DNA of 64,000 bases from Nereocystis luetkeana (Eukaryota > Sar > Phaeophyceae > Laminariales > Laminariaceae): NCBI GenBank assembly GCA_031213475.1, contig JARUPZ010000009.1, positions 5,923,601 to 5,987,600 of the forward strand, given 5' to 3'. Below, in pieces: positions 1 through 64,000 of this stretch. The notes beneath the pieces were generated by a model that saw only the letters and a program-made list of their open reading frames with translations, was not told the DNA's origin and ran no database searches. Made by a program: the position numbers and the translations under genes. Position 1 is the stretch's first letter; each line of letters begins with the position of its first letter.

Positions 1-1382
1 AGGTTTAGTTGCCAAATTCTGTGCCAAACCGAATCGTCTGAATTCTAAACCTGAAGAGTACTGGGCTCCCGGGCGTCGTGAGTAGGGCACACACGTACCC
101 CGCGACAATAATAATAGTTAGTGTCGCTACTGTAGTACTTACAGAGGTTTCGTGTACCGGTATGAATGTCTTGCACTCTGAGAAGTGCAGGTTAATGTGG
201 CACGGGCGCACAGAACTCACTAAAGTTATTTGCGGGTGATAGTATGTAGTATATCCGTACCCCGGGCGCTGTGACACGGGGGCACACAGGCAACAGACGT
301 TTCGTGTACGGATACAAAAATTCTATATACCTTACGGGAGTCACGGTCACCGGGATGGGTGACGTACAAAACATAAAAGTTCAACACGTGGCAAGGGAGA
401 GGTACTCATATGGTTGAGATATTTAGGGTTCCTCGCATAAAGAACTCCCCATGATAAAAGAATGAGAATCTAACGATCTTCAAAACCTCTGAAAGTTTTT
501 GTCGATGGACAAATCCCATTTCCGACTAGCAGGGGTACATTTGATGCCACCACAAAAACAGACAGCGATGCGTGCGACGAGTTTAGGCTCGTCTCGGCAG
601 AAATATGCTGCCTCAATCCGCATTATGTGGGGTACTACCGGTAAAACTACCCTGGGTACTCGTACGACATAACAAAAACCTGCATACTTCGGTTCTAAGC
701 TGAAACGCGTCGAACAACACGAGAAGAGGCTGCCGGTTTCAAGCACACTTGTTCGTTGCCCGTAAGACACTCGTGAAACATCTGCAACGATCAGCAATTT
801 TGAGACTGCCATCGAAAACTACAAATCATCGCCATAAGTTTCGGAGTCATCGCAAAAATCAGTCGTACAGTCCCCTCGATTGCCACACAGTATACAAGGA
901 AGTGAGTGCAAGCACGAATGGATTGTTAACCGAGGTAAAACAAAAGAAGACGCAAGCCTCATGTAAAAGAGTAGCTCCATTTTACAGTGTGCGTCTGGGT
1001 CAGGTCGGGTACTCTGGCGACAGTTGCGTTTGAATGTGTGATATGATTTGTCTATTTACGAAAATAATGCAATAGGTCTGAGCGTGAATGGCGGGCACTC
1101 AACGTGTCGAACATTGCCTTACACGCATCGCGACGCGACAGTAGTCTGACCCCCTGTGTTAGCATATACATCACGCCTGAGTTTCAAAACCTGTTAGATA
1201 TATCTGAAGGGTACCTGGTACAACGTTTCACTACAGACGATGTTATCCCAAACGAATGCCGTCTAAAACACTTTAGTAGACCTATACGTGCCCGTGTTTC
1301 GAACCTAAGACTTAAATAATCGCATATAATATCAAATGATCGATAGAAGCTTCGACGTTAGAATGAAACTTACGTTCCTCAC
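1..1382. other. Stretch before the Cys-rich gene exons, no convincing gene
   Basis: No motif-bearing coding sequence is recognisable. Two loosely similar segments, around 90-165 and 245-325, share a CGTACCCC block followed later by a GTTTCGTGTAC block, which suggests an old local duplication. The terminal exon and 3' end of the minus-strand cysteine-rich gene should lie here, but I could not place them securely. Confidence 0.4.
480..812 (-). CDS. Unassigned 110-codon open frame, possible terminal exon
   Basis: This minus-strand frame is open for 110 codons and lies downstream of the cysteine-rich exons on the same strand. It has scattered cysteines, including a CC pair and a CFCGG...C segment near the end. 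A potential acceptor near 591 would be followed by two bases completing a codon, which fits the phase-1 pattern of the upstream exons, and the frame then stops. The cysteine spacing does not match the repeated module. It could be the last exon of that gene or chance open frame; I cannot tell which. Confidence 0.18.
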   Translation of the reverse strand: MAVSKLLIVADVSRVSYGQRTSVLETGSLFSCCSTRFSLEPKYAGFCYVVRVPRVVLPVVPHIMRIEAAYFCRDEPKLVARIAVCFCGGIKCTPASRKWDLSIDKNFQRF

Positions 1383-1463
1383 CACAGTCCTCGGGGTCGG
1401 TGGTACAAACCCCGTTTGGGCAGCACACTGAATCTCCAAAGCAGTGGGTGTCATCCTTGCATT
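1383..1463 (-). CDS. Exon 'E' of the cysteine-module gene
   Basis: This exon encodes ECKDDTHCFGDSVCCPNGVC followed by TTDPEDCG. The acceptor is GTAACAG at 1464-1470 and the donor is GTGAGG at 1377-1382. A second, stronger-looking donor, GTAAGT at 1368-1373, lies nine bases downstream and would also end in phase 1, adding three residues (GEE), so alternative donor use is possible without changing frame. Confidence 0.75.
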
Positions 1464-4400
1464 CTGTTACAAACCGTGTGTTGCACGGAGTATGGGACAA
1501 CCACACGATAACGGCAGTTGATGTGAAAACAAATGGGTCGTACCGGTGTTGAATGCGCAATTTCCTGCCTGTTTTATTTGAACATCCTGCACGAACTTGG
1601 GCGACAGTGGTGCTGCTGTACACGAAATCGCTTTTGTATATATTTGGGTTTGGTGTGACACATTAAGAGGGCAGCTGCGGTGTATATTGCAACCCAATTT
1701 TGTTGTGCGAACATATTTCCTAAGCCAAGCATCCACTGCTCTAAGACGTCGCAGTTGATAACCATTTGACGTTTATTCTCGACTAGTTTTCCTTGGACCA
1801 CGGCAATCAAAATTACTGCGAAGCTAACATGTTCCTCACCACAGTCCTCGAGTACTTCGACACAAGAACCGTCAGGGCAAAAAACCATACCGTCGGCACA
1901 GCCGATGGGGTCATCGTCGCAGACTGTCGCAAAACGTGAAGTGAGACACGGCGCGGACGGCAATCGTCGTGGAAACGGGCGCGTTACTCACGTGGCAAAG
2001 GCGAACACGTTTTTCAGCGAAGGATTTGAAGAACATTGGAATTGCTTGAGGTGTGACATCGGACATAGGTCACTCATAAGTGTTATCACATGTATTCAAA
2101 TCACTATAAGGAGGACATCGTGGACGTGCGAAGCCTCACAAGCAATACCGTCGTGCAGTATGCGCATCTAAATCTGACCAAAGGGATAACCATGTCTGAC
2201 GTGGTAACTGTCGCGCGTGCAAGAGATACAACGACCGTGCGTACCACTGTGACAGATGCACAGACGAATTTTGACCCACTTCTATATATCATGTGCCTGG
2301 TACGCCCTACTAAGACCGACGGCGAGCCATCACGTACCCCCGCGTTCACAAGTATCTTTTCTGCAGGGTATGAGCATCATCATCTTATTAGGCAGTTGCC
2401 CAGGCTAAATCTAACCCTAGTGCAGTTGGTAGTTGTATGTGGTGTCACCGTTGGCAAGGGAGACTGGTATCGTAAAAGTCGACGTCGACCAATAAACGTG
2501 TAAATGTTTTATTGTTTGGACGGGAGCAGGGGCGTTCACACGCAGAACCATTCGGTTTGTGAATTGTCTAACAGCAGCCAGCGCTTCAAAATCAGGAAGG
2601 GGGTAGTGGAGTACACACATTACATCGCCAATCTAGAACGAGCAAATAAATTATCCTCGAGGAGTTGAGCACTCGTTGCGAACACGGTCAAAACCTGCCC
2701 TGAGAAAAAAATATTTCGGCAACGGTGTCACCTGAGGAACTGGTATACAACAGGCCGAATCTCTCTTTTTTGAGACCGGTGTATATCTGGGTCGTCTCAA
2801 GTACAGGGAATCCAAACCTACATAAAGGTTATCATTTTACAAAGCAGTTGTAACAACACGTCATCGACGTTTTGGTCTCGAAAAATCCAGCGGCAGCACA
2901 ACAACTGGTCGGAAAGCATAACCCGACACCATCCACGACCGCAACGTGGGAATCTAAGCTCGACTTCTCACCACACATCGTGAGTTTGTCGACGCAAGAT
3001 CCGTCTGGACAACACACATCGCCACCAGGGCAGTGCTTGTCTTTCTTGCAACCTGTCGGAAACATCGTGGGAAACCATCCGGAAACGACTGTTTCAGCAA
3101 TCCTATTGAATCTAATAGATTCGTGGATATATTATGTACCTTCAACGTATACGATAGGTTTCACACGCACCAACATATTTACGATGGCAGGGTCACAAGA
3201 ATTGGACGTGCAACAAGAGGGGGAAACGCCTCACTCCAGTTTCCAAGTCTCGTTGTCTCCGATGTGACATGTCATATATGACGATGCTGCAACCCCAACT
3301 ACCCGGTCCACCCAGACGTACTTGGCGATAGGTGCAGAAACTTCACCAAGATCGGCAGGGTACGGAAATTATTTACAGGTTTACTTCGGAACGGAATGCA
3401 TGCCAAGCGTTCAGTCTGGCGCTTAGCGACATTCCCACCATACCAGCAGCTCCATGTATCGACCTTATCCTGAATATCGCACGCACCATACTCCATCCGA
3501 AATAAAATCAGCACGATATGTCCACACCTACATCCCCAACAAGGTACGACCATAATTATTGTAGCACATTAAGTGAACTTGAACGGATTTGTGTAATATG
3601 TATAGTCCTACAACTGGACTCGACAGAACAACAACTGGAGTGTTTGTCAAGTTCCGATGAGAAAATGTTCACATTGGTGGGCTTTCAATTTGCTTAGCTA
3701 CGTTTTCCGAGTTTGACATGTGTACTTTCCGTGCTGTATTCGATCAGCTGGAACGTGGTCGTCTTGGTGCGGGTAAGAGATATCGACTAGCTACGAGATG
3801 CATATATCCTACAAAGCAATTATTCAAAGCTATTCCCGTTTAACGTTTTTTTAAACGACCGGCAACCGACACGACATTCCCACGGAATTGCGTCAGTGCT
3901 TCACACATCTATGCATTCCACAAAAAAACATGGCTGTCGTCGCGCAAACCAGTACGGAAGGTCATGGCCGCGCGCTAGCAGTCGCAACATTGAGTCAAAG
4001 AGAAAATATGTTTTGGGTGACACTGTGAAGAGACTCAGTCGATGCACCCGGAACAAGATTCAATAGGAATACCCTCATCGAAGCGAGCATTAGTGTAATC
4101 AGCTATACTATGTTGAACTCTAACCATGCCCCCCTCTCTTCTATGTACCTCTTCGTGCGCCGTCATCCAAGACCTGTTTCCAACTGCAACACGTAGTCAA
4201 ACATAGTATGTCAAGGTAGAAGGGGGCTTGATGTTCCGTCACACCTTTGCAGAAGCCGTTTTTGCACTTTCTCTTGTAGCAGTCACAGCCGCTCTCCGTA
4301 CAACACGGCATCAGGGGGGCAAGAGCGTTTTTCGCTGAGGTGGAAAAACAAAAACAGGTCACAGCGGTACATGCGTTGTGCGTACGTTCTTGTCAAATCG

Positions 4401-5772
4401 AATCTCGCGGGCGTTTCGGTGACTAAGTCGCTTGTGCTGTGGCTATTTACACTGCTGGTCATGAAGATGGCTAGTTATTCAAACAAGGTATTGATTGGCC
4501 TGTTAACCATTGTAGCACTACCTACCAAAAATCGACCTAGCACCCAATTGTCACCGGCTATACACTATTAATTGCGACGCAGATATGCGAACCATTTTGT
4601 TACGGTGTATATGTTGCCTTCATGCAGATCATCATAATTGCCCTCAACACATGTTAGGGTTATATCGGAACCGAAAAACGTTTCGAGAAATGGATCAATT
4701 GGAAACAATTGGGAAAAGCACGTGTGACCATTTAACGCTTCAACCGATATGTGTTGTGTTGCAAGGTATTCTGACAAAACGTTGGCAACAATTGATGCAC
4801 CCACGTCAATTCAGATAACCGATAGTTGTTCGTGATATTAGGTCGGAAACACTCTCTAGGCCGATAGTTTCCATCGCTCTCTAAACGGCTTCCATGACTC
4901 CAGCGTTCCAGCAATCAGGTCAAACACTGGGCTGGTTGTAAGATATTACACAGGGCATACGTAGCGATTCAGGAGTCAAACGCCCCAGGTATATAGTTAG
5001 TCACTGTTTCATACTTTTCGCTTGGGGTGCAGTCGATTGGATCGTGCAGTAGGCGACATATAAACTCTACCAGGCTACACTCCGGGGTGACACCTTCAAC
5101 CTGTGCGTGACACTGTAAAGTCCGCCGGCATCTCAAGCCGATGTAAGGTGAGGGTACGCGATGGCTGGGCCACCCGCTCGAGGGATTCGGTGCTCCAACT
5201 TATAAAAGGAGGTGTACACATAAGTTGAGGGCGTATCGTAGCCAAGAAACCATGGGGGATACACCTAACTCAATCGAAACTCTCAGACAGAATATATTTA
5301 CCGTTTTACACGAGAAGTTCTGGCTACCTACAAGATGGTTTTCCGAAATTTAGCGTGGTCATTACTCTCGCGTCCGAGTCATCACCTCAATGTATTATGT
5401 CACCCTGGACAAGCTTTCAATGTACCAACACGATCAAGTCCAACCCCTGTCGGAAATACGATAAAGTGGAAAATCTCCCAGAAAAGGTATAACTACCCTA
5501 TAATGTTGGTTTTCGCTCGTTGAGTCCACGTGACCGGCCGCGATAACGGAGAAATGTGCACCAACCATACATGCGACGGCTTCCGAACCTAGTTTGCGTT
5601 ATTAGTTGGTATTTAATGAGCAGGTAGACACGCGTTTCCGCGCTGTTCTGATATGTAGTGTGTGTGGCATGCACCCCGCCCCGTATCTCTTGAAGTTACT
5701 TACTGACACAGAATGAAGGGTCGTGCAGCGTCCCGCAGCAGGCGGTGTCGCAGTCATCGTTCACTGTACAAC
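1383..5772 (-). CDS. Multi-exon secreted-type protein of repeated WAP-like cysteine modules, partial
   Basis: Five exons are seen on the minus strand: 5704-5772, 4245-4334, 2972-3052, 1840-1923 and 1383-1463. Each starts just after an AG acceptor, ends at GT (GTAAGT, GTGTGA, GTGAGA, GTGAGG, GTGAGG), and has a length divisible by three (69, 90, 81, 84, 81 bp). All introns are phase 1, so every junction codon joins cleanly. The last three modules share C-x5-[C or C-x1-C]...CCP[DN]GxC-x6-CG, with variations. The C-x5-C-x5-CC spacing resembles the second half of a WAP four-disulfide core; this is similarity of spacing, not a family assignment. Cysteine density suggests an extracellular, disulfide-bonded protein. 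The signal-peptide exon and terminal exon were not found. Introns are 376 to 1369 bp. No breaks are visible in the five exons. Confidence 0.72.
1840..1923 (-). CDS. Exon 'D' of the cysteine-module gene
   Basis: This exon encodes VCDDDPIGCADGMVFCPDGS followed by CVEVLEDCG. It is 84 bp and flanked by TTTTGCGACAG and GTGAGG. In this module the first Cys of the CC pair is replaced (VFC instead of VCC) while one extra residue separates the first two cysteines. It therefore has an odd cysteine count compared with modules C and E and may pair differently. Confidence 0.75.
2972..3052 (-). CDS. Exon 'C' of the cysteine-module gene
   Basis: This exon encodes CKKDKHCPGGDVCCPDGSCV followed by DKLTMCG, with a leading Gly codon completed from the previous exon (g + gt). 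The acceptor is CCGACAG and the donor is GTGAGA. It is the closest match to module E in both length and cysteine spacing. Confidence 0.78.
4245..4334 (-). CDS. Exon 'B' of the cysteine-module gene
   Basis: This exon encodes KNALAPLMPCCTESGCDCYK followed by RKCKNGFCK. It is 90 bp. The acceptor is excellent: a long pyrimidine tract ends in CCACCTCAG, with a possible branch site TGTGAC upstream. The donor is GTGTGA. The junction with exon A gives a Thr codon (a + cg). Its cysteine order (CC, then CxC, then C, C) differs from modules C-E, so it may be a distinct domain or a diverged copy. Confidence 0.68.
5704..5772 (-). CDS. Exon 'A' of the cysteine-module gene, most 5' exon found
   Basis: This exon encodes CTVNDDCDTACCGTLHDPSF followed by CV, with a preceding Gly codon split by the upstream intron. 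The donor is a consensus GTAAGT at 5698-5703. The upstream sequence contains a CTGAC branch-like motif and a pyrimidine-rich stretch ending in AAATCAG. The frame stays open upstream and reads as hydrophobic (RLTLLVSATLLCF), which could be mistaken for a signal peptide, but it has no ATG before an in-frame stop, so I treat it as intron. Confidence 0.68.
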
Positions 5773-7330
5773 CTGATTTGAAGCACAACAGGGTTGCAGA
5801 CACCAACAGTGTCAGGCGGACGGGGAGTGCGCGGGATTTACGTTATAGTATCGACCCGGGAAGCTTGAGTGTCGATTTAGAGTCATTCGCACCTTTCTAG
5901 AAGCATAGATAACATAGTTATGTCAAAAATAATATAGGGATTGCTGATACCTTCCTAGCTGGGTAAATGAGCAAACAAATTTTCATGAATACCCTAAGAA
6001 GAAGATCAAGGATCGGTAATGTCTAGACCCCCTGTTTAAACACAACAGGTCACCGACGAAGTTTGTCGTATGTTCCATACTAACCTCCGTCGTGTGTCAT
6101 CATGTTTTGGATGTAACTGGTAGGTCGTCCATATGTCGTTTCCGTTCAGGCTTGAGCGGCAACAAAAATATTTTTTTACGGTCCCAGAATACCTTGCTGG
6201 CCTTTGCAACCCCCTCCCCAGTACTCGAGATTAGGAAGTACACGAACAAACCCGGGGTATGTTAGTTCCTAAACAACAGCGTATACGTCCTCATGCCGGA
6301 TGTAATTACTGCCAACAGTAACAGCAACTGTCACAAATTCCAAGCACGGCAGTACAGGCGGTACGGAAGGAATACACGCTCACATGATATAAAAACAATG
6401 TATGGGGCTAATTGTCATCTTGCATATTTTGTGCATGTCCGAAGAATTTTCGAGCATCTGTCTTCAGCCTAGCGTTTGATCAGGGCGGTAAACTGCATGT
6501 GTCTTGTCTACCTGCCCAATCTGGCCCTTCTTAAGTTCGGCACTATCGTTGACGAGTCCAACGGTGATTACATCCCAACTCAAACTTATCGCAAATAAAT
6601 GTCACTGTTCCCTGTTTAGTAAAAAACGCGATTCGCGTCGCATGTCACTTTTGCGCTGAAGGCCTGAACTCCGTACTTGATAAAGTACAACAAACCCATC
6701 AAGTATATATTCAATCAAGTCTATATGATGGGACCACGTGAAAAAACAGGTAGGTACTAGAAGTGATGACAAGGTGTATTGTTTCTATACCCGTATAGAA
6801 ACATATGAGCTACGCGGCCATTCAAACATTCTGAACGAATTTTAGACCAGGAAACTACTTTGAAGCGTAAGGTACATCGAAATTTTTCGTGAGAGGTCCA
6901 AACTTACCATCGCCTTCATCTTGCGCTTATGCTGAGAGGGCAAAGAAGAGCACGACGCACGCACCCTTGGCATAATGGGCGAAGCGCATCGTCGAGACCT
7001 TGATCGCGAAAACGGTTGTACGGTGCACGTGTGCGGGTAGTGAACAAGCAGAGAGATGATGCGTGAGTGAGTATCCAGGGCAAATCGATATACTGATACC
7101 ATCTACTATAATATATAGGACTCGTATATGTTGACCGTGACAACCTTCTATGGGACACTGAGATATATGCAGAACAACCCGCGTGAGGGTATCACGCTCA
7201 TTCTACTCCACCAGTAGATTAACGCAAACAATATCAGTGCAGACTCGACTCAAGGGGACCCGCAAAACGAGTTTTCGACACCTTCCGTCAAACCGTTCAA
7301 CTTGGGTACTATCCACAGGGGGAGGGGTGG
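5773..7330. other. Gene-poor stretch upstream of the Cys-rich exons
   Basis: The missing first exon and the promoter of the minus-strand gene are expected here. A minus-strand ATG AAG GCG ATG directly followed by GTAAGT (about 6910-6924) resembles a very short first coding exon, but its phase does not fit exon A directly, so another exon would be needed between them. A cysteine-containing minus-strand run near 6310-6365 (CDSCCYC) has no clear splice borders. Nothing else is supported. Confidence 0.3.
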
Positions 7331-7370
7331 AGGGAGGGGGGGGGGGGGGTACCTGGTATCGCCCCCCCCC
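7331..7370. repeat. G-run and C-run flanking TACCTGGTA
   Basis: A long run of G is followed by TACCTGGTATCG and then a run of C, so the two runs could pair around the TACCTGGTA core or form a G-quadruplex on one strand. A similar pair of C and G runs occurs at about 9021-9050. Confidence 0.7.
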
Positions 7371-8032
7371 ACCCACGCATGTTCAATATATATATAACCG
7401 AAGCCATGGGACGGTAGGTAGCCGTCTTCCGCCCTGCTGAATTCTGAATGCCTTCCATCATACTCTGATACCTCAGTGAGGCGGGACTTGCTGGTCTGTA
7501 GGCTACAGCTTCATCTGGCAGCGGAGTAGCGATAACCGCAGGAGCATTGGGTGATCCCAATCCAAAGGGTCTATGAGTTATTTCGAAGGTTGGACGAGAA
7601 GGCCCCGACAATCTATGAGATAGGCAGGCTTGGCTTGATAAGCATTGGCTGAAAAAGGTCGAGGGAACGGCTTTGGCGACAGCTCGGCCCTCGATGCTGT
7701 ACTTGTTGCACAACATGAGCTCTCGGAATGGGATCCAATGTGATTGCCATATTGTTGCGGATCACCAAGAAAATCATGATACAGCTACGGTAGTATTACG
7801 GAGGACCACAGTAGCTAAGACCTACGGTACACTCAAAAACCTATCTAGTTTCCCTTTTTGCACGGGCAATATATAGTATTGTATACTATCGCCCCCCGTA
7901 CCAGCATCTTAATGTTGTTTGGTATAGCTGCCGTAGCGTTAGTATGGGTCCTGCCGACCCAATTATAGACAGCAGCTTGAGACCCTTCCGGTCTGTCCGG
8001 TAATTCAAGGACTGCTTCAAACATGTGTGCCG
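7371..8032. other. No recognised feature
   Basis: A 135-codon minus-strand open frame overlaps 7309-7716 but resembles no family I know and runs into the homopolymer tract. Nothing else stands out. Confidence 0.3.
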
Positions 8033-8129
8033 TTAACCCTTTTAGAACCGCAGTCCCGTTCCGGGGACAATCCAGTCAAATTTCAAGTAGTTTTGTCCCC
8101 AAACGGGACTGCGGTTCTAAAGGGGTTAA
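8033..8129. mobile_element. 89-bp TTAA-flanked MITE, piggyBac type
   Basis: The element 8037-8125 is bounded by TTAA on both sides (8033-8036 and 8126-8129). It starts CCCTTTTAGAACCGCAGTCC, and its right end is nearly the reverse complement of this (CCCCTTTAGAACCGCAGTCC on the minus strand). The inverted arms are about 34 bp with a roughly 22-bp loop. TTAA target duplication and CCC...GGG termini are hallmarks of piggyBac superfamily elements. No transposase is present, so it is non-autonomous. Being so palindromic, it should form a strong hairpin. Confidence 0.75.
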
Positions 8130-10040
8130 AAAGTAATCTCATTTCTGGACAGAGTGGTATATATTACATGCTACCTGGTATATGCACCAGGTGCCCGACA
8201 TACCCTGAAGCATATATGAAAAAGCATTGTATTGCCTTTTGCGCTCCATCCGGCTGAGTTGCAGCTGCATTCTTGCTTGTTTAGGTGGATCCCGGCACCG
8301 ATGCAGCTGTAGTGCTTCCGCAGCTACAGTAATCCTACGGGATTGTAAGCGGCATGGAGTGTCGAGTGCATTCCGTTGTTCCGTCGGCACCAGTCGGTAC
8401 AGAGTACGAGGTCGCCAAGCTTGGGCTCATGAAACGATGATTTCTTTATTTTTTTTGGTGGTGGATGATATACGATGGAGGGCATATCTGGATAGATAAA
8501 TCAACAGGCACAAGGAAAATTTCGCACCTGTGTATGCCTCACCAACGTGAATCTACCCGCCAAACAAACCGCTGACGGCGCCTGGTGTCAGAAGTATGAG
8601 AGCCTCCCCTGCCTATCCGCTACCTTGCGTCTGTATTCGTCTAGAAGTCACTGTCTGAAAAGCCGTGAAAGTATTTACTGGTAACTCACATGCACCTGTC
8701 ATCAGGTCTAGATTGGCCGTAAAATGGAATATTGCGCTGAAATGCACGTACTTGTCCAATACGCATACCTGTGAAACTACACGAAGAGGTAGTGGTTAAT
8801 CACGCAGCAAACCAAAAAACATTTACACTAATAGCGGGTGTAAATAAATGGGCCTAAGTTTATCGTAAGCCGGGTATCATATTCCAGGTAATCGAGAAGG
8901 GGGAACTCCGAGTACAAGTACGTAAGCCTTTTCAGTACCTCAGTAAGGTCACACAAATCCTACTACGGTACATATAAAAAAAACGAGTAAACAAAAAGTA
9001 CAAGTAAAAACATATATATCGACCCCCCCGGGGCCCAGGGGGGGGGGGGTTGTTGGTGTATGATATTCCACTCTGCAGGCACCCTTGCCCGACTCCATGT
9101 GTCATACCAGGTTTGTATTTTCATAGAGCAGTCGCTCGAACGAATACGGGTCAAGCGCAGTATTTAACAATGCTGCACGTGTGTCAAATGTGCAATATTT
9201 CCCAGCGAGTCATGCGCACGGGCAAGGTGCGAATATAATAACACAGCCAGCGTGGGGCACGGGCTCGTAGGTACGCCGACGACGACATCACTACTGGGAA
9301 GTGGTTGGCACTTTCCCACAACCGTTATCATGCAGGCCACAGCGGAATATTATGCAGGTCCATTTTTTACACAGATATGTGGGGCAAATTCCACGATGCT
9401 CAGTCGTCACCAGCTGACAAAAACGTTCAACGCTAGGATAATAACAAGAGGTAGCACATCACGATGTTGCTATTGAACGATGATTCAATTGGCATGCCTT
9501 AGCTACAGTTCATACTGGGGTCTGGGAGAGCAAATGCTATTGTGAATAATAGAGCCATGTCCTATATATATTCAATAACAGGCGATGATGAGAGAGATAC
9601 GGTATTGATGCGGTTCAGGGCGCTCGTATGTACAAAAAAGAGGCCAAAACCACCGGGGTGTTTATATTCGGGTACCATGAACTATATATAGTTTGTACAA
9701 CTGAAGCTCCGGGGTGTTATACTTGGTGTTTTCATTCGAACGTGCAGCACACTCTTTGCTACTCCTCTGTTATTAGGCAGTTGCCTCCGTTTATTTTATG
9801 CTTTTTTTTGTGTCAGCCTAAATCGTGTATGACTGGCCAGGTTTCATCGAGAACCAGTTAGATACTCGAAACAGGTACAAACTAATAAACGCCAGGAGCT
9901 ACCCGGTACCTGGAATACTATTTCGTTCACTCGGTCTAGCTTCCTCACCAAGTCACAAAGGACATATATCCGTACCTACATCTGCGTATGTATGCCTCTT
10001 TTTTTTCTCATCCCATTGAATATCTTCGCACAACTTCTTC
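8130..10040. other. No recognised gene
   Basis: Only short open frames occur, none with recognisable motifs. The stretch contains two C/G homopolymer runs near 9021-9050 and two or three TA-rich patches. It appears to be non-coding intergenic or intronic DNA. Confidence 0.35.
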
Positions 10041-10140
10041 TCTCTCTCCTTCCAACTCGTAACTCAGATCCGGGGTCACATAGCAGGCTCTTTTCCCCCC
10101 TTCCCACTACGGTACGTGCCTTCATTTTTATCGCGAGCTG
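10041..10140 (+). repeat. Partial copy of dispersed repeat R3
   Basis: The block GTACGTGCCTTCATTTTT, preceded by a C-rich run and a GGTCAC segment, matches the repeats at 29752-29907 and 39242-39395. Only the middle of the repeat is recognisable here. Confidence 0.45.
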
Positions 10141-10501
10141 ATTTCAGGCGTTTCTTCCCTCGTCCACTCGCATCGAATTGTGCCTACCCACGCTGCAAGG
10201 CCCCTCTCAACAATTGAATCATTTTTTGTTTTTGCAAATAGAGTCAAAGTCCGACCCGCCCTTTGGTTGATAATATTGTGGGCGTGCTCATACGTACGTA
10301 TAGCAGCTGCAGCTAAAAAAAAAGGTGCCGTGCCCCCCCCTGCCTGCTTCGGCCTGCCCCGTCCTTGGGGTGGGCCGAGGAAGTCTGCCAGGACCTGCAG
10401 CGGTCTAGCGACAGTCACACGAACATCGAGCTTCGGACTACGTAGGTAGGGAACCTTGCGCGGTCCGGCTGGTGGCCTGCTCGCTTTAAGGACCGCGTGG
10501 G

Positions 10502-12010
10502 GTGGTGGTGATGTTTTTTCTTCTTAACCCCGACGCCGAGGAGTTCATCCCTCAGGCGGGACGGGTGCACCACCACAGCAGAGAGCGCTACGTGGGCAGC
10601 CGGTGGAGTGGAGAGGCTGCCCACAGCGTGGGTATGCATGCACGACAGGAAGGATGGGATTGTCGGCGTGGGTTGGGACGGCTGCACCAAGCCAACGTAA
10701 ACAAAGGCGCGTACCGGGCTACGAAATGGAGAGCCACCTTCGCCATAGTAGAGAAAAAAAAGAAAAAGAAAAAGAAAAAAAGAAGGCGGGGACGAGCCTC
10801 TCGTCGGCTGGTAAAGAAAGCAGCACGCAAGGCTCGTAAGAGACAGAAGGAGGCACATGTGACGGTAGTGACCTACAATGTGCGCACCCTGACTGTAAAG
10901 GGGGAGAACGGGTACGGACATGACGAGCGTATACTGGCGAAGGGACGGCAACTCGGCTGTGACTTCATTGGCCTGCAAGAAACTCGGAGGTCCGGCAGCA
11001 CGACGTTCCGTGCGGCAGGGTATCGCGTTTTCTGTTCAGGACAGGAAACAACAGCCACCAGGCAAGGGCTGTACGGAGTAGGCCAAGCTGTCAAGGAATC
11101 GTTGTGCAGTAAGTCTGTGTATACTCATCAGTTCGTTGACGAGCGGCTAATGTCTATGCGCTTTGAGCTGGCTGGCAAATGCGAGGCAGTCAATTTCGTT
11201 GTTGCGTATGCTCCAACTGATTGTACCAAGGACGCCGAACTGAAACTTATTTTCTGGCAGAAGCTGGTGTACTTGATGAAAAAAATCCCGACGAAAGAGT
11301 GTCTGTTTGTACTGATGGATGCCAACGCGCGAACTGGACAGAGGAAGGAAGGGTGCGGTGATGATGCAAGCAGAGTGCGGGGAGCGTATGGACGTGATGT
11401 TCGTCACGATAATGGCAGACGCCTCATGTCGTTCGCCACCAATTGCAAGTTAGCTCTCACCAACACGTTTTTCAGCACGCGCAAGGGTGGGATATCGCAT
11501 ACTCACAACGGCACCGGCCCGAATGACCGGAAGCGGATTGACTACATCCTAACCCGTCAAGTCCATCGACCTAGAGTACAAGATGCGAAAGTCGTCCCAC
11601 AGCCTCCTGCCCCAGCTAAGGCTGACTCAGACCACAACATCTTGTATATCAAAGTCCGACTCGGTGGTCATTTTGCGCCCAACAGACAAATACGCACACC
11701 GACGAAACGCCGAGAGTTCGACAGGCAGATTTTTATGTCCGATGGAAATGGTCGTGAACGAGTAGTCTCCAGGGTCATCTCCACTCTCAACCAGGCTATC
11801 CAGCCCCGTAATACGTCTGGTATGGTTAAGATTTTCACAACGGCTGTTATTGATGCGGTCGGAAAAGAGGTACCACCCCCTGCACGTCGCCACCGCAGAC
11901 ATGGATGGTGTGAGTCTGCCGAAACCTTGGCCGCATTCATGCCAGCATGGACAGCGAGGGAGAATGGACGACAACTCTTGCGTGCCCACCCCCGGGACAG
12001 AACCGCGTGA
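10502..12010 (+). pseudogene. LINE endonuclease region, APE/EEP type
   Basis: This 502-residue frame begins with a poorly conserved leader and a Lys/Arg-rich stretch (residues 85-115). The exonuclease-endonuclease-phosphatase domain follows at about 119-388. Catalytic motifs are intact: TYNVRTL (Asn126), GLQETR (Glu160), YAPTD (236-240), LMDANA (Asp273, Asn275), RIDYIL and SDH (376-378). This enzyme nicks target DNA to prime reverse transcription. The frame ends at TGA 12008-12010, after which the same frame continues, so the stop is a disabling mutation, not the natural end. The first ATG at 10502 may lie inside the 5' untranslated region; the true start is uncertain. Confidence 0.85.
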
Positions 12011-12046
12011 AAGACCCTGAGATCTGCGTGTGCGAACCTGCTGAAA

Positions 12047-12526
12047 GTGATTGCCTCAGGACTGCATGCGTACTTCGAAGCGTACCTTGCCGAAATCGAA
12101 CGACTCCTAGCGAAGAGCGACCAAAGAGGCTTTTACAAGCACCTTAAGAGTACGGTAGGATTGGAAGGGACTCAAGCGAGGAGCGAACAGTTCATTAGGG
12201 ACGAGGATGGCACGATCCTACGGGATAAGGTGCGAATTCGTGAAAGATGGGCGGGGTTTTACCACAAACTCTTGAACACGAAGTCGCTGAAACTCGCTCC
12301 CACGATCATCGACCTCTTGCCACCGCGACCGCCTAAACTGTCGCTTGAAGATGAACCATCCATAGACGAGATGACAGAAGCACTTAAGGGGATGTCGAAT
12401 TGGAAAGCTCTCGGGCCAGATGGTCTCCCGGTCGAACTCCTAAAGATCGACCACCCGGCATTCGCCCAGCGCTTTCACAACATCCTTGTCAATGTTTGGT
12501 TAACAGGAGAAGTCCCTCAGCAATGA
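12047..12526 (+). pseudogene. LINE linker and start of reverse transcriptase
   Basis: It is in the same frame as the endonuclease and reads through a charged linker into the RT start. The LSLEDEPSIDEMTEALKGM segment precedes NWKALGPDGLPVELLK, the classic LINE 'K(A/S)PGPDG(I/L)P' finger motif. The frame ends at TGA in VPQQ-stop-WKDA, where active relatives usually have a sense codon, and then continues in frame as [20 protein letters not shown]. This is the second of the element's two stops. Confidence 0.85.
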
Positions 12527-12625
12527 TGGAAAGATGCGATTATCAAGGTCCTTCACAAAAAGAAGGATCGAACTGACAGCAACAACTATAGAGGGATTTC
12601 GCTTGTTGCCCACGCAGGCAAAGCG

Positions 12626-13801
12626 TTGTTGAAAATCGTCGCGTCCCGCCTCAGCAACTACTGCGAGACCGAGGAACTACTCCCCGAGGAACAGTGCGGC
12701 TTCCGCCCCGCACGATCAACGATTGATATGTTGTTCGTCGTGTGCCGGCTGCAAGAGCTCGGACGACAGAGGAAAATCCCCTTATACGTGTGCTTCATCG
12801 ATCTGCAGAAAGCGTACGACTCTGTCGACCGAGAGCTGTTATGGAAGGTACTCACACCCTTTGGCGTACCAACCAAGATGCTGGGAATTATCCGTAATTT
12901 CCACGATGGCATGCGGGCTCGCGTGCGTACTGATGACGGCGAGCTCTCGGAATGGTTTGATGTCACGCAGGGGCTGCGGCAAGGCTGTGTACTATCACCG
13001 TTACTGTTCAACGTGTTCTTCGCTGCTGCGTTACACTTCGTAATAGTACGCTTCAGCCAAGACGAAGCCATTGTAAGGGATGTGGTCCAACTCTGTGAAG
13101 CTGGAGTAGTTCGAACAGAGAAGGAGGCGCCATTGTCGTGCGTGCGAAGGTCTGTATGGGGCATGTTGTACGCCGATGATGTAGGAATTGTCTCGAAGTC
13201 GGCTGAAGGCCTCGCAAAAATGGTGACAGTCATCGTGACTGTCTTCGAAGCAGCAGGCCTCACGGTGTCGGAAAAGAAGACTGAGACAATGGTCCTACAA
13301 ACACCAGACCAGACAACCCTCGCACCACCGCTCGTCATCGAAGCGGCAGGTCAGAGGTATAAGCAGACGACCCAGTTCTTATACCTAGGCGGCGTTATCC
13401 ACGAATACGCTGCGCTCTCGCTCGAAATCGACCGACAGATCCGCCTCATGCGAGCATGCCTCAAACGGTTCGGCCTGGAGTTGTATGATAGGACGACCGC
13501 CCCCCTTAGCCTTAAAGTCCGAATGCTGAAGGCCGAGGTGATTGAGACCCTGCTGTACGGGCGTGTGACGTGTACCCTCAGAGCGGAACACTTTGCAAAG
13601 CTTCGAACATCTCACCACCAAGTCCTGCTGCGAGTCATTGGCTTCCAGCGCCGACTTCATACTGACCATGCCACCCTCTCGTACGCGAAGGCCCTCAAGA
13701 TGACACGTTGCGAGAGCATCGAAACGACCATTCGTAAACGGCGGCTCTTCTTGCGGGGGGCGTGGCACGGCAAAGCAAGGAGCGATTACCCAGTCGGGTA
13801 A
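12626..13801 (+). pseudogene. LINE reverse transcriptase core
   Basis: This 391-residue frame contains RT motifs in order: ECGFRP-like [10 protein letters not shown] (23-32), [13 protein letters not shown] (57-69), [15 protein letters not shown] (115-129) and the catalytic YADD (182-185), followed by [12 protein letters not shown] and the [16 protein letters not shown] thumb segment. All key Asp residues are present. The last part ([11 protein letters not shown]) is out of frame relative to relatives. A shift near 13755-13765 moves the true C-terminus ([10 protein letters not shown]) into the next frame. Confidence 0.9.
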
Positions 13802-14247
13802 TGTTCGGGACGATAACTGGTGGGGAGAACCTGAGACCAGGCGGACAGTGTAAGACTTGGCATAGATGCATAGTCGAAGACCTTAGGGAGTGCCGAGCCA
13901 CCGAAGGGTCAACGGAAGTTGCCCCCTTGGTGTTTGGAGTTGAGACCGCGTTGTGGTCCACTGCAGCCAAAACTGCGGGGAAGTGTTACCGGGGGGTCCT
14001 TGAAGCAGCCGAACGGTTCATGGTGAGGTGGCACGAAGCTGAGGCTGAGATGAGTAGGCAGCGCCGTGCCTCCGCCGAGGATGGTGCCCAAGGGAACGGG
14101 GGGGGAGGGGGCAACAGCAGAAGTGGCAGAAAGCCCGACCGAGGGAATGCGGAGAGGGGGGGGAACAGGAGGGGTAGGAGGGAAACGGCGGTAGACGAAA
14201 GTAGGAACGAGATGGCAGACAGGGTATCAAGGCACCCAGTCGACTAG
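13762..14247 (+). pseudogene. LINE C-terminal region in a shifted frame
   Basis: This frame continues the LINE product with [11 protein letters not shown], then the region equivalent to the W-E-D-L-x-E-F segment of the copy at 47 kb, then a Gly/Arg-rich tail. The 47-kb LINE has LPKRGYVWGD / MFGEMVGGKGYSGG at the same place, which identifies this as the genuine C-terminus. The tail is low in complexity and ends with RHPVD. Confidence 0.75.
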
Positions 14248-14911
14248 AAAGTAGAACATGACCATACTACTAGTTAGTGCTACAAACCGGTGTAGCTGGT
14301 TCGAACGTGATCTTCCCTGGTCTTCTCTCCTTGTTTTTTTTTTTTTTTTCTTTCTTGCGCTGATTTTCATGTTTTTTTTTTCTCTTCCTCTTCCTTTTCT
14401 GATTGATAAGCCGTACTGAAGGAGCCGTGTGGCGTGGTTGGAAGACGAACCTGCTCTGCTCGTTTCGTATTGTCTGACGCCAAGGGGCTGGGCATAGTTG
14501 ACGAACGCAGGGCAGAGACGGCAGTCTGGGTAGCAAGGTACCAGGCGGATTAGCAAGGAGAACCTGGCTATACTACTCGTACCACAAGCTGCTGCCGTCA
14601 CGTGGAAGGTGCTTTGGGCTTTGGTCTGCCTGTTATTTCCCCTTTGTTATTTTTCCTTGTTACTTTTTCCCTTGGTTCTTTGTCTTACTCTGTTTACAAG
14701 CAGTGGTGTTTTTTCCATTTTGTTTTTTTTTTCTTCTTTTCTCGAGCTCGTTCTTTTTCAAGTGTTGGCCACATCGCCTGCGGGGGGGGGGGCAAGACAG
14801 ATTGTTTCTCTTAGATTTTGCTTTCATTTTTCTTCTTTTTCTCTTTCGATTTGTCTACCTTGTTTTTGCTTTCTCTTTGATTGTTTCTTTTCGTTTCACT
14901 ATTTCATAGAT

Positions 14912-15130
14912 TGCGTATGTCGTGCCTGTCGTATCTAGTATGATGACAGGGCTTTGCATTGCCCACTGCAGTGCACACTGCATGCGTGGCAACGTAGTAT
15001 CTCTGTGGTGTAGCTTTGTGACCACATAACTTGTATATCTTCTAGGATTGAAGAATCGGCACGGACACTGGTTGTGCTGGATGTTTGACGGGTAGAATGA
15101 ACGGTTTAATGTGAAGAACACACGCACAAG
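14912..15130 (+). repeat. Dispersed repeat R1, copy 1
   Basis: This segment starts near CGTGCCTGTCGTATC and ends near GGTTTAATGTGAAGAACAC. It is closely similar to 16857-17055 and more distantly to 29440-29690. A shared core reads GGCACGGACACTGGTTGTGC followed by TGGATG and a CGGGTAGA block. It has no coding capacity. It abuts the 3' end of the LINE. Confidence 0.75.
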
Positions 15131-16320
15131 GTATATATATACACTTCCGTTCCCCTCGTTGCCTCGGCAAGGAATGCTGCGAGGCATGCCCTATCAGGCT
15201 AATAGCGAGTGGGGTAGGTCTTTCTGGCGGGTGTAAGGCCGGACTCACCCTCAAGGAGTGATACCTTCTTGCTGCTGCCTGTGGCCGCGAGGCTCAGGCG
15301 GCAGTAGAGTTGGGTCGTACGTGGTGCGTCAGGCACGGAGACCTACGATTCGCGCGTCTTTTTAGGCAGCTGCGGCAGAGCAGCAATGCTCAATCGGGGG
15401 GTCCGTGCGCGGAGGCAGGCGCCACCACAGGCCACACTACGGCACAGTCTATTGCGCCGGTAGGAGGCTGGATTCGACGACGAGGGAGGAGGGAGACTGA
15501 GCGTCGACGTGCGGGGAAGAGACGGATTGACCTCCCCCTGCGCGAGACTTTTTATTTCCCAGATCAGAACCGCAAGTGCGAGGAGCATTTTGTTTTTCAG
15601 GATGACGGAGAAAGGGAAACGACTGGAAGGGAATGGCAACGAGTGCACGCGCAAAGGAGCGGGTGGATTGGGCCAAGGCGATGATGCGGCCATGAAGAGC
15701 GGCAGGAAGACGGTGCATGAAGACCCATGATTTGCGCGAACACTATCATCACGAGAGAAGCAGTCATAGTTTGTTTTTCCCTGGTATTGTTTTTCACGAG
15801 GCAGAATAGTATCTACCGGTACTCGTCACTGGTCTTCGTAGTTTAACGAGTTGTATACCCTTCAAGGGGAATGACCTACGCAAATATCAGGGACGTGGAA
15901 TCATAACTGAGCTGCACCTTTTTGTGTCAGACAGTCCAGGAAGAGATGGCGATCGTTGATATTCGTGTGGTAGTAAGGTTCGATTGCTCCTTTTTTCACT
16001 GCATATCCGCGAGTCTTCACTCTGACAGCACTCCAGATAGCAGGCAGGTGTGTTCCTCTTTCGTTTTCACGACTACCGTGCGTTTCGTACGGTGCAGGCA
16101 GCACTTCAGACAGCATCCGCTGTAGTCAGCAGCCACGAGTTGGTTAGTGGTGGGAACGGGGGTACTCTTCTATATTATAGTTGAGAGGATATACCCGCGG
16201 CCATGTTAGTTCAGTTTTGCACATTGGTTTTATCTTGTGTGCGCTTTTTCCGTCTCGTGTATTTTGAGGCAGCCGAATTTTCGATTTTTTTTTTGTTTTT
16301 CGGATCTTCCTAGGGCTCCA
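15131..16320. other. Mixed sequence, one GC-rich open frame, no recognised gene
   Basis: A 124-codon plus-strand frame (15310-15684) is Arg/Gly-rich (IRRRGRRETERRRAGKRRID), similar in composition to LINE tails but not matched to anything specific. The rest has no feature I can support. Confidence 0.3.
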
Positions 16321-16367
16321 GCACCTTTGTGTGACCACGGACTCCTTCGTCAGAGAGTTAATGTGAG

Positions 16368-16434
<67 letters not shown>
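16368..16434. repeat. (AAC)n followed by (AT)n microsatellite
   Basis: An uninterrupted AAC tract (about 16 units) runs directly into an AT tract (about 9 units). It is preceded by GAGTTAATGTGAG, the sequence that also precedes AAC tracts in the 46-kb repeats, so the tract is attached to a repeat family and is not placed at random. Confidence 0.9.
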
Positions 16435-16435
<1 letters not shown>

Positions 16436-16856
16436 CTTGGGGTTTCTGTCAAAATCAGGTATAACTGGCCACGGTTCGGCCAAAATCAGTTACATTCTAA
16501 AAACAAGACCGAAAACGCCCGAGGAGCCTTGCTGTTGGCCAGGCTGACATCGAAACTGATTATAGCTCGAACAGGCCAAGGTGTGCAATGTTTTTTTTCT
16601 ATTCTGTCCAAGTTTCAACTGATTTTATCAAACTTTGAACCAACCAGTCAAAGAGGCCATACGTGCACTGTTTTCTCTCTCCATATGCGTCTGCCCTCCC
16701 ACGGTCGAATTTTTTTTGTACTAACGTATTTACGCTGTATGTACTCGTACGTTGTACGTGAAAGTACGTATTTACGTATGCATACATGCTTTCTCTAATG
16801 GTTTCACTTTTCTTCGTTGGGGTGGGCGACGTGCTGCAGTTGCCAATAGTTGTTGT

Positions 16857-17055
16857 GATGTGTACATGCCATTGCATTGCCCACTGCAGTGCTTACTGCA
16901 TACGTGGCTACCAGGTACGTAGTAGTATCTCTGTGGCGTAGCTTTGTGACCACAAAACGTGAATCTCTTCTAGGATTGAAGAATCTGCACGGACACTGGT
17001 TGTGCTGGATGTCGACGGGTTGAAAGAACGGTTTGTGAAGAACACACACACTCTA
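16857..17055 (+). repeat. Dispersed repeat R1, copy 2
   Basis: This is a close relative of copy 1: CCACTGCAGTG, ATCTCTGTGG, TAGCTTTGTGACCACA, TTCTAGGATTGAAGAATC and GTTGTGCTGGATG are shared. It has the TACCAGGTA motif as a small insertion (16909-16917) not present in copy 1. Confidence 0.75.
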
Positions 17056-17124
17056 GAGTCTGCTGTGTTGTTTTCTATGTTCACAGCGGTCTACACAGCA
17101 ACATGGTATTTATCTGCAGCACCC

Positions 17125-17850
17125 CGCGTAGAGGTGGGCTCAGGTTTGGTAGTTCAAGACTAATTCGTGCCGAGCTCGCTGTTCCGCGAGGACGGTCTTG
17201 AGGATTTCAAGCTGTCAAGGGGACGGCGCCAGACTAAATACCAACCTCGCCCCCCCCTTGTCGTGGCAAAAAGAACGGGAGCCATTAATAGGGACTCTCT
17301 GCGGGTCCAAGTGGAGTCCGTGGCATCGAAACACTCAAGGAGACACAACGATTTAGATTTTGGTGTGGAATGCATATTTTTTACCGGACTGTCATTAACA
17401 GAACACCGCTCGTGGTGCGCAGTTTTCTTGGTTTTAGTATATATATACCGGATTTTGTCTGAAACGGATCAGGTATAACTGACTTAAATTTAGCATTCAC
17501 CCTATATATACACATACCTAGGTAGGACGATTCCACGTTTTGTTCTTCAGAATGTACGATGTTCTTATGTTTCCAAACGGAGTTTTTTTACTCCAAGGCG
17601 TGGACAAGCACTGCAGTTCGTCCGCCCCGGTCCGCGTTGAGGGGGTCTCAGGTTTGGTACTGAAAGACAACCTCATACTTATCAGGCCCTTCCCCGAGGA
17701 TGGTCGAAAAGCGCGGTAAAGCTGGCAACGCGAAGTGGTGTGCCAGAATATATTTTCTTGGCGCTCTCATCGTGGCCAAACAAAACGAAGCCTTGTGACC
17801 TCTGCAGGTACAAATGGAGCCAGTGGTACCCATACTCGTGTCCGTGATGT
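17125..17850 (+). repeat. Diverged tandem duplication, about 510-bp period
   Basis: Segments 17125-17330 and 17635-17850 share several blocks in the same order: a (G)AGG...GGGCTCAGGTTTGGTA block, a GACAACCT-like block, a CATCGTGGCCAAA-like block and a TGCGGGTCCAAGTGGAG-like block. They are heavily diverged, so the duplication is old. A CGGATTTTGTCTGAAACGG segment between them also recurs around 16437-16470 and 18210-18235 in variant form. Confidence 0.5.
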
Positions 17851-17913
17851 TCAGGCGTTCAGGCGCGTTCCGGTTGTAGCGAATCTTCGTGGGGCATTGG
17901 GTGGATCTTAACG

Positions 17914-18164
17914 AGGACTGTTTTTCAGTTATTCTCGGCATTTATTCCCCCGAAATTTCGGTATTTTCTAGTGGGAAAAATACAGGAAATATATACCGAA
18001 ATATCGGGAAAATACCGAAAAAAACTGAAAAACACTCATCGCTAGCCCTGTTATCTATGTGGTTTTCGGCATTTTCCCGATGTTTCGGTATTCCATGTTT
18101 TTTTCCTAAAAGGATATACCGCATTTTCGGCGAAATGCCAAAAAAAGACCTGAAAAACAGCCCC
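17914..18164. mobile_element. 251-bp foldback MITE with 5-bp target duplication
   Basis: The ends are inverted repeats, GGACTGTTTTTCAG at the left and GGGGCTGTTTTTCAG (minus strand) at the right, followed on each side by GGCATTT-like blocks. TAACG flanks both ends (17909-17913 and 18165-18169) and looks like a 5-bp target-site duplication. The interior is a series of TTTCGGTATTTT-type blocks in both orientations, so the element folds back on itself. There is no transposase. The superfamily is not assigned. Confidence 0.65.
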
Positions 18165-18469
18165 TAACGTTTGTGGAGGACGTTTGATACTGGAACTGGT
18201 ATATAGCTGATTTCGACCGATATGGATCAGGTATAGCAAAATTTGGCAACAAACAGGCTTTTTTAGTATAGTTTAGGTAATGTCCTTTGTATCTACCTCT
18301 GATGCCTTTGTTTTCGATGTTCTTCTGTTTGCGGAGGCGCATTGTAAACACTCGGCGGTAATGCGAGCACCACCATCACTAATTATTGCAGAAAAACTTG
18401 GTGATATTTCCGTGTCGCAATACTTTTTTGAGTGAAGACCCAGATGTTTGGAGGGTTTTGATTCATCTC

Positions 18470-19340
18470 GAGAAGGCCCGGGGCGAGGGCGGTGTGAAGG
18501 TTGACCCCCTAACTTGTGTACGGACCGCGGTATTGGCTATGCTGTACGCTGACGACGCAGACATTGTTCCTGAGTCGACCGAAGGCCTTGCGAAGGTCAT
18601 AACCGTCATTCCGACTGTTTTCGGGTGTCAGGCCTCATCGTATCCGAAGGGAAAACGCAGACCATCTTGCTGCGGACACCGAATCAGGCACCTTACACCT
18701 AATCGCTCGTCCTCGCAGCAGCGAGGCAGATGTATAGACAGACTATTCTGTTTTCGTACCAGGAACGTACTGTCGCAAACAAACGCTGACAACATGCCAG
18801 ATATCACTCGACGGATACGACTCGCGAGGGGATGCTACTATAGGTTCAAACGGAAGCTGTGTGTGATATGGAATATCTATCGTTCATTCTAATTGTGTGC
18901 TTTCGGAATACTAACGTGATGGAGACCCTTCGGTACTGGTACGTGACGTGGACTCTTTTGGCCAGGAGTGGTTCGCTGAGCTCAGAACGGTACACCACAC
19001 ACTCCTCCTACGGAACATTAATTGGTGTCCATCGACGAGAACGCACGCCAAGGCCCTCAAAATAGCGCAATGCGATAGCGTTGAGGCCATCATACGGAAT
19101 TGACGCCTCTATTTTGCGGGGGCCGGGAACCAGGCCGACCGGGAAATAACTGAGCCGAATATTTAGCAGATAGATGTCGTCATTGTTTTTCGAGCCACCC
19201 GGGGGTCCGCGAGAAGATTTTCTGTTCGAGATAGATCCGGTGCTATGGTCGAGGGCGGGCAAGAAGAGAGGGAAGTGGTACCTGGGGGTCGTCGAAGCGG
19301 CCGACTGTTTTCATGGCGAGGCACCACCGGGACAAGGCAC
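18470..19340 (+). mobile_element. Second LINE fragment, heavily decayed RT
   Basis: Pieces of the RT C-terminal half are recognisable: VRTAVLAMLYADDADIVPES around 18520-18580, then TEGLAKVITVIPTVFG, matching the same region of the LINE at 13.2 kb. Further on, a KRGKWYLGVVEAAD segment near 19260-19310 corresponds to AGKCYRGVLEAAERF of that element. Frame is lost several times between these islands. No endonuclease or N-terminal RT motifs are seen, so the copy is 5' truncated. It is closer to the 10.4-kb LINE than to the 47-kb one. Confidence 0.75.
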
Positions 19341-19879
19341 AGAGCGGGCGGCTGCACCATGCAGCCCAGGACGTCACGAACAAGGGCAGAAGGGAAGGAA
19401 GGAAGAGGGGGGGGGGGGGGGCAGCCGAACTGATAGAGTTGTGGACGAATGCACAAACCAACAATAGATCGGGTGGCTAGGTATCGGTCCGCCACTATCG
19501 CTCTTACACAGTCTGTTGCCGGAATATCTGCCTCCTTCGTGTTGCTTCGTTTGTGCAGCAGATATCTGTCCTTGCTGAGTACGTACGAGGTATCCTTTAC
19601 GTGTAGCAGCCATAATATTGAACTCTTTGCGTAACTGTGAGGTATGTTTTCTTTCTTGCGTATTTTACGTTTTTATGTATTTCGGTTTTTTTCTGGTGTT
19701 GCTTGTGTTGTCGTCTTATCGTACCCGATACACTGGCATTTCACTCGATTAACACTCCAATATGCGATTTTTAATTATTATTATCCCCCTTGCCATTCGA
19801 CCATGTTCAGCATGAATTTATTGTTTTTTGGTATTATTCTGACTCACAGTCTCCGAGCGCAGGATCCATATATCTCTAG

Positions 19880-19951
19880 AATAATAGAGGATCAGTACGG
19901 ACTCTAATTCTTTTTTTGCAGCTTGGTAAAAAGGACGATTCAATGTGAAGA

Positions 19952-20015
<64 letters not shown>

Positions 20016-20020
20016 AACAA
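19880..20020 (+). repeat. R1 tail with (AAC)n tract
   Basis: The end of an R1 copy (GATCAGTACGGACTC, then GACGATTCAATGTGAAGA) runs straight into about 22 AAC units (19953-20020). R1 copies at 15.1 and 17.0 kb end at the equivalent place in ACACAC-type sequence instead. Confidence 0.65.
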
Positions 20021-20537
20021 TACGGTTGGTCCACGCATAAGTTCTATTTGGAAACCTGGTGCCGGTTGTTTCTCCGTATTTTTTGGGAATCGACAAAATG
20101 AACAAAGGGCTTCAGAATTCATTGCGGCCGAGAGGAGTCCAAACCCGGTTTTGAAAATAAGCACTATACCTGGTACATGTATTTAAAAACCATATTGGGA
20201 AATATTACCGGGATATCATCCCGATATTATGTTGAAACCAAATATTCAAACGGAATTCAACTCACAGACGACGCCCAACGCATACCTGACGAGAAGAGCC
20301 ACGAATATTTCATCTTGTATTTTTTTCCGCCTTGCGACCCCAACTATTTCTCGCTCAAATTTGTCAAGTTGTAAGGGGAAACAAAGTTTGAACTGTGGGG
20401 ATGAGATACACCGAAATCCGTTGCCAACTTGGTTTTGAAACCCTTGGACACTTCTTGCGAGAAAGAATGACCCATATTGGGAGGGGGGAGAAAACAACGA
20501 TTTTTTTTCGCGTTTTGTTTCTCGTATAAGACCTATA

Positions 20538-20775
20538 TGCTAAAGGTACAGCGAAGTTGCAATAAAAAGTTTGAATTTCAAAGATACCCGCCAACAAAAT
20601 CAGAACACGCTTCCTATGGGCCACCTTAAAAAAACAAAGTTCCTAAAATACCTGATAGCTATGCCAATGGTACAGCGACGTTTTAATAAAAAGGTTGAAT
20701 TTCTAAGATACCCGCCAAAAAAAATCAGAACACGCTTTCTATGGGCCACGAAAAAAAAAAAAAGTTCCTAACTTC
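20538..20775 (+). repeat. Tandem pair of about 110-bp repeats
   Basis: Units 20539-20647 and 20662-20772 share GGTACAGCGA, AGATACCCGCCAA, AATCAGAACACGCTT and CTATGGGCCAC blocks, then an A-run and AGTTCCTAA. A hairpin, CCGATGTT-CGGCC-AACATCGG (20806-20826), lies just downstream. Confidence 0.8.
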
Positions 20776-21357
20776 TAGAAAAACCCGAAAAAAAACAATC
20801 TGGGACCGATGTTCGGCCAACATCGGGTTGAGAAAAAATCAGGCCGATGTTTGGTTCGAAGCGGCGAGATTCCGAGTCCTCGACATTCATCGATCAACAA
20901 AACCAACGATTGCGTCATGAATCCTGAACGGAGTGCGCTCGTTAGGGGCTCCGACACACCCCAGGGCCAATGTCTTCACACCATGGCCGGTGTCATGCGG
21001 CGGGAGCTGACCAGGCGTATCATAAAAAAACATTTGGCCGCTGGTTTGCACAAAACACAAGGCAAAATTTCTCCAACTAAATGTCTCGAATGACAAAAAA
21101 TATACTTTTTTTCAGGTTTGGGAGGATACCGTAGGACGCCGCCGGCAAGCTCTCGCCCCCTAGACCATGGATCCGCCTGATATCTTCGAGGCCGTCATCT
21201 ATACTCGTTGGGCTTGCCAGATACCGAGTGGGTTGGCCGTGGACTGAGTCTATGTCGAGATCGAGCGTCAATCGTCGCACGAGCTGGATTCGATCACCGT
21301 GTTGACAATTTGCGACCAGAAAACAACAAATTGCGCAGCCTGCAGCCGTTGTTTGTG

Positions 21358-21382
21358 AAAAAAAAAAAAAAAAAAAAAAAAA
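21358..21382. repeat. Poly-A tract, 25 A
   Basis: An uninterrupted A run. It could be the tail of a retrotransposed sequence on the plus strand, but the upstream 300 bases show no recognisable LINE or processed gene. Confidence 0.7.
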
Positions 21383-21489
21383 CAATTCCCCACAGCGGTG
21401 GTACGAGTAAATTTCCGTCTGTTTTTTTAAAGCGATATATTTGAAAACAAACTTTTGAACTTCGCGTTTCCATTGGCATACTATATAGA

Positions 21490-22215
21490 TAGGCCTAATG
21501 TATATTTGAATATCTATGTATTATAGTCGGTGCCATAGTATCCCGCATGACCTGGAAATACCGGATTTACAGGACGAGGAATAAGACAATTTTGTGTTCG
21601 TGTGTTTCACTGTATGTGGTACAACATATATCTCTGTATCATAATCGGTGTCATACTCTCTAACACGACCTGAAAATACCGGATTTGGGGGAAAATGTTT
21701 GTGATTTATGTGTTTTATTCACTGTCTGTGGTAAAACACAATATATGTGTATCATAATCAATGTCAAACTTATCTCCACCATGAAGCGAAAATCCCGGAT
21801 GTCATGTGAGAGAAGAAAAGGAACGAGCCAGATTTGGGCTTGTGCTTTCTTCACATTTTTGTTTTTAACATCACTTTTATTTCCAGCCTGCTGTAGTTCG
21901 TAGTAGGTTTTCTTCCCTCGCCGAAAACCAGCACAAGCCGTGGTCATAGGTCTTGTCCCTTCGCCCCCCCGGTGCATCCCTTTCTTTATATGAATGTATG
22001 TGGTAGAACAGAATATCTATGTATTATTGTATGTATGATATCACGATCGGTTTCATCCTATCTTCACCATGATCAGAAATGCCCGGAATTGGGGCGGGGG
22101 GGGGACTCCGCTTTCTGCATGTGTTTTCCACGCTGTAATACGTGTGCAAAGTATTCTATTTATCAGTATACCGGACATGGTGTCATCCTTTTCGGCATGA
22201 CCGGGTTGCCGCGAA
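21490..22215 (+). repeat. Diverged tandem array, about 120-bp period
   Basis: Around five units share CTGTATGTGGTA, AATATCTATGTATTAT, ATCGGTGTCAT and GAAATACCGGATTTG blocks in the same order (about 21500, 21620, 21740, 21990, 22130). Units are strongly diverged, and a partial R3-like segment (AAGCCGTGGTCATAGGTCT) interrupts at about 21930-21970. Confidence 0.65.
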
Positions 22216-23600
22216 GGTCCTTGGGGAGAAACCGATTATTGTGGCTCCGAATCGATATCTTCCGCATGTGAAACACGTTAAGAAAACCGCCTACCAGCTA
22301 CTTGCCGCTCGTAACCTTGGCACTACGAGGACGCCCAGCCCTCTATATTGGCTTGTCTTTGTGCGTGGGTGTGCTCTCGTGTGTGCACATACATGTGGAT
22401 TTCAGTGTTTTTACGATAGTATGGTCCCCTGTGTGTCTCGTTCGAATTAGTTTCGCTGTGGAAATAATTGAAACAAAAAACATGGATCCTGGTCCAATTC
22501 GCCCGAGTACGTTGAGTTTTGAGATTGTATGTTCAGTTGTTTGCGCATAAAAAAAAACATATTTCCCACGCATAAAAGAGTTTCCGACTTTTTATCGGCA
22601 AAAATTAGGCGGGGGAAAAAAACTTGTCACTTGCAATGAACCTGGTCGACGAGCTCTGTTCAAAACGGGTGAAAACAAATGGTCCCCACGTTCGTTCACA
22701 TTAAACCAATCAATGCAAACCACCTACTAAAGTCCACTGATTAGCGAATGTCTGGCCAACAAAAAAACAAGAAAAAATGATAGATAGATATAAGATAAAC
22801 CCGTGAAACAGAGTCTTCAAAACAATATTTGATTCCATGGCACCAAGGGATCATACCGCAGTAACTAGTTGAGGATAGTGGTGTATAGTTTCCGATACGT
22901 ACGGTGAAATTATGTCTTTTTGATTTTATGTGGGTTATATGTATGTATACACGAGGAGGTAAATGAATGTGTTTTATTTGCATCCACACTAATAATGCAT
23001 CTACCCATACACGATAATCCAAATAATATAGTACAAGGTATAATACACTATGAAGATTGAGGAAGAGGCTTTTCTTGGCGCATCATATATTTTTTAATAA
23101 TAGAGACAAAACGATCCAGTGTCGAGGTTCAAATTTTTCGAATCCGAGGAGTTTTTCGACATCCATCGTGAAGATCTTTTCAGCTTTTGAGGTATGATCT
23201 CCACAGCTGGAGACAGGAGAAGTGGCTTAGTCGCCTGTATCGCTTCACAATTAATAAAAAAAAACATGTTTCCAAGGTATTTTCTCCTGGGCGGGATATC
23301 TTCGTTCAAAACCGATGCAAAAAAGAAAAAAAAAAAAAAATGAAAACATTAGATTTGAACTCCTATTATTAATAATAGGATCTCAAACACAAATTAATCG
23401 TAAAAAAAAGCGAATATTTGCGACGCAAAGATGGAAACAATATAAGCTGGAACAACAACGATTAGATCCGTCTGAAACTCAGTTTTTTCCAAATAATTAA
23501 TATAATCTGTAAATACGTTATCACCTCAAAACAAATATATCGTGAAGGTCGAACTTCTGCAAATAATTTTTTGCCGGGACCATAGAACTACTACAGAACT
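22216..23600. other. AT-rich stretch, no recognised gene
   Basis: Short frames only, many A and T runs. Nothing recognisable on either strand. Confidence 0.35.
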
Positions 23601-24735
23601 ACATACTTAGATCACAACCCCTGAGCGTGCTCGGTTGGTGCATCCCTGGCCTCTCAGAGCTCCCACTTCCAAACCGCCTCCTTTCATGACTTGCCGGACC
23701 TTTCCAGCAGTTCTTTGTTTTCTCGGTCCTTTCTTCCTTTTTTCTTCTTCCGTTTCGTGTGCGTTCGTGTTCTCCGAGTACGGCATCACCGGCGGACCCG
23801 GCACCGTCGCGGGTGTCAGCGGGTGCTATCGGGTCGAGGGGGGGTTGCAAGGAGCGCGGTCACCGCTTTCGTGCCTAGGCGTTGCGGGTACGTCGAGACA
23901 CGAGGGATGCATGAACGGTCTTTGTCTGGCTTCGATTTATGATTGTTGATAGAGTATGTAGGAGTTATGAAGGTCGTTCGGGAGGGCAAGATAATATTCA
24001 AGCCGTGCTTTTTTTTGCGACCCCGCTGATGTTGAAAAAGGCAGGTGGTGTGCAGTTTGATAACCAACGTTAACGAGCTGGCGAACGACGGCCACGGTGA
24101 GCACTGGGCTTCACGCGAGGCAGGCGACGGGGCTGATTGTGGCAGAGAGTGATAAAAGCTGTACCCGGACCGAATCGGTAGCGAGCTTGTCGCGAGAGGG
24201 GCGGGCGGCGTACGAGTTTGGGAGAGAAGCTTCATGATATATTTTCTTCTTTTCGACCGGGTGCAAGGTGTTCCAATCAGGCAGAACATTATTACACGAG
24301 AGGGGACTGGGATATTATATTCTTTTCCGAGTTTCCGGTTTTATTTTCATTTTTTTTGCTGCTGTACCGTGCTGTGCTTTCGCTTTCTTCGTACACACAG
24401 TACAGGCATAGAACATATAATATATATCGAAAGAAGAAAATATGTACAGACAGTAGTAGTACCCTACCTGGGGTGTTTACGTACGTACGACATCCGCGAC
24501 GCGAAGCTTATATCTGGTATCCAAGCTGACGTCGGAGCTGTTTTTTCCTGAAGCATGGCGGCGGGACTCTTGGCATTATAAAGTCGCCGGTTTGCAATTA
24601 CGATCCTTTATCACCCTAAACTCAATCGTGGACCTCTGTTCGCTTAGCATAATTTGATGCATTCTTTCCCTTCCTGAGCAAACGTTGCGGCCGGCGTTGG
24701 CCGCCCGCGGAGCGAAGCGCCTTTTACATACATAC
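23601..24735 (+). repeat. 1.1-kb interspersed unit U1
   Basis: It begins near ACTTAGATCACAACCCCTGA and ends after a GC-rich hairpin and GGAGCGAAGCGCC. The same order of blocks is present in U2 directly downstream and in inverted copies at 35.6-37.4 kb: a TCTTCCTTTTTTCTTC tract, GGCACCGTCGCGGGTGTCAG, GGGCTGATTGTGGCAGAGAG, TTTTCGACCGGG, CGTACGTACGACATCCGCGA and GAAGCATGGCGGCGG. Open frames exist but are not conserved in frame between copies, so I regard it as non-coding. The family is unknown; a non-autonomous transposon with a 3' hairpin is plausible. Confidence 0.8.
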
Positions 24736-25872
24736 CCTCGTACTTAGATCACAACCCCTGAGCGTGCTCGGGTGGTGCATCCCTGGCCTCTCAGATCTCC
24801 CACTTCCAAACCGCCTCCTTTCATTACTTGCCGGACCTTTCCAGCAGTTCTTTGTTTTCACCATTTCTCTTGGCACTCTCGGCCCTTTCTTCCTTTTTTC
24901 TTCTTTCGTTTCATGTGCGTGCGTGTACTCCGAGTACGGGAGCGCGGGAGCGCCCGGCACCGTCGCGGGTGTCAGCGGGCGCTGGCGGGTAGAGCGGGGG
25001 TTGCAAGGAGCGCGGTCGCCGTTTTCATGCCTTGGCGTCGCGTGTGCCTCGAGGCATGAGGGATGCATGAACAGGCTTTGTCTGGCTTCCGTTTATGATT
25101 TTTGATAGAGTATGTACGAGTTATGAAGGTCGCTCGGGATGGCAAGATAAGGTTTAAGCGGTTCTTATTTTTGCGACAATGCTGAAGTTGAAAGAAGGAG
25201 GTGTGCAGTTTTAACACCAACGTTATCAAGCTGGCGAAGGGAGGCCACGGGGAGCACCGGAATTCACGTGAGGCGGGCGACGGGGCTGATTGTGGCAGAG
25301 AGTGATAAAATATTTACCCGGACCAAATCGGTGGCGAAGTGGTCGCGAGAGGGGCGGGCGGCGTACGAGGCCGAGAGAGAAGCTCTTCTGTACGAATTTC
25401 GTTTCTTCTTTTCGACCGGGGTGTAAGGTGTTCCAATCAGGCAGAACATTATTGCACGAGAGGGGATGTGGATGTTTTTGTTCCCGAATTTTCGGTCCCA
25501 TTTTCATTGTTTCTGCTGTGCCGTGCTGTGCATTCGCTTTCTTCGTACATACGAGTACATACATAAAGCATATCGAAAAAGAAAAAAGGTACAGAAGTAG
25601 TACCCTACCTGGGGTATGTACGTACGTACGACATCCGCGACGCGAATCGTATGATGTGGCGTCCGAGCTGACGTCGGAGCTGTTTTTTCCTGAAGCATGG
25701 CGGCGGAACTCTTGGCATTATCAAGTCGCCGGTTTGCAATTACGATCCTTAAAAAAACTAAATTTAATCGTGGACCTCTGTTCGCTTCGCATAATTTGAT
25801 GTACTTTTGTCCTTCCTGAGAGAGCGTAGCGGGCGGCGTAGGCCGCCCGCGGAGCGAAGCGCCTTGTATGTA
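24736..25872 (+). repeat. 1.1-kb interspersed unit U2, tandem to U1
   Basis: It has the same block order as U1, head-to-tail. The terminal hairpin is perfect here: GCGGGCGGC, a GTAG loop, then GCCGCCCGC (25829-25850), followed by GGAGCGAAGCGCC. Differences from U1 include a small insertion CACCATTTCTCTTGGCAC near 24858 and the loss of a few bases around 25750. Confidence 0.8.
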
Positions 25873-28100
25873 CTATATTTGTTTTTTTGTTAGAGATATC
25901 CTTACTCCCTACCACTAACAACTTCGAGAGGTAGTCTTTGAAATGTCTGCCTATCGGGAGGGAGCGTATTGTTGATAAATATATATGGTGTCTATGTTTG
26001 AATTGCCGGCGCGACAAGAGTATCCAATAAGAATAGGAAGACCCCCCATCGACTGAAAGCAAGCGTCTACCATCCTTGAGGAACTGCTTATTCAGCACGG
26101 TTTTGCCTTTTCTGTAGGCAAACTGAGCAGACCACGACGCGAGGTGGGGCACACGAACTACTGCCTGTGTCCACCCCCCCCTGTTTGGGCGTTTGAATAA
26201 CCTTATGTACTAGGAGTACCACCTGTCTGGCATACTCTTGATGTTCCTTGTTATAAATCAGCCCCCCTCGAAAGGGGATAGCCCACACGAACTACGGTCT
26301 GCGTCCACGGTGCTGTGGTGGCGTATAACACTCACTAGATAACAGACACCCTGGGAGGAATTTCCGACCCCGCTGCCTCTACAACGTGGTGACCAAACCC
26401 CACGAAGATGTTTGCTTAGGAACAAATTTGTCGAGGAGCTGGCGTCGATGCATCACTCCCGGTATGTTCGCCTTTTTTTCCGTTGTCAAGACCCCCAGAT
26501 TTCAACTCGTCCGAAAGGGAGTTTTACCTAGAGTGTTGTAGGGTGGCATGCCATTAATACGAAAAACCTATTACACACAAAGACGTCCGGAACAAGATAA
26601 TTTCGACACCTAACAACAGCTGAGAGCTGTTAGCATATATATAAGACAAAAACGATGGCAGCGATGTCAGCGGGCAAGAAGCGCCAACGATAAACAGCCA
26701 CACTGCTGTAGTATGGGCGTCACAACACATACATGAAGGAAAGGCGACGTCGGTTGCTTCCTCTTCTGATATACTTCTCCGTACTGGTAGTCCGCCGTTG
26801 GCGTTGAAGAGGCACGCTTATCAGTAATCCTTCGCAGTCATGTTTTGTCCGGTGATCTTGATCGCAACTCCGACTTTTCCAACTTTCAGATCTACGATTC
26901 TAGTATTTGTTATATTAAACGTCTTCCTGAACAACAACCTTCACTGGGGCAAACGTATCACACCAGGCTTTCATTTTGTGCTTAGGGCTGGCGCGCCAAC
27001 AGCTCCTACCCCCCCCCCCGCCTGTCCCTGTCGCTAAAATTGAAGCGCCTGATACCCTCGACGAACCGCTTGCCCTCCAGGAATTCAAACTCTGCAACTA
27101 GCAGTGAGCCAAACTCGCCGCGGGGTGGGGCTGACTAACAGCCGTCCGTGTGTTTGCTATATATATTTCGATAAAAAACAATAACAAGCATATATATGCG
27201 CATCGTCAAACTGAAACCCCGCGAAACTTCAGAATGGTTTGATGAAAATATTATTGCACGAGACATGGAACAGGTGCATACGTGCATAGTACACACGAAA
27301 TTGCTTCTAGCCTCGAGCGGACCGAACAGGTTAGAAGAGGGAAAAACATTGTGCACTCAGGCTAACACAGTAGAAAAATAGAAAAAGGAGGATACTACAA
27401 TGTTTTGCCTACTTACGGAAACGAACCTTGTATCTATCTTTCACAACTTGTTTGCTTTTTGGAACGCATTCTAGTATTAGCGTGTCGTTCGTGTCGTAGA
27501 CAGGGGGACGGCATGATATTGCATTTGTCAAGACGGTTTACTGCACTACCAGGTAAGTATTGTTTGTTCGTGGTCTGAGCGTTAATGTTTTTTTACCGAA
27601 TCGGAACGAATACCGGGTGGTTGTGCTTCAGATAGACGGGTAGTAAGATCCCTTTTAAAGCGAAGAACACAAAGCAACATAATACCAGGTAAGCTATATT
27701 ATTATTTCTCTTGCCATCCGACAATGTGCTGCATGATCTTCAACATGGATCACTCATAACTTTCCCGAAAGAAGAAAACCTCGAAAACAAAAGGAAACCC
27801 ATGCACCAAGTCTACCTCCCTTCCGTGCCAACTTTCAACATGTCTACTCTATTTGCTGTAATTGCTCCTTCCTTCTCATCACGTTCTATCCTTAAATCCT
27901 AAAATATTTTTTTTTGGTATAATATGCTCGTCGTCATCACCACTTTCGCACGACATCGCATTGCATCCCGTGCTATATTTCTTGCAATGTTTTGTACTGG
28001 GTGCGATCGTGCATGGTAGGTTATCGTGACTGAGCTCGAGCTAGGGCAGGTTCTTATGGAACCCGAAACCGAAAAACACAACTGAATTTCACTTCACGGT
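25873..28100. other. No recognised gene; short internal repeats
   Basis: A short segment CACACGAACTACTGCCTG (about 26150) recurs as CACACGAACTACGGTCTG (about 26285). R1 fragments are visible near 27630-27680 (GACGGGTAGTAAGATCC ... GAAGAACAC) and weakly near 27947-27970. Two TACCAGGTAAG sites lie at 27547 and 27683. No coding region is supported. Confidence 0.4.
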
Positions 28101-28125
28101 CTTACACAGCCGACAGGAGATATCT

Positions 28126-28509
28126 TCATAGATATGGCGCTGAACGAAAAATGGTGCGCATCCAACACCCAGCACTAAGTCTTGCCACTCTCCCATGATT
28201 TATCACCTCACAGGGCAGGAGACTACGTTGAACTTTCAAGGCCATATATATGCCCCACTCTTTTCGGAGTGCTCGCTCCCAAGTGTGAGATTCGTTGATG
28301 TTGCGTGACCGGAGTTCTCGCTCGGAATATGAGAGCCTAGGTAATATATAGCCGCGTAGTTTTTGACGAAAACTGGTGCCCATGTCCGTCTGAAAAGCAA
28401 TTAGGCCACGAATGGGCCAGACTCTTACGTCTCGAGGTAGAGTTCCGGCCACATATGGCACCAACGATCCTGAAACATGGTAGCGAGCACTGTCGGTGCA
28501 GTGCAGCAT
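28126..28509 (-). CDS. Hypothetical 127-codon open frame
   Basis: The frame has a mixed, protein-like composition (for example SERELRSRNINESHTWERAL and KEWGIYMALKVQRSLLPCEV) and starts with ATG, but no motif is recognised, no splice context is obvious, and no second copy exists in the window. It could be an exon or chance. The function is unknown. Confidence 0.2.
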   Translation of the reverse strand: MLHCTDSARYHVSGSLVPYVAGTLPRDVRVWPIRGLIAFQTDMGTSFRQKLRGYILPRLSYSERELRSRNINESHTWERALRKEWGIYMALKVQRSLLPCEVINHGRVARLSAGCWMRTIFRSAPYL

Positions 28510-29046
28510 ACAGCCTACGACCTGGACGGTTTGTGGTCCTCTCGTGGTATGTGTGGCGTTCGAATCCTCGGCGGTTGTAGGTGTTGTGTGTTGAAGGCAC
28601 AGATCTTCAGGTTTAGGGCAATGATCGCAAAAGGCTCATGTCTACCGACGGCACTACCCTGGGGTTTCTTTACGATAGAGGGAAGCCCTGTCGTTATTTC
28701 CGGGGTTCGGTTCCCATTCGTATTTTTAAACCCAAGGGTGCATACGTATTCCCATAGGTCGGGGGTGTCTGTTGTGTGTTAGACGATAGGCCAGGGAAAA
28801 ACTATTGGTACCTGCCGGGGGTGTTGCCATGGACGATTTATGCGTTGTGTGTAAACTATGTCCTCACCATACCATTTTACCACCCGTGCCGTCCACTTAA
28901 TACACCTGTTTGTTGCGCCCCTGTCTGGCTGGCATTTTTCTTCGTTATTTAGTTCTACTTTGACAAGATGTGAACTTGTGAATAATTTACATTACGAGTG
29001 CGTTTGCGCTTTTATTTGTTTGCAACATCTCTTACAGGGTTGGACA

Positions 29047-29364
29047 GAGGACCTTTAACAAACTGGGAGAAGGGATCTTTAGGTTGGTACGCTGTTCGGA
29101 TGTTTTGGTTCCTGTTGGGATCAAGGCACGGGCGAAGACCCAACCCAACCCCTGACTCTAACCCTAACCCTAACTCCTAACCCTGACCCCAAACCGCAGA
29201 TGAAACGGGCCAAAACTCGCCATAAACGCGGCTACGCCGAGTGTGCATCGAACCAGGAAATTTCTCAGATGCGGACGGCGATTCCAAAGTGCAGACCATG
29301 CTACACATTTTTCGAGTAAAAAATATCCCTAAAGATCCCTTCTCCCAGACTGCTAAACCTACTC
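29047..29364. mobile_element. TIR element carrying telomere-like repeats
   Basis: The ends are inverted repeats of about 36 bp whose inner 20 bases, CTGGGAGAAGGGATCTTTAG, are identical (29063-29082 and, reversed, 29329-29348). Inside, near 29155-29190, are several CCCTAA-type units (ACCCTAACCCTAACTCCTAA, then CCCTGACCCC). A related, truncated copy lies at 51208-51362 on the other strand. No transposase is present, and no clear target duplication was found. Confidence 0.65.
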
Positions 29365-29439
29365 GTTGGACGACAGCAGTCTTTAAAACGTATATTATAA
29401 GTTTTTAGGGTTTATTTAGGAATTGGTTATCTATCCGAA

Positions 29440-29690
29440 AATGCATTATGGCGTGCCTGTCGTACCTGTCGTATCCAGTGGGACGACATCGCATTACATT
29501 GGCTGCTTTGTCCACCGGATAGCAACGCATTATCTCTGTCGTCGTGTCGGGACCACCGGACTTATATTTCCCAACAACTAAAGACTCGTCACGGACAATG
29601 ATTAGTCGTGCTGGTTGTCCACGGGGAAATAAAACAGTTTGATTTGTTGGGCAAACCACACTCACCTGCACCTGCGCAATCAACAGGTAG
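29440..29690 (+). repeat. Dispersed repeat R1, copy 3, diverged
   Basis: It begins GCGTGCCTGTCGTACCTGTC, then GGGACGACATCGCATTACAT, and carries the R1 order of blocks (TTATCTCTGTCG, GGACCACCGGACTT, CACGGACAATGATTAGTCGT, GTTGTCCACGGGGAA). It is more diverged than copies 1 and 2. Confidence 0.6.
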
Positions 29691-29751
29691 GTGTTGTTGT
29701 CTGTTAATCCTGTTTGGTATTATCACCTTCCTTTTCAGTTTTAACTCGTAA

Positions 29752-29907
29752 TAGGTGTTACCCTCAACGACCTTCTGGACACGCCGTGGTGACAGGTCTC
29801 TACCCTTCTCTCCCCCAGTACGTTCCTTTAGTTTTTTTTGCGCATAGGGTTCAGCATTCCCGACGTTCGTCGATTTCCATGGGATTTAGATAACTCACTA
29901 TCTCGGG
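29752..29907 (+). repeat. Dispersed repeat R3, copy 1
   Basis: It matches 39242-39395 over about 150 bases: TTACCCTC(A/G)ACGA, GCCGTGGT(G/C)AC, TCTACCCTTC, CGCATAGGGTTCAGCATT and GTCGATTT(C)CAT blocks in order. Non-coding. Confidence 0.7.
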
Positions 29908-29934
29908 CTTCCCGCTAATCGTTGTTTTCGATGC

Positions 29935-30032
29935 AATAAAAAGGCCCTACGAGCATGCACTCGGTGAGACTTGAACCCACGAAACTGATATTAATTGAAA
30001 CGGGGACCACGATCCTTTTCTGTTTTACCAAG
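29935..30032 (-). promoter_or_regulatory. RNA polymerase III-like internal promoter boxes
   Basis: On the minus strand, an A-box-like TGGTAAAACAG (30020-30030) is followed 53 bases later by a B-box-like GGTTCAAGTCT (29967-29977) inside a stem-loop resembling a T-arm, and by TTTTT (29938-29942), a possible terminator. The flanking bases do not form an acceptor stem, so this is not a working tRNA. It may be a tRNA relic or the head of a SINE. Confidence 0.25.
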
Positions 30033-30394
30033 AGGAATACACGACCGCCCGACGTTCTCTGCATCATTCCATAGTTCAGCCTATGAAGCGAGGTCAGAGT
30101 GGTCAATGAGCGGTTGTCACGCGCCTAGTGAGGTCTGCACATAATGATAGAGTAGGTGCCTTTCGCTCCGTCATAAATAGGCGGCCCATCAAACCTCAGC
30201 AAAATTTGTACCACGCACGTGACTTGTATTTCCGGGATTATTTTGAAGTTTCAATCAGTACATACATGTAAGATCACGCATATTTGATGAATTCGAAAGA
30301 AAGGGCTAATTGTCTGGTGGTCGTCAGTATCTTCCCCTATAATACCATGCGTTGTTCAGATTAGAGTTTGTCTGATCGCTACTCTCGCGCTCCT

Positions 30395-30800
30395 CTACGA
30401 CGTCCCAGGAAAATTCCAGGAAAATAGTTAGACATCACACAGAAGCATTCATTAGGCAGGTGGACTTCAGCTGGTTTGAATATTTCCCTAGTTCACCGGA
30501 TAAAGTTTGTCCGCTGGCTGTTCACGAGCCCCGACGACGACAACCCGCGGCGTCACTTGTAATTTTCAGAAAAGTGTAGACACGATATAGGCGCATCCAG
30601 CAGGTGGTCTTCATCTGGAAAAAAATCCCCCCAGGTCATCTGTAATAGTTTGCCTTCTCGCTATTCATGCCCCCCCCCGATACCCACGCACAACGTCACA
30701 GGTAATCCCCAGGGAATAAAAGTGTTTTGACACGATATAGAAGCATCCACCCGGCCGACTTCATCTGGAAAAAATAGTCCCCAGTTCGCTCTGTCACGCC
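30395..30800 (+). repeat. Minisatellite, about 145-150-bp period, nearly three units
   Basis: Units near 30400, 30553 and 30697 share CGTCAC, a GACACGATATAG-like block, GAAGCATCCA, a GGTGGACTTCATCTGGAAAAA-like block and a CCCAGTTC-like block. The third unit is incomplete. Divergence is substantial. Confidence 0.75.
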
Positions 30801-33800
30801 AACCAAGACCACCTGTGAGGACACTTTCCGCCACTACCCCCCTTTCGTAACGTTAGCACATACTTAGGTATACTCGTACTCCGACGCTGTACGTCGCCCT
30901 TGGTTTATGCCTTTTCATAGTCAGGAGGGGAATGTGCATGATGAGACGACTGCCCGCCTCCACCTGCCTCAGGTCGACCATGCGTCGTCTGGTCCGTTTC
31001 ATTGACCGCCTGGTGGTGTGTCCGGGCGATTGCTTAGTTTTCTCATTTTCCTTCGTATATCACAACCCGACCGCCAAGCCCGGATGTCTAGCATACACCT
31101 GGTATATAAATTTGTTTCCGCTCTACCGTAGGGGGTAACCTAACAAACCAACGACCCGTTATAAGCCTAAATACGAAGGAAGATCCTGTCGTATTTTTCG
31201 TTTCCTTGCTGCACTAAATAAGAGTGGTACCACTGTAGAGTATCCGTGTGGTGGGGTTAGGGACAACCGAGAGAACTTGCGAGTCCCGAGGATTAATGAA
31301 GCAATGGCCTGGACACCGGGTTTGCTGCATGTCGTGTGGGCTGGAAAGACAACACACACGAGACCACCTGGCCATGATGGACTCCATGACTAATTATACG
31401 TGCTCGCACTATTATCTTCGCGTTCTGGTTCTATCAAGAAAATAACCTACGTTAACCGCCCATTAATGCACTACTTTCGCAGTTTTTTTGTTTTAGGGCA
31501 AAATATCTAGGGTGCTTAGTCTCTCTGCTAGAACTACGGACGCAACAAGTTCAGCAGTTTTTTATGCGTAACGCTAATGCATTGTTCTTTCCGTCCTCCA
31601 CTATTGGCAAAGGCTCTGCCATGTTTGTACCACAGCGGTATTATAAGACTAAAGGACGTTATATTAGTCTGCCAACATTAAGAGTTCAGAACCTTACAGA
31701 AAAAGAGTTTGTAAAATTAACAACATTACAACCTACTCGCTTCCGGGTGTGCGCGTTCGAAAGATAACATTGAACCTTGGAAATGAATAGATTTTTTAGG
31801 CAGGAATCATCTCACAACTGGCTCGTTGTGTATTTCGAACTGCATCAGTTCCCTTTTACACTAAGTCGCCTAGCGCGACGGATGGACCACCAACCTCTTG
31901 GGGGCTAGGAATGGTAACTTGCTGTACGAGTAGGACAGTTGCGTAGTATTACGTTGAATCCCGTACCATACAAAAACAGCACTAATATGCTCTGTGAACA
32001 CCGTGCTTGCATCGAGAAAACGGCAAAAGACACTGCATGTTGTGCAGGAAGTAAACAGCAGGGATATAATATTTAGCTGTTCTGTTGCGCTGGCGCAACA
32101 TTTTGTTCAACTTGGAATTTTTCCGCAACAGCCGCGGAGGGCCAGGTTGCACGAAGCGCAACACGCATTTCTGGGCTCGCGACGGTTTGGGCCGCAGGCC
32201 CGACAACATGATAAGGCTTTGTTTGTTTGCGTAGGCTGGAAAAAAGCTGAAATATTTTCACAATTCGCCTTCGGCGGGAAGGGTATTGAGACCCTTTTAA
32301 AATTTGATGTTTGTTTTTAAGGTCCTTTCTTACAGAGTGGAACGAAATATGTTTAAGTTGTGTTCCCGCTACAGGCCGTTTCGCGCAAAACTCCGTGTGT
32401 CGCTTGTTGCGCTGCCCGCAACAGATACCGGACGGCTAGGTTTGTGCCTGGTCCACAGAAATCCGAAGTCGTCTAGGTAACCTGGGTGAAACGTGTGCAA
32501 CACGGGGTATCCAAAAACACCAATGATTGAATATATGTTGAACACCTTAGGAGGCTGAGTGGATTGCCTGGACCCCTCCGGGGGCACGCTTTCAAAGAAG
32601 GGCGTCAAGCAGCGGATACAAACATGCGCCGGGCTTGCGCGTCCCACACCAGCACCACAGAACACACGGAGACTGACCATCCCAAAGGCGCGCTTATGCC
32701 AGTATGTACAAATGAAAACACTATGAGCCAACCCCCCGTTATATCAGGGACCACGGTCAGTACTCTATGCATTTAAACACAGCACAAGCTTAGAACGGAG
32801 AATAAATCACCTGGACAAGACGTGGGTGACGAACGTTTGCCGAGAGTGAGGAGCGTGGATGTCCCACTTGTGTCTTCGACGCGGTCTTCTTTTCGTGCAG
32901 ATATTGAGTTCTCAAGAAGTAATCGTTTATGTCGTGTAGGTGTTGTGGTTGGTGGTGAGTGTTGTCGAATGAACTACCGGGGCGATGTTCGTATGTTCGC
33001 GGTAGGGGAAGATTGAGGAAAAGGCCCCTATATCATCGAAACGCCTAATGTAACCAGGGACATATTACTCCCCTCCAATAGTAGACAACAATACCCACAT
33101 CCAGTGTTAGTTGCAAATCGAGTTTAGCGGCACAACATAATCGCGGTAAAATAGCGAAAGAAACTAATCGAGTTATCTTAAACATCTTTCGGGATCAAGA
33201 CATATAAAAAGGGCGAACTCGCGTCCGCAGCCTTGTTCACTGTACTATAATAGTGCAGGAACAACGTCACAAATACCAGGAGTCCGCCTTCTAGTTCACT
33301 TCAACAATGCGGAGTTAAAATTGCAAATTCAGTAAAGAATATTTACTAAATGAGTACTCAAATCTCCTGTACCCTTTTCCTTTTCCTCATTTATTTACTT
33401 TTTCCACCCTCTATATCATGTTTTGTTTTATGACGACTACGTCGCTGAGATACCCGGGGTTCGCCTGTATTTTACTGTAATGCCTTTCGTTCGCGATCCC
33501 TAGCGACCAGAAGGAAAGAAGAGACGAAAAATAGCTGGTTGTAGCGGCTGCCAAACCTTTGCCCTTTCGCCGCTGTTCACTTTTGATGTTGAATTTCGCA
33601 AAAATATATTTCTCCGGGTCGTACGTCATTCCAATACCAAAACCCTCACGACTGTATGGTCTATAGTTTTTTTTTAAAACTCGCTTCGTGTATATTTTCT
33701 ACGGTTTGTAATCGTTTCGGCAACTATAATCCTCCGTAACGGACGTAATATATACGCATGTATGAACTATCTACGCCGGGAAGATGCTTTTTTGCAATCG

Positions 33801-35650
33801 TGTTGAGCACGACCCCCACAAATATGATTTTCGATTTCGTGAAAACAAAAGAGGAATATTGACACTTGTATTCTGACTTTTCTGAAATTTCAGTATTTTC
33901 CAGAGAATGTTTTCTGGACAAGGGAATAACTCTTACTTTAAAAAGGGACGTCGTCAGTGTATTCTTCATACGAAATTCGAGTTCAAGGCTAGAGCGGATC
34001 GGGCAACCCCACCGTTCGAGCTGTACCACCACTCGCGAGCTCGCATAGCTGATAAGGGTCGTCCTAAAGGTCATTCGCAACTCATGGCCGAACGCATAAA
34101 GCGCAATAGCTTTATGGGCTCCCGTGGCAGAATTTACAAGGTGACCGCACCGAGGTGGACAATCGACTAAGCTGGATGAGGACAATAGCTGAGACTTTGT
34201 CGCGCTGGACATTTTAGCGTGATATGGTAGCGATCCATGCCCCTCCCCAAGGCACCGACCCTTGTCTACGAGTCAGGTCGAGGACAGTCGGGCAATCGCA
34301 CGAATATGTTCCGCGAGGACATCTGCTGTAATGACGGGTTTGTGCCAGGGGTACAACTATTTCACGAGCCGACTGAGGCGCGTAGTAGATAAGATTCAAT
34401 CTCGCTAAATTCGTTGAAATGCCGAAAAACTCAGGAGAAAACGAAATAAAATATGTCTCGTTAAGATTTACTCCTACTCTGGAGTATCTTACACAACGTT
34501 AGAATCCGACGCATTTCTTGGGACTAGGTCATAATTCTCAACAATAACATTGCTCCGTTTTGTGGCTCGATATCCAGCGTCACCCAGTGTACTTCCGACG
34601 TTATGCCCAAATAATTGCGTACACCGAGGGGTTGGTGATGAACAATGTCCTCCCAAGACCAGAAATTTTGAAGTTATCCCCTGAGTGCCCCGCTGTGCAC
34701 TTGTTGCGTACAGTTTCGGGTGTATTTTATTCGATGAAAGACCCAAAGTCAGCAGGAACGTTGACATCCCCTCGTCTCTCCCTTGATGTTTTCCTGAACT
34801 CTTCAGCCGTGGCAAATATGGGCAGGGAATGACGAGTCCTAACACAGAAACCAATTGCCCATGTATATTCATTGAGGATTCAACAACATGACTCGATCGC
34901 TACTGGCCGAGTAGGTTCGATTGCAGACGTTCTATTTTAACGAGTTCTGGGCTCGGAGTCTGCCTTCAAACGGCCGAAACAGACATAACGCGAGGACTCT
35001 ATCAATCATGACCGAACAACCAGCGTCTTATCTCATCAAGATGTTCGTCGCTCATGAGGTTGTGTGGGACCCACACGCACAATGGATTGATCGCCCGAAG
35101 CGAAACAAGTATACATGCCGACGATATATTGAATGAGGGGAAGACATCCGGGTGCCTCTAGGCAGCAATTGTGTGGTCGTCACATCGCTGCTCTATGTAC
35201 GTCTACTCCCCCTTCGATATCGAGTACAAAATTTAACATCGCGTCATTAGTGTGTTTTTCTCGATTATCGAAACGTTATACGGATTGTTTTGGTGCGTTT
35301 TTTATCGATCGGGAAAGGCTTTTGCTTGGGATCGTTTTTGGAAGCCCGTATATTTTGTTTTTATGGACGGAAACTCTACATACGACAGACAAACTCTGCA
35401 AGCTCCAAGAAGAAGTAAGGGTATATTCCTTAGAAATAATCACGGATGGTGTATGTCGGGATGAAAACCGTGCCCCCTCGATACTGATTATCGATTTACC
35501 GTCGCTACTGAACCGTGCTGTTTCATCCCGTATCTTATTAGACTTAGCTAATCTTGGCTAGAATTGTTCTTGCACAGCCAAGCAACGTTTGGCGTGCTTA
35601 TTGCATAAATGTGTGTCCTTGGTTGGACTTGTAAATCCGCTCAGTTATAG
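30801..35650. other. Long stretch with no recognised gene
   Basis: Several open frames of 60-160 codons exist (for example minus 33724-34212; plus 31994-32320 and 35133-35561), but none shows a domain motif and they overlap open frames on the other strand. A plus-strand 67-codon frame at 31564-31767 has a protein-like look (RYISLPTLRVQNLTEKEF) without matching any family I know. A spliced host gene could hide here; I could not see one. Confidence 0.35.
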
Positions 35651-35654
35651 TAAG

Positions 35655-36735
35655 TAGTGCAAGGCGCTTTGCTCCGCCGGCGGCCTAACCCGCCCGCTAC
35701 GCTCGCTCTGGAAGGAAAAAAGTACATCAAATTATGCGAAGTGACAGAGGCCCACGATTGAGTTTAGGTCGTAATTGCAAACCGGCGACTTGATAATGCC
35801 AAGAGTCCCGCCGCCATGCTTCAGAAACAAACAGCTCCGACGCCAGCTCGAATGCCATATATGCGCTTCTCGTCGCGGATGTCGTACGTACGTACATACC
35901 CCAGGTAGGATACTGCTGTCTGTACTTATTTTCTTCTTTCGATATACTCTTTCATATGTCTGTACTCGTACCTGGTATGTATGTAGGAATAAGGCGAAAG
36001 CACAGCACGGCACAGCAGCAAAAAAAAAGAAAATGAAACCGAAAACTCGGAAAGGGAAAAAAATCCCCGTCCCCTCTCGTGTAATAATTTTCAGCCTGAT
36101 TGGAACACCTTGCACCCGGTCAAGAAAAAAAAAAAAAAAAAAACGCACAGAAGATCTTCTCTCTCAGCCTCGTACGCCGTCTGCTCCTCTCGCCACCACC
36201 TCGCTACCGATTCGGTCCGGATAAAGGTTTTATCACTCTCTGCCACAATCAGCCCCTTCGCCCGCCTCGCGTGAAGCCCGGTGCTCACCGTGGCCGTCAT
36301 TCGCCAGCTCGATAACGTTGGTGTTCAAACTGCACACCTCCTTCTTTCAACTTCTGCGTGGGCGCAAAAATAAGCACCGCTTGAATAGTATCTTGCCCTC
36401 CTGAACGACCTTGATAAACTCGTAAATACTCTATCAACAATCATAAGTCGAAGCCGGACAAAGCCCGTTCATGAATCCCTCGTGTCTCAAGGCACACGCG
36501 ACGCCTAGGCACGAAAGCGGCGACCGAGCTCCTTGCAACCTCCCCTCTACCCGCCAGCACCCAGTGACACCCGCGACGGCGCCGGGTTCTCCCGCCGTGC
36601 CGTACTCGGAGTACACGCACGCACACAAAACGAAATAGGAAAAAAGGAAGAAAGGACGTGCCAAGAAAAATGGAGAAAACCAATTATTGCTGGAAAGGTC
36701 CGGCAAGTAGTAATGAAACGCTGCCTGATTGGAGC
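35655..36735 (-). repeat. 1.1-kb unit U3, inverted and 5' truncated
   Basis: Read on the minus strand it matches U1 from about 23690 to the terminal hairpin (GCGGGCGGG near 35690, then GCGCCTTGC). It lacks about the first 80 bases of the unit. A run of 19 A (36125-36143) expands the site that reads TTCTTCTTTTCGACC in U1. It also carries a TACCTGGTA motif at 35969. Confidence 0.75.
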
Positions 36736-37402
36736 ACCTTGCACCCGGTCGAAAAGAAGAAAGGACAAAATCGCACAGAAGAGCTTCTCTCTGAGCCTCG
36801 TACGTCGCCCGCCCCTCTCGCCACCACCTCGCTACCGATTCGGTCCGAGTAAAGCTTGTATCACTCTCTGCCACAATCAGCCCCGTCGCCCGCCCCCCGT
36901 GAAGCCTGGTGCTCACCGTGGCCGTCGTTCGCCAGCTCGATAACGTTGGTGTTCAAACTGCACACCTACCTCTTTCAACTTCAGCGTGGTCGCACAAAAA
37001 AGCACCGCTTGAATAGTATCTTGCCCTCCTGAACGACCTTTATAAACTCGTACATACTCTATCAACAATCATAAATCGAAGCCAGGCAAAGCCCGTTCAT
37101 GCATACCTTGTGTCTCGAGGCACACGCGACGCCTAGGCACGAAAGCGGCGACCGCGCTCCTTGCAACCCCTCCTCTACCCGCCAGCACCCGCTGACACCC
37201 GCGACGGTGCCGGGTCCTCCCGCGATGCCGTGCTAGGAGAACACCCACGCACACGAAACGAAAGAAGAAAAAATGAAGAAATGGCCGAGAAAACAAAAAA
37301 CTGCTGGAAGGTCCGAAAAGTAATGAAAGGAGGCGGTTTGGAAGTGGGAGCTCTGAGAGGCCAGGGATGCACCAACCGAGCACGCTCAGGGGTTGTGATC
37401 TA
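36720..37402 (-). repeat. 1.1-kb unit U4, inverted and 3' truncated
   Basis: On the minus strand it starts with ACTTAGATCACAACCCCTGA, as U1 does, but stops at the CCAATCAGGCAG point, where U3 begins in the middle of its own first part. The pair U4-U3 looks like two tandem units that lost the intervening 3' and 5' parts by recombination. Confidence 0.75.
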
Positions 37403-37409
37403 AGTGTGT

Positions 37410-38760
37410 AGTTCCATAATTTTCTCTTTTTTTATGATTATCGAAATATTCTTCCACTCCAGAGTTTTTGGGGCCCGAAACGGGTCCAGTTTTGACGTAA
37501 ATAAAAGTTCACGAATCAGGACTATGGTACGGAAAGGGTGAAAAAGCAATTCCTTACGTATATAATACCCGCGGACGGCTTGTATACAAACTAGTATAAT
37601 TCAGAAGAATATATACATCGTAGACGAGGTGTACTACCACTTTTGATAAGCGGAGTATCAACTCGTACAGTATGACTATTCACACGGCCTGCGCCGACCT
37701 TCGCCTTCCCAGCGGCTTTATGAGAAGGGGCATTTGCCTCTGCTCGTGCTTGCGGAGACATTTTAGCAGCCCGAGCCTCTCGCGTAGCAGCAACCGAGTT
37801 AGTCTCGAACCCCAGCGACTTGCTCTCGTAAAACATCTTGAACTCTTAACTAGTCCGTCTGCCACCTTGGACCTGTAGCTCTGGCACTGCTTCACTGCCC
37901 TATCACGTGTAGGTTGCAGTTGATTTTCGGCGTCAAGTCAGCGGCGTCTGTAAAAAAGGAGAACGATACACCCCACCCCCAGCGGTTGCAATGGAAAACT
38001 GTTGCAACCTTTGTGATCACATGCTCCAACAATAAAAAGAGGGAAACATGGATCAGCATTCTAATGTTTTCACTAGGTTCTGGTACCCCCCCTCCCCCCT
38101 TATTTCATGTAAGTTGGGTTGGCGTCGGTTGGCAAAGACAGTGTAAAGCATGCCGCTCACTACGTGCGCTAGCCAACAAGGTACCGTCTGTTATTTTTAT
38201 TTTGCGGTCGCCCAAGGCTGGTTGTCGAGTTAGATCATTTGTGCAAGGTGAAGAGACTTTGCTCCGCATAAGTGGAAATGATCGCATCACGTAGTGTTCA
38301 AGGTAAGGCGCCCTAGAGGCAGTTCCTTAGGACTCCCATAGTTGTCCCTGAAAATGCCTAAACCGGAAATATAATCAACTCATTGAAGCTGTCATCCAGA
38401 TGCAAGTCCGTCTCAATAGGGTTTCTAAGTAGGATGCAACTTACCCTTCATGCGACTCGCCCAGCACCTCACGGCGATTCGCGCTTGGTGCAAGCAATAT
38501 TTGCCTGGTCTGTGAAAACCCAACATGCTCCGTCCCAGCATTGTAGGGGTGCGAGGGTCCATGGTCATATGACTACGGCCATGCATGAGATCGAGTACAT
38601 CTCTACTGTCGAGTCCACCCCCCCCCCTGTCTAGCGAATGCGAATGACGTTACGATTATAACGAATTATGTTTCGAAGCTTTTTTGGTCGTTTTTGTTTT
38701 CTCGCTTGGCAATATAATTAATGAGATTTTCCGCTAGTCTTGGGCGAGCGATTTCTTCTG
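37410..38760. other. No recognised gene
   Basis: A minus-strand frame (37591-37836) is rich in Ala, Lys and Arg (EARAAKMSPQARAEANAPSH) and might be an exon, but open frames overlap it on both strands and no motif decides. Otherwise nothing is seen. Confidence 0.3.
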
Positions 38761-38764
38761 GACC

Positions 38765-38825
38765 TTCAGGACTGCAGTCCGATTTTTAGGACAAACAGTC
38801 AAATTCCAAGTAACTTTGACCCGGA
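38765..38825 (+). repeat. Relic of the 89-bp MITE family
   Basis: GGACTGCAGTCCG, then GGACAAACAGTCAAATTCCA and AGTAACTTTG, align with the interior of the TTAA-flanked element at 8037-8125 (CGCAGTCCCG, GGACAATCCAGTCAAATTTC, AGTAGTTTTG). The outer ends and the TTAA sites are gone. Confidence 0.55.
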
Positions 38826-38995
38826 ATGAGTGAACAAAGGAGAGGCAAAACTGCTACGATCTCCCCTGTTACAAATATGCGAATGGTCCGCACCGAACGA
38901 GCATCATTTTGCTACTTTGTGTGATGTACACACGTTGTTGGTTTTTGTTTTGTTTTTTTTCCCCCTTTTTTCGAACTTTTACTTGCCAGCCTAAG

Positions 38996-39234
38996 GGTCA
39001 TTCTTATCAGAGTGTTTTCCGAATGTTCGACAATTTTTCCGCACAACTTTTCAATCTTCTCTATTTTCCTGTTCTTTTTTTTCCAAATATTGGGAAGTTA
39101 ACGAACTTGATATTTTTGGTTCTGGAGAACTTCACGACTAGTGACAGAACGCCTCCGTATATGGATACATATCTTCGATTATTTCCTAACTTCGGAAAAT
39201 TTGGAAATACGCTCTCCGATAAGAATGAACCTGA
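38996..39234. mobile_element. MITE family M3, copy 1
   Basis: The ends are inverted repeats: GGTCATTCTTATCAGAG at the left and, reversed, GGTTCATTCTTATCGGAGAG at the right. The interior (AATTTTTCCGCACAACTTTTC, GGTTCTGGAGAACTTCACGA, GACAGAACGCCTCCGTATAT) is shared with the copy at 53159-53404 in the opposite orientation. It has no coding capacity. Confidence 0.7.
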
Positions 39235-39241
39235 CTCGTTC

Positions 39242-39395
39242 GAGGTTTTACCCTCGACGAGCTTCTAGAGAAGCCGTGGTCACCGGTGTCTACCCTTCCC
39301 CCCTCGGTACGTGCCTTCATTTTTTTCGCACATAGCGTTCAGCATTCTCTCTGCTCGTCGATTTTCATCTAATGTAGCTCACTCCCGCTCTAGCG
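39242..39395 (+). repeat. Dispersed repeat R3, copy 2
   Basis: It matches 29752-29907 in order and orientation and lies immediately after MITE copy 1. Confidence 0.7.
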
Positions 39396-39750
39396 CTTTC
39401 CGCAAAATCATTTTTTTTATGGAAGAAAATATTATAGGTAAAAAAATGCATACGATGCTCACATATTTGTAGGCGTGCTGCTCTCCGGCGGCCGAGGGTT
39501 GTTCCTCTCAGTGTCGGCTTGGGGCAAGCAAGGGGACCATGGGTGCATTAGGACGCATGTCTGGATCCCGGCCGAGAATCACGGCGGTGCTCGGTACATT
39601 GAACGTCGCTGAATGGGCTGTGTGACCCAGGGATTGCTTTCCGCCTCGCCTGGCCGATTAGGTGGCATTGGAAACCCCACACTTTTTGTTTTATTGGTAA
39701 CAGACCGCCACCCTCTCACCCTCTCACTAATGTACATACGTTTTCAACCT

Positions 39751-39800
39751 CAGCAGTAGCAGCCGCAACAGCAGCAGCAGCACCAGAAGCAGTAGAGATA
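39751..39800. repeat. Imperfect CAG/CAA-rich tract
   Basis: AGCAGTAGCAGCCGCAACAG and following CAG units. On the minus strand it reads as poly-Cys or poly-Ala in short frames, which is typical of a microsatellite. Confidence 0.6.
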
Positions 39801-40189
39801 CAGAAGCGACAGGAGTCTACATCTGTCGGCTTTCTTATTCGTTGTGCCAAGCCGTTTGACGGGTCGTGTACACCTAACACTAGGGACCTTTGTGGCCACA
39901 ACGGTTCGTCCACAAGGCAGAAATATTCGGAGTAGGCATTGGTGCCATACCCAGCTACAGTACATGTCGAGTCCCGTCTTTTTCTATTGACTCGGTATGT
40001 GGCACCCGGCAAGGCTTACACTGCTCGACTGCCTGTTTTGATATTCTATTTGTATTAGAATGCCCGTATTATACGACGGAGACTTACAACAACAAAACAT
40101 TTTCGTCGATGAATTTTCCATGTGTGCCCCAACCGCACGTATACCTGTAAATCAATAAACACATACAAAGAAGCTGCACCCTACTAAGA

Positions 40190-40900
40190 ACTTACTAGAT
40201 TATGTAATAGTTGTAGTAGTTGTAAAAAAAAAGCTCATGGTACCGAGTGCATAGTGCTTCCCCGTGAAGTAAATATGGTCTGTCCAATAACAGTGTAGTA
40301 CTATTAATACCAGTACTACAAGTAGGAGCAATACTCGTAATCGTTGTGGTGTCCGCTATAGGTGTTGTTGTCCTCTGAATGCTGTTCTTCTTCCTGGCTA
40401 AGAGCAGTAGATGCCCTCAACCGTATAGAGTACGTGGATTGTACATTTAAAAATATTCAGAGTAGTGGTAGTAGTAGGGACTATTACTGTAGTCTAGTAT
40501 TTGTTCGTGCTGCTTCATGTTTTACTGGGAGTGATTATAGTGTAACAAAGTGAAATAGTCACTCTCCAACCCATGGTACCACGTGGTTACTTGACATATC
40601 TGTTGAACTTTATAAAGTGGCCTGTACTGAATAAGGGATTGGTCATGATCACCAGTAGTACTTAGTAGTATAGTTGGTGGTCAGCAGTCGTGTTGGTAGT
40701 GTACCAGGTAGAATCTTGTAGGGTGCGGCCCCTTCAACCTTGATTACCTTTGCGCAGTAGTGGCACTGTTTTAGGGTAACAATCTTGTAGTTTCCCCATA
40801 GTACCGCGGGCATGTAATGTAGTAGTTACTACAGAAATAGTAGTACTCAGCTCCTGCTGACTGCTCTTTCTCTTTCCTTCGAGCAATACCCTACTCATGG
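40190..40900. repeat. TAG/TAC-rich low-complexity stretch
   Basis: GTAGT, AGTAC and ACTACT motifs are strongly over-represented across about 700 bases (for example TGTAGTAGTTGTAA, AGTAGTGGTAGTAGTAGGGA, CCAGTAGTACTTAGTAGTAT). It looks like a decayed trinucleotide array. No gene. Confidence 0.5.
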
Positions 40901-41369
40901 CTCTTGGTTCCGCCAAGAACAGCTAGACGTGTGTCACCTGTGACCCTTTTTTCGCCTTCGCACGCCCCCGGGAGTTCACGTCACCCACATGCTGAAGGTG
41001 AATCTCGCACTTATGTATTGCATTCATTCAATCATACCAGATACCAGGTATGTGTTCGAAGCGTATGCTTATAAACCACGGGAAGACATGTATATCAAAT
41101 ATAATTGCAGGCGAGGGATTCGATCCCTTGTGTGAGGGTCCGCCTGGGCGAAATCTGCCGAGCTGTCGTCGGCAAATTTATTTGATACGTATATCGTTAT
41201 GTTGTCTTCCAACCGGCGACGTGCAGTGTTGTTCGAAAAGTAGCTAAGGAACTAAAAGTGAACTTCTCTCGAGGAAAAAAGCCGGAAGTATCATGTGACA
41301 AATCGAAACAAATATGGAGTACATTACGAATACCGCAACCAACGTCCCTCCATCTCATCTAAAAAAAGA

Positions 41370-44180
41370 ACACTCTCCAACTGCAGCCGTTCCTAATAAG
41401 AACTAAGCAAAACACACCGTCAATCAAAATGGTTGGTTGATAACTGCAACGCGTATGTTTCCATGCGCAGAAGGCCGTGGGTTGTTACTGGTCTATACTG
41501 CTATCAGGAGTAACTAGGAGAGAATCCCTGCGGTCTTCCTCCTATCGCCGCTTTCAAATCTTCTAGAACCCCTGCCCCTACATCCTACTACTGTGACTTG
41601 CCGTACCATCGATCCTTCCACCTCCAACCGGTAGAGCCAAGTCCCCTGCCCCAAGCACTCCCGAATACGGATCTTCCTAACACCCGCTGTCTAAACAATG
41701 ACTCGTTTATACCTGCCACGCGCATGTTCAAACGCGCAAACGGGCGTGCGGTGTTCCTGGTCTCTACTGATATCGGCCGTACAGAGGAGAAAGTATCTGC
41801 CTTCTTGCTCTCAGTGTAGCTATTGCACCTTATGCACCCCCCCCCCTGCATCCATACTTCTACCCGTGTCACTACTGCTATTTCACGTAGCACTGACCCG
41901 ACCAACTCCCAACGGAAGGGCCCAGTGCTCCACTACAAACCCTATCGAGGAATCGTCTACCAAAACCCTGCCCTCCATGAAAATGGCTGGTTTAGAACTG
42001 CTACGCGCCTTTTTCAACGCACTGAATATCATGCCATGTAGCTTGACTAAAGCGCTATCGGGGATACCTAGGAGAGATATGCTGCTGTTTCGGTCTATCG
42101 GGGATTCTCCCACTTCCCTTCTAGACCTTCCTTCCCGACGTACTACCGCACCTACCATAGTTATACCAACTTGTATTTATGACCCTTAAACCTCCTACCG
42201 CGGGGGCCGAGTCTTCCTACCCAAGCGATGACGAAAACGCATTAATGCCTTGTTTGCATCTGAACGACTGATTCAAACCTGCTTCGCGCATGTTTCAACG
42301 CGTAGAAGAACGTGCGGTGTTGCATGTTAACACCGCTACCGGTAGTAGTTCAGAGAGAGCGCCGGCCGTCTAGCTCTCTCTGTCGCTTTCCAACCTTCTC
42401 CAAGAACCAGACTCCAACGTACTACCAACGCCTTCCCTTCCCGTACTCCGGAATCTTTCACCTGCCACGGCAAGAGCCAAGACGTCGTTGCTAAGCACTC
42501 CCAAGGTATATTCTACGAAACCCCGCTGTCCATTTAAAGGGATGATCTGAACTTGCACGCGCATGGGCAAACGCGCAAAAGGTCGTGCCGTGTTGCCCGT
42601 CTACACTGCTCTTGGTAGGACCTAGGAGAACGTCACTGCTGTCTCGCTCTTTCTGTACATCCTCAACCTTGTCCAACCTGTCCACCCACGTACTACCACT
42701 GCATATTCTTCCCGTCCTCCTGACCCTGCTACATCCAACCTCAAGGTCCCGGTCAACAGTTCCAACCACTCGGCAAGAAGCATCTTCAACAAAACCGCTG
42801 TTCGAAAGAATATTGGGTTTTGGACTGGTACAAGCATTCGTTGAACGCGCATTATACCGGGCTGTGTTTCTGGTCCACACTGCGTTCAGTACTAACTACT
42901 ACGGAGTCCATGCCGTCTCGGTTTCTCAGTAGCTTCTCACCGGTAATCAACCCCTACCCCGACGTAATGCCAATACTGCTACTTCCCGTACTCCAGGCCC
43001 TGCAAACTCCAGCCACAAGGGCCTAGTTCCTCGTCTAAAGCACCCTCTATTGAGCATGTACCAAACTCGCAGTCCATCAAAAGGATTTTTTTGTAACTAC
43101 TACGCGCATGCCCAAACGTGCAGAGGGTCGTGCGATGTTGCTGGTCTACGCTGCTCTTGGTAGGGACTAGGGGGGCGTTACTGCTGTCCCACTCTCTCTG
43201 TAGGTCATCAAGCTTGTTCAACGCCTACCCCCACGTACTAACACTAGTTATTCTTCCCGTACTCCTGGCACTACCACCTCCAACCTCAAGGGCCCTGTCC
43301 TGCATTCCAAGCGCTCCCGAAAAGGCATGTACCAATAAGTGGCTATGCACCTATATTGCTGGTGTATTACTGATTCGCTTATATTTCAACGCGCACAAGG
43401 TCGTGCGGTGTGATTGATGCAAACTGCTATCGGTAGGACATAAGAGAGAGTCCGTGCCTTCACACTTTCTATGTAGCTCTTCAACGTTGTCCAACACCCG
43501 CTCCCACGTACTACTACTACTTCGTCTTCCCGTGCTCCTGACGTGTCGTCCTGCATTCTAAACTCACGCGAAGAAGAATCTTGAACAAACCCTCTGCCCA
43601 TCAAAACGTTTGTTAAAGCTCCTACCCGAAAGGTTTAACACGTAGAAGGCAGTCCGGTATTGCTGGTATGCACTGCTCCGGTAATACTTACGAGGAAGTC
43701 CCTGCCGTCCGCCTTCTTTGCAGAACTGCACCCTTTTTCAACCCCTCCCCCCATGTATTACGAATACTTTTACATCCCGTACCCCTAACCCTGGTAACCT
43801 ACAACCGCATGGGCCCGGTTCTCCAGTTCAAGCAGACCCGGTGAAGCATCCACCAAACAATCGCTGCCGATTAAAAAGACTCGTAAAGATTTGCTTTCGC
43901 GCATGTTCCTATCGCGCAAATAGTCATCCGGTGATTCCGGTCTATGCTGCAATCCATAGGACCTAGACGAAAGTCAGTGCCGTCTCGCTCTCTCGGTACC
44001 TCTTCCACCTTGTCCACCACCTCTCCTCACGTACTACCACTGCCACTTCTTCCCGTTTCCCAGAACCTCCCATCTTTGTTCTCAAGGACCAAGTCTTCCT
44101 TCACAAGCACTCCCGAAGAAGCGTCTACCATAAACTCGCTGTCAATCAAGATGGCTTGTTTAGTAGTGAGTTTCAGACGA
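41370..44180 (+). repeat. Satellite array, about 271-bp units, first block
   Basis: About ten units follow head-to-tail. Each has, in order, AAAATGGCTGGTTTA, a CTGCTACGCGCATG...AACGCGCA block, GTCGTGCGGTGTTGCTGGTC, CTACACTGCTATCGGTAGG, AGGAGAGAGTCCCTGCCGTC, TCTCGCTCTCTCTGTAGC, a CCCACGTACTACCACTAC-like block, CTTCTTCCCGTACTCC, CTGCCACCTCCAACC and CACTCCCGAAGAAGCAT. The GCGCATG block recurs near 41457, 41721, 42003, 42286, 42559, 42840, 43103, 43387, 43622 and 43892, giving a mean period of about 271 bp. The period is not a multiple of three and frames differ between units, so it is not a protein repeat. Units are strongly diverged. Confidence 0.85.
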
Positions 44181-45059
44181 ACAAATGTAGTAAAGCAGCG
44201 CTCAGGGTGATCATGATTCAGGGTTTGTCGAAGTCTCACCGCATAAAAAGACGTTGACGGCTTTTTGTTTTCCTGAGCGGATTCGTTTTTCCCCGTCGGC
44301 CAGGGCGAGGGGCTGAAATGCAGTTTTTCAGAATGGCCAAAGAAGCTCTTCAGGGTAAGGGGCATGGCACAGAGCACATTTAGTAGAGGATCTCTGTGCC
44401 GATACACAAGTAGCCGGGACTAACACTGACTCGCCGCCATAGCTGAGGGCGACAGGGCGCGCCATCTCCTCCAACCAGTCGTGGTTTGGTTCGTGAGTTT
44501 TACGCGGCGAGGCAGAACTAGCTCGGTCTATCTAAGAAGGCAAGGAGGTGGAGCATGCATCATCTTTATTTATTTATACTTACCGCATGCCACTCAGCAA
44601 CCTCACGCCGCGTGACCGTTAGCAGGGCGGTGAAAGCGTAGAAGGTACGCGAGGCAGAGAACTACTCGCCAAAGCGTTGGGGCAGACGGGCGCACCACCA
44701 GGAGGCGTTTAGTTGTGATGGGGCTACAAGTACTGTTGTATAGCAGCTGTACAGCAGCGGGCGAAACGAAGTGAGCTGCAGGAGGAGCAGCTCGATATAT
44801 AGACGAACCTCACGCTGCACACGAGAACGAAGACACACAACTTCGAGTTGGGTGCCGGCTTGGAGGAAAGCCACAGTGGAGGTCGTGTTACACTGATAGA
44901 GGAGTGGGAGGGAGAGGTCGGAGCGAACGTGGGTGGGGCACGCAGCAGTCGACAGCGCAATACTTAACGGTTGCTGTGAAAACACGGGAAGCTTCAACGC
45001 AGGTTCACATCTTCTGACCCTGAGCGTATTTTGTTCTGGAAATTTCCCAAATCCTGGAA
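44181..45059. other. About 0.9 kb of unrelated DNA splitting the satellite array
   Basis: The array breaks off in the middle of a unit after GGCTTGTTTAGTAGT and resumes near 45060-45130. The intervening sequence has no recognisable transposase, terminal repeats or gene. It is GC-richer than its surroundings, with several minus-strand frames, one of 111 codons. It is probably an inserted element; the borders are uncertain. Confidence 0.5.
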
Positions 45060-45810
45060 GCCCCCACCATGAGCACCCTCATCCTGAGCACCTACCCTGG
45101 GCATTTTGGTTTTTCCTTTTCACTACGAAACTGTCTGTTACTGCTGCGCGCGTGTTGTAACGCGCAAACGGTCGTGCGGTGCGGTTGGTGCCAAACACTG
45201 TCGGTAAGACCTGGAAGAATATCAGTGTCGTCACACGGCCGCTGTTGTAGCTCTTTCGTGTTGTCCAACCCCTCCCCTTGCGTACTACCCTTACCTCTTC
45301 TTCCCTGTTTCTGATCCTGCCACTTCCAACCTCGGGGGACGAGTTCTCCATTCCAAGCCCTCCGGACGAAGCATCTACCAATGACTCGAGGCCCATCTAA
45401 ATGGCTGGTCTAGGACTGCTACGCACATGGTTCAGACTGCAGAAGGTCGTGTGGTGTGGTTGGTGCCCACTGCTATCGGTAGTACCTAAGAGGGAGTCCC
45501 TGCGGTCTCGCTTTCCCTGCAGCTCTGTCGTCTTATTTTTCAGCTCTCCCGTCCACGTACTATTTGATTCCTTTACTTATCGTATCCCTGACCCTGCCAC
45601 CTTTTACCGCAAGGGTTCAGTCCTTCTTCCTGAACACCCGCAAAGAAGCATCTAACAAAAATCCATATTCCTTTGAAATGCCTGATTTTTCCCCGATCCG
45701 TGCACGTTCCAATTTGTAGGTTATGCGGTGTTACTGATCTACACTGCAGCTGGTCGTGATTAGGAGAGAGTCCTTTCCGTCCCACTCTCTCTGTAGCTTC
45801 AATCTTCCTA
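45060..45810 (+). repeat. Satellite array, second block
   Basis: Three units continue the array after the interruption (GCGCGCGTGTTGTAACGCGC near 45151, the equivalent block near 45422, a degenerate one near 45697). The array ends at CTCTCTGTAGCTTC. Confidence 0.8.
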
Positions 45811-46087
45811 TGTGTATATGTAAGAGTACAAAGGGTGCAAGGGTAAGAGCGACACGCCGAGCGTACGGCGACGCTGACCCTGGCATCGTGTGTCCTACAG
45901 CTACTGCTGCTGCTGTTATGGTGCGGGAGGCGGACTGCTGCCGTAGATGCCGTACATCAGTCCATGTAAAATTGTGATGGCACCTGTTACGAAAAAGGAG
46001 CTCTTTCTGTTGGACAAAACATGTGAAATGCAGATTTTTCGTCCTCACCGTATTATTGTTTTTAATTTCAACCAGAAAACACTGCTG

Positions 46088-46186
46088 GACAAAATATGTC
46101 AAGTGTTGTGTGTTCTTGACTCCTTCTACCCGTCGACATCCAGCAGCACAAGCAGTGTCCGTTCCTTAATCCCTGAGAGATGCAAG
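46088..46186 (-). repeat. Dispersed repeat R1, copy 4
   Basis: On the minus strand this reads CGGACACTGCTTGTGCTGCT then GGATGTCGACGGGTAGAAGG, the R1 core and 3' part. It lies directly next to the tandem units at 46187. Confidence 0.65.
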
Positions 46187-46500
46187 GTCTGTGGTCACAG
46201 CAGTACATATTTCGTGTTCAAACTATTATGCCGGATTCCAATATGAAATCCAGGATACACCCGACCAAATCCAGTGCTTTTTCATACACTGGTATTGTTG
46301 TTGTTGTTCTCACATTAACTCACAATACAATGCTGCAAGTTCTGTGGTCACAGCAGTACATATTTCGTCTTCAAACTATTATGCCGGATTCCAATATGGA
46401 ATCCAGGATACACCCGACCAAATCCAGTGCTTTTTCATACACTGGTATTGTTGTTGTTGTTCTCACATTAACTCACAATACAATGCAGTCCGTGGTCGCA
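46187..46500. repeat. Two 153-bp tandem units plus a partial third
   Basis: The units start at 46188 and 46341 and are nearly identical (CTGTGGTCACAGCAGTACAT ... GTTGTTGTTGTTCTCACATT). A short third start is at about 46489. Near-identity implies a recent duplication. A relative is at 51371-51470. Each unit contains a short GTT (AAC on the minus strand) tract next to TTCTCACATTAAC, the same junction seen at 16.37 kb. Confidence 0.85.
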
Positions 46501-46554
46501 GGACAGGCTCCAATATCTCTGGAGTGGAAGAAATACCTCACGTAAAACAGAGAT

Positions 46555-48130
46555 AAAAACAAAAAACAAGCATACGCACTCCACCACTGCGGACACCAGG
46601 GAAGCAAGAAGGAGACTATTAATAGCAGACAAAAACCTGAAAAAGAAGATGAAGCGAAGCAAAAAAAAAACAAAAAAAAACAGAAGCAGATAGCAACACG
46701 CAAAAAAGGCAAAACGGACCATACTAACGAAGAAACAAAGAGGTACAAACGGGAATGAAAGAAAAAGAAAAAAAAAAAGAAGGGACAAAAAAGCGATAAT
46801 CACGGGCGGGGGGTAAAGAAAATTCGAAAGGCAGGCACTGGAGCATACAGACACGCAAAGTTGCCCAGGTGGCACCATGCTAGTTACTTGGGTCCCAAAG
46901 AAGGGAGTGCATCATGACGATGATGGCCATAACCAGGCTTCAGTCTGTTAAGCAGACCGCCCCCCCCCCCCCTCCCCCCCCCATCCCCCCTCGTCCCCCT
47001 TTCGCCCCCCCCCTCTTCCGTGCAATTCTGCGCACTCGCGTTGGCGTCAACGGCTGTGGTCGTGGTTGCAGCTATTCTTTGCCGTTCTGCCGATACCTCC
47101 TTCTCATCTGTATACCATTTCCGCATGAAGGCCTCGGCCCCTTCCTCGACCCGTCGGAACCATCTGCCGGCTTTCTGTGCTGCCTCGCGCCACCCTTCGA
47201 GCTTGATGCCGAACTCCTTAAGGTCCTCCTCAAGGTACCTCATCCAGTCCCACTCATGTCCTCCGGAGTAACCCTTACCCCCAACCATCTCCCCAAACAT
47301 AACCCCTCTTCGGCAAAACCCCCTCTCCCATGCGTGTCACAAAGCCCGCAAACAAGAGCCTACGCCTGCGTACCGTCGTCTCAACGCTTTCAGATTTTGT
47401 CCTGAGAAGCGCGCTAGCAAAGGATAGAATGTGGTATTCGCGCTTTCGTTTTCGCCAGCCGATGCATCGGAGGAGCATCTTGTGGTGGACCTTCCGTAGC
47501 CTACCGTAATCAGTCTTGCTCGGGCTCCAAGTAACGCAACCGTAGAGCAACGTTTCGATTACCTCGGCCCTCACCATTCGCACCTTCAGGCGTAGGCGCA
47601 CACCCGGGCGGTCATAAATTTCCATATTATACCGTCGGAAGCATGCCCATGCCCTCTGGAGTCGACGCGTTACCTCGACACTTCTGCCCGTCCAATTTGC
47701 GCCGATAGCCCCGCCCTGATACACAAACTCGGTAGTTTGTTTGTACACTTGGCCGGCGGCGGTGACGGTGAACGCAACGTTCCCCCCATCTTTCGTTTGC
47801 AGACACATTATCTCCGTCTTGGCCTCCGAGACCGTCGGGCCGAAAGCGGCACATGCAGACACGATCACCGTCATTATCCTCTCCAGGCCGTTGGGTGATC
47901 TCGATACGATGCCCGCATCGTCCGTATAGAGCATAGCCCACAGTGTCTGGGCCTCTTTATCATTCCCCTGCCCGTCGGCGTGCCCGGCCCGTGCCTTCCC
48001 CCTCTTCGTTTTCTTCTTCTCCTGCATTTGTTTGTTGGAGTTGTACCAAGCTGTCCGTGATGGCTTTATCAGCAGCGAAACGTTTCTCCGCCACACGGAG
48101 AACCGCTGTAAAAAACATCAAGAGCAGGGG
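46555..48130 (-). mobile_element. 5'-truncated LINE, third copy
   Basis: Only the RT C-terminal half and the 3' untranslated region remain. On the minus strand it starts near 48125 at LLMFFTAVLRVAEKRF (the region after SPLL in other LINEs) and ends with a T/C-rich 3' region down to about 46555. Truncation at the 5' end is normal for LINE insertion. It differs clearly in sequence from the 10.4-kb LINE and so belongs to a separate subfamily. Confidence 0.85.
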
Positions 48131-48190
48131 AGGCCAAGAACATTTACGAAAATTATTGAGATGCACCCACGACGGCGTACGGCAGTAGTA
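46884..48190 (-). pseudogene. LINE RT C-terminal half, with frameshifts
   Basis: Three frames cover it. The first (to 47960) carries LRVAEKRFAADKAITDSLVQ. The second (48096-47275) carries [59 protein letters not shown] and RRRRLLFAGFVTRMG. The third (47300-46884) carries MFGEMVGGKGYSGGHEWDW, LKEFGIKLEGWREAAQKAGR and a Gly-rich tail. The catalytic motif is YTDD where YADD is usual; the two Asp residues are kept. Frames change between 48096 and 47960 and again near 47280. All fingers and palm motifs upstream are absent through truncation. Confidence 0.85.
46962..47010. repeat. C-rich homopolymer tract in the LINE tail
   Basis: Long C runs separated by single T or A bases. In the LINE frame they encode the Gly-rich C-terminal tail (GGGRGGGGG). 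They are a likely site of length variation. Confidence 0.75.
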
Positions 48191-48322
48191 CATTAGTACG
48201 TGCGTGGTAGATGTTCCTTCGTGTTCGTTCGTTCAGCACAATACGAAATAACCCGTATGCGCCCAGCATGATGCATCGCAGATATGTCTACGGCAGGTAT
48301 TACCGAGGTCGCGCCTCATTAC
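48110..48322. repeat. Dispersed repeat R4, copy 1
   Basis: The segment from CAAGAGCAGG to AGGTCGCGCCTCAT matches 51456-51662 over about 200 bases with few differences (shared AAATTATTGAGATGCACCCA, TGTTCGTTCGTTCAGCACAA and CAGCATGATGCATCGCAGAT). Its inner edge overlaps the 5'-truncated end of the LINE. Confidence 0.85.
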
Positions 48323-49180
48323 CACCAATTACTAGTAAGACGAAGAATCCATCCACGGTCTATTCATTGGTGCAATGGATCCTCCATATCTATCTACAGG
48401 TATTCGATTACAGAAGGACGACTCCTTTTGGCGGGTAACCATTTCGATCGTGCTGACGCATACATATAGAGCACATACCGTATGAGCACCTACAGGAGGT
48501 CGCCAGTTTGCGATGTTTTCCGCCATGAGAGATAAAACCCGCTACTTCATACCTGGTGTATATCTTTCATAATATGGAAACCGCTCTTAATAGATATATA
48601 CAATGAATCTCAGCCGCTGTGAGCAAACCCTAAAATTCCGATTTTATCTTCAACTTTGTCTGGGACTCCGGAAGCCTTCGCTCCCCTGCCTTCATGCTTG
48701 GTTTTTCGACCGCTTTCCTCGACGGTCGCGCGAGCCGGACTTCGACTGGTGTTCTCCCGTGAGCGCGTCTCGGAGTCTCGCGCCACCGACGAGCGCGGCG
48801 ACCCCGAACTTGAGGGAAATTAGCTGAGAAAAGGAAACACGGACGTTCTATTTTCTGTGGTCCTGGAAATTTGTTTAGGTGTTGCTCTGCGCAGAGCTTC
48901 TGGCGACAGGCTTCATCTTACAGTAGTAGCTTTACTCTCCAAGGTCCGATACTTCGGTCTTGCTGATGCTACCGCTTTCTAACGACCGCCTTGCTTTGCG
49001 GGCCGCCGCCATCGGCCTGTTCGGGCCCCTCGGTCCTGCTATTCTGGGTGGTTGCCTCCCCTTGCCCCTGTCTCATCGCCGGACGAGTGCACGCGCCTTC
49101 TCGGCGTATCGCGCCGTTCTTGGTACGAGATCGTTGCAAACAAAAAAATTGACAACTCGGCACGTCTTCTGTTTTCGCCG

Positions 49181-49522
49181 GTAGAATGGAATGAAGGTTG
49201 TTGGGGAGTATGAATTCGGCCGAGTGTTGTTGGTTCGATAATAAAAACAACCAATCACATCGGAAGGTATCGTACAGGTGGCCGTACATGCTCGGGCTTT
49301 GTCCACTACTTACTACTGCAGAGTGAGGCGCGTTGGAATACCAGTACTAACAACGACAGTAGTACAGCAGTATACAGTACAGTAGTTCAGAGGTGTTCAC
49401 TTCGAATATGTATGTACAAAGCTTTGTTTTCGTCGGTCGAATTGAATGAAGGTTGCTGGCAAGTCGGCCGGGTGCTGTGGGTTCGATAAGAAAAACCGAC
49501 CAATCACATCGGAGGATATCGT
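49181..49522 (+). repeat. Direct repeat pair, about 95 bp each
   Basis: Units 49181-49275 and 49437-49522 share GAATGAAGGTTG, CGGCCG, GGTTCGATAA, ACCAATCACATCGGA and ATATCGTAC in order. The spacer contains a TAC/AGT-rich stretch. Non-coding. Confidence 0.75.
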
Positions 49523-50097
49523 ACGAACACAGCAGACGTTTATCACTCTGAGAAAAAAATCATATCCAGTCCAGATGTGAGGTCTTTATTTACTACCAGT
49601 AGTAAATGGGAGACACGGACCCGCTTAAAAGATACGATCCTTCGTTCCAGGAATTTGATACCTGGTATGATGTTCGGCTGGGCACGATTCCTTGTTGAAA
49701 AACGCGCCCAGTTGTTTCGGCGAGCATTATTGAAGGTAATCAAGGGTTGGAGACTGCTTGCTCAGACTGCAAGTACTCGCAGTATGTCCGAGTTTTGTTC
49801 TGCTGTACGTATACTGCTGCGTGTGCTACACGTAATACTATGTCCAACCTGAACATTTCGGTATTCAGGCTATGAGAATACTGCCCATGTCGGCAGTACT
49901 TTGCAGTTGTTCTGTATTGCCGATCGATATCATCAGGTATCAGTTATCAGGTGTATGATGACACTGCTCATACCCGCAAGATCTCGATCACTGCCTGTTC
50001 TCAAGATTGCGTGCGATAATGCGCATACAGTTCGCGTCCTGTTCTCCCAGTAATTTGAGCGTATACTGCAAGTTGTTGTCTTCTGCAATGACGTACG

Positions 50098-50240
50098 TAC
50101 AGCTGCTGCTGTTGTGCTGCTGCTGATGCTGGGGCTGGGTCTGCACAGCAGCAGCTGCAGCAACCGACCGCAGCAGCAGCGACGCCTGCTACTACTCCTT
50201 CCTGCTGCTGCTGCGGTTGCTGCCATTTTGCATGTTGCGC
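50098..50240. repeat. CTG/CAG-rich low-complexity region
   Basis: Clusters of CTGCTG and CAGCAG on the same strand face each other (GCTGCTGCTGTTGTGCTGCT, then CAGCAGCAGCTGCAG), so the region is self-complementary and can fold into a hairpin. Confidence 0.7.
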
Positions 50241-51207
50241 AGCTGCTGCTATCGCTTTCATGTATGTGCGGGAGAGACCCTCTCTTCTGCACAAGCGTCG
50301 TTGGAAGTAGGTACCGCTCGCCATAGAAAGGGGTGTGATGTCGGCGTGGGTATTGGGTACTCGGCAACAGTTGGCAGAAAAAGGGCAGCAATACTATTAA
50401 TATTATCGTAAACAACATCATTAAAGTAATCTCAGTTCTGAGAGTATAAGAGAGGTCTCGCAGAACTGAGCTGCTTTCTGCCCCCGCCAGCTGCAATTGG
50501 GCTCCAAATTATCGATCATTTCCTGGACCATAATTTATACTGGTACCTGGTAGACGCTTTGGATTTTCGGGCTTCAGAGTAAATGGCTGCTGGGCTGAAA
50601 AGGACACTAAATAAAAGGAACGTCCGAAAAAAGGATGTAAAAGTTGGTCACTAAATTCAAGTGAGACAGATACAAGAACTGAGAACTGACACTCGGCATT
50701 GCCTTTTCCCTGCACCACTTGGCATTGCCCTGATCTCGTTCGCAACAAGATCGAATGGTGTACTTACGCCAACTTGCTTCAACATAATCACACGAGTTTA
50801 GGCACTGAGTTATATTTTCCTATCCGGAGCAAGGGTGCCGTTCGTGGGCGTGATCGTCGCACAGCTCGCTTACTGCAATGTGCAGTTGATTTCTTCACTG
50901 ACACTGCGGGGTCACTATACTCTTTTTTCTTACTTGCCCGGCCAGCCACGGCAAGGGCATCGTCTAGGCGCGGTCTCTACATGCATTTAGTGGGACCACT
51001 AATCTGTCGACAGGGCAGCTTTTGTACTCGGCGCCGTCGTCTCGAGACGGCGACCTTTGGTCGCTTACCTGTTCTCCAGTAAAAAGGTATTTAAAGATTC
51101 ACCATCAGCGCAGTAGTGGTCTGTTACGCTCTAGATTGTTCTTGACCCTAAACCCGTCAATCCATTCCACATTATATTTGATTCCATTTTGCTGCTGGTG
51201 TCTCCTC

Positions 51208-51362
51208 TGACGCTCTTTGGGGTCAGGGTTAGGGTTAGGGTTACAGTCAGGGGTTTGGTTGGGTCTTCACCTGTACCTTGATCCCAACAGGAACCAAAAC
51301 ACCTGAACAGCCTACCAAACAAATGATCCTTTCTCCCAGATTACTAAAGGTCCTCGAGATAT
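51208..51362 (-). repeat. Truncated copy of the telomere-repeat TIR element
   Basis: Read on the minus strand, GAGGACCTTTAGTAATCTGG, AGAAAGGATC, TTTTGGTTCCTGTTGGGATC, GAAGACCCAACCAAACCCCT and CCCTAACCCTAACCCTGACC match 29047-29190 in order. The copy stops just after the telomere-like units; the right half and its TIR are absent. Confidence 0.75.
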
Positions 51363-51370
51363 AAGTTATG

Positions 51371-51662
51371 TGGTCACAGCACTGCAGATTTCGTCTTCAA
51401 ATCAGTATGCAGGATTTCGAGGTGGAAACCAGGATACACCGGACCAAATCCGGTTCTTTTTAACATATCAAGTGCAGGAGAGCGAAGAACATTTACCAAA
51501 TTATTGAGATGCACCCACGACAGTACAGTAGTACAGTGATACGTACGTGGTAGATGTGCCTTCGTGTTCGTTCGTTCAGCACAACACAAAATAATCCGTA
51601 TGCGCCCAGCATGATGCATCGCAGATATGACTACTGCAGGTATTACCGAGGTCGCGCCTCAT
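51371..51662. repeat. Relative of the 46.2-kb units joined to repeat R4, copy 2
   Basis: 51371-51455 resembles the tandem unit at 46341 (TGTGGTCACAGCA, TTTCGTCTTCAAA, CCAGGATACACC, GACCAAATCC). From 51456 it matches 48110-48322. At 46.2-48.3 kb the two halves are separated by the LINE copy; here they are adjacent. Confidence 0.75.
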
Positions 51663-52239
51663 CAAGACGCTTGTTGGTGCGGGTGTATGTATAATGCGTG
51701 GGCATATTTTTTACCAGGTACGTGGGTGCGTTGTTAGGTGCTTGGCGTTAAGTTGGTGCGCTGCAGGAGCCGTGTGGTGATGACGTCGAACTGATGTATT
51801 GATGGAGAAGTAGTAGTGAAATGTCTTCCTTGTGGCCAACATACATTGTCTGATTCAATCGTGCGTCCATCATCGGCTAGCGACGCCGGCAGTTATTCGC
51901 TCGTCGCCAGAAAATATGGTAATTTGCAGCACCATCAAACGATTGCATAACTGGCATAGCCGCGAGTACCAGCATTCACGTGCATCATTCCTGATATTTT
52001 TTGTGTCGGCAGGAAGCAACAGTAATCGGGGTACAACGCCGATTTGGTACGGCATTTTACTGTGAAAAAGAATGCACATCATGTCCATATCAGCGCAGTT
52101 AAGCGCAGGTATACTAACCCCCACACCATACATTTTAGCACCCTACGATATGGTTCATAGCGTGCAGTTGCACTACAGGTGGATCCCAGTGAGATCCTGC
52201 ACACGAAGTTCAGGATTGGCCAAAGAGACGGGGATATAC

Positions 52240-52598
52240 CGCCGCACGGGAGCTGCTTCCCGTATGTATGCGCCTCTTCGAATAGAGAAGTATTCGCAAC
52301 AGATAACAGGCAAACAGACAGAGGCAGGACTTTCCCTCTTGTTGTGTTACGTGTACACACATAAAATACGCCACGGATATATCATATATACCCTGGTTTG
52401 TAATTCCGCCGCACCGGAGCTGCAGTAGTATGCACCTACTTCTTCGAATAAAGAACGATACTATGAATAGAAGTCTTAAAAGTATTCGCAACAGACAGAC
52501 AACAAGCATGCCGACAGAAGCAGGACAACAGCAGTACCCCCTTGTGCTACGTCTACACCCAGAGACAGGCCCGGGATACACCCTCGTTTGTAACCCGC
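52240..52598 (+). repeat. Diverged tandem duplication, about 180-bp period
   Basis: Units 52240-52405 and 52408-52598 share CCGC(A)CGGGAGCTGC, TATGCGCCTCTTCGAATA, GTATTCGCAACAGA, CAGAGGCAGGA and the ACCCTGGTTTGTAA blocks. The second unit has an insertion near 52450-52480. Confidence 0.7.
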
Positions 52599-52619
52599 GG
52601 TAAAAGCGAGGGCACTCGT

Positions 52620-53158
52620 AATTTTAGGTTGGTAGGCTGCTAAGAAAATTGCCATCGAAAGAAAAACGGCTCACTGGTAAACCCGGTTGCTTGAAAATTA
52701 AGAACCTCAGGCTTTTGCCAAGATTAGGCGCGTCTTGTTGGTTGGCCCATACTACTGTATGAAGTAATCGCCAGGACAGGCCGTGGTCACAGGACAGGTA
52801 AAAACCGGCACCGATGTTATAAAAGTATCCAGGGAAGTCATTAATTATTAAGTATTGACCAGTAGTAGTCGATCGCGGGGGAAACAATGGAAAACGCTTG
52901 AACGGTTCACGAGGGTTGCAAAGCTGAGTATCAATCAATCGGTTGAACTCACAGCTGACATGATTTGTGAGGTTTTTATAGGTGACATCCCGATTAGCGT
53001 GTTTTACGCAAACGTATCGCGCAGCTTGCAAAGAAGATGAGTTTCGATCACTCAATCGGTCGTACTCACAGCTCAAATATAGAAAAAAACAAAAGCGAGT
53101 CTCAACCACTGAATCTGTCGTATCCACCAGGTAATCACAGGTAGGTGACGTTTTTGCT
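52620..53158. other. No recognised gene
   Basis: A 167-codon minus-strand frame (52624-53127) covers most of this stretch. It shows no motif I know; in particular it is not the missing Helitron helicase, since no Walker or Pif1 motif is present. Short repeats of CGGTTGAACTCACAGCT-type sequence occur inside it (52942, 53060, 53110). Confidence 0.3.
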
Positions 53159-53404
53159 CAGGCTCATTCTTATCGGCAATAATTTTTTACTTAATGGCCA
53201 AAGTTTTTAAATAATTGGGGATACCAGGGTATGTACCAATATACGGGCGTTTTGTCACTTTTCGTGAAACTCGTCAGAACCAGAAAAACAGTGTCGTTAA
53301 ATCTCACACATTTTGACTTAAATCAGGAAAATATGGAGAATTGAAAAATTGCGCGAAAACAATGTCGAAAATATGGGGGCGAAAAAACTCTCCGATAAGA
53401 GTTC
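53159..53404. mobile_element. MITE family M3, copy 2
   Basis: An inverted copy of 38996-39234, bounded by GGCTCATTCTTATCGG and CTCTCCGATAAGAG. Both copies keep the terminal inverted repeats. Confidence 0.7.
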
Positions 53405-54007
53405 CGTAAAAATGTAATAATAATGCAGCAAATGCTCAAATAATTAAAAAAAAAATGAGAAACTGACGAAGGTTGGCGAGTGGAGTTCCAACAACCAAAT
53501 AGATCGGACACACAAGTCAAAATGCGTATGTATCAAGAATCCTGGTAAGAATCACTCCACACGTCGGACAGATCATCGATTCCCACGCGATGATCTAGAT
53601 ATTTGGGGGCAGACATATTTCATTTTCTCCGCGATCTTGCTCATGTTGCAGGGTTCCGGACGGTCTGCCGTCCGTATAGGATAGCGGAGCAAATGATACA
53701 CACAAGCATTTGAAAAAATATGACTTTCCACTGAAGTTATCCTATACGAAAGGAGCAAACGCCGAGGCCGCTTACTTGCGTATCCCACCCAACAAACAAA
53801 CGAGATACTCGGCGTATCGCTCTAAGCTCAGCTTGAGAACGAGGCCACCGTTGTCAGCGATTTACTTTCCACACCAACCAGCAGCCTTTTACTGCTTTGC
53901 GACATCGAAACAGAGAGCTGTGCCATTTACCCGCGAGGTTGGGCTTCACGTACGCCCATGTTCGTCAAACCGTGTTTGTGTACCGAAGAATGTAAGAAAA
54001 GATCGAA

Positions 54008-54517
54008 CTAAATACACCGCTGAGGGAAAGAAGGCAAGCTGTTCTCGTCGGTGCTTCCGGTGGAGGCGCGCTCAAGGGCAGAGTCGACATCGCGCGCCCA
54101 CTGCCGGAGGTCGATCCACATGCCCGAAAGGACGGATTGGACAAGGCCCGACTGTGGTAGGCTCAGATCGGTCAGCCGGAGCTGCCGCACACTCACCCCC
54201 CAACCGGGCGGAGGAATAAACGATGAATACGCCACGTGAGCGACGTCCCCCCTGAAGACAATCAATAAGATTGATCCACCTTTGACATTTTCCGTCTTCC
54301 CCAATCGCGTGGACATGAAATAGGGGAGAAAGTACAGCGGACAGGAAATATCATCACGGCCACAGCGATGAATGTAGTTTCGTGGGACTTTCGTCCAAAC
54401 CGCGAGGCGTCCTTCACGAGCCGTGACAAGGATCACGTCTTCGAAGCTTTCGCTGCCGCTGGACCCTTCCTGTCGACGATCCTCTTCGGCGAGTGAGTGA
54501 AGATCTGGTCCACGCAA
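54008..54517 (-). pseudogene. Helitron linker after Rep
   Basis: The 169-residue frame includes TKVPRNYIHRC...CPLYFLPYFM, which resembles the Y-x-x-R-P...L-x-x-x-S-L-Y-x-F segment between Rep and helicase. Later parts are not recognisable. The assignment depends on position and strand more than on sequence. Confidence 0.4.
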
Positions 54518-54698
54518 AAATGGGTCTCGTGCGGCATAATATAGGCTTATTGTATTTTATTATGTCCAACCAACAATGGTTTAATACACCGCAGCAGAAG
54601 CGCCGAGCTCTGTTTCCGACAAAACATTGCACAAACTAAACTGTACAATCTTCCGGGCACGCTTAGAAGAGGGAAAAGCTTCCCCCTCTTTTTGAAGC

Positions 54699-55292
54699 CT
54701 AGATACAGCACCGGCCTCGGGAGGGAAAATGGACCCATGGTGCGAGTCCACTTTGTTCTGTATACATCAAGATGTAAAGTACAAGGCCACGAGCGTCGCC
54801 ATTTCCAAGGATTATTTTGATGCTCATATTGGAACGTACACACTGTTGAACGACCATATTGTAGGAGTTGATATGGGTTGAATCAAACCAGACTTTCGAC
54901 TCTAAATCGTCATCATCGGCTCCATATGGCTGTCCGGCCTGGCGAGCAGCCTTTCGCGCGCGCGTAGCACGAAGAATTTGAGCTTCAAGTATCTGTGCAG
55001 GTTGTTGGTCGGCATGCTCTTCTATATGTATTCGAACATTATCCATGTCAACAGAGCCATCTGCATGCACACGAATTTTGCCATTCTTGATGGATCCTTG
55101 CGGTAATAGAGGTCTCTCGTCGGTTCCATAATCAAAGGGACATTCTGCTCCCGGTAAAACTTGGACGCCGGCCCCCTTGTTGGAGTACGTCACACAACAC
55201 GGTGTACATCGATGCATGTTTGCTACTTTCGACAGAGTTGAAGCATCTTCTGCAATACAAGACAGGCATTCGACATTTTCACCGAAAAACAT
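54699..55292 (-). pseudogene. Helitron Rep domain, tyrosine segment
   Basis: The 197-residue frame has a cysteine group (CLSC...HRCTPCC), then NSYNMVVQQCVRSNMSIKII, GNGDARGLVLYILMYTEQSG. The segment corresponds to the N-P-Y-N...N-x-D-x-x...Y-x-x-x-Y motif; the Tyr pair (173 and 177) that cuts and joins DNA strands is present. The usual Lys after the second Tyr is replaced (YTEQ). Confidence 0.75.
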
Positions 55293-55424
55293 ATTTTTTC
55301 GTAGCCGCTGGCACAGGTGGACAAAAGCTCACATACATTTGTTTTTGTCTTTTCTCGCATTACGGGTTACTTCGTCCTCTGACCGACCATCGGTGTGACC
55401 GCCGAATTCGTCGGCATTGTTCGA

Positions 55425-55808
55425 TTAATCCTGAACGATGTCCGTGCTGCTGTAAACGGGTGCTGATCCGTTCATAAGGCAATAGTCCACTTCCTCAGTT
55501 CTGTTGACATGAATGAGTTGATTGCAGATAGTACGGCCTACGTGTTTGGCACGAGCAGCGTCTTTTTCAAGAGTTGTGCCGAGGTCTTCCCGGAGCTGAT
55601 CGCGGCGGCTATATCCATACACCCAAACCAGGAGATGTGCGTGCAGAGTGAACCTGAAACGCTCCTCCGTCATGCCAATGTATGCTTGCACTTTCCCCAG
55701 GGTTCCACCCTCACCGTCAGAAGCGCCCTCTTTCAGCACATACATGGTCGAACACCGCTCGAGTAGTTTAGTGAAATAATGTCGCCGATGCAACAGGGTC
55801 GTCCGCAA
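55425..55808 (-). pseudogene. Helitron Rep domain, HxH segment
   Basis: The 127-residue frame has TEERFRFTLHAHLLVWVYGY (His56, His58), the metal-binding HxH of HUH endonucleases in the context typical of Helitrons (G-R-G-x-x-H-x-H-x-L-L-W), although the Gly residues before it are lost. The next island (55292-54699) is in the same frame, separated by a stop. Confidence 0.75.
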
Positions 55809-56013
55809 CGGTTCTTAGGCTCGTTATATAATCGGGCATCTGTTCGTTGCATGTCGATGAAAGAATTATGTCATGGCCACCGTAGTTCATGACGAGTGGG
55901 CTGTATACGTCGGATGGATTAATCGTCACACAAAAAACGGCTCGCCCAGTTGCACCATCATAGATGTAGCGCCAGTTTGTGTTTTATGTTCCCCATGATC
56001 CGTCCACGTAGAA

Positions 56014-56667
56014 TCAGGTGATATAGCCTGCAGAGTTATCAGAAGCACAAAAGTTCTCAGGATGTTCACTGGAGGCGGTGCGTATACGTTTTCCCTGCTG
56101 GAAGTCTGCCGCCATCGACACGATATAACTGCTCGTCACCAGTGCTCTTGTTTCGGCCACAGCAGCGGATTTTATCACGCGTGGTTTGAACTGCACATTG
56201 GATATAGAGCTTCGAGCCTGAAAAATATGGCGGCAGCACAGAAAAGGAAAACCTTGTCTTTCCGCTAAGACGGGTCGCGACGGTTGAGCAGGATCCGGAC
56301 CCATTTCCAGATTTTGTTTTTTTTTTAGAGTTGTATCAAGTGATCCTCCACAACATTTTGGGGACAAGTGACCGAACGCCCCCATCCAGGCATAATTATT
56401 GCGAATGTCAGAAAGGTTATCGCCATAATGCGGAACTACAAGAGCATTCTCCGTCCCTTTAGGTGGCGGTCTTCCCTGAGACAGATCAGCTTGATACGCG
56501 GCCACGACATTGAGATTGAGGTTTTTCCTCAATCTTCGTACCACACTTGGGTGTAGACGAGAAGACGTCGCAGCATCTTCCCCAGTGTCAACGACAGCAT
56601 ATGTGCCAATAACGTAGGCTTTTCCATATTCTGTTGTAAGTCCCTCGACCACCATGTTGCCGGCCAT
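56014..56667 (-). pseudogene. Helitron pre-Rep region
   Basis: The 217-residue frame carries HPSVVRRLRKNLNLNVVAAY, RPPPKGTENALVVPHYGDNL and YAWMGAFGHLSPKCCGG. The last segment corresponds to the FPxLFPxGxGG motif just ahead of the Rep domain in Helitrons, with substitutions. The remainder (RHIFQARSSISNVQFKPRVI and KSAAVAETRALVTSSYIVSM) is less certain. Confidence 0.55.
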
Positions 56668-56862
56668 AGCAACGTCGTCTTCACGCCTGTCGTTCGTATA
56701 AGACTCAAATTATCTTCCTCCTAAATTGTATTGATCTTCTGGTACTAAACCACTTCCATCAGGAACACTTCCGTCAGATGGATACGTATCGAGGCTAGGC
56801 TGCCTGAACGCGGCTTCGGGTGCCAGCTGAAACCCGGAGACCAAATGACTTCCGTCATTCTC

Positions 56863-56882
56863 CATATATATATATATATACC
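56863..56882. repeat. (TA)n microsatellite
   Basis: About nine TA units inside the gap between the first two Helitron islands. Confidence 0.85.
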
Positions 56883-56954
56883 AGATATTTTAGAAGTCAT
56901 CCCACGACGGTCTTTCGAGCTCCAAGTGAGCGCTTAAGCTGGGACGCCGTTGGG

Positions 56955-57075
56955 TTGTGTTACATCTAACGTTTTATTGTGTGCACCAATCATGTTGACG
57001 TTGCTTTTACTGTTTTTGTGCGTGCACCAGCTGGGCACGACAAAACGGAGCAGCAGTTGAGACAAATTGCCACGT
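56955..57075 (+). repeat. Dispersed repeat R5, copy 1
   Basis: TTACATCTAACGTTTTATTG, then GTGCACCAGCTGGGCACGAC and GGAGCAGCAGTTGAGACAAA, match 59093-59190. It lies inside the Helitron span, between the first two coding islands. Confidence 0.7.
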
Positions 57076-57207
57076 ATTTTTGTGAATATATCCAATAAAC
57101 CGGTCGCAGCAATATATTATAGGGAACTCAGTCGCAACGGATGACGAGTTATTCGCGTACAAAACTAGAGTCCGCGAAGGGATCGTTGGTTGGATCCAGC
57201 TATGTTT

Positions 57208-57501
57208 CTAACCTTCCTTGATTCCAACGCGACAACATGTGCTTTGACGCGAACGGACGCTCCACTGCCGTGACGCGTCGTATCCTGGAGATGGCCTGGT
57301 ACTTTCCAACCCAAAAGCCGTTTTCGCTAACGAAGCATCCGGAATCGTATTTGACAAGAGGGACAAATAATATTCTTTACACACGTGCAAATTGCCCGGG
57401 TCTGATTCGTTGAACCCGTGCACACTGAGAACGAGGCCATCGAGGGCACCGTCAGCATCATGTGGATATTTTTGCGAAATTCCGACACTGTACTCGATCA
57501 T
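57208..57501 (-). pseudogene. Helitron N-terminal region
   Basis: The 97-residue frame contains NLHVCKEYYLSLLSNTIPDA followed by SLAKTAFGLE (residues 38-66). This fits the Helitron pattern CxxCyxxLxxxxiPxxaLAxxxxxG, with the second Cys replaced by Tyr. It ends in an Arg/Ser-rich stretch of no clear identity and is separated from the next island by about 540 bases without a clear frame. Confidence 0.55.
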
Positions 57502-57509
57502 GCTTTGAA

Positions 57510-59090
57510 GACAACCTACCTGTCGCTTTTAGAACATCCTTGTGAGGGATTTCTCACGGCATCAACATATATTGTTCCGTAACACGGGTCCTCCTGTCGC
57601 ATACACCGCAGGGAAACTGAACGCAGAAAATGTGTTAATAAGATTGAGTGTTACCGTCCGTTTCAAATTACGACGATAAAGAGTTACATTTCGAAATACG
57701 CTACAACAAGAGTAAACACAGCTCACACCGTATACTGCCCACAAACATGCGTTCTTCAAAATAATCTATAGCCCCCGAGAAAATTTTGGGTCGAAGTGGG
57801 CCTGTTAACTCGACGCTGTCTCTGCACCGTTGTTGACCTAGCGTGGTGTCGATAGCAGCAGTTGGCCGTGATGGCATAATACTCGACAGGATCGTGCCGA
57901 ACGACGAACCCGCGCTCGGGAAGGACTGCGTGGGGCTTGTTGTATCTGTGTAGCTACAACAGCGCAAAGCAACGTTGCAGCCAATCCCAGCAAAATCGTC
58001 GTCAAGCTTCCAACTAACTGGTGCCAGAATAAACGAAAAGCTGACGGTCACGTCAGAGACAAAGGATCCGACAACAGTTGTTAGTTACAGAAAATACGAG
58101 TAACCTAAAGCCAGGGTTATTGTAAGAGGTACACACCCCTCGGCTGATATGGGTGGCTAGTCGCCAGGAACTAAACCGACCAGTCATTTACGAATACATG
58201 TTTTTGCTGTCGCTCATTCAAGTCTGCCTTCAAGTCACACTTGTAGTCGAATATTGCAGCAAAGTGTCGGGCACGTCTTCGAAAGAGAACAAACGCGGAG
58301 TCTACCTGTCGGAAACTGTTATAATAGCTGGACTCATAGTCCCCCTAAGGCATATCTTACCTCCATCTCTTATCAAAATATTTGGCTCACGACGTAGACG
58401 CATCCTATAGTCTCGACGGCGGCATGCTCTCGGCCACTATACTGCTGCTGCTGAAGCTACAAGCTGTGCGCTCATCAGAGTGTACTGTTGTGAGTGGGGG
58501 GGCCCTAGCTAAAGTACCAGGTATATCCTGGACGACAAGCACAACCCATGGACGGGTGATATGACTGAGGGCAGGAGTAGTACCTGTGCTCCACCTCTGT
58601 CTATACATTGTGATGTGCTTTCGCCATAATCTTGAAAAACACGGTTGCCAAAATCTCTCGAACCGTGCCTCTTTGTATTACGTCTCTGTATAGTCCAGAT
58701 AATCGGCGGGGTGGTAAGTCATAAAATACATGCGCACTTTTTCCCCATTGTTCCCCCCGCGATTGCCTACTGAGACCGGTGACTCACCTGGATGCTATGT
58801 ACGTACCGACCAATCAGCGTCGAATTTATTGTAATTTCGATCTTATTATTTTTGTTGGGCTTTGTTCTTTTTTTATTAGGCTAGCCTTCCGACAATGCGC
58901 AGCATGGGCTTGCATGTTGGTCAATCAAAACACTCCTCAAAGAAGATTTCTCCGTATACGAAGGAAACCTATACTGTACACTTGGATATACTATTTCTAT
59001 TTTGTTTAGACACACGCAGGGGTTGTTACGTATTGATGCATTGATGCATAATATCGAGCGGCGTAATTTGTCTCGTGTGTTTTTTTTGTG
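57510..59090. other. No recognised gene
   Basis: A 116-codon minus-strand frame (57701-58051) and an 85-codon plus-strand frame (58153-58410) have no known motif. The former could be an upstream Helitron piece but shows no supporting residues. Confidence 0.3.
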
Positions 59091-59092
59091 CA

Positions 59093-59190
59093 TGGCGTTA
59101 CATTCAACGTTTTATTATACTGTGTTTGCACGTGTGCACCAGTTGGGCCCGACAAGGCGGAGCAGCTGCAGTTGAGACAAACTACGACGT
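59093..59190 (+). repeat. Dispersed repeat R5, copy 2
   Basis: It matches 56955-57075 in the same orientation (TTACATTCAACGTTTTATTA, GTGCACCAGTTGGGCCCGAC, GTTGAGACAAACTAC) with a few insertions. Confidence 0.7.
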
Positions 59191-59424
59191 AACGCGCCGA
59201 GGATACCCGTATCTACTATATATATCATACACCACGACGGACAGCATGCCGAATGGCCTGTTGTTGATGCTATTGTAACGCTTCAAAATATGCGATGCCA
59301 CACGAGTCAGGAGACACGAGACGGCACTTTCATACCGTAACAGACGGCTTCGTAGTTTTTGTCGTAGGTATATGTTTGTAATTGACACTACGTAAGGGTT
59401 TAGTGAGGGTACCGGCTAAAGACA

Positions 59425-60180
59425 GTTGTCTGTGATCGCGAGGAAATCAGCTATTATATATACTTGTGAGGGTGGTGGTATATCTCTCTGTCGCGAGAAC
59501 CCTAGAAGTACCAGTAGGCCCCAAGCGTCGGCCAGTTGTCCGTGATCGCGACGACAGCTAGCTGCTGAGCAGCTATTACACGCCAACTATAACTTACTGT
59601 GTGGTGCTGCTGTCCTTCTCTGTACCTGCCGTCGCGACAACCCTGCAGTCTCTCTCTGACGCTTACCTGCCGTCGCGACAACCCTTACATGACCTCCCGT
59701 CGCGACAACGCGTAAAGAAACATATGTACATGTCGATCGCGGCCAAAGCTCTCGGCGGCCGATGCTCAGCAGCAAGCAGAAGCAGCAGCAGCAGCAGCAG
59801 CAGCTAGGTGCAAAAAAAGTTATCTGCAGTCAGCGGCAGGAAGCAGCAGCTAACGCCGAGCAGCAGCTGTACAACAACAGCTACTTACTTGTTGTGGTGG
59901 TGGTTCTACCTCTCTCTGCCGCTTATGTATCTGCCGTCGCGACAACCCCAGAAGAAGCATGAATGTGTCTATCGCGACCTGCTCTCGGCCGCCAACGCTC
60001 ACAGCTGTAGAAGAGCAGCTTCATTGTTGAGCTGCAACAAAACTCATCCGCAGCCAGCGAAGCTGCTGTTCAGGAGCTGTGCCGCTTAGGAGCAGCAGCT
60101 GCAAAAATTTCAAGCCTTCGGCGGCGAAAGCTCTCAGAAGCAGAAGCAGCAGCAGCTCCGTCTGATAGACTGCAAGGAGG
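59425..60180. repeat. Cluster of TCGCGA palindromes with CAG tracts
   Basis: About nine TCGCGA cores or close variants occur between 59430 and 59975, four of them in the longer context CCGTCGCGACAAC (near 59630, 59670, 59697, 59934). They alternate with CAGCAG tracts, the longest at 59781-59804, and with GCAGCAGCTG clusters to 60180. Short frames across it are poly-Gln or poly-Ser and not persuasive as a gene. Confidence 0.65.
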
Positions 60181-60810
60181 TGGCTTCGCACAGCTGAGCC
60201 GACGCACCGACTGAGGTGTACCTGGTAAGATATTTGCTTGACAAATGCTGACCTCGTTTGGCAATGCTGACATTCACGGGAGATTTGAAGACAAGGCTTA
60301 CCTCAACGCAGACTTGAAAGAGTCAGAAAAAAATACTTGTAGAAAGTATTGATCGGTGAAATCCAGGCTGCGTTGTGTTTCTTAACTACTTGGCTACAAT
60401 ATTGCTTTGACAGTCGATTAGGCTACAGAGGCAAATTCTTTTCACTTCGTCAAAGTGGGAAAGGGGGGGGGTGGCTAAAAAAAGAAGGAATTAGTGTTGA
60501 AAATAGTGAAGAAAAAGAGGGGATTTGCGGATGGTAAATGTTTAATGGTTTAGAGCCCAGTGCCTGCGTTACTGGGAATAGGGAGTGTGGATTTGGATGT
60601 CGCGACTATGGCGCTGAGGGTAGCACACTAAACAAACGTTTTATCTGAGAGGCCCAGCTTATGATTGCAATACAACACCGTTTTAGGCGCAACACTGACC
60701 CACTAAATCTGTATCAACTCGATCGTGGAGTATCCGTGTTCGTCGAGTACTGGCGCGCACGCTTCATTGCTACGTGACAGCCGCGAGGCCCACGGTCTTC
60801 ATCTCTCTCA

Positions 60811-61047
60811 TTATCTTCCCCTTCCTCTCTCTACGGCGCAGAATTCGGAATCAATACGACAGCACGTACCATCTGCACACTGGCCTTGGTCGTCGTCGAC
60901 GAAAAGGGGGAGAGGGGGGGCTCCCTCACGGGAGGCATCAAACTCCCGAGCCAACAAGTTGCGCAAACATTCGGGGTCTTTCATGCGATATTTTGGCGAG
61001 AGCTTCCTCACCCCCTGGCCGACAGTTTGTTCAAGCTCTCGGGCCAT
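60811..61047 (-). CDS. Possible exon with a short cysteine motif
   Basis: A 78-codon frame reads MARELEQTVGQGVRKLSPKY, KDPECLRNLLAREFDASREG, then QCADGTCCRIDSEFCAVERG and stops. A pyrimidine-rich stretch (CCCCCCTCTCCCCCTTTTTC) sits just before a possible AG acceptor that would start the C-x4-CC-x6-C part with two bases, the same phase as the module exons at 1.4-5.8 kb. The spacing differs from those modules. It could be unrelated. Confidence 0.22.
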   Translation of the reverse strand: MARELEQTVGQGVRKLSPKYRMKDPECLRNLLAREFDASREGAPPLPLFVDDDQGQCADGTCCRIDSEFCAVERGRGR

Positions 61048-61639
61048 CAGTTATTCTGACGAGAGGGTGGTTGGTGGATATTTCGGATTTGGGGTGGACT
61101 GACGCTTAGGAAGGAACCTGTGGTGTTATCTTCCGGAGTGGTTGGTGGTTGTTTAGCTTGTGTTATTCGCAAGGTGTATCGCGTTGTAACTCATTTCATG
61201 CTGGTTTGCATTTTCTGTCAGTTTCTCGTATTTTTTGTTTAGATGAAGGAGGCTTTTCCCGGCATGAGGACATACATTCAGGGAGTCCGATGTGGTTCGC
61301 CCCCTGCGTAGTCGTTAGGATGTTTGTATTGGGTGTTCTTGTGATGTTGTTGATGACGTGAAGAGGACAGAAGCTGGGGAGGGGGCCCTGTCGTATATAT
61401 ATTATATATACGTACTGGTCCGTAGATGACCGTCCTTCAGGTGTGTTTGAGATGTTTTCCTCGCGTGGTTCGTATGTGTATTTTCTATCGTTGGGGGTGT
61501 TATGGTATGCCTGCCTGTGCTTTTTAATCTCAGCATTTAATTTCTTGGCTCAACTCTCATTTCATTTGTTGATTAGCATGAAAATGGGGATATTTCCCAC
61601 TGTTTGCATTAATTTCTTATGAGGATTGCAGTGTAAGAT

Positions 61640-63080
61640 ATTTATTATGGTGGTTACTATTATCGTGGTGGCTTGGTTGTATGGTTTGGTTTTCGGGAAG
61701 TTTCGAGGTGAAATCGCCGGCCTCGGGCTTCTGGGGGGGACCGCCTTGCCAGTAGTTGCATCCTCTGGTTGCAGTGTTGATTATTTATGATAGTGTTGAT
61801 TAAGAGAGCGGCACCCGCTGTTATTTGATTATTATTTATGATGGTGTTGATTATCAGAGTGGTTTTACTTTTCTTTTCGGGAGAGGTCGAAAGGGAATCC
61901 CGGGCGCCGCCCTCGGGCTTGGGGGGGGTTGGAGTGTTGGTAATTTTCGATGCGGTTGACTACGAGATTGGCATCCTCTGATGCCGTTCGGGTTAGCTTT
62001 GATGGTGTTGACTGGGAAAGTGAAACCCTCTGTTTGCAGTGTTGATGTTTTAAAAATTTAATGGAGTTGACTAGGAGAGTGGCATCCTCTGCTTGCAGTG
62101 CTGCTTGTTCATGGTGGTGTTGATTACGAGAGTGTGGCATCCTCTGATTGCAGTGTTGCTTTTTTCTGATAAGCGTTGATTATTCATACGATGCTCAGAT
62201 TGCGATGTCGCTTATTCATGGTGGTGTTGATTAAGGGAGTGTGTCACCCTCTGCTTGCAGTGTTGATCATATATGATGGTGTTGGTTAAGAGAGTTTGGA
62301 TCCTCTGCTTGGAGTGTTGAATATTAATTATATGTATGTGTTGATTGTTTAGGATGGTGTTGATTAGGAGAGTGATGGTGTTGACTAAAAGAGTGATCTC
62401 CTGTGTTTTTTTCGCGATGGCTGCCCTCTGGCGTGAGGACGATGAAGTGTTGATTATATTTTTTGTTGTTGATTAGGGTCTAGCACCCTCTGCTTGCAGT
62501 GTTGTATATTCATCGTGGTGTTGATTGTAGTAGTTAGTGGTATCCTCTGCTTGCAGGGTTGATTATTGATGAGGAGGGTGTTGACTATTAAATATGGTGT
62601 CGATTAGGAGAGTGGCATCCTTTTTTATTATCACGATTATTTCCTTATCGGGAAAGGTCAAGAGTGAACCCCGGGCGCCGCCTTCGTGGACGGGCGCCGC
62701 CCTCGGGCTTGGGGAGGATTGGAGTGTTGATCATTTTCGATGCGGTTTTCGATGGGCCACCTTTGTGAACGGGCGTGTTTGTCCTTCACATTAAACCGTT
62801 CCTTCTACCCGTCGACATACAGCACAACCAGAGTCCGTGCCGATCCTTCGATCCGAAAAGAGATACAACTTCTGTGGTGGGGAGGATTGCAGTGCTGACT
62901 ATTTTTGGGGGTGGTGATTAGGAAAGTGACATCCTCTGTCATTTCAAAGTTGATTGTTTTTTATAGGATTTCAGTGTCGTTCTTTTTTAAATGGGGATTA
63001 GGAAAGTGGTATCCTTAGTCGGTTTAGGGTTGATTATATTTTATGGTGTTTAGGAAAGTGGCATCATATGTCATTTTCGC
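61640..63080 (+). repeat. Degenerate minisatellite with TGTTGATTA core
   Basis: The core GGTGTTGATTAGGAGAGTGG, often followed by CATCCTCTGCTTGCAGTG and TTGATTATTTATGAT, is repeated irregularly about 15-20 times. A second-order motif with GGGCGCCGCCCTCGGGCTTG occurs near 61895 and 62670-62715, with a partial copy near 61717. An R1 fragment interrupts it at 62784-62880. Confidence 0.8.
62784..62880 (-). repeat. Dispersed repeat R1, copy 5, inside the minisatellite
   Basis: On the minus strand: CGGCACGGACTCTGGTTGTG, CTGTATGTCGACGGGTAGAA, GGAACGGTTTAATGTGAAGG. Minisatellite units continue on both sides. Confidence 0.7.
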
Positions 63081-64000
63081 GATTGATTCGGCTTTCGGGA
63101 CTTTCCAGGCCCCGGCGTAAGGGGGCGCTCGTGTAGTTGTTGATGTTTGACCACTGGCGTTTTAGGAGTCAACAGGGTGTGACGTCGTGGTTGACGGGTG
63201 GAAGGGGTTGTATGGGATTCGTGCGCAGTCATTGCACGATGGCGGGAGCCCCCTGCTGGCATTCGCGACCGGGGAGATTCCGTGGAGAAGGCTCGCGGCT
63301 AACGACCAGAAAGGTCCTACCCTGTTTGGGAGGGAATCATGTGCACATTCACCGCGTTAGTGAGTAAGGCGGCGCATGAGAGTGCGCGCTGGAGACGGTG
63401 TTTTCTTGGAGGCCGGGTTTTCCCTCTTCAGTTTGGTTGGCTTAGAGTATTTCGGATCCACCGTCTACGATGCCGCGTGACTGGACTTTCCAGGCCTAAT
63501 CAGCTGGGGAGGATGTTACCACGGTGTTGCAAGGATCCGAGGGGTTTCCAGAGAAGGGCAAGGCGTAACAATCGAAGGGGACAATGCGAATTGAACCCGG
63601 AGAATAGCGCCTGCCCACACAGACGGAGTTTAGTGATGGGGGCCTCTCGGGCCCACAACACCTGTAGCCCAGGTAGTTCGTTCTGTTATCCTCGTTGCTA
63701 TACTACGTATGAAGCGTAACGGGCAGAACAACCACGCTAGTCGATGGCTCGCCAGCAAGGACATCAGGCTGCGTGGCACAATGGTAAGTCTTTGCATGAA
63801 CTCAGCGAGAGCGTGAACGTGTCTTATCGGCAATTCCGGTGCATGGCACGGACTGCCCCTGTAGAAAAAATACGAACAACGGTGTTATGGTGTAGATGAT
63901 CTTGTTAGTGGGCCAACGGGATCCCATCATGTGTGATGTACATGCAAACAAGACTACCGCACATCCAGGTTCGATACACGTACAACACGACTCTGTAACA
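63081..64000. other. No recognised gene
   Basis: A 126-codon plus-strand frame (63339-63719) is Arg- and Cys-rich with no known motif. An A-box-like TGGCACAATGG at 63774 has no B box at the right distance, so no tRNA is claimed. Confidence 0.3.

What the first reader, a model, noticed from the sequence alone, without database searches (positions are those of the whole stretch)
1383..5772. Cysteine-rich gene built from single-exon, phase-1 modules
Five successive exons each encode one cysteine module, are multiples of three (69-90 bp) and start and end in phase 1. Every acceptor/donor pair and junction codon was read directly and they agree. This is the classical architecture for exon shuffling, duplication or frame-safe exon skipping. 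Modules range from clear siblings (C, D, E) to divergent ones (A, B). Repeat-per-exon genes with symmetric phases are known in brown algae for LRR- and TPR-containing genes; a WAP-like cysteine version would be a different module set. Extracellular role is inferred from cysteine content only.
Basis: partly seen in the sequence, partly recalled or inferred. Interest (0 to 1): 0.78.

Follow-up and report, generated by a model that had tools for sequence, protein, structure and literature searches.

The report
Secreted cysteine-repeat gene, one-exon modules
The window holds the first six exons of a gene, probably from a brown alga, for a secreted protein built of small cysteine-rich beads, one bead per exon; the gene is repeated six times nearby, and this copy carries a stop codon near its start.

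Summary
The five exons lie on the minus strand with the stated edges, all phase 1-1 (69, 90, 81, 84, 81 nt). A missed sixth exon (6989-6908) encodes a signal peptide and also ends in phase 1; more 81-nt module exons lie left of the window. Paralogues on the same contig keep the exons: 0 indels in 487 exon nt against 79-92 gap openings in introns, divergence 8-12% against 18-24%, dN/dS about 0.4. So the family is coding. One paralogue gives a complete 454-aa model: signal peptide, 15 modules, short terminal exon. The window copy is the last of six copies of a ~113.6-kb tandem array. Its signal-peptide exon has an in-frame stop (open in the other five), and an inversion has turned the terminal exons of its lineage: probably a pseudogene. 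X/Y modules multiplied as exon pairs. Splice-site loss removes modules without touching the frame; one module has lost its acceptor in four of the six array copies but not in the other two. No Pfam or NCBIfam family passes its cut-off and PDB matches are weak; the framework is knottin/hevein/half-WAP-like. Function (extracellular binding or inhibition) is inferred.

The parts
6908..6989 (-). exon 1: start codon and signal peptide (MRFAHYAKGACVVLFFALSA...AQDEGD), ends in phase 1; codon 21 (6929-6927) is an in-frame stop in this copy, open in the five other array copies and in two older paralogues
5704..5772 (-). exon A, 69 nt, phase 1-1, CTVNDDCDTACCGTLHDPSFCV
   Evidence: conserved in m1 and m2
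4245..4334 (-). exon B, 90 nt, phase 1-1, KNALAPLMPCCTESGCDCYKRKCKNGFCK
   Evidence: conserved in m1, m2 and the far paralogue
2972..3052 (-). exon C, 81 nt, phase 1-1, six-Cys module CKKDKHCPGGDVCCPDGSCVDKLTMC
1840..1923 (-). exon D, 84 nt, phase 1-1, module with one Cys of the CC pair replaced by Phe
1383..1463 (-). exon E, 81 nt, phase 1-1, six-Cys module CKDDTHCFGDSVCCPNGVCTTDPEDC; the gene continues to the left of the window (contig C9 5923367 down to 5920936: X1, Y1, X2, Y2, X4, Y4)
1..39000 (.). part of the sixth and last copy of a ~113.6-kb tandem array (five other copies on contig C9); tested by alignment of the left part and by a probe at 38001-39000; the right edge lies between 39000 and 60401

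Best explanation
The exons belong to a gene for a secreted repeat protein. A signal-peptide exon with a phase-1 donor is followed by phase-1 symmetric exons, most of them coding one small disulfide-rich bead of about 27 residues; neighbouring beads are joined by a single residue, and a short terminal exon ends the protein. Because every module exon is symmetric, beads can be added, lost or left out without a frameshift. The tail has grown by tandem duplication of X/Y exon pairs and shrinks when a module loses a splice site and decays. Whole genes were then duplicated (m2, m1, k) and the k gene was amplified inside a ~113.6-kb block to six copies. The window's copy is the edge copy, with a stop in its signal peptide and, like its lineage, terminal exons inverted onto the other strand; it is most likely a pseudogene of a family that is otherwise under purifying selection. 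Most likely function, inferred only: a multivalent extracellular binder or inhibitor in the cell wall or apoplast, with the number and kind of beads setting avidity or specificity. Shown from sequence: exon edges, phases, conservation, duplication, decay. By eye: signal peptide. Inferred: disulfide pairing, fold, splicing, function, pseudogene status.
For: Exon edges and phases. Of 41 module hits of a home-made profile on the genes' own strand, 34 have AG and GT at the module edge in phase 1; 6 of the 7 without also carry a stop, lost Cys or truncation. In the six array copies, module X2 has lost its acceptor in four (k1, k3, k4, k5) and keeps it in two (k2, k6), with the same exon length of 81 nt in all. 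Signal-peptide exon open in k1-k5, m1, m2. Exons 0 indels in 487 nt versus 79-92 gap openings in introns (three comparisons); divergence 8.4-11.5% versus 18-24% and dN/dS 0.37-0.43, Fisher p 0.002-0.008 (five comparisons). Terminal exon with a stop at the same place in m1 and m2. Pair duplication: 1381-bp offset, 79% over 2123 bp in m1; the 10 Y modules in the tree form one clade (support 0.98). Array: six copies with two independent probes, 0-246 differences per 19.7 kb. Inversion in k1 and k6 relative to m1 and m2. Window copy versus k5: exons 7/487, introns 74/5105, the same rate.
Against: No transcript data; the exon chain is inferred. Among the six array copies the exons with intact edges in k6 vary slightly less than the other sites (8/973 versus 204/13868, p 0.12; with the dead exons added 8/1216, p 0.02), so constraint on the k copies is not excluded. 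The stop could be an assembly error. dN/dS near 0.4 is only moderate constraint. Fold and function have no significant match. The X clade has poor support (0.12). Five of the 34 modules with intact splice edges have also lost a cysteine (D in three genes, k6 Y2, m1 Y5). How the k copies would end their protein is unresolved.
Confidence: 0.75

Rival explanations
1. A diversity-generating receptor-like system: alternative splicing of the symmetric bead exons yields many secreted variants, as proposed for LRR exons of brown algal ROCO genes.
For: Same one-repeat-per-exon, one-phase design as ROCO LRR exons (72 bp, phase 2, several splice variants; PMC11378527, passages). Module number and kind differ between paralogues, and one module differs in splice-site state between near-identical array copies.
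Against: No transcripts could be examined. The differences between paralogues are explained by duplication and decay.
Confidence: 0.25
2. The whole cluster on this contig is a decaying relic; neither the k array nor m1 and m2 make a working protein, and the array is amplified for other reasons.
For: Stop in the window copy, inverted terminal exons in k1 and k6, dead modules in k6 and m1, window copy versus k5 unconstrained.
Against: Purifying selection between m1, m2 and k, open signal-peptide exon in seven of eight copies, terminal exon open with the same stop in m1 and m2.
Confidence: 0.15
3. The modules are WAP-type protease inhibitors.
For: C-x5-C-x5-CC resembles the second half of a WAP domain; weak hits of the C+E peptide to WAP (E 0.037) and of the module profile to omwaprin (E 0.57).
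Against: Only six of the eight WAP cysteines (eight: recalled), below Pfam's cut-off, no WAP hit for the five-module peptide or the 454-aa model; weak EB, conotoxin-family and LDL-receptor hits score as well or better.
Confidence: 0.1
4. The modules are hevein-like chitin-binding or antimicrobial beads.
For: The weak structural matches of the folded C module include three entries of hevein-like antimicrobial peptides and hevein-32 (4 of 9 rows, all with E above 1; class labels recalled).
Against: The matches are not significant, and the aromatic sugar-binding residues of hevein (recalled) have no counterpart after the CC pair in modules C and E.
Confidence: 0.1
5. Chance: unrelated AG/GT pairs around cysteine codons.
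For: AG and GT are frequent; each single exon is short (inspection, no test).
Against: 0 of 40 simulations have the cysteine pattern and the edges are conserved in paralogues with diverged introns.
Confidence: 0.01

Closest known systems
Brown algal ROCO genes with one LRR per exon (and NB-ARC-TPR genes with TPR exons)
   Same: One repeat per exon, exons of one size and phase, tandem duplication of exons, probably the same group of organisms (PMC11378527, passages; NB-ARC-TPR only as cited there and in PMC12879055, passages).
   Different: There LRR (23 aa, 72 bp, phase 2) attached to a GTPase; here a secreted chain of six-Cys beads (27 aa, mostly 81 bp, phase 1) with no other domain found.
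Class 1-1 extracellular modules of animals (signal-peptide exon ending in phase 1, then symmetric 1-1 exons)
   Same: Same phase logic: phase-1 intron just after the signal peptide, modules on 1-1 exons (PMC7259759, passages).
   Different: Probably not an animal gene; no Pfam family passes its cut-off for the module.
WAP four-disulfide core domain
   Same: C-x5-C-x5-CC stretch.
   Different: Six instead of eight cysteines (eight: recalled); score below the curated cut-off (14.8 against 20.8 bits).
Knottins and hevein-like peptides (C-C-CC-C-C framework)
   Same: Order and spacing of six cysteines (framework recalled); weak fold matches to Ac-AMP2, an MCoTI-II graft, ProTx-II and hevein-32.
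   Different: No match with E below 1; here beads are in long tandem chains on separate exons.
EB module, DUF7107, Dickkopf_N, conotoxin I-superfamily (Pfam)
   Same: Weak scores of the C+E peptide (EB E 0.015, DUF7107 0.022, Dickkopf_N 1.3) and of four modules of the far paralogue (conotoxin I-superfamily E 0.0062).
   Different: All below Pfam's cut-offs; the five-module peptide and the 454-aa model give none of them.

Membership tests
Repeat-per-exon genes with symmetric phase | each repeat on one exon of a length divisible by three, same phase on both sides | tested here: met
   34 of 41 module hits in k6, m1, m2 and the far paralogue have AG and GT at the module edges in phase 1
Repeat-per-exon genes with symmetric phase | tandem duplication of exons within the gene | tested here: met
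   1381-bp offset with 79% identity over 2123 bp in m1; Y clade support 0.98, X clade only 0.12
Repeat-per-exon genes with symmetric phase | alternative splicing or skipping of repeat exons | not testable with these tools
   no transcripts at hand
Secreted class 1-1 modular protein | signal peptide exon that ends in phase 1 | tested here: met
   82-nt exon, open in k1-k5, m1, m2; stop in the window copy k6; signal peptide judged by eye, no predictor run
WAP | eight cysteines, score over Pfam's cut-off | tested here: not met
   six cysteines; WAP 14.8 bits against 20.8; no WAP hit for the 454-aa model
Hevein-like chitin-binding | aromatic sugar-binding residues | tested here: not met
   modules C and E have no aromatic residue after the CC pair; looked at by eye, the feature itself is recalled
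Knottin (inhibitor cystine knot) | disulfides 1-4, 2-5, 3-6 forming a knot | not testable with these tools
   spacing fits (recalled framework); the model of module C has pLDDT 77.5 and pTM 0.34 from three sequences, no match with E below 1
Brown algal ROCO or NB-ARC-TPR | LRR or TPR repeats with a GTPase or NB-ARC domain | tested here: not met
   the m1 model gives no Pfam domain (one chance hit, E 8)

The most novel reading that the evidence does not exclude
A further exon-shuffled repertoire in brown algae, outside the cell: a signal peptide plus a variable chain of phase-1 six-cysteine exons whose number and type change by exon-pair birth and death, gene duplication and amplification of a 113-kb block, and may also be varied by exon skipping. 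Near-identical array copies that differ in the splice site of one module would be this process caught in the act. It would be a secreted counterpart to the intracellular LRR and TPR exon arrays, built on a module family that the libraries searched here do not hold.
Probability: 0.3. Interest if true: 0.75.

Novelty: new variant of a known kind. Interest (0 to 1): 0.55.

Why it matters
Repeat-per-exon genes of brown algae have been proposed as a basis for a diverse immune repertoire; the cases that I saw described carry LRR or TPR repeats. A secreted family with the phase-1 logic known from animal extracellular proteins would show the same design for extracellular proteins in an independent multicellular lineage. 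Dead modules beside live ones, and one module whose acceptor is lost in four of six near-identical copies, make the frame-safety idea directly testable: each lost splice site should simply remove one bead from the mRNA.

Tried and rejected
Not pursued: conserved stretches in introns at window 4835-4716, 4069-3920 and 3447-3243 (high identity to m1; no coding test was made). Set aside: the module at contig position 5915464 in k6, because its 5' end coincides with the inversion breakpoint; the corresponding module in m2 (5142572) lies beyond the terminal exon and was left unassigned. A conserved exon was looked for in about 3 kb beyond the gene in k1 and m1; none was obvious. Pfam and NCBIfam scans of the complete model gave nothing but one chance Pfam hit (E 8). 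Scans of viral contigs and prokaryote genomes with an 81-aa query of three modules gave no relative (viral: no pattern match; genomes: 45 pattern matches, none confirmed). Eight paper searches on brown algal exon shuffling, cysteine-rich genes, WAP, knottins and repeat exons listed no paper whose title or abstract start describes this family; I saw listings, and passages of four papers, no whole text. Rows dropped before the 41-module count: weak or chance hits (k6 5934210, m1 5199342, m2 5151597, far 11050510), hits on the opposite strand (k6 5915728 and 5916099, m2 5147688), the terminal exon (m1 5192333, m2 5144709), and k1 as a whole, which largely repeats k6. k1-k5 are therefore not in the 41; their splice edges are, where X2 lacks its acceptor in k1, k3, k4 and k5. 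The profile was built from 31 module sequences of the same genes, picked by a cysteine pattern without regard to splice sites. Exons A and B are not found by that profile and are not in the 41. The list (39 of 39) was chosen by its splice edges and is no test. m1 X3 and Y3 were left out of the tree.
Full report
What was checked. The five exons are present on the minus strand with exactly the edges implied by the finding: A 5772-5704, B 4334-4245, C 3052-2972, D 1923-1840, E 1463-1383. Lengths are 69, 90, 81, 84 and 81 nt; each is preceded by AG, followed by GT and open in the phase 1-1 frame. A relaxed six-cysteine pattern, without splice sites, is found 2 times in the window and 0 times in 40 order-1 Markov simulations.

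Where it lies. The window is contig C9 5923601-5987600 of a 465-Mb genome of 1987 contigs. A search for the EsV-1-7 repeat listed 150 matches (150 of 1713 candidates were scored), all over the family's cut-off, and none in 14 control genomes. That family is expanded in brown algae although patchy elsewhere (PMC7457493, one passage). So the organism is probably a brown alga; no name is available.

The gene is larger than the finding. Upstream, window 6989-6908 is an 82-nt exon with a start codon, a charged start, a hydrophobic core and an A-x-A end, followed by a GT donor in phase 1. It is a signal peptide by inspection; no predictor was run. Left of the window, six 81-nt module exons with intact edges follow (X1, Y1, X2, Y2, X4, Y4 at 5923367 to 5920936); two dead ones lie among them and a third after them.

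Paralogues. A DNA pattern from exon E occurs six times on C9, about 113.6 kb apart (the first interval is 123.7 kb), and an independent probe at window 38-39 kb gives six array copies too. A probe at 60.4-61.4 kb gives only the window copy plus repeats of at most 91% identity. Over 19.7 kb, k4 and k5 are identical, k3 differs from them by 6, k1 by 16-18 from k3-k5, k2 by 45-55 from the other four, and the window copy k6 by 211-246 substitutions from all. The spacings differ from copy to copy, which speaks against a simple assembly duplication. Older paralogues lie at 5142-5155 kb (m2) and 5192-5209 kb (m1), a distant one at 11035-11060 kb, and weak exon-B-like matches at C9 4947 kb (E 0.003) and on C39 (E 0.007).

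Is it coding? Between k6, m1 and m2, the signal-peptide exon plus A-E (487 nt) show no indel, whereas the introns show 79, 92 and 85 gap openings in about 5.5 kb. Over the five comparisons that involve m1 or m2, exon divergence is 8.4-11.5%, intron divergence 18-24%, and dN/dS 0.37-0.43 with Fisher p 0.002-0.008. The comparisons are not independent. This is moderate purifying selection on a real coding sequence.

The complete model. In m1 and m2 the module row ends with Z (72 nt) and a terminal exon that ends in TGA at the same place. The m1 chain signal peptide-A-B-C-D-E-X1-Y1-X2-Y2-X4-Y4-X6-Y6-X7-Z-terminal has 454 residues and 15 modules; no hydrophobic membrane segment was noticed, but no predictor was run. 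Y5, which keeps AG and GT but has lost a cysteine and has a weak donor, was left out of that model.

Birth and death of exons. X and Y modules alternate. Within m1 a 2123-bp stretch repeats itself at an offset of 1381 bp with 79% identity. In a tree of 28 modules all 10 Y modules form one clade (0.98); the 12 X modules also fall together but with support of only 0.12; C and E cluster by position across the genes. Of 41 module hits on the genes' own strand, 34 keep both splice edges in phase 1: 9 of 13 in k6, 14 of 17 in m1, 7 of 7 in m2 and 4 of 4 in the fetched part of the far paralogue (one acceptor there is 3 nt upstream). Of the seven others, six also carry an in-frame stop, a lost cysteine or a truncation; m1 X5 lost only its acceptor. 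Conversely, D in all three genes, k6 Y2 and m1 Y5 have lost a cysteine but keep both edges (5 of 34).

A module lost recently. The exon edges of all six array copies were compared. The signal-peptide donor and the edges of A-E, X1, Y1, Y2, X4 and Y4 are intact in all six, and X3, Y3 and X5 lack an acceptor in all six. X2 has its acceptor in k2 and k6 but not in k1, k3, k4 and k5, while its length stays 81 nt in all. Such a loss would leave the frame untouched if X2 is skipped. This is what frame-safe exon loss predicts, but without transcripts it is not proof.

The window copy is probably dead. Codon 21 of its signal-peptide exon is a stop; the frame is open in k1-k5, m1 and m2. In k1 and k6 about 2.8 kb with Z and the terminal exon are inverted relative to m1 and m2, and all six copies align over this region; the inverted terminal exon of k6 has lost its acceptor. 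Window copy and k5 differ equally in exons (7/487) and introns (74/5105), with 1 synonymous and 5 replacement changes besides the stop. Among all six copies, exons with intact edges in k6 vary at 8 of 973 sites and other sites at 204 of 13868 (p 0.12; with dead exons 8 of 1216, p 0.02). So constraint on the array copies is not shown, nor excluded. How k1-k5 would end their protein is unresolved.

What the module is. No Pfam family passes its cut-off: the C+E peptide has weak hits to EB, DUF7107, WAP and Dickkopf_N while a five-module peptide has none, and a four-module peptide of the far paralogue has a weak hit to a conotoxin family (E 0.0062). NCBIfam has none for the m1 model. A profile of 27 modules finds in the PDB only four weak matches: a VLDL receptor piece (E 0.19), a toxin (0.5), omwaprin (0.57) and an LRP1 piece (0.96). 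A model of module C from three window modules has mean pLDDT 77.5 and pTM 0.34; Foldseek gives 9 rows, none below E 1; six of them are hevein-like peptides or knottins (class labels recalled). The cysteine order C-C-CC-C-C fits knottins and hevein (recalled), and half of a WAP domain. Membership in none of them is claimed.

Comparison with known systems. ROCO genes of brown algae carry one LRR per 72-bp phase-2 exon, with several splice variants reported (PMC11378527, passages). Secreted modular proteins of animals use a phase-1 intron after the signal peptide and 1-1 exons (PMC7259759, passages). The present gene combines, probably, the first organism group with the second phase logic, on a module that matches no family over its cut-off in the libraries searched.

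Verdict. The particular copy in the window is probably a pseudogene at the edge of a recent amplification. Function and alternative splicing remain open.

Noticed in passing
window 10490-14247 (+): Non-LTR retrotransposon remains: endonuclease (Exo_endo_phos, E 1.7e-7) and reverse transcriptase (RVT_1, E 4e-35) in successive open frames.
   Followed up: partly
window 47275-48117 (-): Open frame with a weak reverse-transcriptase match below Pfam's cut-off.
   Followed up: no
window 29138-29195: Short interstitial array of an ACCCTA-type, telomere-like repeat.
   Followed up: no
window 46181-46486: Two 153-bp tandem copies, 98% alike.
   Followed up: no
window 38086-38627: Dispersed repeat of about 540 bp; the search had 7029 first-look candidates and scored 40, the long matches outside the array being 86-87% identical.
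   Followed up: no
contig C9 5147688 (+), locus L051: A complete Y-type module on the opposite strand inside the m2 gene, perhaps a second local inversion in this family.
   Followed up: no
contig C9 11035-11060 kb: A distant paralogue of the gene; order and spacing of the matches suggest that a block of three modules is duplicated at an offset of about 8 kb (not aligned).
   Followed up: partly
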